The position numbers and the translations under genes are program-made. Source: Vibrio coralliilyticus (GTDB lineage Bacteria; Pseudomonadota; Gammaproteobacteria; Enterobacterales; Vibrionaceae). From it: a stretch of DNA of 64,000 nucleotides. How positions within the stretch are numbered: the first letter of the stretch is position 1; each line of letters opens with the position of its first letter. A model generated the notes under the pieces. That model saw only the letters and a list, made by a program, of their open reading frames with translations. It did no database searches and was not told the DNA's origin. The stretch covers positions 1-64,000 of the forward strand of contig NZ_CP024627.1 of the NCBI RefSeq assembly GCF_024449095.1. The letters run 5' to 3'. Below, one piece after another: positions 1 to 64,000 of the stretch.

Positions 1-170
1 TTATGTGAGTAAGAATAGGGCAGCTTGTGTTGATCCCGAGAATAATGACGAAAATATTGTGAATAACTTAGATCTTATTCACTGGATCGTCGATCATTTG
101 CTGGCGATCTTGGTTATCAACAGGTAAAATTGCCAATCTTTTTCGATCATTAACTTTGAGTGGGGGCACC
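1..170 (+). promoter_or_regulatory. dnaA upstream control region with GATC cluster and a DnaA-box-like site
   Basis: Six GATC (Dam methylation) sites lie at 32, 71, 85, 92, 106 and 145, far more than chance would give in 150 bases. A sequence one mismatch from the consensus DnaA box, TTATCAACA, lies at 114-122. In gamma-proteobacteria such clusters let SeqA sequester the dnaA promoter after replication, and DnaA represses its own gene through such boxes. That role is inferred here. The region is not itself a full oriC. Confidence 0.5.
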
Positions 171-1577
171 GTGTCATCTTCGCTTTGGTTGCAATGTATG
201 CAGCAGCTTCAAGAAGAGCTACCAGCTACAGAATTCAGTATGTGGGTACGTCCGTTACAAGCGGAGCTCAATGACAATACTCTCACTTTGTTCGCACCTA
301 ACCGTTTTGTTATGGATTGGGTTCGCGACCGCTACCTCAACAGCATTAATCGTTTGTTGCAGGAATACTGTGGTAACGATATTCCGAGTTTACGTTTTGA
401 AGTGGGGAGCCGTCCTGTCTCTGCCCCTAAGCCTGCGCCGAAGCGCACGCCCGCTGATGTTGCGGCAGAGTCTTCGGCACCTGCTCAGCTTCAAGCGCGT
501 AAGCCTGTGCATAAAACTTGGGATGATGATGAGCAGCAGGTGGCGGAAATCAACCACCGCTCAAATGTCAACATCAAGCACAAGTTCAACAACTTCGTTG
601 AAGGTAAATCCAACCAACTCGGTTTAGCGGCCGCTCGTCAGGTTGCTGACAATCCAGGCGCAGCATACAACCCCTTATTCTTATATGGCGGTACGGGTCT
701 AGGTAAAACGCATTTGTTGCACGCGGTGGGCAATGCGATTGTGGATAACAAGCCGAATGCTAAAGTGGTCTACATGCACTCTGAACGATTCGTTCAGGAT
801 ATGGTAAAAGCGCTGCAAAACAACGCGATTGAAGAGTTTAAACGTTACTACCGCAGTGTTGACGCTTTGCTGATCGATGACATCCAATTCTTTGCCAATA
901 AAGAGCGCTCTCAGGAAGAATTCTTCCATACCTTCAATGCGCTTTTAGAAGGCAATCAACAGATCATTTTAACCTCAGACCGCTATCCAAAAGAGATCAG
1001 TGGCGTAGAGGATCGCTTAAAATCCCGCTTTGGTTGGGGGTTAACTGTGGCGATCGAACCGCCTGAGTTGGAAACCCGTGTCGCGATCTTGATGAAAAAA
1101 GCCGAAGATCACCAAATCCACCTTGCCGATGAAGTGGCGTTTTTTATCGCCAAGCGACTGCGCTCGAATGTTCGTGAGCTGGAAGGCGCGTTGAACCGCG
1201 TGATTGCCAATGCCAACTTTACTGGTCGCCCAATTACTATCGACTTTGTCCGTGAAGCTCTGCGCGACTTGCTGGCTCTGCAAGAAAAGTTGGTGACGAT
1301 CGATAATATTCAAAAGACGGTGGCGGAATACTACAAGATTAAAGTTGCCGATTTGCTGTCTAAGCGCCGCTCGCGCTCGGTTGCGCGTCCGCGTCAGCTA
1401 GCGATGGCGTTAGCTAAAGAGCTGACCAACCACAGCTTGCCTGAAATTGGTGATGCTTTTGGTGGTCGAGACCATACTACTGTTCTTCATGCTTGTCGTA
1501 AGATTGAACAATTGCGCGAAGAGAGCCATGACATCAAGGAAGATTATTCTAACCTGATTCGTACCCTTTCTTCATAA
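171..1577 (+). CDS. dnaA: Chromosomal replication initiator protein DnaA
   Basis: DnaA binds DnaA boxes at oriC and opens the origin in its ATP form. The 468-residue protein matches the usual length. An N-terminal helicase-loading domain (about 1-80) is followed by a variable linker. The AAA+ domain has Walker [10 protein letters not shown] near residue 172 and Walker [10 protein letters not shown] near 232, and the C-terminal DNA-binding domain carries the signature [14 protein letters not shown] near 430. I chose the GTG at 171, preceded by a G-rich Shine-Dalgarno stretch, because known Vibrio DnaA proteins start MSSSLWLQ. A TTG at 156 would add five unlikely residues. It heads the dnaA-dnaN-recF-gyrB operon. 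Confidence 0.97.
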
Positions 1578-1647
1578 ATCACAGTATTCTAAGCATTAAA
1601 TAGAATAATACCGTATTAAGCTAAACGAATTCTGATAAGAGCGTACT

Positions 1648-2748
1648 ATGAAATTTTCCATTGAACGTAACCACTTACTTAAACCGCTGCAGCAAGTGTC
1701 TGGCGCATTAGGTGGTCGTCCAACTCTTCCTATTCTGGGCAACCTGTTACTGAAAGTTGAAGACAATATGCTGTCAATGACGGCAACAGATCTGGAAGTC
1801 GAGCTTATCAGCCGTGTCGCTTTAGAAGGCGACTTTGAAGCGGGCAGTGTGACGGTTCCCTCGCGTAAATTTTTAGATATCTGCCGTGGATTACCTGACG
1901 ATTCGGTCATTACCTTTGTTCTTGAAGGCGATCGTGTTCAAGTTCGTTCTGGACGTAGTCGGTTCTCACTCTCGACCTTACCTGCTAACGATTTCCCGAA
2001 CATTGAAGATTGGCAGAGTGAAGTCGAAGTTTCACTAACGCAAGGTGAGTTGCGCGGATTGATTGAGAAAACTCAATTCTCGATGGCCAATCAGGATGTA
2101 CGTTACTACCTCAACGGTATGTTGTTTGAAATTGATGGTACGACACTGCGCAGTGTTGCCACTGATGGACACCGTATGGCCGTCTCTCAGGCTCAACTTG
2201 GGTCGGAGTTTGCTCAGCAGCAAATCATTGTGCCACGTAAAGGGGTGTTGGAGTTGGTTAAGTTGTTGGATGCGCCTGAGCAACCGGTGACATTACAAAT
2301 AGGCAGCTCAAACGTGCGTGCAGAAGTAAACAACTTTGTCTTCACCTCTAAACTGGTGGATGGCCGTTTCCCGGATTATCGCCGTGTGATGCCGCAATCA
2401 ACGACCAAAACGCTTGAAGCGGAATGTGAAGAGCTGCGTCAGGCGTTCTCGCGTGCTGCTATCTTGTCGAATGAAAAATTCCGTGGGGTACGCGTCAACT
2501 TAGCGGATACTGAAATGCGTATTACCGCCAATAACCCGGAGCAGGAAGAAGCGGAAGAGATGCTGGATGTGAGCTTTGAGGGTGAGCCGATTGAGATTGG
2601 TTTTAACGTCAGCTATGTACTGGATGTGCTCAACACGCTTCGCTGTAACAAAGTTCGTATCTCTATGTCGGATGCCAATGCCAGCGCTATGATCGAAAAT
2701 GTCGATGACGACAGCGCGATGTACGTGGTGATGCCAATTCGACTCTAG
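1648..2748 (+). CDS. dnaN: DNA polymerase III beta sliding clamp
   Basis: The 366-residue beta clamp has the standard length and the start [21 protein letters not shown] typical of gamma-proteobacterial DnaN. The dimeric ring encircles DNA, tethers polymerase III and serves as landing pad for mismatch repair and Hda proteins. The C-terminus ends in VMPIRL, the conserved end that forms part of the partner-binding pocket. It lies 70 bases after dnaA and one base before recF, so it is very probably co-transcribed with both. No oddity seen. Confidence 0.97.
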
Positions 2749-2749
2749 C

Positions 2750-3832
2750 ATGCCGCTTTCTCGTCTTATCATTAAGCAATTTAGAAACATTGAAGCCTGT
2801 GACATTAACCTGTCTGCAGGCTTTAACTTTCTTATTGGGCCCAATGGTAGTGGTAAAACCAGTGTTCTGGAAGCCATCTATTTGCTGGGGCATGGTCGCT
2901 CGTTTAAAAGCTCTTTGACTGGTCGTGTTATTCAAAATGGCTGTGATGAGCTGTTTGTCCACGGTCGTTTTTTGAACTCGGATCAATTTGAGCTACCAAT
3001 TGGCATTAATAAGCAGCGTGATGGCTCAACAGAGGTTAAAATAGGCGGTCAGTCCGGACAAAAACTGGCTCAATTGGCGCAGGTTCTGCCACTGCAATTG
3101 ATTCATCCGGAAGGGTTTGATTTACTGACGGACGGCCCAAAGCATCGTCGGGCATTTATCGACTGGGGCGTGTTTCACACCGAGTCTGCTTTCTATGATG
3201 CTTGGGGGCGGTTTAAGCGTCTGAACAAGCAGCGCAACGCGTTGTTAAAAACAGCCACCAGCTATCGTGAGCTGTCGTATTGGGATCAGGAGATGGCAAG
3301 GTTGGCTGAACACATCAGCCAGTGGCGAGCCACATATGTCGTGCAGATGACCGAGAAAGCCAAGGAAATCTGTCAGACATTTCTCCCCGAATTTGATATC
3401 CAGCTGAAGTACTACCGAGGCTGGGACAAAGAGACCCCTTATCAAGACATTCTTGAGAAGAATTTTGAACGGGATCAGGCTCTGGGGTACACCTTTAGTG
3501 GCCCAAATAAGGCAGATTTAAAAATCAAAGTAAATGGTACACCTGTTGAGGATGTGTTGTCTCGTGGCCAACTTAAATTGATGGTCTGTGCCTTGCGAGT
3601 TGCACAGGGACAGCACTTGACCAAAGTAACAGGTAAGCAGTGTATTTACTTAATTGATGACTTTGCATCGGAATTAGATAGCCAACGTCGTGAGCGTCTT
3701 GCAGATTGCTTAAAAGAGACGAGGGCACAAGTTTTTGTAAGTTCTATTACGCAAAGCCAAATTGCTGATATGGCAGATGAAAATGGTAAGATGTTCCATG
3801 TGGAACATGGCACAATAGAGCAAAATATATAG
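2750..3832 (+). CDS. recF: DNA replication and repair protein RecF
   Basis: RecF is an SMC-like ATPase that, with RecO and RecR, helps load RecA onto single-stranded gaps. The 360-residue protein has Walker A GPNGSGKT near residues 30-37, the ABC signature region around LSRGQLKLM near 264 and a Walker B/D-loop around [11 protein letters not shown] near 303. The start codon follows the dnaN stop by one base, implying translational coupling, and gyrB follows after 13 bases. Length and gene order are normal for the family. Confidence 0.96.
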
Positions 3833-3842
3833 TGGAAGATAA

Positions 3843-6263
<2,421 letters not shown>

Positions 6264-6279
6264 TCACTACGATGCGTCG

Positions 6280-6360
6280 TTATTTCGCATGATTTCTGCG
6301 TTCGGCGTACTCACATACACTTGTATGCTGCGTGCGTTTCACTTGAACTAATGCGAACTA
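6280..6360. repeat. Palindromic intergenic element after gyrB
   Basis: This stretch contains the inverted repeat CATACA-CT-TGTATG at 6314-6327, flanked by partly complementary GCGT/CGTGC stretches. From memory it resembles dispersed REP-like palindromes of Vibrio intergenic regions. It lies between the gyrB stop and the terminator, so it is transcribed. Copy number elsewhere cannot be seen from one window. Confidence 0.4.
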
Positions 6361-6402
6361 ACTTAGCCTCGAAGCAATTAAATTGATAGCTTCATTGTAT
6401 TT

Positions 6403-6431
6403 AAAGCACTGCCTATTGGTGGTGCTTTTTT
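6403..6431 (+). terminator. Rho-independent terminator of the dnaA-gyrB operon
   Basis: The stem AAGCACTGCC / GGTGGTGCTT (two G-U pairs) with a TATT loop is followed directly by a run of six T. It lies about 140 bases after the gyrB stop. Confidence 0.85.
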
Positions 6432-6485
6432 ATGCCTGTAAGGTATTGAAAAATATTGGTTTTGCGAAATAATTGAAAATAATCC

Positions 6486-6514
6486 CTTGAAACTAATTTG
6501 AGCTATCCACATAT
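6486..6514 (+). promoter_or_regulatory. Sigma-32 heat-shock promoter of ibpA
   Basis: CTTGAAA at 6486-6492 matches the sigma-32 -35 box exactly. CCACATAT at 6507-6514 matches the -10 box (CCCCATnT) with one mismatch, and the spacer is 14 bases. It lies upstream of a small heat-shock gene, as expected. Transcription would start near 6521, giving a leader of about 240 bases. Confidence 0.85.
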
Positions 6515-6680
6515 CTAATTGTGAAGAGGGACGCTGTCTTGCTCAAGAGAGAAGAAACAAACCTCACTAACCGCTGATAAGGTATCGCTCAGGAGAGGAT
6601 GATCTTAGAGGCACACCATTGAACTTGATTCGACACTAGCTCCCAGAGTTAATAAAACCCGAGGAGTAGTGGATGAATCC

Positions 6681-6760
6681 CTTAGTCGGCAAGGTTCGAA
6701 TACAAAATCGAACCGCGCAAACTCACGACTAAGACTATTGCTTACTATGAGGATAGCATT
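6681..6760 (+). ncRNA. Structured ibpA leader, candidate ROSE-type RNA thermometer
   Basis: Two nested stems are visible: CTTAGTCG (6681-6688) with CGACTAAG (6726-6733), and inside it GGTTCGA (6693-6699) with TCGAACC (6708-6714). A last small hairpin spans 6738-6758, where TTGCT can face the Shine-Dalgarno AGGA (6750-6753) just before the ATG. ROSE elements of ibpA-type genes have this plan: a multi-hairpin leader in which a U(U/C)GCU motif imperfectly pairs with the ribosome site and melts on heating. The assignment is by layout and motif only. Confidence 0.55.
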
Positions 6761-7195
6761 ATGAGAACTGTAGATTTCACTCCACTTTACCGCAACGCAA
6801 TCGGCTTCGATCGTCTATTCAACATGATGGAAGCGAATACATCGAAAAATTCTTCTGGCGGTTACCCTCCTTACAACATCGAGCAAAAAGATGAGAATCA
6901 CTACCGTATTACCATGGCGGTGGCAGGTTTCGCTGAAGAACAGCTCGATCTGACTCAAAAAGAGAACATGCTGATCGTTAAGGGTGAACGTAAAACAGAA
7001 GAAGAGAAGCAATACGTGTATCAAGGTATCGCAGAGCGCGATTTCGAGCGTAAATTCCAGCTAGCAGATTATGTAAAAGTTATCGGTGCAAGCATGGAAA
7101 ATGGTCTGCTACACATTGACCTAGAACGCGAAATCCCAGAAGCGATGCAACCACGCAAAATTTCCATTAATGGGAGTAAACTGTTAGAAGGCTAA
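6761..7195 (+). CDS. ibpA: Small heat-shock protein (Hsp20/IbpA)
   Basis: This is an ATP-independent holdase that binds unfolding proteins in the cytoplasm until the DnaK-ClpB system can act. The 144 residues carry the N-terminal segment [19 protein letters not shown] typical of IbpA/B and an alpha-crystallin domain from about 38 to 130 with the AVAGF and [11 protein letters not shown] motifs. It is a single gene under a sigma-32 promoter with a long structured leader, and a terminator follows within 50 bases. E. coli has two such genes; only one is seen here. Confidence 0.93.
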
Positions 7196-7240
7196 AATAT
7201 CTATCGCTCCGATGAGCGTATGTGTTGAAAGTTAGAGTGA

Positions 7241-7267
7241 AAGAGCACCATCTAGGTGCTCTTTTTT
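7241..7267 (+). terminator. Terminator after ibpA
   Basis: The perfect stem AGAGCACC / GGTGCTCT with an ATCTA loop is followed by a run of six T. It lies between ibpA and the convergent avtA and can serve ibpA. Confidence 0.88.
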
Positions 7268-7288
7268 GATCTAACCGAAGCCGTTAAC

Positions 7289-8539
7289 TTAGGCTTCTTG
7301 ATAAGCTTTTTTGACTTCTTCAGCAATAATATTGATACCTTTCTGCATCATTTCGTCTTCTTGAACGTAGTTCATGCGCAGGCACTGGTGTGCGTGCTCC
7401 CAGTCATCTTCCTGACCAATAAAGAAGTACTCGCCTGGCACGATTAACACGCCGCGTGCTTTCAGTCTTTGGTATAACTCCATAGTGGTGATTGGCAGCT
7501 CATCAAACCAAAGCCATAAGAAGATAGCCCCTTCTGGTTTGTGAATGCGAAAACGTGAGTCAGTGATGGCGGTTTGCAGCAGTTCGACCGCTCGCTGAGA
7601 TTTTTGCTTATAAAACGGCTTGATAACATTGGTGCTGAGATTCAGTAGGTCATCATTCTTAATCATATGATGACCCAACGCAGGACCAAGGCTTCCTGGA
7701 GCCAAGCTGATGATGCCGTTCATATTGGTCATAGCCTGAGTCACTTCTTCACTGGCAATCACAATCCCGCAGCGTACACCCGGAAGGCCGAGTTTAGACA
7801 GGCTCATACATAGGATGGTGTTTTCGTTCCAGAATGGCTGAACATCTTCAAAGATGATATTCGGGAATGGCAGACCATAGGCATTGTCGATGATAAGTGG
7901 AATGTTGTTTTCACGCGCCAGTTTATCCAGCTTATGGATCTCTTCATCAGTGAGCACGTTGCCGGTAGGGTTGGTTGGGCGTGATGCACAAATGGCGGCA
8001 ACCGAGTCATCGACTTTGAGCTGTTCGAAGTCGACATGGTATTTAAACAGGCCATTGTCGAGCATTTCAATTTCTGGGTGGTAGGAGACAAAAATATCTT
8101 CATCAACGCCTGCATCGCCGTAGCCAATGTATTCAGGCGCTAAAGGCAGCAAGATTTTCTTATGCGAGCCATCTGGCTGCTTACCCGCCAGCAGGTTGAA
8201 CAGATAAAAGAAGCCGCTCTGACTGCCGTTGGTCAAGCTGATGTTTTTTTCTGATATGTTCCAACCATAAGTGTCTTTTAATAACTTAGCCAGAGCTTTT
8301 ACAAACGCGTCTTTGCCTTGCGGGCCATCATAGTTGGCCATGGCGGCTACGAGGTCCCCGTTGGCGAGCATCTCCTCACTGGCTTGGCGAAAGTATTCAA
8401 GCATGGCTGGAATAGCGGCTGGGTTACCACCTCCGAGCATGATCGCACCTGGCGTGCGCAGGCCGTCGTTTAAGTCATCCATTAAACGCGTGATACCGGA
8501 ATACTGATTGAATTTTTCACCAAACTTAGAGAATTGCAT
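7289..8539 (-). CDS. avtA: Valine-pyruvate aminotransferase
   Basis: AvtA is a PLP enzyme that transfers the amino group between valine (or alanine) and pyruvate/2-oxoisovalerate, linking alanine and branched-chain amino acid metabolism. The 416 residues match AvtA length (about 417). The fold-type I aminotransferase features are the substrate/PLP region ASRPTNPTGNV near 186, IIDNAYGLPFP near 214, and the PLP lysine in SLSKLGLPGVRCG near 249. It is monocistronic and convergent with ibpA. The upstream intergenic stretch 8540-8704 holds a 7-bp inverted repeat at 8584-8603 but no gene. Confidence 0.93.
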   Translation of the reverse strand: MQFSKFGEKFNQYSGITRLMDDLNDGLRTPGAIMLGGGNPAAIPAMLEYFRQASEEMLANGDLVAAMANYDGPQGKDAFVKALAKLLKDTYGWNISEKNISLTNGSQSGFFYLFNLLAGKQPDGSHKKILLPLAPEYIGYGDAGVDEDIFVSYHPEIEMLDNGLFKYHVDFEQLKVDDSVAAICASRPTNPTGNVLTDEEIHKLDKLARENNIPLIIDNAYGLPFPNIIFEDVQPFWNENTILCMSLSKLGLPGVRCGIVIASEEVTQAMTNMNGIISLAPGSLGPALGHHMIKNDDLLNLSTNVIKPFYKQKSQRAVELLQTAITDSRFRIHKPEGAIFLWLWFDELPITTMELYQRLKARGVLIVPGEYFFIGQEDDWEHAHQCLRMNYVQEDEMMQKGINIIAEEVKKAYQEA

Positions 8540-8704
8540 TTGTAGTTATACCTAATTCATTGTGATTGCTTTAAGTGTAATAGTTACTAGTCGAAGCTAG
8601 TAATTCCAAGACTCACCTTGAGCGTAGTGGTCTATGGATAATCGGGTAATCCCTGAACATACCTTAATGTGATTACGAGGCAAAGCACAAAATTCCGTCA
8701 CTGA

Positions 8705-8738
8705 TAAAAACAAAGCCCAACTCCGAGGAGTTGGGCTT
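8705..8738 (-). terminator. Terminator of the glyQS operon
   Basis: A perfect 12-bp stem (AAGCCCAACTCC with GGAGTTGGGCTT, GA in the loop) at 8713-8738 is followed on the minus strand by a T-rich tail. It lies 25 bases after the glyS stop. Confidence 0.9.
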
Positions 8739-8763
8739 CGTAGAACCTATATTGTTCGAGATA

Positions 8764-10845
8764 TTACTTCTGTAGAAGTGAAATATCCGCGATCTGTAGG
8801 AATAGGTTACGCAGGTTGTTCAGTAGCGTTAGACGGTTCTTTTTCAATGCTTCGTCATCTGCCATTACCATGACGTTGTCGAAGAATGAATCGACTGGCT
8901 CACGCAGGTCTGCAAGCTTGCTTAGCGCTTGTTGGTAGTTACCTGTTGCGAACGCTGGCTCTAGCGCTTCTGTCATTACTTCAACGCTTTCTGCCAGTGC
9001 TTTCTCTGCGTCTTCTTGTAGAAGCGATAGATCGATGTCTGCTGCTAGCTCACCATCGAACTTGGCTAGGATGTTGCCTACACGTTTGTTCGCCGCAGCA
9101 AGTGCTTCTGCCGCTTCCAGTTCACGGAAGTGAGAAACCGCTTTAACACGTTGGTCAAAGTCAGCTGGCTTAGTTGGACGATTCGCCAGTACCGCTTGGA
9201 TGATATCCACGCTGAAACCTGCATCTTGGTACCATGCGCGGAAACGACCTAGCATAAAGTCGATAACGTCAGCTTCTACGTTGTCGTTGGTCAAACGGTC
9301 ACCAAACAGAGATTTTGCCTTAGCAATCAAATCTGTTAGGTCTAGGTTGTAGCCGTTTTCTACGATGATACGCAGCACACCTAGTGATGCACGGCGAAGT
9401 GCGAATGGGTCAGAACCCTTAGGCGCTTGGCCAATACCGAAGATGCCGACGATCGTATCTAGCTTGTCAGCCATTGCTACCGCAGATGAGATGCCAGTGC
9501 TTGGCAGTTCGTCACCGGCGAAACGAGGCATGTACTGCTCGTAAAGTGCCAGTGCAACTTGCTCGTCTTCACCATCATGAGTCGCATAGTGCATGCCCAT
9601 TACACCTTGAGTATCGGTAAATTCGAATACCATAGATGTCATTAGGTCACACTTAGCCAGTAGGCCTGCGCGCTTAGATTTCTCAACGTCAGCGTCGATT
9701 TGCTCAGCGATGTAGCCAGCAAGCTCTGTGATACGGTCTGTCTTGTCTTTGATAGTACCAAGCTGCTTCTGGAAGATCGCTTGCTCTAGTTCAGGCAGGC
9801 GGTCGATAAGAGGACGCTTACGGTCAGTGTTAAAGAAGAACTCTGCATCCGCTAGACGTGGACGTACTACCTTCTCGTTACCTTCGATAACATAACGAGG
9901 TTCTTTCGATTCGATGTTAGAAACAAAGATGAAGTTTGGTAGTAGCTTCTTGTTTGCGTCACCGTTCTCGTGTGAATAGACGGGGAAGTACTTTTGGTCA
10001 CCTTTCATGGTGTAAACCAGCGCTTCAGAAGGCACCTTTAGGAACTCTTCTTCGAACTTCGCCGTCAGTACCACTGGCCATTCAACCAAAGAAGTCACTT
10101 CTTCAACTAGGTCATCTTCGAGATCAGCAACACCACCAACGGCAGCCGCTGCTTTTTGTGAATCTGCAAGGATGATGGCTTTACGCGCTTCGTAATCTGC
10201 CATCACTTTACCGCGCTCTTCTAGGATCGCTGGGTATTGCTCTGCAGATTCAATCGTGAATTCTTGCTCACCCATGAAGCGGTGACCACGGATAGTGCGA
10301 TCTGATGCTACGCCTAGGATTTCACCTTCGATAAGGTCAGAGCCCATTAGCATAGTGAGTGTTTTAACTGGGCGGATAAACTGAGTTGTCTTGTTACCCC
10401 AGCGCATTGGCTTAGCGATAGGCAGGTTACCCAGTGCTTTAGCTGCTAGGTCGACAACGATTTCAGACGTTGCTTGGCCTTTCACTTCCTGTTTGAAAAG
10501 AAGCCATTCGCCTTTGTCTGTGACGAGACGGTCAGCTTGCTCAACAGTGATGCCGTTACCACGCGCCCAACCTTGAGCCGCTTTCGTTGCGTTACCGTCA
10601 GCATCGAATGCGACAGAAACTGCAGGGCCACGCTTTTCAACCACTTTGTCCGCTTGGCCTTCAGCCAATGCAGCAACTTTAAGTGCTAGACGACGAGGAG
10701 CGGCGTACCATTTCACGCCTTCGTGTGCTAGGTCTGCACCTTTAAGTTCCGCTTCGAAGTTAGCTGCGAACGCTTCCGCTAGAGTGCGAAGTTGCGTTGG
10801 TGGTAGCTCTTCCGTACCCAGTTCAATTAGAAATTCTTTTGCCAT
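8764..10845 (-). CDS. glyS: Glycine-tRNA ligase beta subunit
   Basis: This is the beta subunit of the bacterial alpha2-beta2 glycyl-tRNA synthetase, needed for tRNA recognition. The protein has 693 residues (E. coli 689), starts [16 protein letters not shown] and contains the conserved [13 protein letters not shown] and [11 protein letters not shown] segments. An HD-like core and a C-terminal DALR anticodon-binding region lie from about 580 on. It starts two bases after glyQ and ends at a strong terminator, so the two subunits come from one transcript. Confidence 0.97.
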
Positions 10846-10847
10846 GA

Positions 10848-11771
10848 TTACTTCTCCTCGCCTTCTTTCTTACACATTGGGAAGCCAAGAGCTTCACGTG
10901 ATGCGTAGTACGCTTCTGCAACCGATTTAGTCAGGTTGCGGATACGAAGGATGTAACGCTGGCGTTCTGTTACCGAGATAGCTTTGCGTGCATCAAGAAT
11001 GTTGAATGCATGACCCGCTTTAAGAATGCGCTCGTAAGCTGGAAGCGGCAGTGGCTTCTCAAGCTCAAGTAGCTCTTTGGTTTCTTTTTCACATTGGTCG
11101 AAGAAAGTGAATAGGAAATCGACGTCTGCGTGCTCGAAGTTGTACGTTGACTGTTCCACTTCGTTCTGGTGGAAAATGTCACCATAAGTGACTTTGCTGC
11201 CGTCTGGGGCGATGTTCCATACGAGATCGTAAACCGAGTCTACTTCTTGGATGTACATAGCGAGACGTTCGATACCGTAAGTGATTTCACCGGTTACTGG
11301 TTTACACTCAAGGCCACCAACCTGCTGGAAGTACGTAAACTGAGTCACTTCCATGCCGTTTAGCCACACTTCCCAGCCTAGGCCCCATGCGCCTAATGTT
11401 GGGTTTTCCCAGTTATCTTCGACGAAACGAATGTCGTGAACCAGAGGATCGACACCAAGTACTTCTAGAGAACCTAGGTACAGCTCCTGAATATTGTCTG
11501 GCGATGGTTTTAGCGCTACTTGGAATTGGTAGTAGTGCTGAAGACGGTTAGGGTTTTCACCGTAACGGCCATCGGTCGGACGACGTGAAGGTTGTACGTA
11601 AGCTGTAGACATTGGCTCTGGGCCAAGCGCTCGTAGACAAGTCATTGGGTGAGAGGTACCCGCACCCACTTCCATATCTAGCGGTTGAACAATGGTACAA
11701 CCATTTTGAGCCCAATAATCCTGCAGCGCGAGGATCATTCCCTGGAAGGTTTTGATATCGTATTTTTGCAT
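10848..11771 (-). CDS. glyQ: Glycine-tRNA ligase alpha subunit
   Basis: This is the catalytic alpha subunit of the tetrameric glycyl-tRNA synthetase and forms glycyl-adenylate. The protein has 307 residues (E. coli 303) and starts [22 protein letters not shown]. The class II core includes [19 protein letters not shown] and [13 protein letters not shown]. It is the first gene of glyQS. The 270 bases upstream (11772-12044) hold no gene and presumably its promoter. Confidence 0.97.
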
Positions 11772-12044
11772 AAGTCAGGTTCGCGCGATTCTTCTGTTGC
11801 TGTTATTGATCAAATCTTCGCCGTAGTCATGGCGATTTCTATCACTTTCAGCACATTAATATAATGAAAATAACAATCAAGTATACCCAGATATTGCGTA
11901 GGGGAGTAGGGCTAATCTTGATTAATTCCTAGTCAGAATTCTCCTTTAATGGATTTTTAATGGCTTATTCGTCCAAATTTTCCTAAAAGGAAGTTTTTGA
12001 CCACTTTGTTACTTGAGAAATGACATAGAGCTGGATAGAATTGC

Positions 12045-12222
12045 GTCCATCTTTGGGGAGTAGCTTACCAACACAATCAGCCTGATTGTTTGGTTCGTTC
12101 GTCAACATAATTGGTGCACAATCACCATGGCGCTCGAAACTCATCGCCTGATGGGTTTAGCAAGACCTTAGATAAACATCGTGAACCGGGGTGGGGCACG
12201 AGGTTTGTCTTAGGTTTAAAAT
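12045..12222 (+). ncRNA. yybP-ykoY family manganese riboswitch
   Basis: The conserved core is recognisable. CTTTGGGGAGTAGC at 12051-12064 and GTCAACATAAT at about 12101-12111 are the two loop elements that form the Mn2+ site in this family. A CATGGCG...CGCCTGATG stem follows, and AAGACCTTAGATAAAC pairs with GTTTGTCTTAGGTTT at about 12205-12219. It lies directly ahead of a UPF0016 manganese exporter, the classical context for this riboswitch, which turns expression on when Mn2+ binds. Boundaries are approximate. Confidence 0.85.
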
Positions 12223-12249
12223 AATTATCCCTGCCTCAATGAGCATGTC

Positions 12250-12804
12250 GTGAGCGTTTTAGCTATTTCAATTACCACTGTCGCTTTAGCCGAAATTGGT
12301 GACAAAACCCAGCTATTGTCTTTACTGTTGGCCAGTCGTTATCGAAAACCGATACCGATTATCGCCGCCATTTTCTTCGCTACTATTGCCAATCACGCCC
12401 TTGCGGCTTGGTTAGGCGTGGTTGTGGCCGACTATTTATCACCAGAGGTGCTTAAGTGGGTCGTGGTGGCAAGTTTTCTCGCTATGGCGGGTTGGGTGCT
12501 AATCCCAGATAAGTTGGATGATGACGATGAAATTTCCAACCGAGGACCGTTTGTTGCCAGCTTCATCGCGTTCTTTATCGCTGAAATTGGTGACAAAACT
12601 CAGATTGCTACCTCTATCTTAGGGGCTCAGTTTGCCGACGCGCTGACGTTGGTGATTATAGGTACTACGTTGGGTATGCTGGCAGCCAATGTTCCCGTGG
12701 TTTTGATTGGTAAATTGTCGGCTGATAAAATGCCGCTCAACCTGATTCGTAAGCTGACCGCTCTGCTATTTATCGCTCTAGCGGTAGGTGCAGCATTCTT
12801 GTAG
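12250..12804 (+). CDS. mneA: Manganese exporter, UPF0016/GDT1 (TMEM165) family
   Basis: This inner-membrane protein exports Mn2+ and protects from manganese excess; V. cholerae MneA is the described relative. The 184 residues form two homologous halves, each with the family motif E-x-G-D-K-T-Q (AEIGDKTQLLSLLLASRYR near 13 and AEIGDKTQIATSILGAQF near 113), and about six membrane helices. The start is GTG at 12250. An upstream ATG at 12239 opens only a four-codon frame whose TGA overlaps the GTG, which may couple translation. Expression is probably set by the riboswitch just upstream. Confidence 0.92.
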   Translation: MSVLAISITTVALAEIGDKTQLLSLLLASRYRKPIPIIAAIFFATIANHALAAWLGVVVADYLSPEVLKWVVVASFLAMAGWVLIPDKLDDDDEISNRGPFVASFIAFFIAEIGDKTQIATSILGAQFADALTLVIIGTTLGMLAANVPVVLIGKLSADKMPLNLIRKLTALLFIALAVGAAFL

Positions 12805-13012
12805 AAATGTCGCTAAAGTGTGGTAAAAATCGGATATCTGGTGGAGAAATGCGATAGATCAAACTCTGTGCTAAATTCGTGTAAGGGCGTGATCGTTGAC
12901 ATATTAGTGTCGTACTTGTCATGCTAACTTAACGGTGTGAATGATGTTACTCAAGGTCAGAAGAATTCTGTTTTTTCTTCAAACACCTAGAGTATAGCGA
13001 GAGGGCAACATT

Positions 13013-13273
13013 ATGCTTACACGTTATATGGGGATGACCCCAAAAAGTCAGAGTTATCTATTCACTTTCGGCTTGGTACTGTGTTTACTGGCAATGGTAC
13101 TGACCGACATGTGGCTACCGATTGTTGCAGGTTCATTTGTGTTGACCGCATTGACGGTTGAGGCCTGGATTCGAGTCGCGCACATTATCCCCATGCATGA
13201 AGAAATGCGGGCAATGCGAAAACAGCTGAGAAAATTACAATCTGAAGTCCACACCATTGAATATGACGAATAA
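13013..13273 (+). CDS. Small conserved membrane protein of unknown function
   Basis: The gene encodes 86 residues, starting after the ribosome site GAGAGG. Two hydrophobic segments (about 16-36 and 38-53) are followed by a charged amphipathic C-terminal helix (EEMRAMRKQLRKLQSEVHTIE) that may form a coiled coil. It ends at a good terminator. I do not recognise a family. The position between mneA and tusA suggests a Vibrio core gene. The 208 bases between mneA and this gene hold no ORF of note. Confidence 0.7.
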   Translation: MLTRYMGMTPKSQSYLFTFGLVLCLLAMVLTDMWLPIVAGSFVLTALTVEAWIRVAHIIPMHEEMRAMRKQLRKLQSEVHTIEYDE

Positions 13274-13276
13274 ACA

Positions 13277-13303
13277 AACGGCTGCTCCAGGCAGCCGTTT
13301 TTC
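13277..13303. terminator. Bidirectional terminator between the 86-residue gene and tusA
   Basis: The perfect stem AACGGCTGC / GCAGCCGTT with a TCCAG loop has a T run on the plus side and an A-rich left flank, so it may also act on the minus strand for tusA. Confidence 0.85.
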
Positions 13304-13327
13304 ATTTCAATGAGTTTAGCGTTAACG

Positions 13328-13582
13328 CTAATCCATTCCTTTCTTGATCAGATACTGATAAGGCAGTTCTTCAGTTTGAGCCGCAATTAGCTGGTGATCC
13401 ATAAAGCGGCAGAAGCTCGGAATGTCACGTGTGGTGGATGGATCATCGGCTTTTACCAGCAGAATCTCACCCTCTTGCATGTTACGGATTGTCTTCCTGA
13501 CCATCATCACGGGCTCTGGGCAGCGCAGTCCTTCTGCCTCTAAAGTTTGGGTCGCCTGTTCTGAATTGATTGTCATGGTCAT
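13328..13582 (-). CDS. tusA: Sulfur carrier protein TusA
   Basis: TusA accepts persulfide sulfur from IscS and passes it to the TusBCD relay for 2-thiolation of tRNA wobble uridine. The 84 residues carry the active-site motif [12 protein letters not shown] (Cys near residue 21) and the family sequence [17 protein letters not shown]. Length and C-terminus ([10 protein letters not shown]) match E. coli TusA (81). It stands alone on the minus strand. The first of two closely spaced ATGs is given as start, and the second (13576) is possible. Confidence 0.95.
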
Positions 13583-13711
13583 ATCTTTGGTTACCTCAAT
13601 AGGGGGTAGATAATACTGGTGAAGAAAAAATATTCAATAACCCCTTGGCAAAGCGATCAAATTGTTTTAACTTAGTTAACAAGTTGGTAACATTTAAAAC
13701 AAGGAGCGCTG

Positions 13712-13897
13712 ATGTTGACAGCTTTAGATCGTCTAACCATCTATTCCGTGCTGTGCTTTATTTCTTTTTGCGCACTTGTTTTACGTACACCAGCAGAATC
13801 GTCGTTTATGCCTTTGCTCGGCATGGTTGCGACGGTTGTAGGGATTTGGCTCGAGATGCATCGCTGGCCGAGCGCATCTGAAGAGCAAGAAAATTGA
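13712..13897 (+). CDS. Small hydrophobic membrane protein of unknown function
   Basis: A strong ribosome site (AAGGAG at 13701-13706) precedes this 61-residue frame. Two predicted membrane helices (about 9-24 and 32-47) are followed by a short acidic tail (EEQEN). A terminator follows. I recognise no family; a conserved small Vibrio membrane protein is the most likely reading, supported by the ribosome site and the terminator. Confidence 0.65.
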   Translation: MLTALDRLTIYSVLCFISFCALVLRTPAESSFMPLLGMVATVVGIWLEMHRWPSASEEQEN

Positions 13898-13976
13898 TGG
13901 TTGAACTTCCAACAACCATTCTCAATTGTAACTACGCTCAATTACATTCCGACACTATCCCCATTTTTCTTGGGCT

Positions 13977-14004
13977 TCCCCGCTGAAAGGCGGGATTTTT
14001 TTTA
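13977..14004 (+). terminator. Terminator after the 61-residue membrane protein
   Basis: The stem CCCGC / GCGGG with a TGAAAG loop at 13978-13994 is followed by a run of eight T after one A. Confidence 0.85.
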
Positions 14005-14054
14005 TCTAAAGAGTACAATTCAATAAATATACCCTTCATTTTAAGTGGCTATTT

Positions 14055-14996
14055 GTGGAATTAGAAGACATCTATCGCCGTGATCTGAATTTGCTGGTGG
14101 CGTTGCGGGTTTTAATCGAAGAGTGCAGCGTGAGTAAAGCAGCACATCGGCTTAATCTTAGCCAGTCTGCGATGAGCCGAGTGTTAGGTCGGCTGCGTGA
14201 TATGCTGGGTGACCCCTTGTTTACACGTCAGGGGCAGCATCTGATTCCAACCGAAAAAGCGCTCGAGGTCGACAAAGCACTGGGAGAGCCGTTGGAGTCG
14301 CTGCGTCAGGTGTTGTCTCCGATTCAAACTGAACCGCAAAGCTTTGAGAACACCTTCAATATCGCCACCACTGACTATGCGATGCAGACTATTCTGCCCT
14401 TTGCTTTGCCGCGTATTTATCAGGAAGCGCCTAATGTGTCGATTAACTTTCTGCCTCTGCAACATGACCGATTAGCTGATCAGTTGACGTATGAGGGAGC
14501 GGATTTAGCCATATGCCGACCCATTGGCCCAGTAGATCCACTACGCAGTGAAATTCTTGGGCGTGTAGGGGTTTTATGCCTTTTATCTAAACAGCACCCG
14601 TTGGCCAACATATCACTCAGTTTAAAGGATTACCTTACCTATCCACATGCGATGATCGCCATCAGTGATGGCGTCAAAACGTTAATTGAGCAGGCTCTGG
14701 TCGATCAGCCAAAACGAAAAATGGTGCTGCGGGCTTATCATCTGGAAGCGGCATTGGCCATTGTGGATACCATGCCGCTGATTATTACGGTGCCAGCGGA
14801 TTTAGCTTATCTGGTTGCAGAGCGTTACGACTTGGCGGTTAAACCTTTGCCGTTCCAATTCACGCCGTTTGATTATTCGATGATCTGGCATGCACGTTGC
14901 GAGCACTCACCGGCACAGGAATGGCTGCGATCTGTGGTGAGAGAAGAGTGTAGCCGTTTGATTGCCAAACGTATCGCAGATATGGGATTGGATTAA
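14055..14996 (+). CDS. LysR-family transcriptional regulator
   Basis: The 313-residue protein has the usual LysR plan: an N-terminal winged helix-turn-helix (about 8-67, with SVSKAAHRLNLSQSAMSRVLGRLR) and a periplasmic-binding-protein-like effector domain from about 95 to 300. The effector half looks like the NodD/LeuO-type subgroup. The start is GTG. The gene is convergent with acuI and shares a bidirectional terminator with it, so acuI is not a classical divergent target. Its targets and ligand cannot be told from sequence. Confidence 0.88.
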   Translation: MELEDIYRRDLNLLVALRVLIEECSVSKAAHRLNLSQSAMSRVLGRLRDMLGDPLFTRQGQHLIPTEKALEVDKALGEPLESLRQVLSPIQTEPQSFENTFNIATTDYAMQTILPFALPRIYQEAPNVSINFLPLQHDRLADQLTYEGADLAICRPIGPVDPLRSEILGRVGVLCLLSKQHPLANISLSLKDYLTYPHAMIAISDGVKTLIEQALVDQPKRKMVLRAYHLEAALAIVDTMPLIITVPADLAYLVAERYDLAVKPLPFQFTPFDYSMIWHARCEHSPAQEWLRSVVREECSRLIAKRIADMGLD

Positions 14997-15013
14997 CACG
15001 ATTTCGATCGATA

Positions 15014-15043
15014 CAAAAAGAGCCAGCAATGCTGGCTCTTTTA
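15014..15043. terminator. Bidirectional terminator between the LysR gene and acuI
   Basis: AAAAGAGCCAGC and GCTGGCTCTTTT form a perfect stem around AAT, with T runs reading out on both strands. Confidence 0.92.
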
Positions 15044-15058
15044 CTTTGAATCGTAGAA

Positions 15059-16039
15059 TTACAGCTTAATCACAACGCGACCTGTTACTTGACCGTTAGT
15101 GATGTCTTCTGCGTACTTTGGTGCATCGGCAAGAGCTACTTCAGTACAGGCTTGCTCAAAGTAGCTGTCAGGTAGTAGTTCAACCAGCTTTTCCCAAGCG
15201 GCGATACGCTTCTCTGTTGGGCACATCACTGAGTCTACGCCTTGCAAGCGAACATTACGCAGAATAAAAGGCATCACGGTTGTTGGTAGGTCAAAGCCAC
15301 CAGCCAAACCACATGCAGCTACTGCGCTGTTGTAATCCATTTGCGCCAGTACTTTAGCCAGTACTTTGCTGCCCACGGTATCAACGGCGCCAGCCCAAAC
15401 TTGTTTTTCCAGTGGGCGTGCGGGTTCTTCAAACTCGACACGATCAATGATGCGACTTGCGCCTAGCTTTTCTAGGAGAGGACCATTTTGTTCAATGCGG
15501 CCAGTCACTGCTGCTACTTTGTAGCCGAGCGTTGCCAATAGCGTTACCGCTACTGAACCCACACCACCACTGGCGCCTGTGACCAGAATTTCACCTGACT
15601 CAGGTTTGACACCAGCGTCGATAAGCGCTTGAACACACAGCATGGCAGTAAAGCCAGCGGTGCCAACCATCATGGCCTTTTTGCTGTCGATCCCTTTTGG
15701 CAGTGGTACCAACCAGTCTGCTTTTAGGCGCGCACGTTGAGCCATACCACCCCAGTGATTCTCACCCACACCCCAGCCAGTTAATACGACTTTATCGCCG
15801 ACTTGGTAACGTTCATCATCTGAGTGAGCAACGGTGCCTGCCATATCGATGCCCGGTACCATAGGGAAGTTGCGGATGATCTTACCTTTGCCAGTGATCG
15901 CCAGACCATCTTTGTAGTTGAGTGATGAGTAATCGACATCGATCAGTACGTCGCCTTGTGGTAACTGTGCTTCGTCGATTTGTTCTACAGAGGCGATGGT
16001 GCGTTTTTCTTCTTGGTTTAGAATCAGTGCGTTAAACAT
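15059..16039 (-). CDS. acuI: Acrylyl-CoA reductase (NADPH), YhdH/AcuI family
   Basis: This medium-chain dehydrogenase/reductase reduces acrylyl-CoA to propionyl-CoA, removing the toxic product of dimethylsulfoniopropionate cleavage in marine bacteria; E. coli YhdH is the relative. The 326 residues have the N-terminal GroES-like domain (DYSSLNYKDGLAITGKGKI near 36) and a Rossmann domain with VTGASGGVGSVAV near 153. There are no zinc-ligand cysteines, as expected for the quinone-reductase-like branch. It is monocistronic. The family is sure; the exact substrate is inferred. Confidence 0.88.
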   Translation of the reverse strand: MFNALILNQEEKRTIASVEQIDEAQLPQGDVLIDVDYSSLNYKDGLAITGKGKIIRNFPMVPGIDMAGTVAHSDDERYQVGDKVVLTGWGVGENHWGGMAQRARLKADWLVPLPKGIDSKKAMMVGTAGFTAMLCVQALIDAGVKPESGEILVTGASGGVGSVAVTLLATLGYKVAAVTGRIEQNGPLLEKLGASRIIDRVEFEEPARPLEKQVWAGAVDTVGSKVLAKVLAQMDYNSAVAACGLAGGFDLPTTVMPFILRNVRLQGVDSVMCPTEKRIAAWEKLVELLPDSYFEQACTEVALADAPKYAEDITNGQVTGRVVIKL

Positions 16040-16182
16040 AGATGGTCTCCACTACGCGGTAGCAAACATTTAAAAACTGATATTGAGTGTAGACTGAAAG
16101 TCACTATGACTAAAATGAAACTTTAGCATTATATACATGCATACAGTGCATTGTGGGAGGTCGTATTGGGCAGCAAAGAAAA

Positions 16183-16206
16183 AGCCAGTCATGTGACTGG
16201 CCTTTT
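16183..16206 (-). terminator. Terminator of the ilv operon
   Basis: The stem GCCAGTC / GACTGGC around ATGT at 16184-16201 has a T-rich exit on the minus strand (CTTTTTCTTT). It lies just after the ilvA stop. Confidence 0.85.
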
Positions 16207-16211
16207 GATGA

Positions 16212-17759
16212 TTAAGAAAGGAAAAACTGATATGACGGGTTGTTGGTTTCGTCTTTGCATTGATAGCCCAGCTCTCGCAAATGGGCGGAAAAGCGCGATA
16301 AGTCGGCTTCATCCAGTTCAAAACCACACAGTACTCGACCATAGTCGGCACCATGGTTGCGATAGTTGAACAGACTGATGTTCCAATGTGTACCTAATGT
16401 GCTGAGGAATTTCAGCAATGCACCTGGGTACTCTGGGAATTCAAAGCTGTATAGGCGTTCTTTAAGCTGCTTCGATGGTTTACCACCAATCATGTAACGA
16501 ATGTGCAGTTTGGCCATTTCGTCGTCTGACAAGTCGACCACAGGGTAACCACCTTCACGCAGATCGTGAATGATGTGTTCCAGCTCTTCCTGCCCACCTT
16601 GTAGACGGACACCAACAAAAATGTTGGCCAAATCGTCATCGTTGTAGCGGTAGTTGAACTCAGTGACCGCTCGGCCACCAATCAGGTTACAGAACTCAAA
16701 GAAAGCGCCTTGGCGTTCTGGAATCGTGACTGCCAGCAGGCCTTCACGTTTTTCACCCAGTTCACAACGCTCAGAGACGTAGCGCAGACCGTGGAAGTTC
16801 GTGTTTGCACCCGATAGAACAGTACCTAGGTTGCTGTTCTTAAGCTCGTTTTGCTCAGCGTACTTCTTCAAACCAGCTAATGCTAGCGCGCCAGAAGGCT
16901 CTGCGATAGCACGCGTATCTTCAAAGATGTCTTTGACTGCGGCGCAAATCTCATCGCTGGAAACGGTAATGTGCCCATCAAGGTATTTTTGACACAGGCG
17001 GAAGGTTTCTTCACCGATGCGTTTTACCGCGACGCCATCAGCAAACATGCTGACCTGATCGAGAACGACGGGCTCACCAGCATCTAAAGCGGCTTTAAGA
17101 CACGCTGAATCTTCAGGCTCAACTGCAATGACTTTGATTTCTGGCATCAGCTGTTTGACCAGCACTGCCACACCTGCCGCTAAACCTCCGCCACCAACTG
17201 GGACGAAGATATGATCGAGATGGCCATTCTGTTGCAGCATCTCCATACCAATAGTGCCTTGGCCCGCGATCACTAATGGGTGATCAAAAGGAGGCACAAA
17301 CGTATAGCCATGCTGTTCAGATAAACGCTCTGCTTCGGCTTTGGCTTCATCAAAGTTATTGCCGTGCAGTACCACGTGACCGCCAAAACCACGAACCGCT
17401 TCGACTTTAATGTCAGGTGTGGTTTTTGGCATCACAATTGTGGTTTTGATACCAAGCTTAGTACCAGAAAGCGCCATGCCTTGGGCATGATTACCCGCTG
17501 AGGCTGCAATCACGCCAGCTGCTTTTTGCGCTTCAGACAAACTGGCAACCATATTGTAGGCACCACGTAGTTTGAATGAATGAACAGGTTGGCGATCTTC
17601 GCGCTTGATTTGCACCTTGTTGCCAATTCGTTCACTCAGGCGTGGCATCTCCTGCAGAGGCGTCACCGTTGCGGCTTCATAAACCGGGGCTCTTAAGATA
17701 TGGCGCAGATAGTCTGCGCCAGTCTGTAGAGCTTTCCCTGAAAAGAGAGAATCAGACAT
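16212..17759 (-). CDS. ilvA: Threonine ammonia-lyase, biosynthetic
   Basis: IlvA converts threonine to 2-oxobutanoate, the first committed step to isoleucine, and is feedback-inhibited by isoleucine. The 515 residues match E. coli (514). The PLP-binding lysine lies in HSFKLRGAYNM near residue 62, and the glycine-rich phosphate loop VGGGGLAAGV is near 188. Two ACT-like regulatory domains fill the C-terminal third (from about 338 and 432). It is the last gene of ilvGMEDA and starts three bases after ilvD ends. Confidence 0.97.
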   Translation of the reverse strand: MSDSLFSGKALQTGADYLRHILRAPVYEAATVTPLQEMPRLSERIGNKVQIKREDRQPVHSFKLRGAYNMVASLSEAQKAAGVIAASAGNHAQGMALSGTKLGIKTTIVMPKTTPDIKVEAVRGFGGHVVLHGNNFDEAKAEAERLSEQHGYTFVPPFDHPLVIAGQGTIGMEMLQQNGHLDHIFVPVGGGGLAAGVAVLVKQLMPEIKVIAVEPEDSACLKAALDAGEPVVLDQVSMFADGVAVKRIGEETFRLCQKYLDGHITVSSDEICAAVKDIFEDTRAIAEPSGALALAGLKKYAEQNELKNSNLGTVLSGANTNFHGLRYVSERCELGEKREGLLAVTIPERQGAFFEFCNLIGGRAVTEFNYRYNDDDLANIFVGVRLQGGQEELEHIIHDLREGGYPVVDLSDDEMAKLHIRYMIGGKPSKQLKERLYSFEFPEYPGALLKFLSTLGTHWNISLFNYRNHGADYGRVLCGFELDEADLSRFSAHLRELGYQCKDETNNPSYQFFLS

Positions 17760-17762
17760 AAG

Positions 17763-19604
17763 CTAGTCCTCTAGCTTAGATTTGTCTCGTACCGCCCCTT
17801 TGTCAGCACTGGTTGCCATACTTGCATACGCTTTGAGTGCAAAAGAAACTTCGCGTTGACGATCGACAGGTTTCCAGCCTAGTTCGTCTTGTTTTACACG
17901 GCGCTCAGCAAGTTCCTGCTCTGAGACTTCTAGAGAAATAGAACGGTTTGGAATATCAATCGCGATCATATCGCCCTGTTTCACCAGACCAATCGCGCCA
18001 CCATTCGCCGCTTCAGGTGAAGCGTGACCAATGGACAGGCCAGACGTACCGCCAGAGAAGCGACCATCCGTCAGCAGAGCACACTCTTTACCAAGCCCCA
18101 TTGATTTCAGGTAAGTGGTTGGGTAAAGCATTTCCTGCATACCCGGGCCCCCTTTAGGACCTTCATAGCGGATTACTACTACATCGCCTGCTTTGACTTT
18201 GCCGCCTAAGATGCCTTCAACCGCGTCTTCCTGGCTTTCAAACACTACAGCAGGACCAGTGAATTTATGAATGCTCTCATCAACGCCAGCTGTTTTCACA
18301 ATACAGCCATCAAGAGCGATGTTGCCTGACAGAACAGCTAGGCCACCTTCTTGAGAGAACGCGTGATCGATTGAACGGATACAACCATCAGCGCGGTCAT
18401 AATCAAGACGATCCCAACGACAATCTTGTGAGAAAGCTTTGGTAGTACGAATGCCTGCAGGGCCTGCGCGGAAGAACTTCAATACATCTGCATCTTCCGT
18501 TTGGATGATGTCGTATTGTGCTAGCTGCTCTTTCATTGAAAGGCCGAGTACGGTGCGCGCATCATTGTGAAGCAAACCTGCGCGGTCTAGCTCACCGAGG
18601 ATAGCCATAACACCACCCGCGCGGTGTACGTCTTCCATGTGATATTTCTGAGTAGATGGCGCCACTTTACATAGGTGAGGCACTTTGCGAGATAAGCGAT
18701 CGATATCTTCCATATTGAAGTCAATCTCACCTTCTTGCGCAGCAGCGAGCAGGTGAAGAATAGTATTAGTTGAGCCGCCCATCGCGATATCAAGCGCCAT
18801 TGCGTTTTCGAATGCATCAAAAGTGGCGATATTGCGCGGTAGCGCCGATTCGTCATCTTGCTCGTAGTAACGGCGTGTCAGTTCAACGATACGTTTACCC
18901 GCGTTGATAAATAGTTCTTCGCGGTCTGCGTGTGTCGCTAGCATTGAACCGTTACCTGGCTGAGAAAGACCAAGCGCTTCAGTCAGGCAGTTCATTGAGT
19001 TCGCTGTGAACATACCTGAACATGAACCACATGTTGGACACGCACTGCGTTCGATCTGTTCACTTTGCTCATCTGAAACTTTCGGGTCTGCACCTTGGAT
19101 CATCGCATCAACCAAGTCTAGCTTGATGATTTGGTCAGAAAGCTTAGTTTTACCCGCTTCCATTGGACCGCCAGATACAAAGATTACTGGGATGTTAAGG
19201 CGCATTGACGCCATCAGCATTCCCGGAGTGATTTTGTCACAGTTGGAGATACATACCATGGCATCAGCACAGTGAGCATTCACCATGTACTCTACTGAGT
19301 CAGCGATAAGCTCACGAGATGGCAGTGAATAAAGCATGCCACCGTGACCCATTGCGATACCATCATCGACCGCGATGGTGTTGAATTCTTTGGCGATACC
19401 GCCTGCTTTTTCGATTTCACCGGCGACCAGTTGGCCCATATCTTTAAGGTGAACGTGGCCCGGTACAAACTGAGTGAATGAGTTCACGACTGCGATGATT
19501 GGCTTACCAAAATCTTCATCTTTTACGCCAGTTGCACGCCACAGTGCACGAGCACCCGCCATGTTACGACCGTGAGTGGTGGTTGCTGATCTGTATTTAG
19601 GCAT
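17763..19604 (-). CDS. ilvD: Dihydroxy-acid dehydratase
   Basis: IlvD dehydrates the dihydroxy acids to the 2-oxo acid precursors of valine and isoleucine. The 613-residue protein contains the iron-sulfur ligand motifs NCDKITPGM near 121 and [19 protein letters not shown] near 193, and the C-terminal segment [23 protein letters not shown] near 513. Length and motifs are standard. It lies between ilvE and ilvA in the operon, with 13 bases before and 3 bases after. Confidence 0.97.
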
Positions 19605-19617
19605 CTTACTACTTCCT

Positions 19618-20562
19618 TTATTTTGCCGCGTCTGCTGGGTAAACGTAATCTAACCAGCCCCACTTATCTTCAGTGGTGCCGTTGAATAGTCCAAAGTAAG
19701 CTTCTTGCAGCTCTTTGGTGATAGGGCCGCGTTTACCGCTGCCTACGTCAATTTTATCTATGGTTGCAACAGGAACGACCTCTGCTGCAGTACCTGTCAT
19801 AAATACTTCGTCTGCCAGGTAAAGTGCTTCACGAGCAATATTTGCTTCGCGTACTTGGTAACCTTTGTCACGAGCGATAGTCATGATCGAATCACGAGTG
19901 ATGCCCGGAAGGATGGCGCTAGTTGCTGGTGGCGTGGTGATTACTCCATCTTTAATCACAAAGATGTTCTCACCTGCGCCTTCAGACAAATAACCATCAA
20001 CACTTAATGCAATACCTTCATCGTAGCCATGACGACGTGCTTCACCGCCAACCAGCAATGAAGATAGGTAGTTACCGCCAGCTTTCGCTGCGGTTGGAAT
20101 GGTGTTTGGCGCTGCACGGTTCCAGCTGGAAATCATTGCATCGACCCCTTTCTCCAAGGCTTCTTCACCTAGGTAAGAGCCCCATGGGAAAGCGGCGATG
20201 ATCAGATCCATTTCGGTGCCCTGCGGTGGACATACACCGAGGCCAACATTGCCGACAAAACCTAGCGGACGAATATAAGCGCTATCGAGTTTGTTCTCGC
20301 GCAGTGTTTCGCGCGTCGCTTCCATGATTTCATCCACAGAGTAAGGGATAGGGAAACGGTAGATTTTGGCGGAATCTTTGAGTCTTTTTGCATGCTCACG
20401 GTGGCGGAAGATAATTGGTCCTTTAGGCGTGTTGTAGCAGCGCACACCTTCAAACACTGAAGTACCGTAGTGCATCGCATGAGTCAGTACATGAACATTC
20501 GCTTCTTCCCAAGGTACTAGCTTGCCATTAAACCAAATGTAATCTGCTGTTTTAGTAGCCAT
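19618..20562 (-). CDS. ilvE: Branched-chain amino acid aminotransferase
   Basis: IlvE is a fold-type IV PLP enzyme that makes the final transamination to valine, leucine and isoleucine. The 314 residues (E. coli 309) start [20 protein letters not shown] and include [13 protein letters not shown] near 32, the PLP lysine in [14 protein letters not shown] near 160, and the phosphate-cup region PGITRDSIM near 222. It is placed between ilvM and ilvD, 12 and 13 bases apart. No anomaly seen. Confidence 0.97.
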
Positions 20563-20574
20563 TGTTGCCTTCCT

Positions 20575-20859
20575 TTATGCACAAATTTTTTGTTGTAGGT
20601 TGTTATTCGGTAGTTCGTCGCGGGCGATTTGTGTTACCTCAACCGTGCGCACATCCCAGAGCTTTTCAATCTGATTGGTCAGGAAGGAGATTGGACGATC
20701 GCTGTCGACAATGATCTCTACACTGGCAATTTTACTCTCATGGTTTTGCGTGCCTGCAACTTGCTTAACAATGAAACCACGGTGGCGAACCACACGAAGA
20801 ACACGCTCTAGCAGTACAGGTTTGTCGTCTGCTTTAATATCGATTAGATATCTTTCCAT
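20575..20859 (-). CDS. ilvM: Acetolactate synthase II small (regulatory) subunit
   Basis: IlvM is the small subunit that activates and stabilises acetolactate synthase II. The 94-residue ACT-domain protein has the family motif LLERVLRVVRHRGF near 15-28. I set the start at ATG 20859 (MERYLIDI), one base after the ilvG stop, as in other ilvGM operons. A longer frame from 20895 would add 12 residues inside ilvG and is unlikely. It is translationally coupled to ilvG. Confidence 0.93.
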   Translation of the reverse strand: MERYLIDIKADDKPVLLERVLRVVRHRGFIVKQVAGTQNHESKIASVEIIVDSDRPISFLTNQIEKLWDVRTVEVTQIARDELPNNNLQQKICA

Positions 20860-20860
20860 C

Positions 20861-22507
20861 TTAAGTGTTCTCCAGCATGTCATTGTTAGAAGCACCAGGC
20901 GGTACCAGTGGCCACACGTTTTCTTCTTCGTCGATCAGTACGTGAAGTAAGTAAGAAGTCTTACTCTCCAGCATTTCCTGAATCGCCGGCTCGACTTCTT
21001 CTTTTCTTGTGATCGTTTTTCCAGGGATATCAAACGCCTTCGCTAGGGTGACGAAATCCGGGTTGTCATCCAAAATAGTTTCACTGTGGCGGCCATCGAA
21101 GAACAGTGACTGCCATTGACGTACCATACCTAAGCGCTGGTTATTCAATAGAACGATTTTTACCGGAATTTGGCGACGCTTTAGTGTGCCCAGTTCCTGA
21201 ATGTTCATCATGAAAGAACCGTCACCTGTAATAAGGATAGACTGATCATCTGGGCGTGCGACTGCAGCCCCCATCGCGGCAGGAAGACCAAAGCCCATAG
21301 TGCCGAGACCAGCCGAGGTTATGAAGTTTTGTGGATCACGTGGTTGGATATGCTGTGCGGCCCACATCTGGTGCTGTCCGACATCGGTTGAAACCATTGA
21401 GCTGTCAGGCATCATATCAGACAGTTGCTTCAGTAAGCCTGGGGCGAAAATCAGATCACCCGGGTGATCATAACGCCACTTAAAACCGCTGCGTAGGCTT
21501 TCACTGTGTTTGACCCAAGGTGTGATGTCTTGTGTTAGTTCTAACTGAGGAAGAAGGGTATTGATATCACCGCGCAGTGGTGCATGGGCGTGACGCAGCT
21601 TGTTGATCTCAGCGGCATCGATATCGATATGGATAACGCGCGCATGTGGAGCGAACGTTTCCAGTTTGCCTGTTACTCGGTCATCAAATCGTGCGCCGAC
21701 CGCAATCAGTAGGTCACATTCCTGAACGACTAAGTTTGCGGCTTTAGTGCCGTGCATGCCCAGCATGCCAAGATAATGTGGATCATGACGCTCAATAGTG
21801 CCTAAGCCTTTCAAGGTGCTGACCGAAGGCATTGGATTGAGACGCAGGAATTGACGGACAGTATCAGTGGCTTTACCCAGTTGCACGCCACCGCCAACAT
21901 AGAATACCGGGCGGGTACTCTGTGAAAGAAGCTCCTGAGCGGCAGAAACGGCTTCTGCTTGGGGAACAGGAGTAGCTGGTGGTGTGAAAGGCGGTAAAAT
22001 ATGAGTGGGGGATTGTGCGAGCTGAACATCTTTAGCGATATCAACAATCACTGGGCCAGGGCGACCCGTTTTAGCGACTTCAAACGCTTCGGCTAATGTT
22101 GGGGCCAGGTCTTCAATTTCTGTTACTAGGTAGCTGTGCTTGGTACAGGATAGTGACATTCCTATCACGTCCATTTCCTGAAAAGCGTCTGTTCCGATGT
22201 GGGAACTGGCGACCTGGCCTGTGATTGCCACCATTGGGATCGAATCCATAAACGCATCGGCCAAACCGGTTACTAGGTTAGTGGCACCGGGACCGGATGT
22301 CGCCATACAGACTGCGACATCTTGAGTCGCACGTGCCATACCGATAGCGGCCATGGCTGCGCCTTGTTCGTGACGGCAGAGAATGTGTTCGACGCCACCG
22401 TCATATAGGGCGTCATAAATTGGCATGATAGCACCGCCCGGATAGCCGAATACGGTTTTAATGCCCTGTTGCTTTAATGCGGCTACGACTAATTCAGCAC
22501 CTGTCAT
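20861..22507 (-). CDS. ilvG: Acetolactate synthase II large (catalytic) subunit
   Basis: IlvG is a thiamine-diphosphate enzyme that condenses pyruvate with pyruvate or 2-oxobutanoate, the entry to valine/leucine and isoleucine synthesis. The 548 residues are full length, without the frameshift known from E. coli K-12. Conserved points are the catalytic Glu region [16 protein letters not shown] near 44, the FAD-site residues of the middle domain, and the ThDP/Mg2+ motif [14 protein letters not shown] near 427. It is the first structural gene after the ilvL attenuator. Confidence 0.97.
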
Positions 22508-22662
22508 CGTAAGCCTCCTTGGCTACCTAAGTAGCAATGTTGTGTTGTGCACGTCATGTGCGCTCCCATTCTTCCTGCCCGCTCGCGGCTGAGCTTTTTA
22601 TTTTGTGTCTACCTGACTTTTGTCAGTGTTTATTCTTTCGCTGATTCTCAGCGTTTAAGTTG

Positions 22663-22700
22663 AAAAAAACCCCCGGACTTCTCAGTGCGGGGGTTTTTTT
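22663..22700 (-). terminator. Attenuator of the ilv operon
   Basis: A GC-rich hairpin at 22670-22693 (CCCCCG / CGGGGG, inner ACT / AGT, TCTC loop) is flanked by T runs in both directions. On the minus strand it follows the ilvL leader peptide and precedes ilvG by about 160 bases, the position of the classical attenuator. Confidence 0.88.
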
Positions 22701-22711
22701 GAATTTGGTGT

Positions 22712-22801
22712 TTATTTTTCGCCCACCAGCCCCCGCGCGGAATCAATAATGACCACGATAATCAGGACAATCAGTGCGTTAATGCGGACGTTAAAATTCA
22801 T
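22712..22801 (-). CDS. ilvL: ilv operon leader peptide
   Basis: A 29-residue frame starts at ATG 22801 and holds 6 isoleucine, 5 valine and 3 leucine codons, including the run ALIVLIIVVII. It ends 12 bases before the attenuator hairpin. Stalling of ribosomes at these codons when branched-chain aminoacyl-tRNA is short would prevent the terminator from forming and allow transcription of ilvGMEDA. Product and role follow from composition and position. Confidence 0.9.
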   Translation of the reverse strand: MNFNVRINALIVLIIVVIIDSARGLVGEK

Positions 22802-22859
22802 ATTCTTTTTATGTTGTGCTTACGTAATATGGTACGAAATTGTTTGCGTCACTAGTGGT

Positions 22860-22888
22860 AACATAGAATTCCGTTACATGACAAGCAA
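22860..22888 (-). promoter_or_regulatory. Candidate sigma-70 promoter of ilvLGMEDA
   Basis: On the minus strand TTGCTT (22888-22883) and TATGTT (22865-22860) are separated by 17 bases, about 60 bases before the ilvL start. The match is moderate. The region 22802-23003 is the divergent spacer between ilvL and comM. Confidence 0.4.
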
Positions 22889-23003
22889 AAAGTCATTCTT
22901 TTTTCACATTCTCTCATCATCTCCCCAAGCTATATAACAAGATTGTTAAAAAGTTGACGTGTTATCAAACAGATAAATATTAAGTGGCCATGTGGGAGAA
23001 TTT

Positions 23004-23990
23004 ATGGGCTTAGCCATTATTTACAGTCGGGCATCAGTTGGGGTTGAAGCGCCCCCGGTGACGGTGGAGGTGCATATCAGTAATGGCATGCCGGGTTTCA
23101 CTCTGGTGGGATTACCGGAAACCACAGTCAAAGAATCACGTGACCGAGTGCGCAGCGCGATCATTAACTCTCGATTTGAGTTCCCAGCTAAGCGCATCAC
23201 GGTCAATCTTGCACCCGCCGATCTGCCCAAGGAGGGAGGGCGCTTTGATTTGCCGATTGCACTTGGCATTCTCGCTGCTTCAGAGCAGATCCCAATAGAT
23301 AAATTGGCGGAAAAAGAATTTGTTGGTGAGCTAGCGCTGTCGGGTGAGCTGCGCGGAGTTAAGGGGGTATTGCCTGCGGCGCTCGCAGCCAACAAAGCAC
23401 AGCGAAGCTTGGTCGTGCCGCATTACAATGGAGATCAAGCTGCCTTAGTGGGCGAAGAACAGCATAAATCTGCTCATAGCTTGCTGGAAGTGTGTGCTGA
23501 TCTTTGTGGCCAACAAAAACTTAGCCTGCACCAAACGCAAAACCTGTATCGAGCGGTGGAGAATGGCCGTGATTTACAGGACATCATTGGTCAGCAGCAA
23601 GGCAAGCGAGCGTTGGAAATTGCTGCGGCAGGGAACCATAACTTGTTGTTTTTGGGGCCGCCCGGGACGGGGAAAACCATGCTTGCCTCGCGCTTGTGCG
23701 ATTTATTACCAGAAATGAGTGACGATGAAGCAATGGAAACGGCGTCCGTGGCGTCATTGACTCAACAAGAGATTAATGCACTCAATTGGAAGCAGCGCCC
23801 CTTTCGTGCCCCACATCATTCAAGCTCTATGGCTGCTTTAGTGGGTGGAGGATCGATTCCAAGACCGGGTGAAATTTCTTTGGCACACAATGGCTTACTC
23901 TTTCTTGATGAAAGGCTATTAACCCCAATAATTAAAAAATCTCAAAATACTGTTAAGTTTTTGAATATTAATGATTTAAATTCCATTTAA
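23004..23990 (+). pseudogene. comM: comM (yifB), 5' part, cut by the genomic island
   Basis: ComM is a hexameric AAA+ helicase that moves branches during homologous natural transformation. Codons 1-303 (to 23912) are intact: the N-terminal Lon-protease-like domain (VEVHISNGMPGFTLVGLPE), Walker A GPPGTGKT near residue 219, and Walker B LLFLDE at the very end. The island starts there, so the frame runs on for 25 foreign codons to 23990. The start is ATG 23004 behind GGGAG; GTG at 22992 is less likely. Lacking sensor and arginine-finger parts, the product should be inactive. Confidence 0.93.
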
Positions 23991-24005
23991 TACTCTAAAA
24001 TAACA

Positions 24006-24050
24006 TTGATAATAATCACATTGACAATTATGGTTCTTGTTAGTTGTCAA
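24006..24050 (+). promoter_or_regulatory. Candidate promoter and operator of the recombinase operon
   Basis: TTGATA (24006-24011) and TATGGT (24029-24034) with a 17-base spacer could be a promoter. A perfect inverted repeat TTGACAA (24021-24027) / TTGTCAA (24044-24050) overlaps it and may be a binding site for a repressor or for the recombinases themselves. No clear ribosome site precedes the first gene. Confidence 0.35.
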
Positions 24051-24066
24051 TTTATGAAATTTGGTT

Positions 24067-26409
24067 ATGAATGTAAAAACATTAAATGAGCTTTCTTTAT
24101 TAAAAACTGCACTGTCAGCGAAATACACTAACTACCTAACACTTGCTGCTGAATCTTCAGTCCACCCACGTTCTATACAGGCGGTATTGAATATTTATGC
24201 GGCTTACTGCTATTTGGTTGGTCAAAGCAATTACAGTGCACAGGGGATACTGAATGATTCAAGCTCACTTAATGCACACCTCCAGTCGTTAATTGGCTTT
24301 GTTTATAGCTGTGATGATATCACTATCAAACGCAGATATAACTTCGGCAATCGACTCAAAGGCCTCTTCCATTACATTGCGCAAGATAAGCATTTAACCT
24401 TGAATGAAATAAAGCTTTCGAGCGTTACAATCACAGAAGACGCTTCGAGTTGTCTGGCTCAGTTTCGAAAGCTCAATATAGATAAATCAAAAGCTGACTA
24501 CCTTGAAGGTTGGCAGGTGCTATCAAAAGAAGGCAAAGAATATGAGGCTTATCTTGATACGCTTTATGTTAATTTTGGTGAAGCGTTTACAAACAAGGTT
24601 CATCTTGCTCTTAAAAACTATGCTTTTACACAAAAATCCACATCTCTGCATCAGGCGTTAAAAGAACTCAGAAACCTTTTTGTGGGTTTCTCCACTGTTT
24701 ATGACGACCGAGATAGACTAACAATAGAAGCCCTTCTAAGTCGTAATCATGTGCAGCCATTCTTCCACAAGGTGTTTAAAGTGCTATTTGTGCGCTCTCA
24801 AGCTGCTCAGAACTGCCCAAAGAATTTTCATGATAAGTGGCGAGATTCCATTAACTATTATACAGAGTGTTTTATCAACAAGGGTGTTTTTGCTGAGCCC
24901 CACAAACCATTCATTGTTCCAGCCTGGAAAGACCCAAAAGATGCAGCGCCCACCTTTTCAATCGGCGGAAATGCTACGCAGTCAGAAAACCTTCGATGGT
25001 TTGCTAACATCCCGCTCAAAATTAAAGGCGAAGAGGCTGTTTCAATTATTCAACAACGTGTAGAGAGAGACATGGCGCATATCAAGCATGTGTGTCTCTT
25101 GAAATTTGAAGAGTTTTTAGAGCGAGAGGATAGAAATAAGGCTTTTCAGAGCACAGGCTCCGTCAAACCACTGGATAGCAGTAACAACAGCACCCAAGAA
25201 TATAATAACTTTGTCGGTACAGACAAGCTAGACAATACAGTAGCAACCTTTTATGCACACGGCATCGCTGCAAAAGACACTTATTATTTATCATTTTTAG
25301 GGTTTAGCTGTAATGCTAAGCAACTCAACACCGAGTTAAATCTCCCAACCAAATCAACACTGAATGTTCTTTTGACGCTTCTTGTGATGGAGCATCCTCG
25401 AATCACACCCTCTTGGTTAGCAAAGTGGGACTTATTTGATGTAAATGGCAATATGGTGGGCTATAAGCAAGTTGGTAACCAGCACATTGCGGTCAGTTGC
25501 AAATCACGCAAAGGAGCGACCAATGCGCAGCAAGAAGTAGTGCTCAATGAGTTTTCTAAATCTATAGTGGAGTTCCTGATACAGCATACTCGTATGAGCC
25601 GTGAATACCTGAAGCAAAAAGGGGATGTGAATTGGCGAAAGATGATTTTGACTGCAACCATTACCAATGCGATGCACCCAAGTAGCCTCAATGCCACTCT
25701 TCATTCGGCAATTGACTTTTATGATTGGCTTAAAGACAAATCACTCTTTGATAAGAGCAGCGATATCACCTTGAAAGATGCTAAAGCCATTTCTGATATT
25801 CATTCACTACGCTCAATCAGACGACACAGAGGCTTTCAAATTTATTTGGAAACACGCTCAATGGATGCCGTTGCCGAGGCGCTTGGACATGAAAAGAAAG
25901 ATGCAAACCTACTGACCTCTTATCTTCCTAAACCACTCATGGATTTCTTTAATGCACGTTGGATACGCCAGTTTCAGAACGCTATTTTACTTGAAGCAAT
26001 GAAAGATTCAGTGCATCGACTTGATGCTGTGAATATGAATGCTCAAGATATCGAAGAGTTTTTAAGTAACCACGGCATAAGTAATATTACTGAGTATTTC
26101 GATCATGGTTTTACTCAGCAAACTACTGACAGTGAAAGTTCTGAATCATTAGAATTTGACCAGTTGACATACACCATCTCGACACCTCTTTTGCAGTTAT
26201 TAATGGCAATACGCCTTGTTGTTGAGAGAAGTGATGATGAGGAATCTTTTTTAGATATTGTGGCTCACTGGTATCAATCAGCAGTGTTTGTTTTAGATAC
26301 CCTGACTTCAGGTAAGCATAATGCTGATGATGATTTAATGGGAATGCTTGATATTGCAAGCAATAACAAACTAGACACTGACTCGATCAAGGGAGTGCTG
26401 CTATGTTAA
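24067..26409 (+). CDS. Large tyrosine-recombinase-like protein, first catalytic Arg replaced by His
   Basis: The protein has 780 residues. The C-terminal part has the tyrosine-recombinase layout: an Arg-I region reading TNAMHPSSLN, where the usual arginine is a histidine (about residue 537), then HSLR/RRHRG (579-587), LGH (605-607) and a candidate nucleophile Tyr in LTSYLPK (619). The long N-terminal half has no motif I recognise. The missing Arg suggests an auxiliary rather than a catalytic role, like the recombinase-fold protein of strand-biased circularizing elements. Its stop overlaps the next start by seven bases. The start is ATG 24067; TTG 24061 is also possible. Confidence 0.8.
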   Translation: MNVKTLNELSLLKTALSAKYTNYLTLAAESSVHPRSIQAVLNIYAAYCYLVGQSNYSAQGILNDSSSLNAHLQSLIGFVYSCDDITIKRRYNFGNRLKGLFHYIAQDKHLTLNEIKLSSVTITEDASSCLAQFRKLNIDKSKADYLEGWQVLSKEGKEYEAYLDTLYVNFGEAFTNKVHLALKNYAFTQKSTSLHQALKELRNLFVGFSTVYDDRDRLTIEALLSRNHVQPFFHKVFKVLFVRSQAAQNCPKNFHDKWRDSINYYTECFINKGVFAEPHKPFIVPAWKDPKDAAPTFSIGGNATQSENLRWFANIPLKIKGEEAVSIIQQRVERDMAHIKHVCLLKFEEFLEREDRNKAFQSTGSVKPLDSSNNSTQEYNNFVGTDKLDNTVATFYAHGIAAKDTYYLSFLGFSCNAKQLNTELNLPTKSTLNVLLTLLVMEHPRITPSWLAKWDLFDVNGNMVGYKQVGNQHIAVSCKSRKGATNAQQEVVLNEFSKSIVEFLIQHTRMSREYLKQKGDVNWRKMILTATITNAMHPSSLNATLHSAIDFYDWLKDKSLFDKSSDITLKDAKAISDIHSLRSIRRHRGFQIYLETRSMDAVAEALGHEKKDANLLTSYLPKPLMDFFNARWIRQFQNAILLEAMKDSVHRLDAVNMNAQDIEEFLSNHGISNITEYFDHGFTQQTTDSESSESLEFDQLTYTISTPLLQLLMAIRLVVERSDDEESFLDIVAHWYQSAVFVLDTLTSGKHNADDDLMGMLDIASNNKLDTDSIKGVLLC

Positions 26410-28814
26410 GTGTTACTATCGACAACTCCTCCACAGCTAACCTTATTGAGAGCATCGTGCTAGACCATTCGCTTTTGAACGGTCTAAGGGCCGAGATTCT
26501 TGAAGAAATTATCAATTTCTCAGTATCAAATGATGACTATCGAGCTTTAGATATCATTACGAACTTCCATACAGGCATCTACGGTTACGATGACAGACAA
26601 CCCGAATGGTTAGAATCTAGTTTTCCTGCAAACAAATGGGTACTAACATTTGGCAAAACCCCAAAAACGATACATTGGGACACGGTTTACTTGGATGACG
26701 GAAAGAAACTCACCGACATAAAGCATCAAAAGTTATTAAACAGCTTTAAATACTGGATTACGGCAGCAGATAATCCACTTGAAAATGGTGGGAAGATTAT
26801 TAGTCCAATAACGGCTTATCATAAAGTTAACAAAGTTATCGCTCTCATCAATGCTATCTTGCTGCACTCGGAAGAATTGAAGCTAGCAAAATACTACTTT
26901 CTGAATGTGAATGATGACTTCTGGCTGAACATCTTGACGAAATACGCCAAACACGGAAGTTTTCAAGGTGTGTATGAGATGGATAAGCGCACTCAGGTAT
27001 TACTTGATAACGCTTCTAAGAGTGTTTCTGATGCAGACGCACAAACGTTTAAAGAGAAGTTCCCCTACGTTACACAAGACATTGCGCAAGATGAAAGTTT
27101 CTTATTTCTAGTAGAGAGAGAAAAGGCGTGCGCTTGGCTCTTTGAACAAGGCTATTATCACGCTAGAGAAAGCATAAAATACACTGGCAGCAGTGCTATA
27201 CTGGGTGAGCTGTTATTTAAAGGTAAGATGCTTTATCACGACATTAACCTCCCCAACTACGCAGAGCTTCATCTCAAAGCGCTAAAGCGAAACTCAGAGT
27301 ATCGTGCAGTTGAGAGTAGAGACATCTCAACAGGCACGAACCAACGAGCTATCTCGAGCTACATTGAAGCAATTCAATTGATTTATACCAACCTTGAGCG
27401 TAAAGATGCGGCAAGTCCTCCAATCTTGTCCGAGCGTATCAGTTCAGGTCACATTAACCAGTTAGTTAGCTTAAAAAGAGCAGGGCGCACCCGCACCTTG
27501 TCGCCTACCTTTGTGTTTAATTTAATTCGTCAGTGCTATGAGTTTGTCAAAGAGCATCTACCTACAAAGGAAGGTAATGTTACTTTACTGGATGAAACAT
27601 TAACGCTGCTGTCTAAAGCAAGAAACAAATCTGTTGAAGATAATTCCAACACACTCCGTCCATCTGAATACTCCAAAGCTTGGAACGAAGAATTGCATCG
27701 AGATATGTCTGCTACAGAGCGAGGTTACTGGTTTCAAACGGAGGCGATCAATTGCCTGAGTAGTGAATACTTGAAAAAAGGAATAAAACAGGTTCAAGGC
27801 TTTGCTAAAAGTACTGAAAATCGACACGAAAAGATTCGAGCTAATGAGAGCCTGTTTGATTTGTTCTCTGTGCTTCAAGGCGCAATACAGGTCTTGGTGG
27901 GGGCAATCATGGCACGAAGACAAGATGAGTTAATCAAGTTGAAGCCACATGGCAATTTATCACCTAGTGTTAATCCCTTTTCAGAAGAAGGTGTAAAAAC
28001 AGAGTACAACCTGATAATTAAGGTAAAAAAAACTGGATCAAAAGGGATAAACGCAACAATAGAAAGACCAATTCCCTTATCTATCGCAAGGTTCATTTGG
28101 CAACTGGAGCAATTTAACATCAAAGCAAGTGAGTTGAATCTATGCAAAGGAAAGTTATCTCTGTTTAACAAACTTAATTCAATGGTTACTCAGTTAAATG
28201 AGATTAATCACAAGACTTATAATGCGCACCTTGATTATTTGTGTGATTACATGGAAACGGACTTGGTAGAGTACGACAACGGTGAGTACCGCCGTAATTA
28301 TGTTCGTCAGCACCAATTGAGACGCTTCTTTGCTATGGCGTTTTTCTGGTCTAAGGGTACTGATGGTATGGACGCCCTGCGCTGGATTCTCGGACATTCA
28401 GATATGGAACATCTATACCACTATATCTCCGAATCGGAAACAGGGGCTGTACTAAACGGAGCTAAAGCCAGTGTAATTGTTCGTGGTGTGGTCGATTCCT
28501 CTTCTGAACTAGCGAAGCTCGAAGGGATCGAAGAGGTTCGTAAAATCATTGCAGAGCGCCTGACAGATGATAGCTCAACACCAATCACTATAGAGTCACT
28601 GAGTGAAGCGGCAGAAGATTACGATGATGAGTCTTATCTAACCGTCCCTCATATAAGCCAGCTTCAAAAAGAGCAGGATATTGAAACAGAGGTTATTCAG
28701 CTTTTAGAAGAGGGTCGAATCACGCTTGAGCCTGAGTTCTTTACCATCGAAGATACTGATGGAAATACAACTCAAACCTTTAATCTAATTTTAAAGATCA
28801 AAGACCTTGATTGA
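26403..28814 (+). CDS. Large tyrosine recombinase with complete catalytic set
   Basis: The 803-residue protein is a site-specific recombinase of the lambda-integrase superfamily. It shows Arg I in MARRQDEL (about 505-506), a beta-strand Lys region (KVKKTGSKG), HQLRRFF (His 637, Arg 640), LGH (His 665) and Tyr in HLYHYIS (about 672-674). The N-terminal 450 residues are family-specific and unrecognised. It should cleave and rejoin DNA through the tyrosine at element ends. It overlaps the preceding gene and is followed by the small coiled-coil gene, so the four genes form one unit. It is much larger than phage integrases (300-450), closer in size to Tn554 TnpB. Confidence 0.85.
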   Translation: MLSVTIDNSSTANLIESIVLDHSLLNGLRAEILEEIINFSVSNDDYRALDIITNFHTGIYGYDDRQPEWLESSFPANKWVLTFGKTPKTIHWDTVYLDDGKKLTDIKHQKLLNSFKYWITAADNPLENGGKIISPITAYHKVNKVIALINAILLHSEELKLAKYYFLNVNDDFWLNILTKYAKHGSFQGVYEMDKRTQVLLDNASKSVSDADAQTFKEKFPYVTQDIAQDESFLFLVEREKACAWLFEQGYYHARESIKYTGSSAILGELLFKGKMLYHDINLPNYAELHLKALKRNSEYRAVESRDISTGTNQRAISSYIEAIQLIYTNLERKDAASPPILSERISSGHINQLVSLKRAGRTRTLSPTFVFNLIRQCYEFVKEHLPTKEGNVTLLDETLTLLSKARNKSVEDNSNTLRPSEYSKAWNEELHRDMSATERGYWFQTEAINCLSSEYLKKGIKQVQGFAKSTENRHEKIRANESLFDLFSVLQGAIQVLVGAIMARRQDELIKLKPHGNLSPSVNPFSEEGVKTEYNLIIKVKKTGSKGINATIERPIPLSIARFIWQLEQFNIKASELNLCKGKLSLFNKLNSMVTQLNEINHKTYNAHLDYLCDYMETDLVEYDNGEYRRNYVRQHQLRRFFAMAFFWSKGTDGMDALRWILGHSDMEHLYHYISESETGAVLNGAKASVIVRGVVDSSSELAKLEGIEEVRKIIAERLTDDSSTPITIESLSEAAEDYDDESYLTVPHISQLQKEQDIETEVIQLLEEGRITLEPEFFTIEDTDGNTTQTFNLILKIKDLD

Positions 28815-28825
28815 GGATTGGGACG

Positions 28826-29356
28826 ATGAAAGTTTTAGAAAAAAACCAAACTAAGATACTTGAAACAGAAAAGCTGTTAAGGGAAATAATCACATCTCCC
28901 ACTGAATTTAAAGATGATGAAGAGCTTATAAAGGCTCTTAAATCACAATCTGGCTTATCTAAATATCAGAATGAAGAGCGTAATATCACATCATGCTCAT
29001 TAAACACGGTAAAAAGCATCTCAGAAGCACTTCTAGAGAGAGGTTTCTTATCGTTAGATGAGCTTCGTATTAATGCAAAACTGGCAATAGAGGCTACACA
29101 TCTTGATGAGAAAGCTTCCAAAGGCAACAAGCAAACCGTAGTGGGCCTAAAGTTCAAAGTTGCAAAGCTTGAATCAGAGGTGGATGCAGCACAGCGTAGC
29201 AATTCTCTACTGACAGTTATGGTCTCAGAGCTACGCTCTAGGTTAAAACAACTAGCGAATCATGAGGGAACAGTAGAAGAGCGACGGGAGCTTTATCGAG
29301 AGCACAATCGGAAGGTTGAAGCGCAGATGAATTTCACTTTGAATGGAGAGGTATGA
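28826..29356 (+). CDS. Small coiled-coil accessory protein of the recombinase operon
   Basis: The protein has 176 residues from ATG 28826, chosen because a GGGA ribosome site lies just upstream; TTG 28811 would overlap the previous stop. Residues about 95-165 are rich in heptad-like charged/leucine patterns (KFKVAKLESEVDAAQRSN, MVSELRSRLKQL), so a coiled coil is likely. No enzyme motif is visible. Position and size recall TnpC of Tn554 (about 125 residues) and the small accessory protein of strand-biased circularizing integrative elements. Its stop overlaps the next start as ATGA. Confidence 0.7.
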   Translation: MKVLEKNQTKILETEKLLREIITSPTEFKDDEELIKALKSQSGLSKYQNEERNITSCSLNTVKSISEALLERGFLSLDELRINAKLAIEATHLDEKASKGNKQTVVGLKFKVAKLESEVDAAQRSNSLLTVMVSELRSRLKQLANHEGTVEERRELYREHNRKVEAQMNFTLNGEV

Positions 29357-30723
29357 TGGCTGTTCGTAAGCTTAAAGGCTTTGAGCAATGGAGTCATCTT
29401 GGGTTTGATGGCAAGCTTGTCTTTCGTAAGCCTCTGGACATTCCTTTCGTAACCTACAGTAATCATACTCCTTGTTATGAAGCCAATGCCTACATCAACA
29501 GTTTGATGGCGAGAAACTTAAAAAGTGACACTATTCGAGGTTATGCCTACGACATCATCCACTTGGTTCACTTTATTGAAAAACAGCCACTATTGAGCCG
29601 GTTTAGTCAACTTACTAATGCAACATTCACTCTTTTCGTTCAATCACTACAGGCAGAGAGAACGCAACTTGGCGAACTAAAGCGTAAGAATAACTCCGTT
29701 ATAAAGATTGCACATACCTGTTTGGTTTTTTTGCAGTTTATCCAAGAGTTTCATGATTTGAGTGCTTTTATTGGCAAAGATAAAGGTAACTCAATTCAGA
29801 TACTAGAGAAGTATTACAGACGCAAACAGGAAGGTTACAAAGGTTTCATTGAAGGCTCTAAAATTACGCACCCTGCTATACCAACGAAAGATGAGATTAA
29901 GAAACGCCACCCTGTTTCTTCTGATGATGCTTTACGTGTATGGGAGCATATAAAGACTCAGGAAAACAAAGATAAACGTAGAAGGGACATGGCGCTATAT
30001 ACTGCAATGGAGCAGTTAGGTGGTCGAGTGTCTGAGCTTCATTTGATTAAAATGACCGATTACGAGGAAGCAAGGCGTACCGGTATGCTCACGCTTACTA
30101 CTTTAAAACGTAAAGATGAGAACACAACTCGAAAGATACCAGTTCCACACCTATTATTATCAGTGATTGCAGATTACATCAAAGTTCGCAAGAAAGTCGT
30201 AAGGAAGAAAAAAGTCCAACATGATTACCTGTTTATCAGCTTAAAAACAGGTCTACGCCTATCCGCCGATTCATGGACAACGTACATGAACTTATGGAAA
30301 AAAGAGCTAGGTATCGAGGGAGAATTGCACCCGCACCTTTGGAGGCATGCATTCATTACAGATAAGCTCAAAGAGCTTATTCTTGCTTCTAAAGAAGTGA
30401 ATGATAAAGATGATTTCCGAAAGCATTTACTGCACACACAAACGTTTAAAATGCAACTTCAGCAGTGGACAGGCCATACAAATCTTAGCTCTTTAGATAC
30501 TTATATTGACCTCGCATTTGCAGATATTCACGGCTACACAGAGGTTTATAATGCAGTATCTCTTAAGTCGAGTGTTGACTTGGCAAAGCGTCAGATTGAG
30601 TTGTTAGAAGAACAGATAGCAAGGAAGGAGTTAACGCCTACCGCAGCGCTCGGAGAGATGAAGAGACTGTTAGGTGCTTTTCAATCTGATATAGATAAAA
30701 GCATTGTATCTTCGTCACAGTAA
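29353..30723 (+). CDS. Tyrosine recombinase, third of the block
   Basis: The 456-residue enzyme has an N-terminal SAM-like core-binding domain (about 45-170) and a C-terminal catalytic domain with a full set: GGRVSEL (Arg 225), the Lys-containing LTTLKRKDENTTRKIPVP, HLWRHAF (His 328, Arg 331), TGHTNLSS (His near 374) and Tyr in LDTYIDLAF (near 383). Together with the two larger recombinases it probably carries out excision and insertion of the island at comM. Tn554 and related elements likewise need more than one recombinase. A coiled tail follows the catalytic domain. Confidence 0.88.
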   Translation: MMAVRKLKGFEQWSHLGFDGKLVFRKPLDIPFVTYSNHTPCYEANAYINSLMARNLKSDTIRGYAYDIIHLVHFIEKQPLLSRFSQLTNATFTLFVQSLQAERTQLGELKRKNNSVIKIAHTCLVFLQFIQEFHDLSAFIGKDKGNSIQILEKYYRRKQEGYKGFIEGSKITHPAIPTKDEIKKRHPVSSDDALRVWEHIKTQENKDKRRRDMALYTAMEQLGGRVSELHLIKMTDYEEARRTGMLTLTTLKRKDENTTRKIPVPHLLLSVIADYIKVRKKVVRKKKVQHDYLFISLKTGLRLSADSWTTYMNLWKKELGIEGELHPHLWRHAFITDKLKELILASKEVNDKDDFRKHLLHTQTFKMQLQQWTGHTNLSSLDTYIDLAFADIHGYTEVYNAVSLKSSVDLAKRQIELLEEQIARKELTPTAALGEMKRLLGAFQSDIDKSIVSSSQ

Positions 30724-30972
30724 AAGCCATCACCAAACGGTCATGTAACATGTCTTTGGACAGAAATTAGTTCCGCAAATCAGAACATTAATATGTAATG
30801 AATTAAGTGAAGTATGGAAAAGTCGCTTAACTTGGTGCCTGGCATTGATGATGAGGATCTCATGAAGCAAGCACACATTGTCTTTGACTTGATAATATTG
30901 TGATAATTAATATGAGATTTGTTCCATATTTGTGTTTTTAACCATCACTATTTTTCCAATGTTGAGGTGTGC

Positions 30973-32466
30973 ATGAGAAATCGTTCTATTTTTGGGTGGA
31001 AGCTAAGTGAGAGTAGAGTTGTTTCTGTTGTTGAGCTAGAAAGTGGCACTCAGGATGACGTTGTCTGTCCTTGCTGTGGAGACTTCATGGTTGCCGCACA
31101 TAGTAATAAAGGCATAGCTAGCTACTTACGCCATCAAAGTAACGCAGAATGTCGCTACTCGTATGAAACCCAGTTGCATTTAAGTGCAAAGGAGTTCATC
31201 GAGCGGGAGAAGCTCATTCCTCATCCATATTCCAGTGGCATTTTTGATTCTAGTGATTGTGAAATGGTAGGTGTGAAAAATGTTCGTCTAGAAGTCTATC
31301 GAGACGGAAGGATTCCAGATATCGTCTGCCAGATCGGTAGGGAAGAGTATTACGTGGAAGTTACTAATACTCATGAAACCCCACCAGATAAAATAGTTGA
31401 CTTTCGAAAGCAGGGTAGGAGTGCCCTTGAGTTATTTCTAGTTGGATTGGACTCAGATTCGCTGCTGAGCAGCTATGAAAATGTAAAAGTTCAGATAACA
31501 GCATTAAATCCTCTAAATCCATTCTGGGATTTTATTGAGCAGCAAGCTGCGATGAGTATCAGCAAAGAAAGAAGTACGTTGTTGAGAAAGATAGCAAGGC
31601 ATCGCAAACAAGTTCAAAGAATTACTGGAAACATTTCTGAGCGTGAGGAACAAGCTGAAGAAAAAGTTGCCCGAATAAAACAAAGAGTTGAAAAGTGGCA
31701 AGAAAAAGAGCGGGAGCAAAAAGAGCTCTATAAGCAGATAAAGTCCCTAGCGAGTGATCTTCAAGTTGCGGTACTGCGGCTTGAAGAAGAGAAGTCATCA
31801 TTAAATCAAGAATTAGAACAACTCAAGCAAACCATCTATCTTAGCAAATTAGAAGCGGGAAGAATCATTAACAATGCGAGAGTTGAAGCAGAACAACAAC
31901 GTGAAAAGGTCAGAATAGAAGTTAGAGGTAGCGTTCTAGCTGAGTTAGCTACGGAAGTAGAAGATGCTAGAAAGAATGCTCAAATGATTACCGATAATGC
32001 TCTAAAGCAAGAGTTATCAGTGGTTGAAAGTGCTCAAAGAACAGCGCAACAAATATTGGATGGAGCACATTACAAAATCACGAGTGAGCTTGAAGCTGCA
32101 CTTGCTAGAAAAGGTGTATCAAATGAAGCGTTGACCGAGTTAGAAAACCGTGTCAAATGGCTGAAACAAGAAACGGAGTGTCTAGAGGAAAAGAAAGCTG
32201 AGTTAGAGAGTGGCGTTAATTTAGATAGACTTTGGAGTAAACAACAAGACTTGCAGAGGGCGATTAGTAAGGAAACAAATCGTTTGAATGATCTTAAAGA
32301 AATCGGTGATAATTATGTCAAAATCATTAACGGTATTGCTCTAGATTTCAAACAGCTAGATACGGCAGAGTATGCCTCTCTTTTGCCTGAACGTATTCAA
32401 AAGAAAATAAAAGTTAATCGAATGATCTTAGAGATGCAAAACTCAATAGAATACGAGCCGCTGTAA
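30973..32466 (+). CDS. CoiA-like PD-(D/E)XK nuclease with long coiled-coil tail
   Basis: The protein has 497 residues from ATG 30973, behind GAGG; a TTG at 30919 is unlikely. The N-terminus has a zinc-finger-like CPCCGDFM (about residue 36) with later His/Cys (LRHQSNAECRYSYETQLHLSAKEF), the pattern of competence protein CoiA-like nucleases. Next come RIPDIVC (catalytic Asp) and EEYYVEVTNTHE (Glu) near 117-140, typical of a PD-(D/E)XK fold. From about 205 to the end it is almost all charged coiled coil. It is a single gene behind the recombinases. A role as a DNA-cleaving defence effector or element-processing nuclease is an inference. Confidence 0.7.
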   Translation: MRNRSIFGWKLSESRVVSVVELESGTQDDVVCPCCGDFMVAAHSNKGIASYLRHQSNAECRYSYETQLHLSAKEFIEREKLIPHPYSSGIFDSSDCEMVGVKNVRLEVYRDGRIPDIVCQIGREEYYVEVTNTHETPPDKIVDFRKQGRSALELFLVGLDSDSLLSSYENVKVQITALNPLNPFWDFIEQQAAMSISKERSTLLRKIARHRKQVQRITGNISEREEQAEEKVARIKQRVEKWQEKEREQKELYKQIKSLASDLQVAVLRLEEEKSSLNQELEQLKQTIYLSKLEAGRIINNARVEAEQQREKVRIEVRGSVLAELATEVEDARKNAQMITDNALKQELSVVESAQRTAQQILDGAHYKITSELEAALARKGVSNEALTELENRVKWLKQETECLEEKKAELESGVNLDRLWSKQQDLQRAISKETNRLNDLKEIGDNYVKIINGIALDFKQLDTAEYASLLPERIQKKIKVNRMILEMQNSIEYEPL

Positions 32467-32532
32467 CTAACGGCATGCGTTATGGATTCTATGACTGTTA
32501 ATTGCATTAGAGCAGAAGTGCTTCAGAGTGAT

Positions 32533-32606
32533 TTTTGCAAGAGGCTCTTGCAAAATTGGGGTTGGAGTTTGTCCAACAGGCTGCTGGGCAACAGCTTGTT
32601 GCCCAG
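32533..32606. repeat. Three consecutive perfect hairpins between convergent genes
   Basis: Three adjacent inverted repeats are present: TTTTGCAAGAG/CTCTTGCAAAA around one G (32533-32555), GTTGGA/TCCAAC with a GTTTG loop (32561-32577), and CTGGGCAACA/TGTTGCCCAG with a GCT loop (32584-32606). They lie between the stops of two convergent genes. The first, with its T and A flanks, may terminate transcription both ways; the other two have no T run. The gap 32467-32758 has no ORF of note. Confidence 0.6.
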
Positions 32607-32758
32607 ATAAATCTCATGATGGTTGCGTTCTAAACACGTCTTGGTGCACATTCGAGTTATAGTCAAAAATCAGTCTATGACGGCTCTGGCCATTTCCGTG
32701 TTAAATTAACTATAACGGTTATCACGCTCAGTGGAACATCACGCTTGGTTTAATACGC

Positions 32759-35302
32759 TTAATGAGAGACTTCCACCAAAGCAGGTGTGGCAACTTCAGC
32801 TTCTATGATGCTTTGCACTTCTGAATACAAATCCACTTCCACTTCTGGTACAGATAATGACACCACTAACGCGTATCGAGCTTTGGAATCATATCGCTCA
32901 TGAGCTTTACGAGTTTTCCACCACCCCTTGGCAGGGTATATTGCAATCTTACCTCTAGCAGCCAAATCAGCAGCGCTGCCTCTCCAAACATCTTTATGGA
33001 TAGAGCCTTTATGTCGTTGCTGTTTACCTATGAGCCAATTACTATCTTCGATTGCATCTGGCCTATCCCCCTCAGCTTGTGCGTTGACTCTTCGCATAAA
33101 TTGGGCATCAGATTCACCGTGGTGTTTCACATCAAACCTTAACTGATGACTAGCATAGTTATACTTATCTAAGACATTGCGGCTTGAAGGGTTAGGTTCA
33201 ACAAAATAGGAGAGTGTAACCGTCAGTTCAACATCAGCTTCGCCAATTTTCAACAGTTCCTCTTGCGGCCAAGGCAGGTTATGCAAGTGCATATCTTTTG
33301 TTCTTGTATCTTTAGAACGAGGTTTAATAAAAGGCTGTAACTCATCTTGAATCACCATCGAGAGCGAGTTGTCGGCACTGCTTAACGCTTTTTCAAGGTT
33401 AGGTACACCATACCCTACCTTTCTGACCAACTTCACCATGTCTGCTTTTCTAATGGTGCCGCCTCGCCGTGCAGAAATTAATGCATACATTGCATCAGTC
33501 CAATCTGCGGAATGCACGGTTAAAGCCCTAACCGTTTCTGGCCAAATATCACTATATTGAGCTTTTATCTGCGCTGAGAACCTAGCAGCCAAAGCAGTAG
33601 CTGCACTCGTTGCGTGTGTGGTTGCAAACTGTCTTTGAGAGAAGTCACTGTTCGTCGTTAAAAGATGAAGATCTGGTTCATCACCACAAAATCCATCTTC
33701 TGCTTTCGCCAAATTTCCACCCTCAAATACGACTTCTGGCTTGAATGGAGCGTTACTTTTATCCCAACCTAGAGATGTTGTCGAATATGGTGATAACCCG
33801 CCTTTGGGAGCTAAAGGGACTAAGTCGGCAGAGAAAGACAGCCGGTCTTTTTCCGTGAAAGCACCAACAGTAAGAACATTCCAAGCCTGAGCAGGGTCAT
33901 GAACATTACTCAAGTAGTTAGCATTAGGGTAATCTACATTGGCATCTAGCTGGGCATTACCAGCACACACTGTGAACAAGCGCGGTGTTAAGCCCTCTCC
34001 AGAAAAATCTACTGCCAGCATATCCATTGCACTAGACCATGATGACGGCCGCCCTCTATCTGTACCTATACCTGACGACAGCGACATCGAGAAAACTCTA
34101 GAGCGTTCAGGCTTGTATATCTCCATTTCAGATACCGCATTAGTGGTAACGATACCCAGAGGCTTGTCAGCATTGTCACCATTAAACCTCATGGTTTTGA
34201 CCGACTCTAATCGATGCCCAACCACCTCAACTCCTGATGAGCTTAACCTTTCGGTCATATCTCCCCAAATAGCTAAGCCAGCCATTCCTGTTCCATGACC
34301 TAAAGCATCAGTAGGGTCGCTGTCTTCTGTTATAGTTCTCTGGTCAGATGGCGTTGAAAAAGGAGCAAGCAATGGGTGCTGAACATTAACACCTGAATCT
34401 ATAATACAAACATAAGGTGACTCATCGGAAGTGTTAGAGTTAAGACGCTGTAGCAGTTCTTCTGTCCACCCCTCCTGCTCCTCATTCGGCATTGCAGCAA
34501 AAAATTCAGCGGTAACTTTCGGGAACCGTATCTCAGCCACTCGAAACAATAAAGCGGCGTTTTCTTCTAATTTTCTCTGGTTTGTATACAACTGAATGAC
34601 AGTATGTTCGGGGAATCGAAGCTTGTGCTCTGAGACAACCATTTCAGCCATACTTGCCAAGTGTGTAAAGTCAGCCAAGATTTCTTGGTAGTGATTGTGT
34701 GTTTGGCGAGACTTTCTAGGTGTAGCCAACCAAACTTCCCACCATACATTCTCATCCTTATCTTCAGGCAACAATGTTTCGTCATCAGCCCAAATGGCAG
34801 AGAAAGTGGCACGCTTAATATTTTTTATTGAGTCAATGAGTTTCTGGTGATCACCAGCCCTTCCACCAGATAGCACCCTACGTTCCTCGTACTCATTGAG
34901 CTTCTTCTGGTAAAAACTCAGTTTTCCTTCAGGAACATACGCAGTGGCAATTGTGGTTTTGTGGCCTTCTTCCAGTTCTACTGTCTTGACGTTATGCAAC
35001 ACAATACCCTGAGGGTCATTCGCCAAACTCTCTACTGCCATCGCCACATCAGGAAAACTTTCAAACTCAACCTGAATACCAACCCCCATACTCAACTCAT
35101 TAGAAGATACAGATTGTTTCAACTCGGAAAATTCGCTCGCAACAGATTGAATATTTTGGCGTAGGTGAGCGCTATGAATGGCTCTGTCTTTAGCAGGAAT
35201 GGTTACTGGCCCACCACCACCTCGATTTGGTGAGGTAAACTCATGAGAACTAGCTGAAGAATTAAAAAAGAAGTGGGGTTTATCAAATTCGTTGCGAGCC
35301 AT
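32759..35302 (-). CDS. Subtilisin-family (S8) serine protease, IetS-like
   Basis: The 847-residue cytoplasmic protein has no signal peptide. The subtilase triad is visible: Asp in CIIDSGVNVQHP (about 301), His in LGHGTGMAGLA (about 336) and Ser in THATSAATALAAR (about 565). A long N-terminal region and a C-terminal beta-rich region flank the protease. It lies 12 bases after an AAA ATPase gene in the same direction. This ATPase-subtilase pair is the arrangement of IetAS, first described for plasmid incompatibility/stability and later reported as a phage-defence system. Substrates are unknown. Confidence 0.85.
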   Translation of the reverse strand: MARNEFDKPHFFFNSSASSHEFTSPNRGGGGPVTIPAKDRAIHSAHLRQNIQSVASEFSELKQSVSSNELSMGVGIQVEFESFPDVAMAVESLANDPQGIVLHNVKTVELEEGHKTTIATAYVPEGKLSFYQKKLNEYEERRVLSGGRAGDHQKLIDSIKNIKRATFSAIWADDETLLPEDKDENVWWEVWLATPRKSRQTHNHYQEILADFTHLASMAEMVVSEHKLRFPEHTVIQLYTNQRKLEENAALLFRVAEIRFPKVTAEFFAAMPNEEQEGWTEELLQRLNSNTSDESPYVCIIDSGVNVQHPLLAPFSTPSDQRTITEDSDPTDALGHGTGMAGLAIWGDMTERLSSSGVEVVGHRLESVKTMRFNGDNADKPLGIVTTNAVSEMEIYKPERSRVFSMSLSSGIGTDRGRPSSWSSAMDMLAVDFSGEGLTPRLFTVCAGNAQLDANVDYPNANYLSNVHDPAQAWNVLTVGAFTEKDRLSFSADLVPLAPKGGLSPYSTTSLGWDKSNAPFKPEVVFEGGNLAKAEDGFCGDEPDLHLLTTNSDFSQRQFATTHATSAATALAARFSAQIKAQYSDIWPETVRALTVHSADWTDAMYALISARRGGTIRKADMVKLVRKVGYGVPNLEKALSSADNSLSMVIQDELQPFIKPRSKDTRTKDMHLHNLPWPQEELLKIGEADVELTVTLSYFVEPNPSSRNVLDKYNYASHQLRFDVKHHGESDAQFMRRVNAQAEGDRPDAIEDSNWLIGKQQRHKGSIHKDVWRGSAADLAARGKIAIYPAKGWWKTRKAHERYDSKARYALVVSLSVPEVEVDLYSEVQSIIEAEVATPALVEVSH

Positions 35303-35314
35303 TCAGGTTCCTTC

Positions 35315-36295
35315 TTACTCCATAAAGTGCTGGCTAATACTCTTTCTGTCTTCAATTGCCTGTTGAAGCATTGTGATGGTAATTGAGTTGTGGTCATGAA
35401 TAAGCATTTCTTTAATTGCATCATTTGCAGCTAATGTAATTTCAGCATTACTTAACCCGTCAGCAATTGCTGGAAGCTTCCTCCAAGAGAAATTCTTAGC
35501 GACATAAGAATGCAAACGCGTTCTGAAAAGCTTGATAATTTCCTCTTCTGATGGAAGTTGATATTTAATGACATCATCAAAACGGCGGAAAAGAGCGTGG
35601 TCTAGTGCTTCAATATGGTTCGTAGCACAAACGATGACACTATTAGAGTCATCTTGTTCAATCATCTGCAAAAAGCTATTAAGAATACGCCTAGCTTCCC
35701 CTACGTCATTACTTGAGCCACGATGAGAGCCTAAGGCATCAAACTCGTCAAAAAAGTAAACCCCTCTTACCTCTCGAATAGTATCAAAAATCTGGCGTAG
35801 CTTAGCTGAAGATTCTCCGAGGTACTTTGTAATAACAGCATCAAGGCGAACCTCAAACAACGGAAAGTTTAGCTCGCCCGCCAAAACGGACGCAGTAAAG
35901 GTTTTTCCTGTGCCTGGCTTACCTGCCAGTAGCAGCTTTCTACGGGGGGAGAGACCATGATTCTTTAAGGTGATGAGGTGTTTTTGCTCTTTAACCAACC
36001 TTTCAAGCTTACTTTTAACAGAAAGTGAGACAATAAGGTCAGAGAAGCGTAGTTGTGGGTGGGTTGTAGCTAATAGGCCCGAAGTATCCTTAACACTGCT
36101 AGCAATCGAAACAGGTAGGTTTTTAGCGCTATTCTTTTTTGCTTGCTCAACTAACCCCTTGAGCTCTTGCGCGAGTTTTCCATGACCATTTCTTGCTTCA
36201 TGAGCGGCAACCTGAAGTGCGACAGATAAAAATCTGTCGTCATCTTTATCGATGTGCGATTGCATCAAAGCTTTAATTTGAGTCGAGCTAGCCAT
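35315..36295 (-). CDS. AAA ATPase partner of the subtilase, IetA-like
   Basis: The 326-residue AAA ATPase has Walker A LLLAGKPGTGKT near 121-132, Walker B GVYFFDEFDALG near 174-185, an N-rich sensor 1 (VIVCATNHIEALD) and an arginine-finger/second-region segment ALFRRFDDVIKYQLP near 238-252. The N-terminal 90 residues are helical. It is the upstream gene of the two-gene operon with the S8 protease. By analogy with IetA it may recognise or unfold a target and pass it to the protease, or gate its activity. The promoter must lie in the gap 36296-36711. Confidence 0.85.
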   Translation of the reverse strand: MASSTQIKALMQSHIDKDDDRFLSVALQVAAHEARNGHGKLAQELKGLVEQAKKNSAKNLPVSIASSVKDTSGLLATTHPQLRFSDLIVSLSVKSKLERLVKEQKHLITLKNHGLSPRRKLLLAGKPGTGKTFTASVLAGELNFPLFEVRLDAVITKYLGESSAKLRQIFDTIREVRGVYFFDEFDALGSHRGSSNDVGEARRILNSFLQMIEQDDSNSVIVCATNHIEALDHALFRRFDDVIKYQLPSEEEIIKLFRTRLHSYVAKNFSWRKLPAIADGLSNAEITLAANDAIKEMLIHDHNSITITMLQQAIEDRKSISQHFME

Positions 36296-36711
36296 GGATA
36301 CTTTCTAAAATAAGTGAATGTTTACCGTGTAATCATACATTGAAACGGAAATTTCTTCTATGATCCGAAGTACTATGGCTCACATCAACAGAAAGAAATT
36401 CTGGATATCATTGCCCCTCGAATCCACAGTGGTATGGGTAGGTCTTGTATTTTGCTACGCATTACTTTTTGTATATCAACACTAGCTGACTATTTGTAAT
36501 GTATTTAGAAGAGTAACAAGCTTTAGGTATTTTTGTATTGCGTGCTTAAGCCAGCATACCTCAGGACGTAAACACGTTGACGTTTGTGCAAGAGGCCTGA
36601 GCTGAATAGGGTAACAAGGTAGCCCAATTGAGTTTTGTATTGTGGAAACAAGCTCGTGTAAGAGCAAAGAGTTGCCCTATATTACTAAACCATTACACAT
36701 GTACCTGATTG
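36296..36711. other. Intergenic gap with a possible 36-residue membrane peptide
   Basis: This 416-base stretch separates the ietA-like gene from the helicase gene. It must hold the ietA-like promoter on the minus strand. A plus-strand frame at 36375-36485 encodes 36 residues with one hydrophobic segment (VVWVGLVFCYALLFV), but no good ribosome site was seen, so I do not call it a gene. No terminator with a clear T run was found. Confidence 0.35.
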
Positions 36712-38094
36712 TCAAATGCAGCGGAAGGCTTCTATCACTCTTTGATTGAACTCATCTAAGCAGAGGTGTTGTGGCATGGTCTTGTTATCGCTTTTTAAGA
36801 GAGTTTCATTTCTAGCTGAAGTCTCCCATGCTAATGTTTCGTTCATTAGTTCTTTTTCACCTTTAGGATCTGAACGTGGGTCTTTCTCTGTGAGTCCACT
36901 TAGCTCTTGATTCCCCCGAGTGTTTTTACTTATACAAGTACAGCTCTCTGGTATGTCTATCTCGATTTGCTCAGCGAATTGAAGTAACTTTGCCTCAGCA
37001 AACGTATACAGCCATGCTTCTTGGTGGCTATCCGCAGTGGTTCGCAAGATCCGCCCTAGTACTTGTCTGAAGTATAATTCCGTCTTAATGTTTGAGAGGT
37101 AACAACATACCTGCAACCTTGGAATATCTGTGCCCTCACTTATCATACCTACGCTAATAATCCAACTGCGCGAGCTATTTCTAAAACACTGAATTACAGA
37201 CTGTGCGTCTGGGGTTTTATAGGTAACAACATTCGCAGATTGATTGAAGCGCTCTGACAGAATTTGAGCTATTTGGTTTGCGTGCTTTATAGACGAAGCG
37301 ACGATTAGCCCACCGGCACGTTTGTTTGATTTTCGGATGAGAGTTAATCGATTTACACTTTCTTCAAGAATGTGGCTGAGCGCATCAATATTTTTGATTA
37401 CATCCGAATAACCAACATGACCACTAGATACTAGCTCGTGAATCGAGCTAAACACTTCGTGGTTTTTTGAATCGGAAAAAATGGTCTTCTCACAATCAAT
37501 CAATGCAATCTTGGGGCGTCGACACACCTGATCTTGGACTGCTTGTGAAAGGGGATATTGGTAATCACAAACTATTCGACCATCTGGATCCGAGTATGTA
37601 GCGAGAACCACAGGAGTCTGATTGGAACGCCAAGGTGTTCCTGTGAGTGCAAGTGTATAGGTTGCTGCCTTTTGGACTATTGCCAAGGTATGGTAGCCCC
37701 AAGCATTGTAGTTGTCGTCTTTGTCGCCACCACAATGATGAATCTCATCAAAAACACAAAGCACTCGATAGTTTGCGAGTGTGTCCCAAAACTCTGTATT
37801 CACCGACCTAAGCGACTGGTACGTCAATGATATGCCCCTATCGCCAATTTGCCCCTTGAACTTACATTCCAAATATTTTGAGAATGTTTTCTCGATTCCA
37901 TTTGAAATGGTTTTTGAAGGAGAGAAACAGACAATAAAGTCTATCATCTCCTTATCTAGCAGTTTCTTGGCTAGGCTAGCAGCCATAATTGTTTTGCCAG
38001 CTCCTGGCGTTGCCTGAGCCAAAAAATGAGAACCACCACTTTTGTACTTATTGTACGCGAGCTTGACGCATTGCTGTTGCCATGCTCTTAACAT
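36712..38094 (-). CDS. DEAD/DEAH-box (superfamily 2) helicase
   Basis: The 460-residue SF2 helicase-like ATPase of the ResIII/UvrB-like group shows motif I ATPGAGKT near 29-36, motif II FDEIHHCGG near 113-121, motif III LALTGTPWRS near 148 and motif VI QVLGRILRTT near 343. The last 80 residues are polar and carry no nuclease motif that I see. It is translationally coupled to the upstream winged-helix gene by a seven-base overlap. Such helicases are common in restriction and other defence modules. The set does not match a named system that I recognise. Confidence 0.82.
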   Translation of the reverse strand: MLRAWQQQCVKLAYNKYKSGGSHFLAQATPGAGKTIMAASLAKKLLDKEMIDFIVCFSPSKTISNGIEKTFSKYLECKFKGQIGDRGISLTYQSLRSVNTEFWDTLANYRVLCVFDEIHHCGGDKDDNYNAWGYHTLAIVQKAATYTLALTGTPWRSNQTPVVLATYSDPDGRIVCDYQYPLSQAVQDQVCRRPKIALIDCEKTIFSDSKNHEVFSSIHELVSSGHVGYSDVIKNIDALSHILEESVNRLTLIRKSNKRAGGLIVASSIKHANQIAQILSERFNQSANVVTYKTPDAQSVIQCFRNSSRSWIISVGMISEGTDIPRLQVCCYLSNIKTELYFRQVLGRILRTTADSHQEAWLYTFAEAKLLQFAEQIEIDIPESCTCISKNTRGNQELSGLTEKDPRSDPKGEKELMNETLAWETSARNETLLKSDNKTMPQHLCLDEFNQRVIEAFRCI

Positions 38095-38636
38095 GGCATC
38101 GGCTCACTTTTACTCAATTGCTTAAGTGCTTCTGACCAAACGTTCAGTTTTGCTACAAGTGATGCGGCTTTTTTAGTTGTGCTCAAGTGTGGTTCATTGA
38201 GTAGTCTGCACAGCTCATTCGAACGCTTCATTAATATTTTGTATTCTTTGAGCTCTTCCAAGGTAATAGTGAGTTCAGCTTCAATGTCAGATTTTTCTTG
38301 TTGTAGAGCGGTATAAATAGGCATCGACTGACACTTTGTCGTGGCTGATTTTGAACCCTTTGAACCCTTCTCTTTGAGCTCAAACCTTACCTCATTAAAG
38401 GCACTTGTTTTTGAGTAAGTCTTGTTGTGCCTAACCCCTTGGCTAACAACAAATCCAGCCTTTTCAAGTCTATCAAGCTGCCTTGCAACAAATTGACGAG
38501 CGTTAGATACGCTGCCATATGCATCAGAGTAACTCTGAATATGTTTACGAACATCTGTCACGCGAAAGCTATTCATTGAAGGATGAGTTATCGCCCTGTA
38601 GACATCACGATTAATTCGATAATAGGTTTCGGTCAT
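38088..38636 (-). CDS. Winged-helix protein coupled to the helicase
   Basis: The protein has 182 residues. The N-terminal part (about 1-75) reads as a winged helix (VTDVRKHIQSYSDAYGSVSNARQFVARQLDRLEKAGFVVSQG), a Lys/Ser-rich linker follows, and the C-terminal part is a coiled coil (about 105-165). It starts the operon with the helicase and overlaps it by seven bases. A DNA-binding specificity or sensor subunit for the helicase is a guess from layout. It is divergent from the XRE gene, with 93 bases between the two starts. Confidence 0.7.
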   Translation of the reverse strand: MTETYYRINRDVYRAITHPSMNSFRVTDVRKHIQSYSDAYGSVSNARQFVARQLDRLEKAGFVVSQGVRHNKTYSKTSAFNEVRFELKEKGSKGSKSATTKCQSMPIYTALQQEKSDIEAELTITLEELKEYKILMKRSNELCRLLNEPHLSTTKKAASLVAKLNVWSEALKQLSKSEPMPC

Positions 38637-38729
38637 AACGACACCATCAAAACAGAAAGTTGCGGATTATAGTCCGTGGATATGGTCGCATCAAGAGCGG
38701 ATAGTCTTTGATTTTAAGAACGACATAAA

Positions 38730-38936
38730 ATGAAAGACTTAGCAAAACGGTTTGGAGACAATCTGCGTAAGATGCGTTTAAGCAAATCTATTGCACAGGA
38801 AAAGCTGGCTTTGATGGCACAGATTGATAGAAGCTACATTGGACGGATAGAGCGAGGGGAGGTCAACATCACACTAGAAAAAGCGTATATGTTAGCTTCA
38901 GTGCTAGAGTGTGATGTAAGAGAACTGTTGCCTTGA
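38730..38936 (+). CDS. XRE-family helix-turn-helix regulator (controller-like)
   Basis: The 68-residue single-domain Cro/C1-type protein has the helix-turn-helix SIAQEKLALMAQIDRSYIGRIERG at about 18-41. Size and sequence resemble controller (C) proteins of restriction-modification systems, which time expression of the toxic part. It is read divergently from the winged-helix/helicase operon, so it probably binds the shared 93-base promoter region. The 198 bases after it (to 39134) hold no gene. Confidence 0.82.
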   Translation: MKDLAKRFGDNLRKMRLSKSIAQEKLALMAQIDRSYIGRIERGEVNITLEKAYMLASVLECDVRELLP

Positions 38937-39134
38937 TTTTGAATAAAGCCCGACCTGAGGCTCTATCTCTTTTTTCAAACTGCAGTGCTTCAATATCGAG
39001 TTTAGCTAGCACCTTCGCTATTTTTTGATGACAAGTAATCACTGCACATTTGAGCAAGCGGATTAGGTTTCTTCAAAAGCCGCCTATAAAGCTATGGTTT
39101 CAACAAACTGACTCCAACTTGCCAAAATGCAATT

Positions 39135-39743
39135 TTAACTATATTTGTCCCCTAATTTGTATTCACTCAGTCTGAAGAACTTAAACGCTTTGGGGTCGAT
39201 ATGCTTACTAAGCTTGGTCACAATACTTTCGTGAATGAGTAAACCACCGCCAGCAACTTTACTTGGGCGTACAATCAGACGATTTTCTAATGGAATTGCA
39301 TCTAACACTTCATTTTTAAATTTATACCGGATGATTTCATGCCTACTGTCTTCAGGCGAATAATCGAGTATTTCACTGCTATCAAAGTCTATACAGTCGA
39401 GGTTGCCATAAGCATTAAAGAAGAAAAAATCTTCATGCCACTTCTCATCATCACCAATCAACACAGCTGGAAACAACTGAAAACCATTAATGTTATAAGG
39501 CGTTATCATTTCGGCAATTTTCTTAGAAACTACAGGGAAAAAACCATGGAGCAAAAAATCACTGACTATGAATGGCATTTCGCCTTTATCTGCATTCGTA
39601 AAGAATATGGGTCCATCGCCAAAATCTAATTTAGTGAAGCTATAACGACGGCGACCTGTATCCTGTGATGCCTTCAAATGAAGGTAAGTCTCTCGAAATG
39701 GTACTTCAAACACTTTGTAGTATTGTTGTTCGTAGTTATTCAT
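39135..39743 (-). CDS. Probable immunity protein (Imm11/DUF1629-like) for the AHH nuclease
   Basis: The 202-residue protein starts at ATG 39743 behind GAGGG. It overlaps the stop of the AHH nuclease gene as ATGA, the typical coupling of effector and immunity genes. The sequence (start YEQQYYKVFEV, middle DDEKWHEDFFFFNAYGNLDCIDFD, end KAFKFFRLSEY) resembles the Imm11/DUF1629 group of polymorphic-toxin immunity proteins. That resemblance is from memory. It should neutralise the nuclease in the producing cell. Confidence 0.65.
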   Translation of the reverse strand: MNNYEQQYYKVFEVPFRETYLHLKASQDTGRRRYSFTKLDFGDGPIFFTNADKGEMPFIVSDFLLHGFFPVVSKKIAEMITPYNINGFQLFPAVLIGDDEKWHEDFFFFNAYGNLDCIDFDSSEILDYSPEDSRHEIIRYKFKNEVLDAIPLENRLIVRPSKVAGGGLLIHESIVTKLSKHIDPKAFKFFRLSEYKLGDKYS

Positions 39744-40480
39744 ATTTCCCTCTTTGGTGACCAACTTGTCCCAAAACTTATCTGGACTTCAGGAGTGTAA
39801 CTTTTAAATTCATCCCACTCCCCTGAATGGTCATTTTTCTTATTCTCACAAGGTGTTATTGATTTTGATAATTCACCTATTTTCCCTTTATTTGCACATC
39901 CAATATACGGCTTATTTTCTTTATTAAAATGCTCACTAATCTTTGTAAGTGGCAAGCTGAAGTTCAAAACCCTCTTCAACAATTTTTCGCTAATGGGGTC
40001 CATATGTTTGTCATGTATATCTCTTTTAGACTCAACAACTTCCGTGGTGCCATTGCAAAGATAAATATCTTCTGCGATATCCAATAGATAGTCTATGACT
40101 TCATCGTGGTAATTGGACGCTTTTGTCTCTGAAAATTGGTTACTGCCAAATGTATGCTGTGTTCTGTGTACTTGAATTCCAAGATGGCAAGCGCCCTTGT
40201 AACTTGAAGGCAAACCAACAAGATTTGATAAGCTATTGATATTATAACCCTTATCTATTAGAGCGTCTTGCATATCCTTATCTATGTCGCTGAGTGCTTT
40301 ACCAGAGATAAGATGATGTGTATCCATTTGAATGCCATGGCAAAAAGGGTGCGGCTTCACTTTATCGTTGTACTTGTTAACATTCGCAATCCATGCTTTA
40401 CGATAATCCGGCGCACCAGGCTCAGGCTTTTTGGTAATGTTACCTTTAATGAGCCCTTCTAATTCCATTGTGTCTGACAT
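39740..40480 (-). CDS. AHH-type HNH/endonuclease VII superfamily toxin, T6SS effector candidate
   Basis: The 246-residue protein has the AHH-family pattern: GIQMDTHHLISGKAL near 48 (His-His metal/catalytic pair), LSNLVGLPSSYKGACHLGIQVHRTQH near 82, then YHDEVIDYLLDI near 123. These predict a DNase of the HNH/ENDO VII type. It begins two bases after the PAAR-like carrier and in another frame, so it is a separate polypeptide rather than a fused toxin domain. It has no signal peptide. Delivery by the PAAR protein upstream is inferred from gene order. Confidence 0.72.
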   Translation of the reverse strand: MSDTMELEGLIKGNITKKPEPGAPDYRKAWIANVNKYNDKVKPHPFCHGIQMDTHHLISGKALSDIDKDMQDALIDKGYNINSLSNLVGLPSSYKGACHLGIQVHRTQHTFGSNQFSETKASNYHDEVIDYLLDIAEDIYLCNGTTEVVESKRDIHDKHMDPISEKLLKRVLNFSLPLTKISEHFNKENKPYIGCANKGKIGELSKSITPCENKKNDHSGEWDEFKSYTPEVQISFGTSWSPKREI

Positions 40481-40482
40481 TG

Positions 40483-43311
40483 TTATTTCCTCTTCAGCTC
40501 ACCACGATAAACTTTTGGTGTTCGGTGCTTACTGCTCTTACACACCGTACATTTTCCTTTTCGTTTTTTGCTCTCCACTTGCTTAGATAGAGTCATGTTA
40601 GGGCGTCCTTGTATCGTCTCTCCCTTACGTTTCGCCAGCTTATCCGCTAAACCTTCTAAGTCACCCATGATTTTGCCCATTTCATCCAAAGCCTCACCAA
40701 AGGTATCAAGGGCTTTTTGAGCCCCAACAAGCTTCTTCGCTTGCTTACCCTTAACAACGAGCCTAGCGGCCGTTGCCGTTGTGCGAACGGCAACACCCGC
40801 TCCAAGAGTAAAGAAACCTAAAATGAGATTCAGAATAACTTCGAGTAAGACATAGATGCCTAGCTTACCGCCGTAGTAGGTATAGAAATTGGGTGGGATA
40901 GCGTCCAATAGAAGAACAACATAAGCGCTATAAGTAATTGCCGATGACGGGTCACGCATGACTGCCATTGCTTTAGGTAAAGCGCCAGTGTCGTTGATTT
41001 CTTTCGCCCAATCCGGGGCAATTTCTTTGAGTGCGGTATCAATAAATGTTTGCAGTGCTTTTGCGTCGTTTTCCGCGATGTATCTCGGCAGCGCAATGAT
41101 CTCTTCGTGATACTTGGCAATCAGTCGGGCACGTTCAACCGCGTCTTCAGCATCGTCATAAAACTCCAATAGCTTCTCTTTAAGTCGAGCGCCATTGTCT
41201 AACATCATATCTCGTAGTGATTCCGCGCCGTCTTCAATCGCTTTGCTAAACAAGTCAGCTACATCACCCAATGACAGTTCATCAACAGGCTTCGTCGTAT
41301 TCGACAAATACCATCCTGCCCCCGCTTTCACTTGCTCTTCTAGGGACTGCTGTATATTGTCGATCGCTTCAGAGGCGTAGACAGCGCCGGTGTCTAGCAC
41401 GGACGCACCAGCATCCCAAACGGTATTGCCAAAGCTACTCCAGAAGTCTTGGCTGAACATGTCTGTGAAGTCTTTGCCCCAATCGACAATTCCGTCATCA
41501 ATACCGTCGGCCAAACTAGCGATGCCACGTGTTTGCCACTGTAACGCAAAAGGCTGCATGGCTTTGCTGACTTGAACATAGACGCTGTCTAAGCGACGCT
41601 CAATGAGCGCTTGGGAGTCTTTAATCTGTTTTTCTATACCAGGCTCACCGACCATCTCTACCGTCACCACGTCAGTATTTGACTTCAGGTCATCGAACGC
41701 TGTGACACCGCCTTGCTTCTCACTGGTTTCTATAGCATGAATGGCGGTCTCCGATTCTGTACTTTTATTGGCAGACTTATTGAGGTTGACCTTCTCAGCA
41801 TGGACGATTGAATTGGTCTTGATACACAGATTGTCGGCAAGGAAAGGGGTTTGCCATGGGTCATCGTAAAAGAGCTGCACTTTGACCCATTTTTGTTCTT
41901 CCAAGTCGATTTTTAAGATGGCGTTGATCACGACTTCGATGTTACCCGCTTCCGCAGAGTAGACGTTGTCAGGCGCCTGAATGACTGACACTCCCGATAC
42001 ATCACTCAATAGTCGGTCAGATTTTGACTGTAAACGCTTAAAGGCTTTGGACAGGTTATCGGTGAGTTTTTTAGCATAGGTGCTAATGGTACTGACGTGG
42101 GTGTCATACACATCCGAAGACAGATAGATGTAATTCAGTCGGTTTGCTTCCGCGCTGAGAGACTCAACTCGGCCTTTGATTTTCTTGAGTAACGCTTCCA
42201 GCTCGTCACCGAGTGTCTTTTGCGCGCCGTTCCAGTCGAATTGTTTTAAGTAGGTTTGCGGGTTACCTTTACCACGAGCTCGCATGTAGGCCAACATGCG
42301 GTCCACGGTTTCATGCTTGGGTAATCTGAGTAAGACAGAAAGAATTTCTCCTGATTCCATCACCATGGGCAAACCAGATGAAATGACGCTATCCATACTC
42401 TCGTCAGACATGCTTTCTATGCCTGCAATGATTGATTCCGCAAAGTCATCAAGCTGAAATTCTGGGTGATGTTTTCTGAAGTGGGTTTTGACTTCTAACT
42501 TCACGATGTCGGCAAAGTATCGGTCAGCGGTGAGGCTTGGTCCCATAAAACCCCAGCCTTCAACGGGCGGAGCGATACGAGTCGGGTGCCAAAAAGTTTG
42601 TTGTCCTTGCGCAGCTCGGTCAAAGAAATCGTCATCACTCACTGTGGAAAGGTGATGAGGGTTTTTCATTCGAACGACTTTAGGCACAAATTCATCGGTG
42701 CTCTCTTTGGCAAGAATTTTGATTTGACCGGGTTTTAAGCCTGACACTTTGCTTTTGCCTGAGTCATCAAAATGACCGGGGGATAGAGCGCCCCCGGAGA
42801 CATCGGTAATGTCAAAGTCGGCGTTCATGAGAAGCACGCCATCCGGGTATCTGGCCTTAACATAGACGGTGTAAGTCCCTTCTTCATCTTCATTGACTGT
42901 GACGGCTGGGTTTTGAACTCCGCCTAGACACATAGTGTTGGCCTTGTTCATCGTCATTTGGTCAGAAAGCCTTGCTACACCTTTCCCTTCGATGATGACA
43001 TTCGGTGACGCGGATATGAATTCAGCCTCGGATTCAATCGTGCCCGATGCCACGCCTTTCTTGTCCCCACCCGCATCGCCTGTACTCTTGGCAAACTTAC
43101 TGCCCTTTAAAGCAATACTGTTGCCACCATCTGCGGTGACGGTCGTGGTACCTTCCACTAAATCCGCTGACTTGGCGTTGTTTCCGTAAGGGATAGGAAC
43201 TACGGCATTACCAACGGTTGTAAGACACACATCAGGTAACGTGGCATTGGCCTCTCCGCCAGAGCCTTTGTGAACGATGCTCAGCCCGTTCGCATTGATG
43301 GTGACTGACAT
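40483..43311 (-). CDS. PAAR-like (DUF4150) type VI secretion carrier protein
   Basis: The protein has 942 residues. Residues 1 to about 130 are a PAAR-like DUF4150 domain (SIVHKGSGGEANATLPDVCLT, AKSTGDAGGDKKGV, TMNKANTMCLGG), the tip that caps a VgrG spike. A long helical middle part follows, then a hydrophobic stretch near 860-885 (LEVILNLILGFFTLGAGVAV) often seen before toxin domains. Only about 45 basic residues remain after it, ending with CTVCKSSKHRTP, so the protein may carry the nuclease encoded next rather than a fused toxin. No VgrG gene is in the window. Coding looks less AT-rich than its surroundings. Confidence 0.8.
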   Translation of the reverse strand: MSVTINANGLSIVHKGSGGEANATLPDVCLTTVGNAVVPIPYGNNAKSADLVEGTTTVTADGGNSIALKGSKFAKSTGDAGGDKKGVASGTIESEAEFISASPNVIIEGKGVARLSDQMTMNKANTMCLGGVQNPAVTVNEDEEGTYTVYVKARYPDGVLLMNADFDITDVSGGALSPGHFDDSGKSKVSGLKPGQIKILAKESTDEFVPKVVRMKNPHHLSTVSDDDFFDRAAQGQQTFWHPTRIAPPVEGWGFMGPSLTADRYFADIVKLEVKTHFRKHHPEFQLDDFAESIIAGIESMSDESMDSVISSGLPMVMESGEILSVLLRLPKHETVDRMLAYMRARGKGNPQTYLKQFDWNGAQKTLGDELEALLKKIKGRVESLSAEANRLNYIYLSSDVYDTHVSTISTYAKKLTDNLSKAFKRLQSKSDRLLSDVSGVSVIQAPDNVYSAEAGNIEVVINAILKIDLEEQKWVKVQLFYDDPWQTPFLADNLCIKTNSIVHAEKVNLNKSANKSTESETAIHAIETSEKQGGVTAFDDLKSNTDVVTVEMVGEPGIEKQIKDSQALIERRLDSVYVQVSKAMQPFALQWQTRGIASLADGIDDGIVDWGKDFTDMFSQDFWSSFGNTVWDAGASVLDTGAVYASEAIDNIQQSLEEQVKAGAGWYLSNTTKPVDELSLGDVADLFSKAIEDGAESLRDMMLDNGARLKEKLLEFYDDAEDAVERARLIAKYHEEIIALPRYIAENDAKALQTFIDTALKEIAPDWAKEINDTGALPKAMAVMRDPSSAITYSAYVVLLLDAIPPNFYTYYGGKLGIYVLLEVILNLILGFFTLGAGVAVRTTATAARLVVKGKQAKKLVGAQKALDTFGEALDEMGKIMGDLEGLADKLAKRKGETIQGRPNMTLSKQVESKKRKGKCTVCKSSKHRTPKVYRGELKRK

Positions 43312-43333
43312 ATTTACTCCTTATTAAGCTCGG

Positions 43334-43792
43334 TCAGTTCAGTGTGATTTTTGAACCTTGGATTTTGTGAACTTTTTCAGCACGACTTGAGATGTGTGTC
43401 GCCTTCGTCATAATGCGACCATCATTGCCACTGAACTTAGTTGCGACCTCGCCAGATCTAATCGTGACTTCTTCTTTGCCTTCCAGAACAACACGTTTGG
43501 CTTTAATGACAAACTCTTGTTGCTCAGCTAGCGAGAGGTAAATGTCTGTTAGTACAGGCACATCTATATCATCACCGACGAACTCAATTCGGCAATCAAG
43601 CTGATTGTCGATGGCCAAATGAATCTCTGAACGAGTGAAACCACGACCTAAAGCTGCCCAGACAGGTTGTCCGTAGGTATTCCCATAAAAATCGACTTTT
43701 ACACGATTGCTTTCAGGGTGTACTTCTTTTACCCAGCCAATACGAACACTATGCTTTGAGGTTAAGGAGTCTGTAAAAGATCCGTGTATCAT
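43334..43792 (-). CDS. DUF6484-like protein of the T6SS module
   Basis: The protein has 152 residues from ATG 43792; a TTG at 43810 is the alternative, and neither has a strong ribosome site. An N-terminal beta-barrel-like segment (VRIGWVKEVHPESNRVKVDFYGNTYGQPVWAALG) resembles the OB-like domain of VgrG-associated proteins. The C-terminal half (VVLEGKEEVTIRSGEVATKF) resembles the repetitive beta-prism of VgrG spikes. I assign it to the DUF6484 group found beside DUF4150 effectors. It is the first gene of the four-gene T6SS set, 22 bases before the PAAR-like gene. Confidence 0.65.
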   Translation of the reverse strand: MIHGSFTDSLTSKHSVRIGWVKEVHPESNRVKVDFYGNTYGQPVWAALGRGFTRSEIHLAIDNQLDCRIEFVGDDIDVPVLTDIYLSLAEQQEFVIKAKRVVLEGKEEVTIRSGEVATKFSGNDGRIMTKATHISSRAEKVHKIQGSKITLN

Positions 43793-44740
43793 TAAAAAAT
43801 CACATAACAATAGATGATTAAATCATTTTACTGATGAGGGGAAAGATTATGTAATGTTGAAAAAAATATGATTCCCTTCAATATGAATTGCACATGATTA
43901 GCTCTTAGCATTCATACAAGTAGATTTCGCCATCATTTCGAAATTTTAGGTAGTTTGTTTGTCTGGTTTCAGACTGTTGGCACTACCTCAATTATGTGAT
44001 AGCTAGCTCAAAGAATTTGGAAAAATGGCTCCTAATACAACTACCGCTCAGGTCCCACATTAAAGATTTCGAAGAAGGGAAGCCGCCAATGTGACCGATA
44101 CATCGCTTTGGGCTATACAAAAACAAAGATGGAACAAGGGTACTATCATGCATAATTACTAACGTTGTTCTCCCAATTACCTAAATAGTTCTTGATTTCA
44201 CGGACTAGATTCTGACGTGATTCTAGGAAAGAGAGTATCAAGGCTAATCTGAGCATCCTAAACAAACGAAAAGTACAGTATCGTTGCAATTTCCAATCGA
44301 TGAAATAGCTATCTATGAGTTTAGGTTGAATAACCGTAAGGTTGAGTTAAGACACTAGATACAGTAAACAATTTTAGTGTGTTGGTCTCTATTGAACATC
44401 GAGCTCACTTCAGTATTTAACCCTTAGTATTTAAATTAAATACTAATCGCCTTCTCTTAACGGGATATCAGCTGCTATGTAAACTAATGTGCTTAATTTG
44501 TAATGCCCCACTCGAAACCATCAACAACCAGGAGCTGATTGAGCCTAAGTAATTTTGGACAAAACCTCCTTAGGGTTAAAGATCTAACAGTCTGTTATCT
44601 AGAGTCGCATTTGCAAACAAAAGCTTATAGGGGATTGCTTAGATCAATTTAGAGCATATCTTAGTGTGAATCAGAGCTGATAATTCCGAACTAGATAGCA
44701 AATTATTCAATCAGTTGGTTATCATGCTTGAAAGGATGAA
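43793..44740. other. Long non-coding stretch, probably decayed sequence
   Basis: No frame of useful length exists on either strand in about 950 bases, apart from the alternative start of the gene on the left. AT content is high. It contains one strong palindrome (44424-44446) and the start region of the 416-residue gene at its right end. Two short stretches hint at former coding sequence but give no recognisable protein. It separates the T6SS set from the next modules and may be a junction between separately acquired segments. Confidence 0.5.
44412..44446. repeat. Perfect 11-bp-arm palindrome with a nearby half-copy
   Basis: TTAGTATTTAA (44424-44434) and TTAAATACTAA (44436-44446) are perfect inverted arms around a single A. 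AGTATTTAA occurs again just upstream at 44412-44420. It lies about 295 bases before the 416-residue gene. It could be an operator or a hairpin; there is no T run. Confidence 0.6.
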
Positions 44741-45991
44741 TTGAATTGGCTTATTCGCTTGTATATTAATAAAGTTTTTAATGTCGGTGGTGCTTGGGAA
44801 GCGTTGCGGGAAAACAACGCAACCGAGTTGTCAGAGTTGCAAGTAGCTTTAGCTAACTTGGGGGATGTCGACTCTATCATAAACATGAGAGATTGTGTTT
44901 TAAACAAACTGCACGAAATGGAGTGGCGGTGTCGGAACTATTCGGGAGGAGGAGCAGCTAGTTTCAAGGAATTCAAAGCCGTTCCATCTAAACCGAAGAT
45001 GATCCAGATGGTAGCTTTGAAAGGTGAGGTTGCAATAGATATTGGAATGAATATGCCTACAAGCTTAGATAGTTGGGTAACGTTTAGGTCTAAATCAGCA
45101 TCTTCTTTGGGCCTCATTCCTGTTTTAATAATGCCCTTGGATATTGGAGAGAGCAGCTCTTTCCGTATGAGTTTCGACTATGTGGTTCAGCGGATACAGT
45201 ATCTTGATATTGTTGAAGGAAATAGCTTTCTGATTCTAGGCTGTTCTTATGGTTACTCTGATATTGAGGTTATCGATTCAGATAAGGTCATCCGTAGAAC
45301 CATCACATTTGAACCTCACCAGATACAAGCCGGTGTGGGGCTGCTTTCTTACTTTAGTGAAGTGCTTAAACATAAGTGCTCGGAAGCGAATAGCAAAGTT
45401 TCCATTGAGCAAGATGGTGAGAAAGTTAGGCTTAGGATTAAGTCTGATGCAGGTACTGAGCAGAAGGTTGAAGCTTTACTTAATGAGTATGGTGAAGTCC
45501 TCAATGGTACTCGTCAGCCAGAGCAACTCATGACAGACCAAGTTCAATTGCTGTCGCTTCAAAATAAGTTGGATATGGCAGCTATGGAAGTGAAGCACCA
45601 ACAGAGTGTTCTGGCGCTAACCAAGTCTAATTATGACCAACGAATCTTTAGCCTAGAAGAGCAGATTGCTGATCTTAAACACATGCTATGTGAGAGCATA
45701 ACTTCACATCGGGTTGCTCAAGATCAGGTGTCTAAGCTGATAGATAAATATGGTAGCAATAGTGCTGTTGAATTAGAGTTGTTAGGTTTAGCAAAGAAGC
45801 TCGATGAGCGTGCGGCGGATGTTCAGAAAGAAGAATTAGAGCGAATAGTTAAACAGCTCCATATGGATAATCCGAAACTAGCAGCTGAGTTTCTCTCGTT
45901 GCTAAAGGGACCTCTTGAAGGGGTTGCAGGCAATATCATCTATTCTTGGTTGCCACAGTTGGGCAGTATCATTGGAATGGCTATTCGCTAA
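44741..45991 (+). CDS. Protein of unknown function with hydrophobic C-terminus
   Basis: The 416-residue protein starts at TTG 44741, because the nearby ATGs (44724, 44736) run at once into a stop and AAAGGA lies 5-10 bases upstream. Residues about 80-215 look beta-rich and globular. About 270-350 are helical with coiled-coil character (LSLQNKLDMAAMEVKHQQSVLAL). The last 25 residues (LEGVAGNIIYSWLPQLGSIIGMAIR) are hydrophobic and could insert into a membrane. I recognise no family. It is a single gene with its own perfect terminator among defence-like modules, so an effector or defence role is possible but unproved. Confidence 0.72.
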   Translation: MNWLIRLYINKVFNVGGAWEALRENNATELSELQVALANLGDVDSIINMRDCVLNKLHEMEWRCRNYSGGGAASFKEFKAVPSKPKMIQMVALKGEVAIDIGMNMPTSLDSWVTFRSKSASSLGLIPVLIMPLDIGESSSFRMSFDYVVQRIQYLDIVEGNSFLILGCSYGYSDIEVIDSDKVIRRTITFEPHQIQAGVGLLSYFSEVLKHKCSEANSKVSIEQDGEKVRLRIKSDAGTEQKVEALLNEYGEVLNGTRQPEQLMTDQVQLLSLQNKLDMAAMEVKHQQSVLALTKSNYDQRIFSLEEQIADLKHMLCESITSHRVAQDQVSKLIDKYGSNSAVELELLGLAKKLDERAADVQKEELERIVKQLHMDNPKLAAEFLSLLKGPLEGVAGNIIYSWLPQLGSIIGMAIR

Positions 45992-45995
45992 CAAG

Positions 45996-46031
45996 AAACA
46001 AAGTGCCTCTCTGTTCAGAGGCACTTTGTTT
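45996..46031. terminator. Perfect bidirectional terminator
   Basis: AAACAAAGTGCCTCT and AGAGGCACTTTGTTT form a perfect 15-bp stem with a CTGTTC loop, flanked by T-rich sequence. It is shared by the 416-residue gene and the convergent DUF4917 gene. Confidence 0.92.
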
Positions 46032-46033
46032 AT

Positions 46034-47023
46034 TTACTGCTGCCAAATTGGTGCTGTTGCTGCATCATAGAATTCTATTTCTATATCACGGACAAGAAAT
46101 CTATCTGCATTCGCCATTGCCTCTCGGTTCCATTCTTGATTTTTATCACCGAAGATACTGATGAAAACCTTGTTCACTCTGCTTTTATTAATCTGGTTGA
46201 ATATATGACGGTCATTCTCTGCTATTGAATGACCATGAATGTAGAGTGTACCTCGCAGCTCACCTAATGCTTGATAGCAAGCATTTAGATATGGACTATG
46301 TTTAATTTTCTCGAGCTTCTTTTGATGAGTGGGTTCAGATACAAACAGGGGAAATTCTCCTGCATCTAGCCATCGCCTTACTTGGTCAACGATCGCATCC
46401 CAATCCTCTTGGTCGTAGACTCGTTTATAAATACCTTGCTCGTTATTATAGAGGTGGAGACCACCATGCAGAAAATGTAAGTTTTGCGTGCGCTCTTGCC
46501 ATTCATTCCCATTAAAGCCATCTTTCATTCCACATCGTCGATCTGGTCTAAATGGAGGTAGATTCCATTTGTTTACGGCCCAATACAAAAGCAGGTCGAA
46601 ATTGAGAGAGAATATATTAGAAAAGCGGGTAAGGAATCTTCTGGTAGAGATAAACCTATCATCAGTAATCGAGCTAGGTCGATGAGGGTGGGTATTAGCT
46701 ATCACCTCTATTAGCGAGTCTTTTAACTGTTCTTGATCATCTTGAATCTGTTCGATGATACCCCTGTTTACGCCATAAGTTTTGCAGACTTGCTCTGCTG
46801 ATTGAAGCGCATGCATCACTTTTTCAAAGTCAAAAGTATCGAAACGGTCAAACACTTCTCTCAGCTCACGGTCGCTATCTCTAAAGTTGGCTTCATCAAA
46901 CAAGTTTTCATAGTTAAATGTTCTATTGCTCCATGCTCTAGAAAAACCATTTGCAAGTAGTATTGATGGCTGTTCCCCTAGTTCTAACTGTTCTAGGGTA
47001 TCTTCAAAAGTTTGTAGTGGCAC
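46034..47023 (-). CDS. DUF4917 protein, SIR2-like fold
   Basis: The 329-residue protein carries SIR2-like landmarks in order: SILLANGFSRAW near 20 (nucleotide-binding loop position), IFSLNFDLLLYW near 138 (the SIR2 N-F-D motif), LHFLHGGLHLY near 179 (the His-Gly motif), and LYIHGHSIAENDRHIF near 255. This pattern fits the DUF4917 family, a relative of SIR2/TIR-type NAD-using proteins. Many SIR2-fold proteins in such islands kill infected cells by degrading NAD+. That role is inferred, not shown. It is a single gene, with an 11-bp-arm inverted repeat just ahead of its start. Confidence 0.75.
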   Translation of the reverse strand: MPLQTFEDTLEQLELGEQPSILLANGFSRAWSNRTFNYENLFDEANFRDSDRELREVFDRFDTFDFEKVMHALQSAEQVCKTYGVNRGIIEQIQDDQEQLKDSLIEVIANTHPHRPSSITDDRFISTRRFLTRFSNIFSLNFDLLLYWAVNKWNLPPFRPDRRCGMKDGFNGNEWQERTQNLHFLHGGLHLYNNEQGIYKRVYDQEDWDAIVDQVRRWLDAGEFPLFVSEPTHQKKLEKIKHSPYLNACYQALGELRGTLYIHGHSIAENDRHIFNQINKSRVNKVFISIFGDKNQEWNREAMANADRFLVRDIEIEFYDAATAPIWQQ

Positions 47024-47030
47024 CGACGTA

Positions 47031-47101
47031 TCTCTTGTGTGTTTTATGCAACTCTATTCTTTTACAACAATCCGGTCTATATAACGCAATCACACAAGAG
47101 A
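47031..47101 (-). promoter_or_regulatory. Inverted repeat ahead of the DUF4917 gene
   Basis: TCTCTTGTGTG (47031-47041) and CACACAAGAGA (47091-47101) are perfect 11-bp arms 49 bases apart, directly upstream of the start at 47023. They may be a looped operator pair or a leader hairpin. Confidence 0.5.
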
Positions 47102-47525
47102 CAAAAACGTTCTGTAATGCTCTCTGACAGTGTTAAGCAACAGCGACCATCTAACAGTCGACGTAGATGCGTGTAATTCAGATAACTTTTGTAGGATAAA
47201 TATGTGTTAATAGGATGTATATGAAACCAACAATGGAGCAGGGTTTTGTTAGCTAATATTGCGCTGATAAGCCTTGGATAAAAACGAGCCAAGAACAGAA
47301 GCTAGCTGTAGCTGTGACGTGCAGCTACAGAAAAGCTCCATAATGTGATAGTTTTGAAATTTTCCGCCATGTTCTCAGTCTTTGGTGTTCACCGACAGTT
47401 ACTTCTTGCTTGTACGCCACTTGCGCTCCGTTTAAAAACTGTCTCGATCAGCACTACAAAGCTCTATAGGTGGCTACTTATGTTGAAGGCACTTATGGGA
47501 CTGAGAGGTGCCGTGTATATTCTGA
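47102..47525. other. Non-coding gap with one hairpin
   Basis: There is no supported gene. A perfect inverted repeat CTGTAGCTG / CAGCTACAG with a seven-base loop lies at 47306-47330, without a T run. A plus-strand frame at 47345-47578 runs into the end of the next gene, has no ribosome site and has no recognisable product, so it is not called. Confidence 0.5.
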
Positions 47526-48170
47526 CTAAGCTTCAAACTCTTTTGCTACAACGTCCAAGAGTTCTTGGGAGGGAGTAATTCGTTGCTCAAAGTCCGTTCG
47601 AACGATGCGTTTACTCTTTTCCTGCCAAAATAAGTCAAACTGTAGTGTTCTTTTCTGAGTCAATTCGCCAAGCGAAACTAGTAGCTGTACCTTAGAGAGC
47701 GTAACTAAACTCAAATCTCTGCGTATCACTTCATTAAGGAGTAGATCCCTAGCTTCATCTGAGTTCCATAGGGAGCACATCTTATTACCCATTATGGCGA
47801 TGTAGGCGATCCCCTTATGTGAGACAACACCATATTTTTCTGAAGTGACCCGATTACTGTTAGGATGCACGTAAAAAATATCTTTAAGCATATATTCCCG
47901 TCTATGTTTTGTTCGATCATCATGATAGTACGCCTCTAGGGGCGTACTATCAAGTGAATTGCCTAGTTTATAGACAGAGCAAATTTCACTATATGTTTCT
48001 GAGTATCGTTTAACTGCATCACTTACAGTACTTTTAGACACATCGTGCTTATGCCTCGCATCTGTTTGAGTTAGCCCATGTAAAAGGACATCTTCAGCCG
48101 CCAGAAAAGCTCTTGAAGCAGTATTGGCTCTGGTTAGTTTGGCTATTAAGTAAAGTTCTTCTTTAGTCAT
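47526..48170 (-). CDS. TrfB/KorA-like helix-turn-helix protein
   Basis: The protein has 214 residues. The N-terminal 55 residues fit the TrfB/KorA DNA-binding domain (AKLTRANTASRAFLAAEDVLLHGLTQTDARHKHDVSKSTVSDAVKRY, helix-turn-helix near 32-55), known from plasmid repressors. The remaining 160 residues have no motif I recognise. It lies 14 bases after the 993-residue SIR2 protein in the same direction, so the two form an operon. A role as autorepressor of that operon is likely. A direct part in sensing is possible. Confidence 0.72.
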   Translation of the reverse strand: MTKEELYLIAKLTRANTASRAFLAAEDVLLHGLTQTDARHKHDVSKSTVSDAVKRYSETYSEICSVYKLGNSLDSTPLEAYYHDDRTKHRREYMLKDIFYVHPNSNRVTSEKYGVVSHKGIAYIAIMGNKMCSLWNSDEARDLLLNEVIRRDLSLVTLSKVQLLVSLGELTQKRTLQFDLFWQEKSKRIVRTDFEQRITPSQELLDVVAKEFEA

Positions 48171-48184
48171 TTCTACCTAACTTT

Positions 48185-51166
48185 TTATGGTTGAAACTCC
48201 AGAAGCCTTGGTTGAGGGATCTCTTTGATTTTTGTACCGTACTTCACTTCATTTTCATTGTCAGAATTTAAACGCCATACAATAGTACCTTTAAAAAATA
48301 TCAAAAAAATCACGTCATGCATTTGCCTGTGTTCAGCTATTTCCCAAAGTAACTGGTGGCATTGATTAAAAAGTGAGTCAAAATTTTGCCTGAATAGATA
48401 ATCGTAGATATTTAGAAGTTCACCTATATCTTTATCTTTAATGCGCTCAAAAAGTCCCATTTCGACATGTGCTTGATGTTTATATATCTTAGCGCGACAT
48501 ACGTTATACTCACTTTGATCTGATTGTATTGCTTTATTGAGATTATTAATCTTCTCACTATGTGTACGTTCTCGATTAATAGTGAACAAAATGTTATTTG
48601 CCGCTGTGAAGTGACCGAACTTTCTTGCTTTTTTCTCTAATTTAACTAGGGTTTGGAAACGAAGGTCAGATGGTTTGCGCTTTGCAAGTAGAGCCTCTGT
48701 TACAATGTTCTCGACAGACTGCTTGTGGAAGTCATTTTTTCGCGATTTTGCGAGCTTAATTGCCATATCCAAGTCCGTTTTTTCAAGCAGGTATAACCTT
48801 TCTCTATAGATCATATCCTGTGTTCGTTTATCCGACTCTGGGCATAACGCTTCGCATAAATCTAAATACTTCTTTGCTTCATCATAGTTGGCTTTCATTC
48901 TATACGCACTGGACATTAGAGCATAATAGCGATGCAATTGGTCACTATCGACCTCTTTAATCACACTCAATAAACTATCTACAGCTGTAATTGTTTCAGT
49001 GAAGCGAGATGTACTTTTAAGTAAATACACATACGCTCCGCATAGAGAACATAACTTATTCATTCTTCTTAATGCCGGCTCTGTTGGCTCTCCAGTCATT
49101 TCAGCATTACGAATATTATCTCGACACTCTTCGAACGCGTTGCGAAGCAGGGTGCAGGTATTATCTTCTTCAGTATTGTACCCAGACTGTGAGATTTTTC
49201 GATTGATAGAGCTGAGCTTTACACCCCTTTTAGTTCGGGTGAGAGTAACATTCAAATACTCGTTTGATATTCTCAATACCTCTGAACGTGTCATTTTACT
49301 CAGCATATAGTCTTTGATAATAGGGTTAATTTTGACTAACTTTGAGTCCTTATCTAATTGCACTGTTGTGGCAAGTTCTAGTCTAATGAGCTCCATTGTA
49401 TGCCTAGCATGCAGGCCTGTTCCCATTTCAGCTTTACGAATGTTGGTCAACGTTTCTCCATTCTTGAGAACGGCAAGAATTTTGAGATATCTTAATACTG
49501 GCTCTTTTGACGGTTCATCGAATAACAAGTTGATCTGATTCATCGTGGTTTTAGGAATGTGCTCCGAGTGAAACGCATCATTGAACATCTCGACATCTGA
49601 AAGAACTTCTTCAACAGAGCTAACACTTAAGTAGTCCATTATTAGTTCCAGTTTCTCCACCACTCCTTCCGAGTGTTCGTATATCTGAGAGATTTGTGCA
49701 TGTGTAAAGCAGTGCTTGTCAAATCGATTGTCTAAAATAAGCTGAGTATCATTCCTATCCAGTTTTTTTAGTTCAACTTTCACCTTACCAAACTGTTTAA
49801 TGTCAACGCTTGATGTGTAGATAAAAAATACATTCTTGCGTATAACATTAAGATTCTTTGGAAGGTTAAACAAATACATCAAAGCTTCCGCATCCATGTC
49901 ACTACGAATTTTATCGAAGATAATGAAATGGACATCATCTTCACGTAGGTTAAGTAGGTAAGAAAGCTGAGACAGAGGTTGACCCGAATCCATAAGAACT
50001 TGATGGTCAATTTGTGCTTGAGAAATCACCTCTGAGCAGTTCACTCTAACGCAGTGAGTGTCTTTACCTGACACTGCGTTCATTAGCGAATAGATAAAGT
50101 CATATACACCAAACCCCAATGGTGACCTTACGAACAATGAGTTGTGTTTTGTCAACTTTTGTATTGACTTGTTTCTGGTTCGTCCACGAATTTGGCTATT
50201 GTAATGTCGCTCTGGAATGCTGTAGTAGTTAATCGTTTCTAAACGTTTTTGTTCGATGTCACGTTGCTCAATTTGTCTTTTTTTTATTGCACTGACCTGT
50301 GCCAAGGTCGCGAACACCTTATTGCAATCGATCCCCTTAAATAGCTGTATTCGACCTCGGCTCATACCATCGTTCAGACTATTTAATAACGGGGCTTCTC
50401 TTTGTTCTATAACTGCGTTATTGCCTTCGTAAAAACACCATAGGATGTTGTAGTTCAACTGAGTGTTGATAACTGCGGATGCCAAAGAGCGAGTAAAACT
50501 ATCTTCCCATCCACCATACCCCATAACCACCAAACTTTGATTACCAATTAGGTTTTGCAATGATGTTTCAATACGGTCTCTATTTGATTGCAATTGATTC
50601 GTCGTATGCATTGAGTCGCCACGCTCCCAGCTACCATGCAAATGATAAATATTGATGTTGTCGTTCACATCGTTTGGGAGCTGAGTATCTGCCACAACGC
50701 TAAAAGAGTTGAACTGAATTTCTTGATTCCTGAACTCCTCTTCAAGTAGCGTATCAAAGTTGGTTGTAATGATGTTGTTCACTACGATATTACCGTTTTT
50801 GATACTAGCAACGAAGTCTTTGATTGCTTTAGGTATACGATGTCTGCCGTTTTCGTCGATATTACTTTTCACTACTCGTTTAATGATTTCATTTACCGAC
50901 TCTTGACCACATAACCCAGCTATTAGACTAAAAGCTTGTTGGTATCTATCCTGTTCTGAAAAGCCTTGTGCTTCTTCGAAATAGAGCTCATCAACCCCTT
51001 GCTCAATTGCATATTCTTCAATAAATTCAAGAACGTCTCCAACATTTGGAATGCCGACTCCATCAGTTATTTGACTTAGTGCTGCACCAAACAAAAAAGT
51101 AGCTCCCTTACTACTATTTTTGATTCTTATGTTTAGGATACGTTCATCGTAAAAGCTAATTGACAT
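48185..51166 (-). CDS. SIR2-STAND-like protein with helical-repeat C-terminus, candidate defence NADase
   Basis: The protein has 993 residues. Residues 1 to about 290 are a SIR2 domain: FLFGAALS...GIP (loop altered from the usual GAGxS), ITTNFDTLLEEEF near 138 and YHLHGSW near 174. Residues about 310-640 look like a STAND/NB-ARC NTPase: VHFIIFDKI resembles Walker B and LLFDEP...LRYLKILAVL a winged helix. The expected P-loop reads FVRSPLGFGVYDF, without the GKT lysine. The C-terminal third is TPR-like helical repeats (ALMSSAYRMKANYDEAKKYL), a usual sensor. The plan resembles Avs-type and DSR-type SIR2 defence proteins that deplete NAD+ on phage recognition. Confidence 0.78.
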   Translation of the reverse strand: MSISFYDERILNIRIKNSSKGATFLFGAALSQITDGVGIPNVGDVLEFIEEYAIEQGVDELYFEEAQGFSEQDRYQQAFSLIAGLCGQESVNEIIKRVVKSNIDENGRHRIPKAIKDFVASIKNGNIVVNNIITTNFDTLLEEEFRNQEIQFNSFSVVADTQLPNDVNDNINIYHLHGSWERGDSMHTTNQLQSNRDRIETSLQNLIGNQSLVVMGYGGWEDSFTRSLASAVINTQLNYNILWCFYEGNNAVIEQREAPLLNSLNDGMSRGRIQLFKGIDCNKVFATLAQVSAIKKRQIEQRDIEQKRLETINYYSIPERHYNSQIRGRTRNKSIQKLTKHNSLFVRSPLGFGVYDFIYSLMNAVSGKDTHCVRVNCSEVISQAQIDHQVLMDSGQPLSQLSYLLNLREDDVHFIIFDKIRSDMDAEALMYLFNLPKNLNVIRKNVFFIYTSSVDIKQFGKVKVELKKLDRNDTQLILDNRFDKHCFTHAQISQIYEHSEGVVEKLELIMDYLSVSSVEEVLSDVEMFNDAFHSEHIPKTTMNQINLLFDEPSKEPVLRYLKILAVLKNGETLTNIRKAEMGTGLHARHTMELIRLELATTVQLDKDSKLVKINPIIKDYMLSKMTRSEVLRISNEYLNVTLTRTKRGVKLSSINRKISQSGYNTEEDNTCTLLRNAFEECRDNIRNAEMTGEPTEPALRRMNKLCSLCGAYVYLLKSTSRFTETITAVDSLLSVIKEVDSDQLHRYYALMSSAYRMKANYDEAKKYLDLCEALCPESDKRTQDMIYRERLYLLEKTDLDMAIKLAKSRKNDFHKQSVENIVTEALLAKRKPSDLRFQTLVKLEKKARKFGHFTAANNILFTINRERTHSEKINNLNKAIQSDQSEYNVCRAKIYKHQAHVEMGLFERIKDKDIGELLNIYDYLFRQNFDSLFNQCHQLLWEIAEHRQMHDVIFLIFFKGTIVWRLNSDNENEVKYGTKIKEIPQPRLLEFQP

Positions 51167-51751
51167 GTATTGCTATTGCTCCCGATAATTTGTTTTGTGG
51201 TTATTTATATTTCTTTGGGTGTTATACATAGTTATTGGCAATTCATTTATAGCATCATCATGATACTGGCTCAGTCAGTAGCTCACTCTAATGATGCAAG
51301 CTTTTTGATTAGTGCTATTTCACTGTTTCAATAACGAGTGGGTAAATTTGATGAAGAGTAGGATGTCCAAAGATGGGTTCGTGTGGGGCAACCCTGTTCC
51401 TCAACGCGAATAGCCACCAAGTCAATAGACACGGTTTAATTTGGCAATTAATCAACTAGGTACATATTGATTCATCATCAATATTTGGTCAAATACAGGC
51501 GAATGAAGCTGTGATGAACAGTAACTCTCTGTGATCAAGATGGTACGTTTTATTCGTTTTTATGAATATCCATTCATTGCGATAGATAAGGAAGCGAGAT
51601 TGAAGAGGTGGTATAAGTACTTGTTCGACTAAATACAAAAATTAACAACTTGCTTTTTCGCTAACGCCTGAAGTGATGCGTTCCACTAACTCTGACAATA
51701 TTACAAGCCTTTAATTGACAACATTTCTTGATTAGATTCGATATTAGGAAT
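51167..51751. other. Right end of the island, non-coding, with subterminal repeat
   Basis: There is no gene in 585 bases. It should contain the promoter of the SIR2 operon. A hairpin with perfect 8-bp arms (ATATTGAT / ATCAATAT, loop TCATC) lies at 51464-51484. ATTGACAA (51714-51721) followed by TTCTTGATTAG (51725-51735) lies about 17-38 bases from the end and resembles ATTGACAA...TTCTTGTTAG near the left end (24020-24043), in the same orientation. These may be recombinase-binding sites. Confidence 0.5.
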
Positions 51752-52366
51752 ATGCCAGAGTTCGAACGTAAAGTACTCGATTCGCTGCGTGAGCCATTGG
51801 AGTCTGGAGAGATCATCATTTCTCGCGCTCAGGGTAAAACTCGTTTTCCTGCTCGTTTCCAGCTGGTAGGGGCTCTCAACCCTAGCCCAACGGGCTACTA
51901 TGAAGGTAGTCAGTCGAGAGTCAATCCACAAACCATTTTACGTTATCTGAGTCGACTATCTGGTCCTTTATTGGACCGCTTTGACATGTCTTTAGAAATT
52001 CCCGCTCTACCTAAAGGAACGTTAGCCGAAGGCGGTGATCGGGGAGAACCAACGGCAGTCGTCAGGCAGAGAGTTCTTAAGGCTCGGGTTTGTATGCTGA
52101 AACGTTCGAATAAGGTTAATGCGTTGCTAGGTAGCCGTGAGATTGAAAACTATTGCCCACTTCAAAAGGAAGACGCACAGTTTCTAGAAACTGCTTTGCA
52201 TCGGCTTGGGCTATCGATACGGGCCTACCATAGAATTATAAAAGTCGCGCGCACTATTGCGGACTTAGATGGTCAGTCACAGATTGCTCGGCATCATATT
52301 GCTGAAGCCTTAGGTTATCGGGCGATGGATCGCCTGCTTAAACAACTGGCTGCGCAAGCGGTATAA
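51752..52366 (+). pseudogene. comM: comM (yifB), 3' part after the island
   Basis: The remaining 204 codons of comM run from MPEFERKVLDSLREPLESGE, which in intact ComM follows directly on the LLFLDE motif at 23912. They include the sensor/Arg-finger region (RFQLVGALNPSPTGYYEG, LSGPLLDRFDMSLEIP) and the C-terminal lid (RAYHRIIKVARTIADLDG). The sum with the 5' part is 507 codons, the normal ComM length. A frame from TTG 51728 adds eight island-derived codons. Without Walker A this fragment cannot work alone. Confidence 0.93.
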
Positions 52367-52390
52367 AAAAGCCCGCATAAGCGGGCTATC
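52364..52390 (-). terminator. Terminator after the DUF2860 gene
   Basis: The stem GCCCGC / GCGGGC with an ATAA loop at 52371-52386 has its T run on the minus strand (TTTTTT), so it mainly serves the minus-strand gene. It also ends the comM fragment region. Confidence 0.85.
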
Positions 52391-52397
52391 TCTGTAT

Positions 52398-53384
52398 TTA
52401 GAACTGGTAGCTCATCCCCACAGAGACTAGATACTGATCTTCATCGTAGAAGTCGATGTTGGCGTCCGTTTTGGAATAGCCAGCTAGTGATATCAAAGAC
52501 CAGTTTTTCCAGCCCATAAAGTCTTGATACTCATAGGCCGCGAAGAGGCTAAGTTCATCTTCATCACGTGTTTGACTATATATTGGGTTTTCCGCATCGT
52601 AAGAGCGATTGGTGTATCCAGCCGTTAAGGCTAACTGATGGCGATTCAGAATATGGAAGTAACTTAGCTCACCTCCTATTGAATCTAGAGAGTTAGCATC
52701 ACCATTGGCATCCGTTGTGATGTAAGTAATCGATGGTTGTAAGAAAGAAGTCCGGGTCAGTGGCAGACGGTAGTCACCTTTTAAGTAAATCGATGTCGCA
52801 TCGCGCTGAAGTGCATTTCGCTCAGTGGTGGTTAATGAAGTATCACTAACGCCAGACTGCTCATCTTCAATATCGCGAGTTGCGTACGCAGTATCGAGAC
52901 TGAAGTTAGAGCCCATAATGTTTTTGAACTTAAGACGAAATGCATTGCCTGTTTCGTCTGTGGTTTGACGTTCCTGACCAGTTAAAAATGGATCAGACCA
53001 AGTTTCACCCGACATAATGGTTGGCAGGAAAGAGGCATCAATCACCATGCCAGAGGCGAGCTGCTGCTTATAACCCAGTTCTAACGCTAGGGTACCGACT
53101 GCAATATCTTCACGGGCCATACCAACGTAAAATTGTTTGTCTAAATTTGTCCCAAAGGTATAGGCGAGATTACCCAATGGCAACACCAAAGAGCCACTGT
53201 CCGAAGATGCGGTTTGATTCACATCATTGATGGTTTTGTCGCCATCAGTATTAAAGTTTGAAGTAGTAGAGGCAAATCCAGCGCTGAGTGACACTCCACC
53301 ACTCAATCCTGCGTGTTCTGATAGCTGGGCCATCGTTGGAAGAGCAACGAGGGACAGAGCTATTAGAGAGAGTTTGGATTTCAT
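52398..53384 (-). CDS. DUF2860 family outer-membrane beta-barrel protein
   Basis: The 328-residue protein has a clear signal peptide (MKSKLSLIALSLVALPTMA, cleavage after about 19) and alternating hydrophobic beta strands. A C-terminal phenylalanine (VSVGMSYQF) is typical for outer-membrane barrels inserted by BamA. It matches the DUF2860 proteins common in Vibrio, whose substrate is unknown. The ribosome site AAGGAG precedes the ATG. It is monocistronic, with its own terminator. Confidence 0.82.
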   Translation of the reverse strand: MKSKLSLIALSLVALPTMAQLSEHAGLSGGVSLSAGFASTTSNFNTDGDKTINDVNQTASSDSGSLVLPLGNLAYTFGTNLDKQFYVGMAREDIAVGTLALELGYKQQLASGMVIDASFLPTIMSGETWSDPFLTGQERQTTDETGNAFRLKFKNIMGSNFSLDTAYATRDIEDEQSGVSDTSLTTTERNALQRDATSIYLKGDYRLPLTRTSFLQPSITYITTDANGDANSLDSIGGELSYFHILNRHQLALTAGYTNRSYDAENPIYSQTRDEDELSLFAAYEYQDFMGWKNWSLISLAGYSKTDANIDFYDEDQYLVSVGMSYQF

Positions 53385-53554
53385 TGAGGGTCTCCTTGTT
53401 ATGAACCTTTTGACATTTAATAAGTGGCTGTCGAACTAATCTGACCATCATTAGAGTGATTCCAATGTGGTTATGGCCTTGTATAATTACACGCTGTTTT
53501 ATTATTCATAAATGAAACGTTATAAATTCTATCTGGGATCTCATTAAAAGCGTT

Positions 53555-54439
53555 ATGTTTGCATACCTACTCCTTGTTTTGAATGTGGCTTTGGTCATCC
53601 TTAACTCAGCTTTCTGTTCACTCGTTATTTGTACCATTGCTTTGATTAAAGTCGTATTACCAACCGGTAAATGGCAAGCAAAAGGCACCGTAATGGCGAA
53701 TCGAGTAATGTGGTTATGGGCGACCATCAACTCAGGCATTCTTTCTTTATCCAATCATGTTGAGTGGGATGTGGAAGGTGGTGAAAGCCTGAGAAAAGAT
53801 GGTTGGTATTTACTGATCAGTAATCACTTAAGCTGGACTGATATCGTTGTATTGTGTTGCGTGTTTAAAGACCGCATTCCTATGCCGAAGTTTTTCCTTA
53901 AGCAACAATTACTGTATGTCCCATTTATAGGAATGGCTTGTTGGGCGCTGGATATGCCATTTATGCGCCGCTATTCCCGTGAGTACTTGATTCGCCATCC
54001 AGAAAAAAGGGGGCATGATTTAGCCACCACGCGTCGCTCTTGTGCCAAGTTCCAACATACACCGACGACGGTGGTGAACTATGTTGAAGGCACACGCTTT
54101 ACCGAGCAGAAGCAAAAAAAAAGTAAGGCGGGTTATCAACATCTTCTGCAGCCTAAGAGTGGTGGTATTGCCTACACACTAGCGGCAATGGGTGAGCAGT
54201 TTGATAATATTATTGATGTCACCTTGGCATACCCAGAAAACACCGACAAACCTTTTCGCGATATGCTGATGGGGCGAATGACCAAGATTGTTGTGCGCAC
54301 TAAGGTGTTATCTGTTGATGACAGTGTACGTGGAGATTACTTTAATGATAAGCCTTATAAGCGCCAGTTTCAGCAGTGGTTGGGAAAGGTATGGCAGGAA
54401 AAAGATGAACTGCTAAAAGAGATTTATCAAGATAAGTAG
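53555..54439 (+). CDS. yihG: Acyltransferase YihG (1-acylglycerol-3-phosphate acyltransferase family)
   Basis: The 294-residue inner-membrane protein belongs to the PlsC/LPLAT family. It has an N-terminal membrane helix (about 5-30), the catalytic NHxxxxD motif as SNHLSWTDIVVL near 89, and the substrate-binding segment YVEGTRFTEQK near 171. E. coli YihG has the same length class and start. It probably acylates lysophosphatidic acid, setting the fatty-acid composition of phospholipids. It is convergent with dsbA. Confidence 0.88.
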   Translation: MFAYLLLVLNVALVILNSAFCSLVICTIALIKVVLPTGKWQAKGTVMANRVMWLWATINSGILSLSNHVEWDVEGGESLRKDGWYLLISNHLSWTDIVVLCCVFKDRIPMPKFFLKQQLLYVPFIGMACWALDMPFMRRYSREYLIRHPEKRGHDLATTRRSCAKFQHTPTTVVNYVEGTRFTEQKQKKSKAGYQHLLQPKSGGIAYTLAAMGEQFDNIIDVTLAYPENTDKPFRDMLMGRMTKIVVRTKVLSVDDSVRGDYFNDKPYKRQFQQWLGKVWQEKDELLKEIYQDK

Positions 54440-54450
54440 CGCCTAACTAT

Positions 54451-54482
54451 ATAAAAGCAGGGAGCCTTGGCCCCCTGTGAGA
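54451..54482 (-). terminator. Weak terminator between yihG and dsbA
   Basis: The stem CAGGGaGCC / GGCcCCCTG with one mismatch at 54458-54477 is followed on the minus strand by CTTTTA. It is only moderately convincing. Confidence 0.4.
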
Positions 54483-54491
54483 ATCAAAGTA

Positions 54492-55094
54492 TTACTTCTG
54501 AGTTAGTAAGTAGTTGACCAGTTCAAAGTATTCATCAATCGTTTCGATACTCTGTGCTTGCACTAGGTACTTGTTATTGACGACTACCGCTGGAACGCCG
54601 GAAAGACCACTGTCCTTAAACTGCTTATCGAAGCGACGCACCATAGAGTCGACCGCAAAGCCTTTGAATGCGCCGTCAAATTTCTTCGCTTCAATGCCTT
54701 CATCTAAGAAAATCTGGCGTAGCTCTTCGTCATTTTTAGGTGCTTTACGCATGTTGTGGATGCGGTTAAACATCACAGGTACCATTTTGTCTTCCACTTT
54801 CAGTGCCACCATGGTCGCGTAGGCTTTGCTCATCGACTCGCCCATGCTGCCACCCATGAAAGATACGTGGTTTTTCTGGAACTTAGCGCCTTCTGGTAGC
54901 TGAGCTTTCAGTTGCTGGATGATTGGTTCAAAGGTATTACAGTGCGGACAAAAGAAAGAGAAGAACTCGGTTACCGTTGGCTTTTTTGAAGCCTCAAGAT
55001 CAAGAACTTGATAATGCTCACCTTCTTTGAATTGAGCGGCATGAGCAGAAAGGCTCAGCATAACAGTTGCGACAAGTGCAAACAGCTTTTTCAT
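54492..55094 (-). CDS. dsbA: Thiol:disulfide interchange protein DsbA
   Basis: DsbA is the periplasmic oxidase that inserts disulfide bonds into exported proteins (TcpG in V. cholerae, needed for toxin and pilus folding). The protein has 200 residues from ATG 55094, behind GGAG; the frame could extend seven codons upstream but lacks support. The signal peptide is [19 protein letters not shown], the active site FFCPHC lies near 48, and the cis-proline loop is SGVPAVV near 167. It lies just after srkA, as in E. coli, where the two genes are co-transcribed. Confidence 0.96.
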
Positions 55095-55124
55095 TATTGA
55101 CTCCATGTTTGTCATTTTGGCTTC

Positions 55125-56111
55125 TTACCACTGTGGCATCAGTGAGAGTGGTGGCTCACTCAATGCCGAAATTTGTTCTTTGAAAGCTAATACTTGGCTT
55201 TCCCAATATTTTGGGTCATCGAACCACGGGAAGGCGATAGGAAAAGCAGGATCCTGCCATCTTTTTGCCAACCATGCCATATAATGCACCATACGTAGAC
55301 CGCGTAAAGGTTCAATTAGTTTCAATTCGTTAGTGTTAAAGTCATTAAATTCCTGATAGGCCTCTAAGATGATGTCCAACTGCATCAGTTTGTCTGCGCG
55401 TTCCCCGCTGAGTAGCATCCACAGATCTTGTATTGCTGGGCCACTGCGTGAGTCATCAAGGTCGACAAACATCGGGCCGTCACGCCAGAGAATGTTACCG
55501 GGATGACAATCACCATGAAGACGAATAATACTGGCTGAGTCATCCCAGTGCTGTTGTAGTGAGTCAATCAATAAGTCCAGATCATTGAAAAAGGCGTTCT
55601 CAAGATGAAATGGAATGAACGATGACTGCTGCAGAATCTTACGTGGTTGATGCAGGTATTCTTCGAGGCTGATAGTAGGTCGGTGCTGAAAGGGAGTTCG
55701 AGCGCCGACCTTATGAATTCGACCAAGAAAGCGCCCTACACCTTCGAGCTGTTCTAGGTTGTCTACTTCAAACTGGCGCCCGCCGACACTGGCGAATAAA
55801 GCAAATAGGTAGCCCTGATAGCGATGCAGTGTGTGGTTATTAATCTTAATTGGCGGGGCAACAGGAATATCGGCTTCAATCAGTTCCAGTGTAAAGTCGT
55901 GCTCTTCTTGGATTTGTTCTGAGCTCCAGCGCTCTGGACGGTAGAACTTCACCACATAGCGTTGGCGCTTTTCATCGGTAAACTGATAAACACGGTTTTC
56001 GTAACTGTTGAGTGGCAGAAAACCGGATTCAGCGCGAATGCCGATGCTTTCCAAGGCATACCACATAAAGTCAGGGGTGAGAGCATCAAAGTTAAAGGCT
56101 TGCTGGGTCAT
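55125..56111 (-). CDS. srkA: Stress response serine/threonine kinase SrkA (YihE)
   Basis: The 328 residues are identical in length to E. coli SrkA. It has an aminoglycoside-phosphotransferase-type kinase fold: the ATP lysine in RYVVKFYRPERWS near 52, the catalytic loop RLHGDCHPGNILW near 199, and the metal-binding DLDDSRSGPA near 216. The kinase limits stress-induced cell death, and its substrates are poorly known. dsbA follows after 30 bases on the same strand. Confidence 0.93.
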   Translation of the reverse strand: MTQQAFNFDALTPDFMWYALESIGIRAESGFLPLNSYENRVYQFTDEKRQRYVVKFYRPERWSSEQIQEEHDFTLELIEADIPVAPPIKINNHTLHRYQGYLFALFASVGGRQFEVDNLEQLEGVGRFLGRIHKVGARTPFQHRPTISLEEYLHQPRKILQQSSFIPFHLENAFFNDLDLLIDSLQQHWDDSASIIRLHGDCHPGNILWRDGPMFVDLDDSRSGPAIQDLWMLLSGERADKLMQLDIILEAYQEFNDFNTNELKLIEPLRGLRMVHYMAWLAKRWQDPAFPIAFPWFDDPKYWESQVLAFKEQISALSEPPLSLMPQW

Positions 56112-56116
56112 AAATA

Positions 56117-56142
56117 AAAAGGGCTCATTGCTGAGCCCTTTT
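56117..56142 (-). terminator. Terminator of ccoG
   Basis: AAAAGGGCTCA and TGAGCCCTTTT form a perfect 11-bp stem around TTGC. It lies between ccoG and srkA, both on the minus strand, so srkA must have its own promoter or rely on readthrough. Confidence 0.88.
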
Positions 56143-56164
56143 CCATATTTTAGGTAGAGTGCCG

Positions 56165-57583
56165 TTAGAGCTTTTTAATAAAGCGGCTTTCTACTTCAAT
56201 TGTAAAGTCTTCGCTATCGGACAGTATAAACTGAATTGTCGCAACAGGAGAGTTGAGATTGTCTGGATTGACGCCTAAGCTCATTGGTAGGTTGTATACT
56301 TCACCTGGTGATACATGAACGGTTTGCTTACCGTACCAAGAGACATCGGTAAGCCCTTTGACACCTAAGTTATATTCTTGGGTCTGCTGAGTTTTATTGA
56401 TGATTTTCAGTGTGTAGGTGTTTTCGATTTCACCTGAACCATTTACACGAAACAGCTGGTTGCGATCACGCAGTACGCTTAGGCCTGCTGGGTCGACGGC
56501 AGCAATTTGCGCAAAGAAAAGACCTATCATGACTAGCAGCACGGCGCCATAACCAAGGAGCTTTGGTCGCATGACTTTGGTGTGTTTTCCTGATAAACGA
56601 TGTTCAGTAGTGTAACTGATCAGGCCTTTTTCATAACCCATGCGCTCCATCGTATTGTCACAGGCATCAATACAGGCACCACAGTTGATGCACTCATATT
56701 GCAGACCATCACGAATATCGATACCGGTCGGACACACCTGAACACACAAGTTGCAGTCGATACAGTCGCCTAAACCAAGGGCTTTTGGGTCGGTTTTGCG
56801 TGGGCGAGGTCCACGTGATTCTCCTCGTTTTGTGTCGTAGCCGACGATAAAGGTATCTTTGTCAAACATCGCAGACTGGAAGCGCGCATACGGGCACATG
56901 TGCACACACATAATCGAGCGCATCCAACCGGCATTGGCATAGGTACAACCAGCGAAGAAGAGTACCCAGAACACGGGCCAGAAATCTGCGTTCCAGGTGA
57001 AGAACCCGAGGACGAGATCTTTGATCGGCACAAAGTAGCCAGTAAAAGTAAAGCCCGTAGCTAGCGCAATGGCCCACCATGCTAGGTGCTTTAACCCTTT
57101 GCGCATAGCGAGATTTGAGGTGAGTTTACCTGAGTCCTGTTTGCGGCGTTTATTGGCACTACCTTCCAGCTTCTCTTCAAACCAGATATACATGAAGGTC
57201 CAGACAGTTTGCGGACAGAGATAACCACACCAAACGCGGCCTAAAAATGTGGTGAGAAAGAACAGTCCGAACGCGGAGATCATAAATAGCAGTGCCAGCA
57301 AGGTCAGATCTTGCGGGTAAAGGGTGGTACCAAAGAAATTAAATTGCTGATTCGCTAGGTCGAGCAGGATCGCTTGGCGTTCCCCGTAAGGAATCCATGG
57401 CACCATCGCAAAGAGGACTAGTAGGAACCAACCTCCATAACGACGTAATTGCTGAAATGTTCCCTTACTCTCGCGTACGTAGATGCGGTTGCTTGGGTTA
57501 AACCTATCCCCTGTGTTTTTGTGTGTCTTAGGGTTAAAGGTTTTAGGAGTCACGTCTTTTATTTCAATTTTGTCCTGACTCAT
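56165..57583 (-). CDS. ccoG: Cytochrome c oxidase accessory protein CcoG (RdxA/FixG)
   Basis: The 472-residue inner-membrane iron-sulfur protein helps supply copper for assembly of cbb3-type cytochrome oxidase. It has about five membrane helices (first near 49-68), two ferredoxin motifs CIDCNLCVQVCPTG near 274 and CINCGACIDACDNTM near 298, and a periplasmic Ig-like C-terminal domain from about 365. The extra Cys-rich loop CVHMCPYARFQSAMFD near 227 is typical. It is monocistronic. The oxidase genes ccoNOPQ are not in the window. Confidence 0.95.
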   Translation of the reverse strand: MSQDKIEIKDVTPKTFNPKTHKNTGDRFNPSNRIYVRESKGTFQQLRRYGGWFLLVLFAMVPWIPYGERQAILLDLANQQFNFFGTTLYPQDLTLLALLFMISAFGLFFLTTFLGRVWCGYLCPQTVWTFMYIWFEEKLEGSANKRRKQDSGKLTSNLAMRKGLKHLAWWAIALATGFTFTGYFVPIKDLVLGFFTWNADFWPVFWVLFFAGCTYANAGWMRSIMCVHMCPYARFQSAMFDKDTFIVGYDTKRGESRGPRPRKTDPKALGLGDCIDCNLCVQVCPTGIDIRDGLQYECINCGACIDACDNTMERMGYEKGLISYTTEHRLSGKHTKVMRPKLLGYGAVLLVMIGLFFAQIAAVDPAGLSVLRDRNQLFRVNGSGEIENTYTLKIINKTQQTQEYNLGVKGLTDVSWYGKQTVHVSPGEVYNLPMSLGVNPDNLNSPVATIQFILSDSEDFTIEVESRFIKKL

Positions 57584-57798
57584 TACGCTTCCTTCTTGGG
57601 CTAAAGGCGAGATTTCTGAGTGATCTCGCTCTGTCGACTGTGCTCTTTAATATTTTAGTCTTTTCTTATGGACGGCGATTATATACGCAATCTCTTTTTT
57701 ATTTCTTTAAGGCTATCAACCTTTAAGCACAAAGAGCAGTACAGTTTTATAAATAAATTGCCTAACAGTTTTATCCCTCTTAATGATTTGGATATAAA

Positions 57799-57823
57799 AA
57801 AGCGACCTTGCGGCCGCTGTTTT
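57799..57823 (-). terminator. Terminator of yihD
   Basis: The stem AGCGACC / GGCCGCT (one mismatch) around TTGC at 57801-57818 has a T run on the minus strand. The rest of 57584-57798 shows no gene and probably holds the ccoG promoter. Confidence 0.75.
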
Positions 57824-57831
57824 TAATGGGG

Positions 57832-58098
57832 TTATTCTATGATCCCGCGTGCTCTTAAGATTGCGGTTTTGAAGTCATCTTCTTGGTCTTTTTTCAGCCC
57901 TGGGATCATTTCATCTTTAGCGCTATTACGCATCTTAAGGTGGTAGATCAAAACATCATCAGTAAGGTCTTCCAGTTTGCCTTGGTAGCCCGCTTCTTGA
58001 GTTAACTTGACGATAAATTGCAGCAAATTCATTTGCTGATCTTTTTGCCACTCGGGTTCAAGTAACTCTAGTAGCTCTTCAATGCGATGACACTTCAT
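57832..58098 (-). CDS. yihD: YihD family protein (DUF1040)
   Basis: The 88-residue cytoplasmic protein closely follows E. coli YihD (89): [18 protein letters not shown] at the start, [24 protein letters not shown] in the middle and [14 protein letters not shown] at the end. Function is not established. I set the start at ATG 58098, with GGAG upstream; the frame extends five codons further up, which would place the ribosome site inside the gene. It is monocistronic with its own terminator. Confidence 0.9.
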
Positions 58099-58189
58099 CG
58101 GCTTTCTCCACATTTTTTATATTGGTATAGCATTAAAGGTATCAAATCAGGCAGACCAATACCACGGGGTAGGGCTGAAGAGAGGGAAA

Positions 58190-58224
58190 GGAGAAAAGAA
58201 AAAGCGCAGTGGAAACTGCGCTTT
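58190..58224 (-). terminator. Strong terminator after the 55-residue basic protein
   Basis: AAAGCGCAGT and ACTGCGCTTT form a perfect 10-bp stem around GGAA at 58201-58224, followed on the minus strand by TTCTTTTC after the T run. Confidence 0.85.
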
Positions 58225-58228
58225 GTAC

Positions 58229-58396
58229 CTATGCCGCCTTAGTGACTTTGGCTGGGGTCGATGACATTAACGTCGTCTTTTCCACTAAAGTCATTCCGGG
58301 CGCGAGTTTTTTTGTCGCTGGAGTAGTGACAAAGCCACTACGACGACGCATCGCACGATTTGTGTGCGACGTACACCTGACTGCTGTTGGGCGCAT
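58229..58396 (-). CDS. Small basic protein of unknown function
   Basis: The 55-residue frame starts at ATG 58396, with AGG seven bases upstream, and stops at TAG 58229-58231, five bases before a strong terminator. It is rich in Arg, Lys, Thr and Ser (RRRSGFVTTPATKK). I recognise no family. The ribosome site, terminator and isolated position speak for a real small gene, or else for an sRNA. The plus-strand frame over the same bases lacks a ribosome site and ends in non-coding sequence, so I prefer the minus strand. It is missing from usual ORF calls because of its size. Confidence 0.5.
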   Translation of the reverse strand: MRPTAVRCTSHTNRAMRRRSGFVTTPATKKLAPGMTLVEKTTLMSSTPAKVTKAA

Positions 58397-58439
58397 TAAT
58401 TAACCTAACTGCCAGGCACATCCATTGCCGAACTTATGG

Positions 58440-58516
58440 CCTGATTAGCTATGAGTTATGCTTCATTGCTGAAGGGTGGCTCTTCTGGCTCACGCCAATC
58501 CAAGTAGCTAATCAGG
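58440..58516. repeat. 77-base structured element closed by a 12-bp inverted repeat
   Basis: CCTGATTAGCTA (58440-58451) and TAGCTAATCAGG (58505-58516) pair perfectly. Inside, CTTCA-TTGC-TGAAG forms a small hairpin and TGAG/CTCA a further short stem, giving a branched fold. It lies between the divergent 55-residue gene and the SpoOM gene. An sRNA, a leader element or a small palindromic repeat are all possible. The stretch 58517-58708 holds only promoter-like sequence for the next gene. Confidence 0.55.
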
Positions 58517-58708
58517 AATAATGATATGAATTATGCATATCAGTGATTAGATTAGCACCATCCTATCCATTGATCGATATCTATTCGATCCTATCTGACT
58601 TCTATCACTACAATTATGTGAGAAGCGTAGTAGCAGTGAGACAGACGTGCAGATTAATATGATACCGTGTGATTATATTGATGGCTGCGTTTTGCCACGG
58701 AGGTGTGT

Positions 58709-59506
58709 ATGTCGTTCTTTAAGAAAACCCTCGCAAGTTTTGGTATCGGCTCTGCAAAGGTCGATTCTGTACTACAGCAAGAAGTGTTATATCCAGGTGA
58801 AAAGGTCAACGTGACTGTCCATGTCTATGGTGGCTCGACAGCGCAGGAAATCGACAATATAGAGATGAAACTCTATTGTCGTTACATCAAAGAAGTACCA
58901 GCGAATCAGGGTAGGGATGACCATCATCGTGGCCATATGCGCCGCATGCCAACCAGTTACACTCTGGCTCACTGGACATTACCTTATGCGTTTACTATTG
59001 AGCCCGGAGAGAAGCGTGATTTCGAAGTCGAGTTGGATGTGCCATGGAATGCACCGGTCACCATTGGTGACTCTAAAGTATGGCTGGAAACAGGGCTCAA
59101 TATTGCCCTAGCAAAGGATCCCAGTGACACTGATATTCTTACGGTGCGCCCTGATCCCTTATTAGACGGTATTTTCACGGCATTGGAAGAGCATGGGTTG
59201 CGTATTCGTCAGGTAGAGTGTGAAGCGGTAGAGGGATTTGAGCTACCTTTTGTTCAGGAGTTTGAGTTTGTTCCGACCACTGGGCCCTTTCATGGTCGTT
59301 GGCGCGAATTGGAAATGGTAGCGTATCGCAATAATGATGAGCTTCAGATGTGGTTTGAAATCGATCGTCATCGAGAAGGTGCCAAGGGAATGCTCGCCAG
59401 CTTATTAGGTGGTGGCCAGCTAAAACGCCAACTGACGATCTCCGTTCATACACCTGCTGATGAGGCTGGTCAGCAAGTTCTCAAATATCTCGATAGCCAC
59501 TCTTAA
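58709..59506 (+). CDS. SpoOM-like arrestin-fold protein
   Basis: The 265-residue protein starts at ATG 58709, five bases after GGAGG; a GTG at 58703 overlaps the ribosome site. The sequence (SFFKKTLASFGIGSAKVDSVL, then VLYPGEKVNVTVHVYGG, and a central LDVPWNAPVTIGDSKVWLETGL) matches the SpoOM/sporulation-control protein group, which has an arrestin-like beta sandwich. In non-sporulating bacteria its role is unknown. It is monocistronic. trhA follows 84 bases later and may share the transcript. Confidence 0.85.
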   Translation: MSFFKKTLASFGIGSAKVDSVLQQEVLYPGEKVNVTVHVYGGSTAQEIDNIEMKLYCRYIKEVPANQGRDDHHRGHMRRMPTSYTLAHWTLPYAFTIEPGEKRDFEVELDVPWNAPVTIGDSKVWLETGLNIALAKDPSDTDILTVRPDPLLDGIFTALEEHGLRIRQVECEAVEGFELPFVQEFEFVPTTGPFHGRWRELEMVAYRNNDELQMWFEIDRHREGAKGMLASLLGGGQLKRQLTISVHTPADEAGQQVLKYLDSHS

Positions 59507-59590
59507 CGCAAAGTTAACAATTTGGGCTTACAAGTGTAAGCTGAGTGTGCCATACTTTGGAGTAAATATTCCACCAGAGTATGGTTTGTT

Positions 59591-60244
59591 ATGTCGACTA
59601 ATCACACTGAGCCTTATTGCATCAAAGAAGAAATCGCTAACACGCTAACTCATGGTATCGGGATGGTCCTTGGTATCATGGGTTTGGTATTGCTGCTGAT
59701 CAAAGCTGTCGATCATAATGCGGATGCTCTGACTATTACCAGTATGAGCATCTACGGCGGCAGCATGATCGTGTTGTTTCTTGCTTCCACTCTGTATCAC
59801 GCGATCCCTTATCAAAAAGCCAAGCGGGCGCTGAAGACGTTTGATCACTGTGCGATTTATTTGTTGATTGCAGGCAGCTATACCCCATTTTTGCTTGTCA
59901 GCCTCAGAACCCCTTTAGCGATTGGTCTGATGATCGTCATCTGGACCATCGCTCTGGTAGGTATCATTATGAAATTGGCGTTTGTCTATCGCTTTAAAAA
60001 GCTTTCGCTTGTGACCTACTTATTGATGGGTTGGCTATCGCTGGTAGTCATCTATCAATTGGCAATGAATCTGGATGTTGGCGGGTTAACGTTACTGGCT
60101 GCGGGAGGGGTGATCTACTCATTGGGCGTTATTTTCTATGTTGCCAAGCGCATCCCGTATAATCATGCTATTTGGCATGGGTTTGTTTTAGCAGGATGCG
60201 CTTGTCACTTTCTGGCGATTTATCTCTACGTTGAGCCGATCTAA
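59591..60244 (+). CDS. trhA: TrhA/hemolysin III family membrane protein (PAQR)
   Basis: The 217-residue inner-membrane protein has seven predicted helices and the PAQR signatures: [16 protein letters not shown] near 11, [35 protein letters not shown] near 60-95, and the C-terminal [20 protein letters not shown] with conserved His near 190. These residues form the metal-binding site of the family (YqfA/TrhA in E. coli, linked to membrane energetics). The name hemolysin III is historical. It is convergent with the DUF3157 gene, with a 4-base overlap of the ends. Confidence 0.88.
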
Positions 60245-60840
60245 CGTGTTTCGAGATTAATGACTTTGGCGGTCACTAAGTACTGCTCGGCTTGATCAAT
60301 CGCCAGTTCAATCGTTTTGCCCTGTTCTACTTGTTGAGGACGTAGATAGGTATCGGCCATGCGCTTGATAGACTGCCATACTTTGACTGACTCTTTACTC
60401 AGCACGTTTCCTGAGGTTGTCGAGACCTGAATTTCGATTTCAACTAAAATCACTGACTGGCTGCTTTGGTTTGTTATTGAGGTTGGAATCATCAACTGAC
60501 CATCTTGATAGCTCACCGCACCTAGTAACACTTCAACACCTGAGTCAGACAACTGCATGGTGGCACGATCGCTACCGACAGTGACAATGGTTCCTACCGC
60601 TTTTTCGATCAGCGGAATGGCTGCCACTTTGACTTTCTTGACCGGAATGGTAGCAGTGGGTTGAGTGGTCTCTGGAGTCATGACCATCTCATTGGTTTTG
60701 GTTGCTTCCACTGGTTCTACATATTGCCAAGTGAAATCGTCATTAAGCTGGACTTGGCGACCATCTTCAAGAGTGACAGTTTGGCTGGCAAACACCAGTG
60801 GACTGGTTAGCAAGGTAAAAAGTCCGAGAAGTTTTTTCAT
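60241..60840 (-). CDS. DUF3157 family exported protein
   Basis: The 199-residue protein has a signal peptide [18 protein letters not shown] (18). The mature part starts [24 protein letters not shown], typical of DUF3157. The C-terminal half ([34 protein letters not shown]) is beta-rich. Function is unknown. It lies 10 bases after trkH on the same strand and may be part of the trk transcript. Confidence 0.82.
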
Positions 60841-60850
60841 TGTTGTGTCC

Positions 60851-62296
60851 TTAACGTCGCCAGAAAGCCGGGAAAAACAGCACCAATAAGGTGAGAATTT
60901 CCAGTCGTCCCATCAGCATTCCAAAGCTGAGGAGCCACTTAGCGGCATCGGGTAATGGGGCAAAATTACCTGTTGGACCGATCACCGCACCCATGCCGGG
61001 GCCAACGTTGGCCACGGCGGTGATAGACCCGGAAATACTGGTAATAGGGTCTAACCCTAATGCACTTAGGCACCCAGCAATAAAAATAATTGTGATAAAG
61101 AACATCAAGGCAAAGGCGACTACAGAGCGCACAATGTCATCATTGACTGGTCTGTGGTTATAGCGCTGAACAAACACCCCCGAAGGGTGGATTAGCTTCA
61201 TCATCTGTTTGTTGAGCAGCGTCTTCGCAATTTGAAAACGAAAGACTTTGATACCACCTGAGGTGGAGCCGGAACAGGCCCCCGCCATCATCAAGAAGGC
61301 AAATAAGGTGGTTGGCAGTGCGCCCCATGCGGTGAAGTCCTCTAGACCAAACCCTGTGGTTGTTACTACAGAGACGATATTGAACATCGACACCCGTAGC
61401 GCATCCATAACGCTGTAGCCATCCCTTATGACTAGCCAAGCTGAAATGATCAGGCTGGTGATAAGAAACAGGTAGGTGAAGCCTCGCACCTGAGCATCAT
61501 TGATCAACTCATCCAGTCGGCGTTTGCGCATTGCGGCTACAAACAGCAAAAATGGCAAACCACCAAGGAACATAAACAAGGTCGCTACCCAGTGTGAGCC
61601 ATTGGAGAAGTGGTTCATTGAACCGTCAGAAGTTGAGTAGCCTCCGGTAGAAAGCGTGGTGAAGGCATGATTGATGGCTTCGAATACATTCATACCAGTC
61701 AGAAGGTAACCCACCATGCACAATCCAGTTAGGATCAGATAGACCAGCATGATGTTTTTTGCCACGGTCTTGGCGCGTGGGCTGCTTTTATCTGACCAGT
61801 CAGAAGATTCGGTATGGAAAAGCTTCATACCACCGACGTTGAGCATCGGCAACACCGCGACCGCCATGACAATGAAGCCGATTCCGCCAAGCCACTGCAA
61901 GATAGAACGCCACAGCAAAATACTCGGTGCCATGCTGTCTAGCCCACTGAGTACGGTAGAACCAGTAGTCGTAATGCCAGACATGGTTTCAAAGTACGCA
62001 TCGGTAAAGCTGATGTGATTGATGAAGACAAACGGCAGAGCAGCAAAAGCACTGGCGACCATCCACACCAGACTGGTGATTAGGAACATATCGCGTGCGC
62101 TGAGTTTGAAGCGCTTGGTACGGCCAATCGTCAGACAGGTGAAAGCAGCTAGGTGAGTAATAATGACTGACTGACCAAACTCAAGAAACCCTGCCGTACC
62201 GGTAAAGAAAGCCACCAATGTTGGAACGTACATGAACAGGGCCAGTTTCGACAAAACCAGCCCAATAACAAACAATACAGGACGGAAATTGACCAT
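60851..62296 (-). CDS. trkH: Trk potassium uptake system, membrane subunit TrkH
   Basis: TrkH forms the K+-conducting dimer in the inner membrane. The 481 residues match the well-studied Vibrio TrkH in size. The four selectivity-filter segments are recognisable, e.g. TTTGSTVLSGL near 110, TTLSTGGYSTSDGS near 218, TTTGFGLEDF near 313 and TAVANVGPGMGAVIG near 434. It lies 10 bases after trkA, whose product is its cytoplasmic regulator. Gene order rsmB-trkA-trkH is typical for vibrios. Confidence 0.97.
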   Translation of the reverse strand: MVNFRPVLFVIGLVLSKLALFMYVPTLVAFFTGTAGFLEFGQSVIITHLAAFTCLTIGRTKRFKLSARDMFLITSLVWMVASAFAALPFVFINHISFTDAYFETMSGITTTGSTVLSGLDSMAPSILLWRSILQWLGGIGFIVMAVAVLPMLNVGGMKLFHTESSDWSDKSSPRAKTVAKNIMLVYLILTGLCMVGYLLTGMNVFEAINHAFTTLSTGGYSTSDGSMNHFSNGSHWVATLFMFLGGLPFLLFVAAMRKRRLDELINDAQVRGFTYLFLITSLIISAWLVIRDGYSVMDALRVSMFNIVSVVTTTGFGLEDFTAWGALPTTLFAFLMMAGACSGSTSGGIKVFRFQIAKTLLNKQMMKLIHPSGVFVQRYNHRPVNDDIVRSVVAFALMFFITIIFIAGCLSALGLDPITSISGSITAVANVGPGMGAVIGPTGNFAPLPDAAKWLLSFGMLMGRLEILTLLVLFFPAFWRR

Positions 62297-62306
62297 AGTG
62301 TCAATC

Positions 62307-63683
62307 CTAGAGGAAGAAAGGACTCGGTTGGAATAACGCTTCGACGTCTGGGACGTACTTTTTATCCACCAGGAACATCACTACGTGGTCATCTTGCTCA
62401 ATCACGGTTCTGTCATGGGCGATCAACACTTCTTCACCCCGTACAATCGCACCGATCGTTGTGCCTGGTGGTAGTTTGATGTCGCCAATCGCGCGGCCAA
62501 CGACTTTAGAGGTGGTTTCATCACCGTGAGCGATGGCTTCAATGGCTTCCGCTGCGCCGCGACGCAGTGAAGAGACATTAACAATATCGGCACGACGGAC
62601 GTGCGTTAGCAAGGCGGAAATGGTTGCTTGCTGAGGTGAGATAGCGACGTCAATCACTCCACCCTGAACCAGATCCACATAGGCGCCGCGCTGGATAAGC
62701 ACCATCACTTTTTTTGCACCCATGCGTTTCGCCAGCATAGCGGACATGATATTGGTTTCATCTTCATTGGTTAGGGCGATGAACACGTCGACCTGATCGA
62801 TGTTCTCTTCGGTGAGTAGCTCCTGATCCGCAGCGTCACCACAGAAGACAATGGTGTTTTCCAGCTCTTCAGATAATTTTTCCGCACGCTTATAACTACG
62901 CTCGATCAGCTTGACGCTGTATGATTGCTCAAGGCGCTTAGCCAAGCTGGCACCGATGTTACCGCCTCCGACAATCATGATGCGGCGATAGGGTTTTTCC
63001 AAACGCTGTAGCTCGCTCATTATCGAGCGGATGTGATTACTGGCAGCAACGAAGAATACTTCATCATCGGCTTCGATAATGGTGGTGCCTTGAGGGCGTA
63101 TTGGACGACCTTGGCGGAAGATAGCAGCAACGCGTGTATCAATGTGCGGCATGTGCTCTCGCAGCGCTGATAGGGCGTTACCCACTAGTGGGCCCCCGTA
63201 ATACGCTTTCACCGCTACTAAGCTCACCTTCTGCTCGGCAAAGCTCACTACTTGCAGTGCCCCCGGATATTGGATCAGCCGCTCAATGTAGCTGGTCACG
63301 AGTTCTTCAGGTGCGATGAGGTGGTCAACCGGAACGGCACCGGATTGAAATAGCGCTTCTTTCTCGGCCAAGTATTGTGGCGAGCGGATACGAGCGATAC
63401 GGTTGGGAGTATTAAACAGAGAAAAGGCAACTTGACAAGCGGCCATATTGGTTTCATCCATATTGGTCACGGCGACCAACATGTCGGCATCTTGTGCGCC
63501 CGCTTCACGCAGTACATCTGGGTGGCTGGCGTAGCCGTTCACTACCCGTAAATCATATTTATCTTGCAGCTCACGCAGTCGATCGCTGTTTCTGTCGACT
63601 ATGGTGATGTCGTTGTTTTCACCGACCAGATTCTCTGCCAGTGTACCGCCTACCTGACCAGCGCCAAGAATGATGATTTTCAT
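62307..63683 (-). CDS. trkA: Trk potassium uptake system, regulatory subunit TrkA
   Basis: TrkA is the cytoplasmic ring that gates TrkH in response to ATP/ADP and NADH. The 458 residues consist of two RCK_N-RCK_C tandems. The Rossmann motifs are [13 protein letters not shown] near 7 and [14 protein letters not shown] near 239, each followed after about 130 residues by a TrkA-C domain. Length is normal. It is placed between rsmB (49 bases upstream) and trkH (10 bases downstream) and is very likely co-transcribed. Confidence 0.97.
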
Positions 63684-63732
63684 ACCGTTTCTCGTCTAAC
63701 CAAAATTTAGGGGATCGAAGATCCCCGAATTA

Positions 63733-64000
63733 CTACGCGATTTTTGTCAGGATGGCGTAATAAAAGCCATCCATGTCCTCTTCGCCTGGAAGCACTTGGC
63801 GTCCTGGATTGTCTGCTGGAGAACCTTCTAACTGAGCATCCGCGGTGCGCGCCAGAAACGCTTTCACCTGTTCACCGTTTTCTTGTGGTGTCACAGAGCA
63901 GGTTGCATAAACCAGCGTACCGCCCGGCTTCAGCTGTTGCCACATTGCATCCAGAATCTCGCTTTGTAGCTCTGCCAATGCTGCGATGTCATCACCACGA
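63733..64000 (-). CDS. rsmB: 16S rRNA (cytosine-967) methyltransferase RsmB, C-terminal part
   Basis: The 3' end of the gene runs off the window. The readable 88 residues begin [19 protein letters not shown] and contain the catalytic motif [19 protein letters not shown] (the TCS cysteine of m5C RNA methyltransferases) and the family C-terminus ending [13 protein letters not shown]. It methylates C967 of 16S rRNA. It sits upstream of trkA as usual in gamma-proteobacteria (fmt-rsmB-trkA). The apparent TTG start at 63978 is only an internal codon. Confidence 0.93.

Follow-up and report, generated by a model that had tools for sequence, protein, structure and literature searches.

Recombination module of an island that splits comM in Vibrio coralliilyticus, with a six-base footprint of reversed polarity relative to SEs

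In Vibrio coralliilyticus, comM is interrupted by an island that carries a four-gene operon near its left end, which raises the question of how the island came to this gene and whether its operon belongs to a class of mobile elements that has already been described. The window, i.e. the whole stretch of DNA that was analysed, comprises 64,000 nucleotides (contig NZ_CP024627.1, positions 1 to 64,000), and the island occupies 23920-51752 (27,833 bp). An earlier note on this DNA, made from the letters alone, had named comM as the target, and rightly: the TIGR00368 match is split at the island ends, with residues 1-304 at 23019-23915 and residues 303-499 at 51749-52321. The junctions and the four genes, here called T, B, S and A, are as follows.

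22992..23913, + strand: 5' part of comM, ending in ...TTTCTTGATGAAA, the left flank of the target (from TIGR00368 and intact comM of relatives)
23914..23919, + strand: foreign left hexamer GGCTAT, the putative label of the previous donor site
23920..24060, + strand: left end of the element, TAACCCCAATAATT..., which lies upstream of the operon and carries subterminal TTGACA/TTGTCA motifs
24061..26409, + strand: T, 782 aa, tyrosine-recombinase-like, without conserved Arg I or the His of HxxR
26403..28814, + strand: B, 803 aa, large tyrosine recombinase, R506-K543-H637xxR640-H665-Y674
28811..29356, + strand: S, 181 aa, small protein, probably a coiled coil
29353..30723, + strand: A, 456 aa, tyrosine recombinase with the full catalytic set
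51715..51752, + strand: right end of the element, TTGACAACATTTCTTGATTAGATTCGATATTAGGAATA; right ends are conserved among copies
51753..51758, + strand: native comM hexamer TGCCAG, retained at the right junction
51759..52366, + strand: 3' part of comM (TIGR00368 residues 303-499)

The operon is the recombination module of the island. Its ORFs overlap successively by 7, 4 and 4 bases, and the overlapping four-gene operon with two recombinases above 780 residues, as first described, was real. Residue conservation was scored over 30 homologues for each of T, B and A. In B, R506, K543, H637, R640 and Y674 were found in 30/30 homologues and H665 in 29/30; in A, R225, K252, R331 and Y384 were found in 30/30, H328 and H375 in 29/30. 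The statement that these two keep the R-K-HxxR-H-Y set was thus borne out. T kept K481, R587 and Y621 in 30/30 homologues, had His at the HxxR position in 0/30 and lacked a conserved Arg I; His445 is the residue conserved in that vicinity (28/30), and residue 447 is Arg in the window protein, in a column that reads R/K/Q/S/C/V/E/Q in an 8-row alignment. The note had placed a His instead of Arg I at about residue 537, and it was correct about the missing Arg but wrong about the position, because residue 537 is variable and is Ala here. Among the quartet, the Pfam recombinase model PF00589 was matched by A only (7e-13); profile searches matched no recombinase profile with T or B, PDB sequence searches with either protein found no recombinase, and neither T against B nor B against A was significant in profile comparisons. 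The predicted structure of T had a mean pLDDT of 84.2 and a pTM of 0.51. The probable coiled coil of S was assigned by reading.

The left end was conserved in ten comM copies of the close clade, and ten left ends of 164 bases contained 17 TTGACA/TTGTCA motifs in comparison with 1.1 in shuffles. TTGACA was also located 38 bases from the right end in 10/11 right ends. The inverted repeats at the ends were imperfect, TAATCCCAATATT versus TTTTCCTAATATT, matching at 10/13 positions (ends of the G305 element, counted by hand).

At the right junctions in comM, the native hexamer TGCCNG was found in 12/12 cases, three of which (G349, G390 and G010) were located by a search pattern including TGCC and the other nine also from the element end alone. 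TGCCNG was present in 9/9 intact comM genes of the same genus (L008-L016); in three intact comM genes from other families (L006, L007 and L017) the bases at this position differ. The 14 left junction hexamers that we compared were all different. Among the ten close-clade comM copies, a comM-type left hexamer appeared only in G416 and that of G413 was one base off, while the left hexamers of the other eight and of G010 were unlike comM. In total, hexamers of a donor and a daughter could be matched in two genomes, G305 and G482. Genome G305 contains two identical element copies of 21,676 bp each, and the right-flank hexamer of copy b, GCCTAC, is the foreign left hexamer of copy a. GCCTAC is native at copy b because the interrupted frame reads through as KMNHVGIMVGDMDK, and the empty site of copy a holds CTGTAT only, in 11/11 relatives having the flank. 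Identity between the two copies stops exactly at the hexamer bases, and the chance of the GCCTAC match is about 2 in 4096, both directions counted. The copy match together with the CTGTAT empty sites indicates that six bases went from the right flank of the donor to the new left edge and that the donor persisted. In G482, a non-comM copy has the left hexamer TGCCCG, which is the right hexamer of the disrupted comM of the same genome. For the copies that G482, G588 and G367 carry outside comM, a pattern search of the examined stretches gave no right ends. Genome comparison demonstrated, as far as it can, where the element ends and that comM is its target; it also traced the route of the hexamer in two genomes and showed that donor and daughter coexist in one.

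We consider it quite probable from these junctions that the integrative island is moved by the T-B-S-A quartet through a circle carrying the right-flank hexamer, with the donor kept. B and A would be the two active tyrosine recombinases, T may serve as a DNA-binding or architectural pseudo-recombinase, and S may be a helper. The presumed element circle would take along the six bases beside the right end of the donor; upon integration, the carried bases would form the left junction and the target's own six would remain at the right. Retention of the donor copy would correspond to copy-out, copy-in as proposed for SEs, with opposite polarity, and would involve putative replication and strand bias. 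Cut-and-paste between sister chromosomes is another possible origin of coexisting copies.

The likeness to SE-type systems suggested by the earlier note was supported. SEs, too, combine a pair of tyrosine recombinases bearing the full catalytic set with a degenerate recombinase and a small helper protein, and share the six-base footprint, few target sites and marine gammaproteobacterial hosts, according to passages of PMC10214605 and PMC9345347. Imperfect inverted repeats at the ends occur in SEs and in the T-B-S-A element. SEs are further characterized by one-strand circularization and the lack of an empty donor site, with which the persistence of the donor in G305 would be compatible. However, the SE order is intA-tfp-intB-srap instead of T-B-S-A; we found it in 7/8 Vibrionaceae SE loci opened, the eighth being cut by a contig end. 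The SE reference was sought in pAQU1 (bases 1-200000 of 204,052), and the SE profiles for hhalign were built from 7 SE sequences. Furthermore, the hexamer of SE-6945 was measured to go from the donor attL to the new attR, whereas the T-B-S-A hexamer goes from the donor right to the new left (G305 and G482), the mirror of SE. GInts resemble the quartet in having three recombinase-like proteins, one without the first Arg, a small fourth protein and cargo islands, but their genes are ordered ginABCD with ginD last, while in the quartet the small gene comes third, before a final integrase gene; this distinction follows the order published in PMC5385486, in the part available. The same part lists an ABC transporter gene, ssb and a reductase gene as GInt sites, with empty sites in some strains (PMC5385486).

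It is conceivable, though rather doubtful, that the island is a divergent SE or GInt that is the same in kind and merely shuffled in gene order. The four protein kinds are the same and the catalytic sets similar, the footprint and the imperfect terminal repeats agree, and A matched the IntA profile (E 5.1e-6, probability 86%), B matching IntB weakly at the HxxR motif (E 0.0028, probability 11%). However, T versus Tfp (E 0.093) and S versus Srap (E 0.04) were not significant in hhalign, and the footprint polarity is reversed. SE membership was rejected on order, undetected Tfp and Srap homology, and polarity. An ordinary Tn916/ICE-like cut-out and paste-in, in which the coupling hexamer may derive from either side and its resolution is random, is unlikely. 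Six-base coupling sequences are known in Tn916/ICE-like elements, but random resolution would put the foreign hexamer at the right about as often, whereas the native hexamer lay at the right in all 12 comM cases as well as in copy a of G305, a genome in which two identical copies coexist. That the left hexamer is no carried label, but mutable sequence or simply a piece of the element's terminus, is highly improbable: variable terminal bases do occur in mobile elements and the in-genome matches are two, but G305 identity ends exactly at the hexamer, the GCCTAC coincidence would be rare, and G482 gives a second exact match.

Tn554 resembles the quartet in two recombinases plus TnpC and a six-base footprint (passage of PMC10214605), but is described as three genes, tnpA-tnpB-tnpC, with no T counterpart, and by that description differs from the four genes here. 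RIT was rejected, as its three recombinases, each with the catalytic Tyr, measure 315-410 aa, whereas those here have 782, 803 and 456 aa and are accompanied by a fourth gene. VPaI-8 of Vibrio parahaemolyticus AQ3810 appears to be a T-B-S-A-type island. Its first listed ORF, A79_5175, is a T homologue (84% identical), and the 17 kb island has two integrases with one ORF between them (passage of PMC2491623). Among five locus tags sought in print, this publication had one. It placed VPaI-8 between VP3057 and VP3058 in 2008, in a passage without class, ends, target gene or mechanism, and the island is also named in PMC3858888. Against a separate branch, the note had set the case of a published element that shares both target and gene order; VPaI-8 comes partway to this case, and the passage names no target gene for it. 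The element ends, the six-base rule and the polarity reversed relative to SEs are additions to what the note described.

The note had also proposed a separate branch defined by order and sizes; a branch distinct in gene order agreed with our survey, and with T and S being unlike Tfp and Srap. Order T-B-S-A was complete in 46/53 related loci, with subsets in the same order in six, T alone in one and any other order in 0/53. Within the host's family, T was present in 38/329 species genomes, with weak matches in 8 of these. In the class-wide search at E 1e-15, T was found in 1/369, the window's own genome; T homologues were seen in several other taxonomic orders, so the class-wide draw or cut-off misses these. 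Near-identical groups (Providencia-plasmid-like and Stutzerimonas) had no obvious common ends within the extent of shared DNA examined.

On these sequence patterns, we lean slightly towards placing T-B-S-A in a class of its own, the third with four components after SEs and GInts, and one that circularizes with the opposite end polarity. The site that an island last occupied would be legible in six bases at every insertion, several islands would have reached comM from non-comM sites, and insertion in comM would link the dissemination of defence and toxin genes to a loss of natural transformation. A passage of PMC10214605 calls the way in which Tn554, SE and GInt elements move unsettled, and a class with a mirrored footprint would be a natural control for which protein sets polarity. 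The hexamer would also allow donor sites to be traced from genome sequence alone. According to the part of PMC4774983 consulted, mobile elements are known to insert into comM in Aggregatibacter, Acinetobacter, Mannheimia, Francisella and Pseudomonas, most of these elements being grouped by one integrase, CF65_00446; the comM product aids natural transformation, which is proposed to purge mobile elements. The present island breaks comM while bringing anti-phage and toxin genes; its cargo is as follows.

30919..32466, + strand: 515 aa protein, function not assigned, weak matches only
32759..36295, - strand: IetS protease and IetA ATPase, anti-phage pair (PADLOC IetS 1.9e-42, IetA 4.2e-71)
36712..38636, - strand: RadD-like helicase and 182 aa partner
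39135..43810, - strand: Tox-PAAR-like protein (942 aa), AHH nuclease-like ORF, Imm11 immunity protein and 158 aa ORF without match
44741..45991, + strand: 416 aa ORF without match
46034..47023, - strand: DUF4917 protein, PADLOC PDC-S21 (5.9e-119)
47526..51166, - strand: 214 aa ORF and 993 aa SIR2-domain protein (SIR2_2 1.1e-13)

Phage defence and type VI offensive tools are similarly carried by GMT, as a passage of PMC12715929 describes. GMT membership was rejected, as the GmtY model had no match at the quartet in a search of the host genome, and a separate model search gave no Gmt-named match to the quartet, for GmtX and GmtZ as far as the NCBIfam library used includes them. In the GMT loci that we opened, a GmtY-model protein, in one case below the GmtY cut-off, was followed by ORFs of 880-1441 aa and 207-248 aa in 7/7.

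In the window, comM was split at codon 304, and its halves lay at 23019-23915 and 51749-52321. The junctions of the island were set by comparison with intact comM of relatives and with other insertions (positions on the forward strand; a hexamer is the six bases at an element junction):

up to 23913, left flank of comM, GATGAAA
between 23913 and 23920, left hexamer GGCTAT
23920-51752, element
right of 51752, native hexamer TGCCAG, then the comM 3' half

The target in the host's genus was GATGARA-TGCCNG-ARTT (9/9 intact comM, loci L008-L016), and intact comM from three other families of the order departed from this consensus (L006, L007, L017). comM was already known to hold mobile genetic elements, which one report proposed to block transformation (PMC4774983). 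Cargo in the island, assigned by profile matches, includes:

IetAS anti-phage pair
PDC-S21 protein
SIR2-domain protein
helicase pair
Tox-PAAR-like/AHH/Imm11 set

ATTGACA/TTGTCA motifs lay near both element ends (24020-24050 and 51715-51752). Ten left ends together held 17 TTGACA/TTGTCA motifs where 1.1 were expected, and in 10 of 11 right ends a motif stood 38 bases from the terminus; the ends are related and neither count is independent. These motifs may be binding sites, possibly arm-type, or an operator.

The recombination operon (24061-30723) consists of overlapping ORFs for four proteins, T (782 aa), B (803 aa), S (181 aa) and A (456 aa), of which only A matched a recombinase model in the domain model search. 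The catalytic sets of B and A were complete, with at most one of 30 homologues deviating at any position, which bears out the two full-set recombinases expected in the earlier note. The same note had placed a His instead of Arg I at about residue 537 of T. Across 30 homologues T indeed had no conserved Arg I and no HxxR His, and a His was conserved, but the homologue alignment put it at residue 445. T keeps Lys481, Arg587 and Tyr621 (30/30 each) together with GH (27/30), and these motifs suggest a recombinase fold; its predicted structure had a pLDDT of 84.2 and a pTM of 0.51.

The route of the hexamer was read from genome G305, which carried a pair of copies without a difference across 21,676 bp:

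copy a, contig C1:1741140-1762815, junctions CGCTTGTGAC-GCCTAC-element-CTGTAT-GAAG
copy b, contig C2:737834-759509, junctions CAACCATGAT-GTACTT-element-GCCTAC-GTGA

GCCTAC is native at copy b, because the reading frame broken by the element runs on across it as KMNHVGIMVGDMDK; this frame resembles a VOC-family start. The right flank of copy a was present in 12 of 14 genomes searched from G305's genus, G305 included, and in all 11 others with the flank the empty site was TGRC-CTGTAT-GAAG. Taken together, the native GCCTAC at the right of b and the empty a site with CTGTAT indicate that GCCTAC moved from the right flank of b to the left junction of a, in the direction b to a. The reverse match (left hexamer of b, right hexamer of a) was absent from G305, as expected, and donor copy b was still present.

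Copy-out, copy-in movement by B and A explains these observations best. The ends, the target, the hexamer route and the persistence of the donor in G305 were observed. The element would be copied out of its donor site, which persists, and a circle, replication and strand bias would form the intermediate steps. The circle would then be copied into the new site, six bases from the donor's right flank becoming the new left junction, with T and S as putative helpers of B and A.

Hexamers were compared at 14 left junctions (ten close-clade comM copies, the more distant G010 copy and three copies outside comM), and all were different. Right hexamers were TGCCNG at 12/12 comM junctions, where the search pattern required TGCC and 9 of the 12 were also recovered from the element end alone. 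A fit to TGCCNG, with a chance of 1 in 1024 per hexamer, was seen in 2/14 left hexamers. The G482 copy outside comM had the left hexamer TGCCCG, identical to the hexamer of the broken comM in that genome. The G416 comM copy had TGCCTG left and TGCCGG right, as if derived from comM of another strain. Among the ten close-clade comM copies, the left hexamer fitted TGCCNG in G416, was one base off in G413 (TGCCAT) and was unlike it in eight; by the six-base rule these eight would have come from sites other than comM. Their donor sites were not found.

In Vibrio strand-biased circularizing elements (SE), six donor bases beside attL, the intA side, are described for SE-6945 as giving the new attR (PMC9345347), whereas in the present element the six bases next to the end on the cargo side are carried to the T side. 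Judged from the junctions, the hexamer polarity is reversed relative to operon direction. Seven of eight SE loci opened in Vibrionaceae had intA-tfp-intB-srap, and the eighth was cut by a contig end. In profile comparison A matched IntA (probability 86%), B matched IntB weakly at the HxxR motif, and neither T against Tfp nor S against Srap was significant. Gamma-Mobile-Trio loci of the host's family (L179-L185) held a GmtY-model protein followed by an ORF of 880-1441 aa and one of 207-248 aa, an arrangement that recalls SE and T-B-S-A, with a single giant protein. We found no paper describing the quartet as a class in the open-licence literature, preprints excluded.

The genome survey proposed earlier was run on GTDB representative contigs, within the limits of a search pattern, and found 53 loci holding a homologue of T. 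In 46 of them all four genes stood in the order T-B-S-A (tblastn, E 0.01); contig ends truncate some of these, for instance A in L045. At the same threshold six loci had a subset in the same order (L058, L077, L085, L089, L090, L095), L073 had T alone, and no other order occurred in the 53. By record title, hosts were Vibrio or Photobacterium (16/53), Pseudomonas or Stutzerimonas (16/53) and others including Moritella, Pseudoalteromonas, Colwellia, Acinetobacter, Hafnia and one Caballeronia. T was detected in 38/329 species genomes of the host's family (E 0.001; 8 weak partial, E 1e-6 to 1e-13), 4/295 genomes of its order (E 0.001) and 1/369 of its class (E 1e-15). Of 8000 candidates scored in the protein search 217 matched, and the best 120 of the 217 were 79-100% identical; 12 plasmid records matched T (Providencia 7, Pseudomonas 4, Acinetobacter 1). 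Apparent duplicates across the genome and locus sets (e.g. G482/L044, G349/L050) were counted once. Five T-B-S-A loci (L024, L069, L070, L071, L084) were 99.0-100% identical over 6.5-12 kb; their hosts were Providencia (conjugative plasmid), Neiella, Acinetobacter, Thalassolituus and Colwellia, which suggests recent wide spread. An annotated class A beta-lactamase gene adjoins T-B-S-A in the Providencia record.

A branch targeting comM, which the earlier note held possible, is seen in most close relatives. In the close set (n=13; 12 genomes of the host's family plus the window, with T identity of 73% or more across the part that matched), T adjoined split comM in 10/13 and lay outside it in G482, G588 and G367. 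In G482 comM was also interrupted at the same codon, and its 3' half adjoined an element right end; in G588 it was split near codon 202, and in G367 its DNA was continuous. G010 had an insertion at the same codon, with T 31-37% identical in pieces; its quartet kept the order T-B-S-A, and T and B were each spread over two ORFs. Among 18 further genomes comM was uninterrupted in 15 (one with a stop codon), split at a different codon in G418 and G013 and broken differently in G345; therefore, comM targeting is not general across the T-B-S-A family.

In Caballeronia udeis (L077:14530-17116), a T-B-A locus in which S was not detected had the comM 5' half ~100 bases beyond A in opposite orientation, and this half breaks off at the codon used elsewhere (about 307). 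A distant host here carries the insertion in the same target but turned round. A second comM split point, at about codon 201-218, occurred in four examined genomes (G007, G013, G418, G588). In another family of the order, comM was split at codon 304-307 by about 17.8 kb (L029, G018:C41:176500-196400) in which none of T, B, S and A was detected, and the insertion at this codon appears to be that of an unrelated element. In the G416 comM copy (L146, C1:3761900-3776600) the T gene was split into two parts separated by about 2.6 kb, and another element probably interrupts it.
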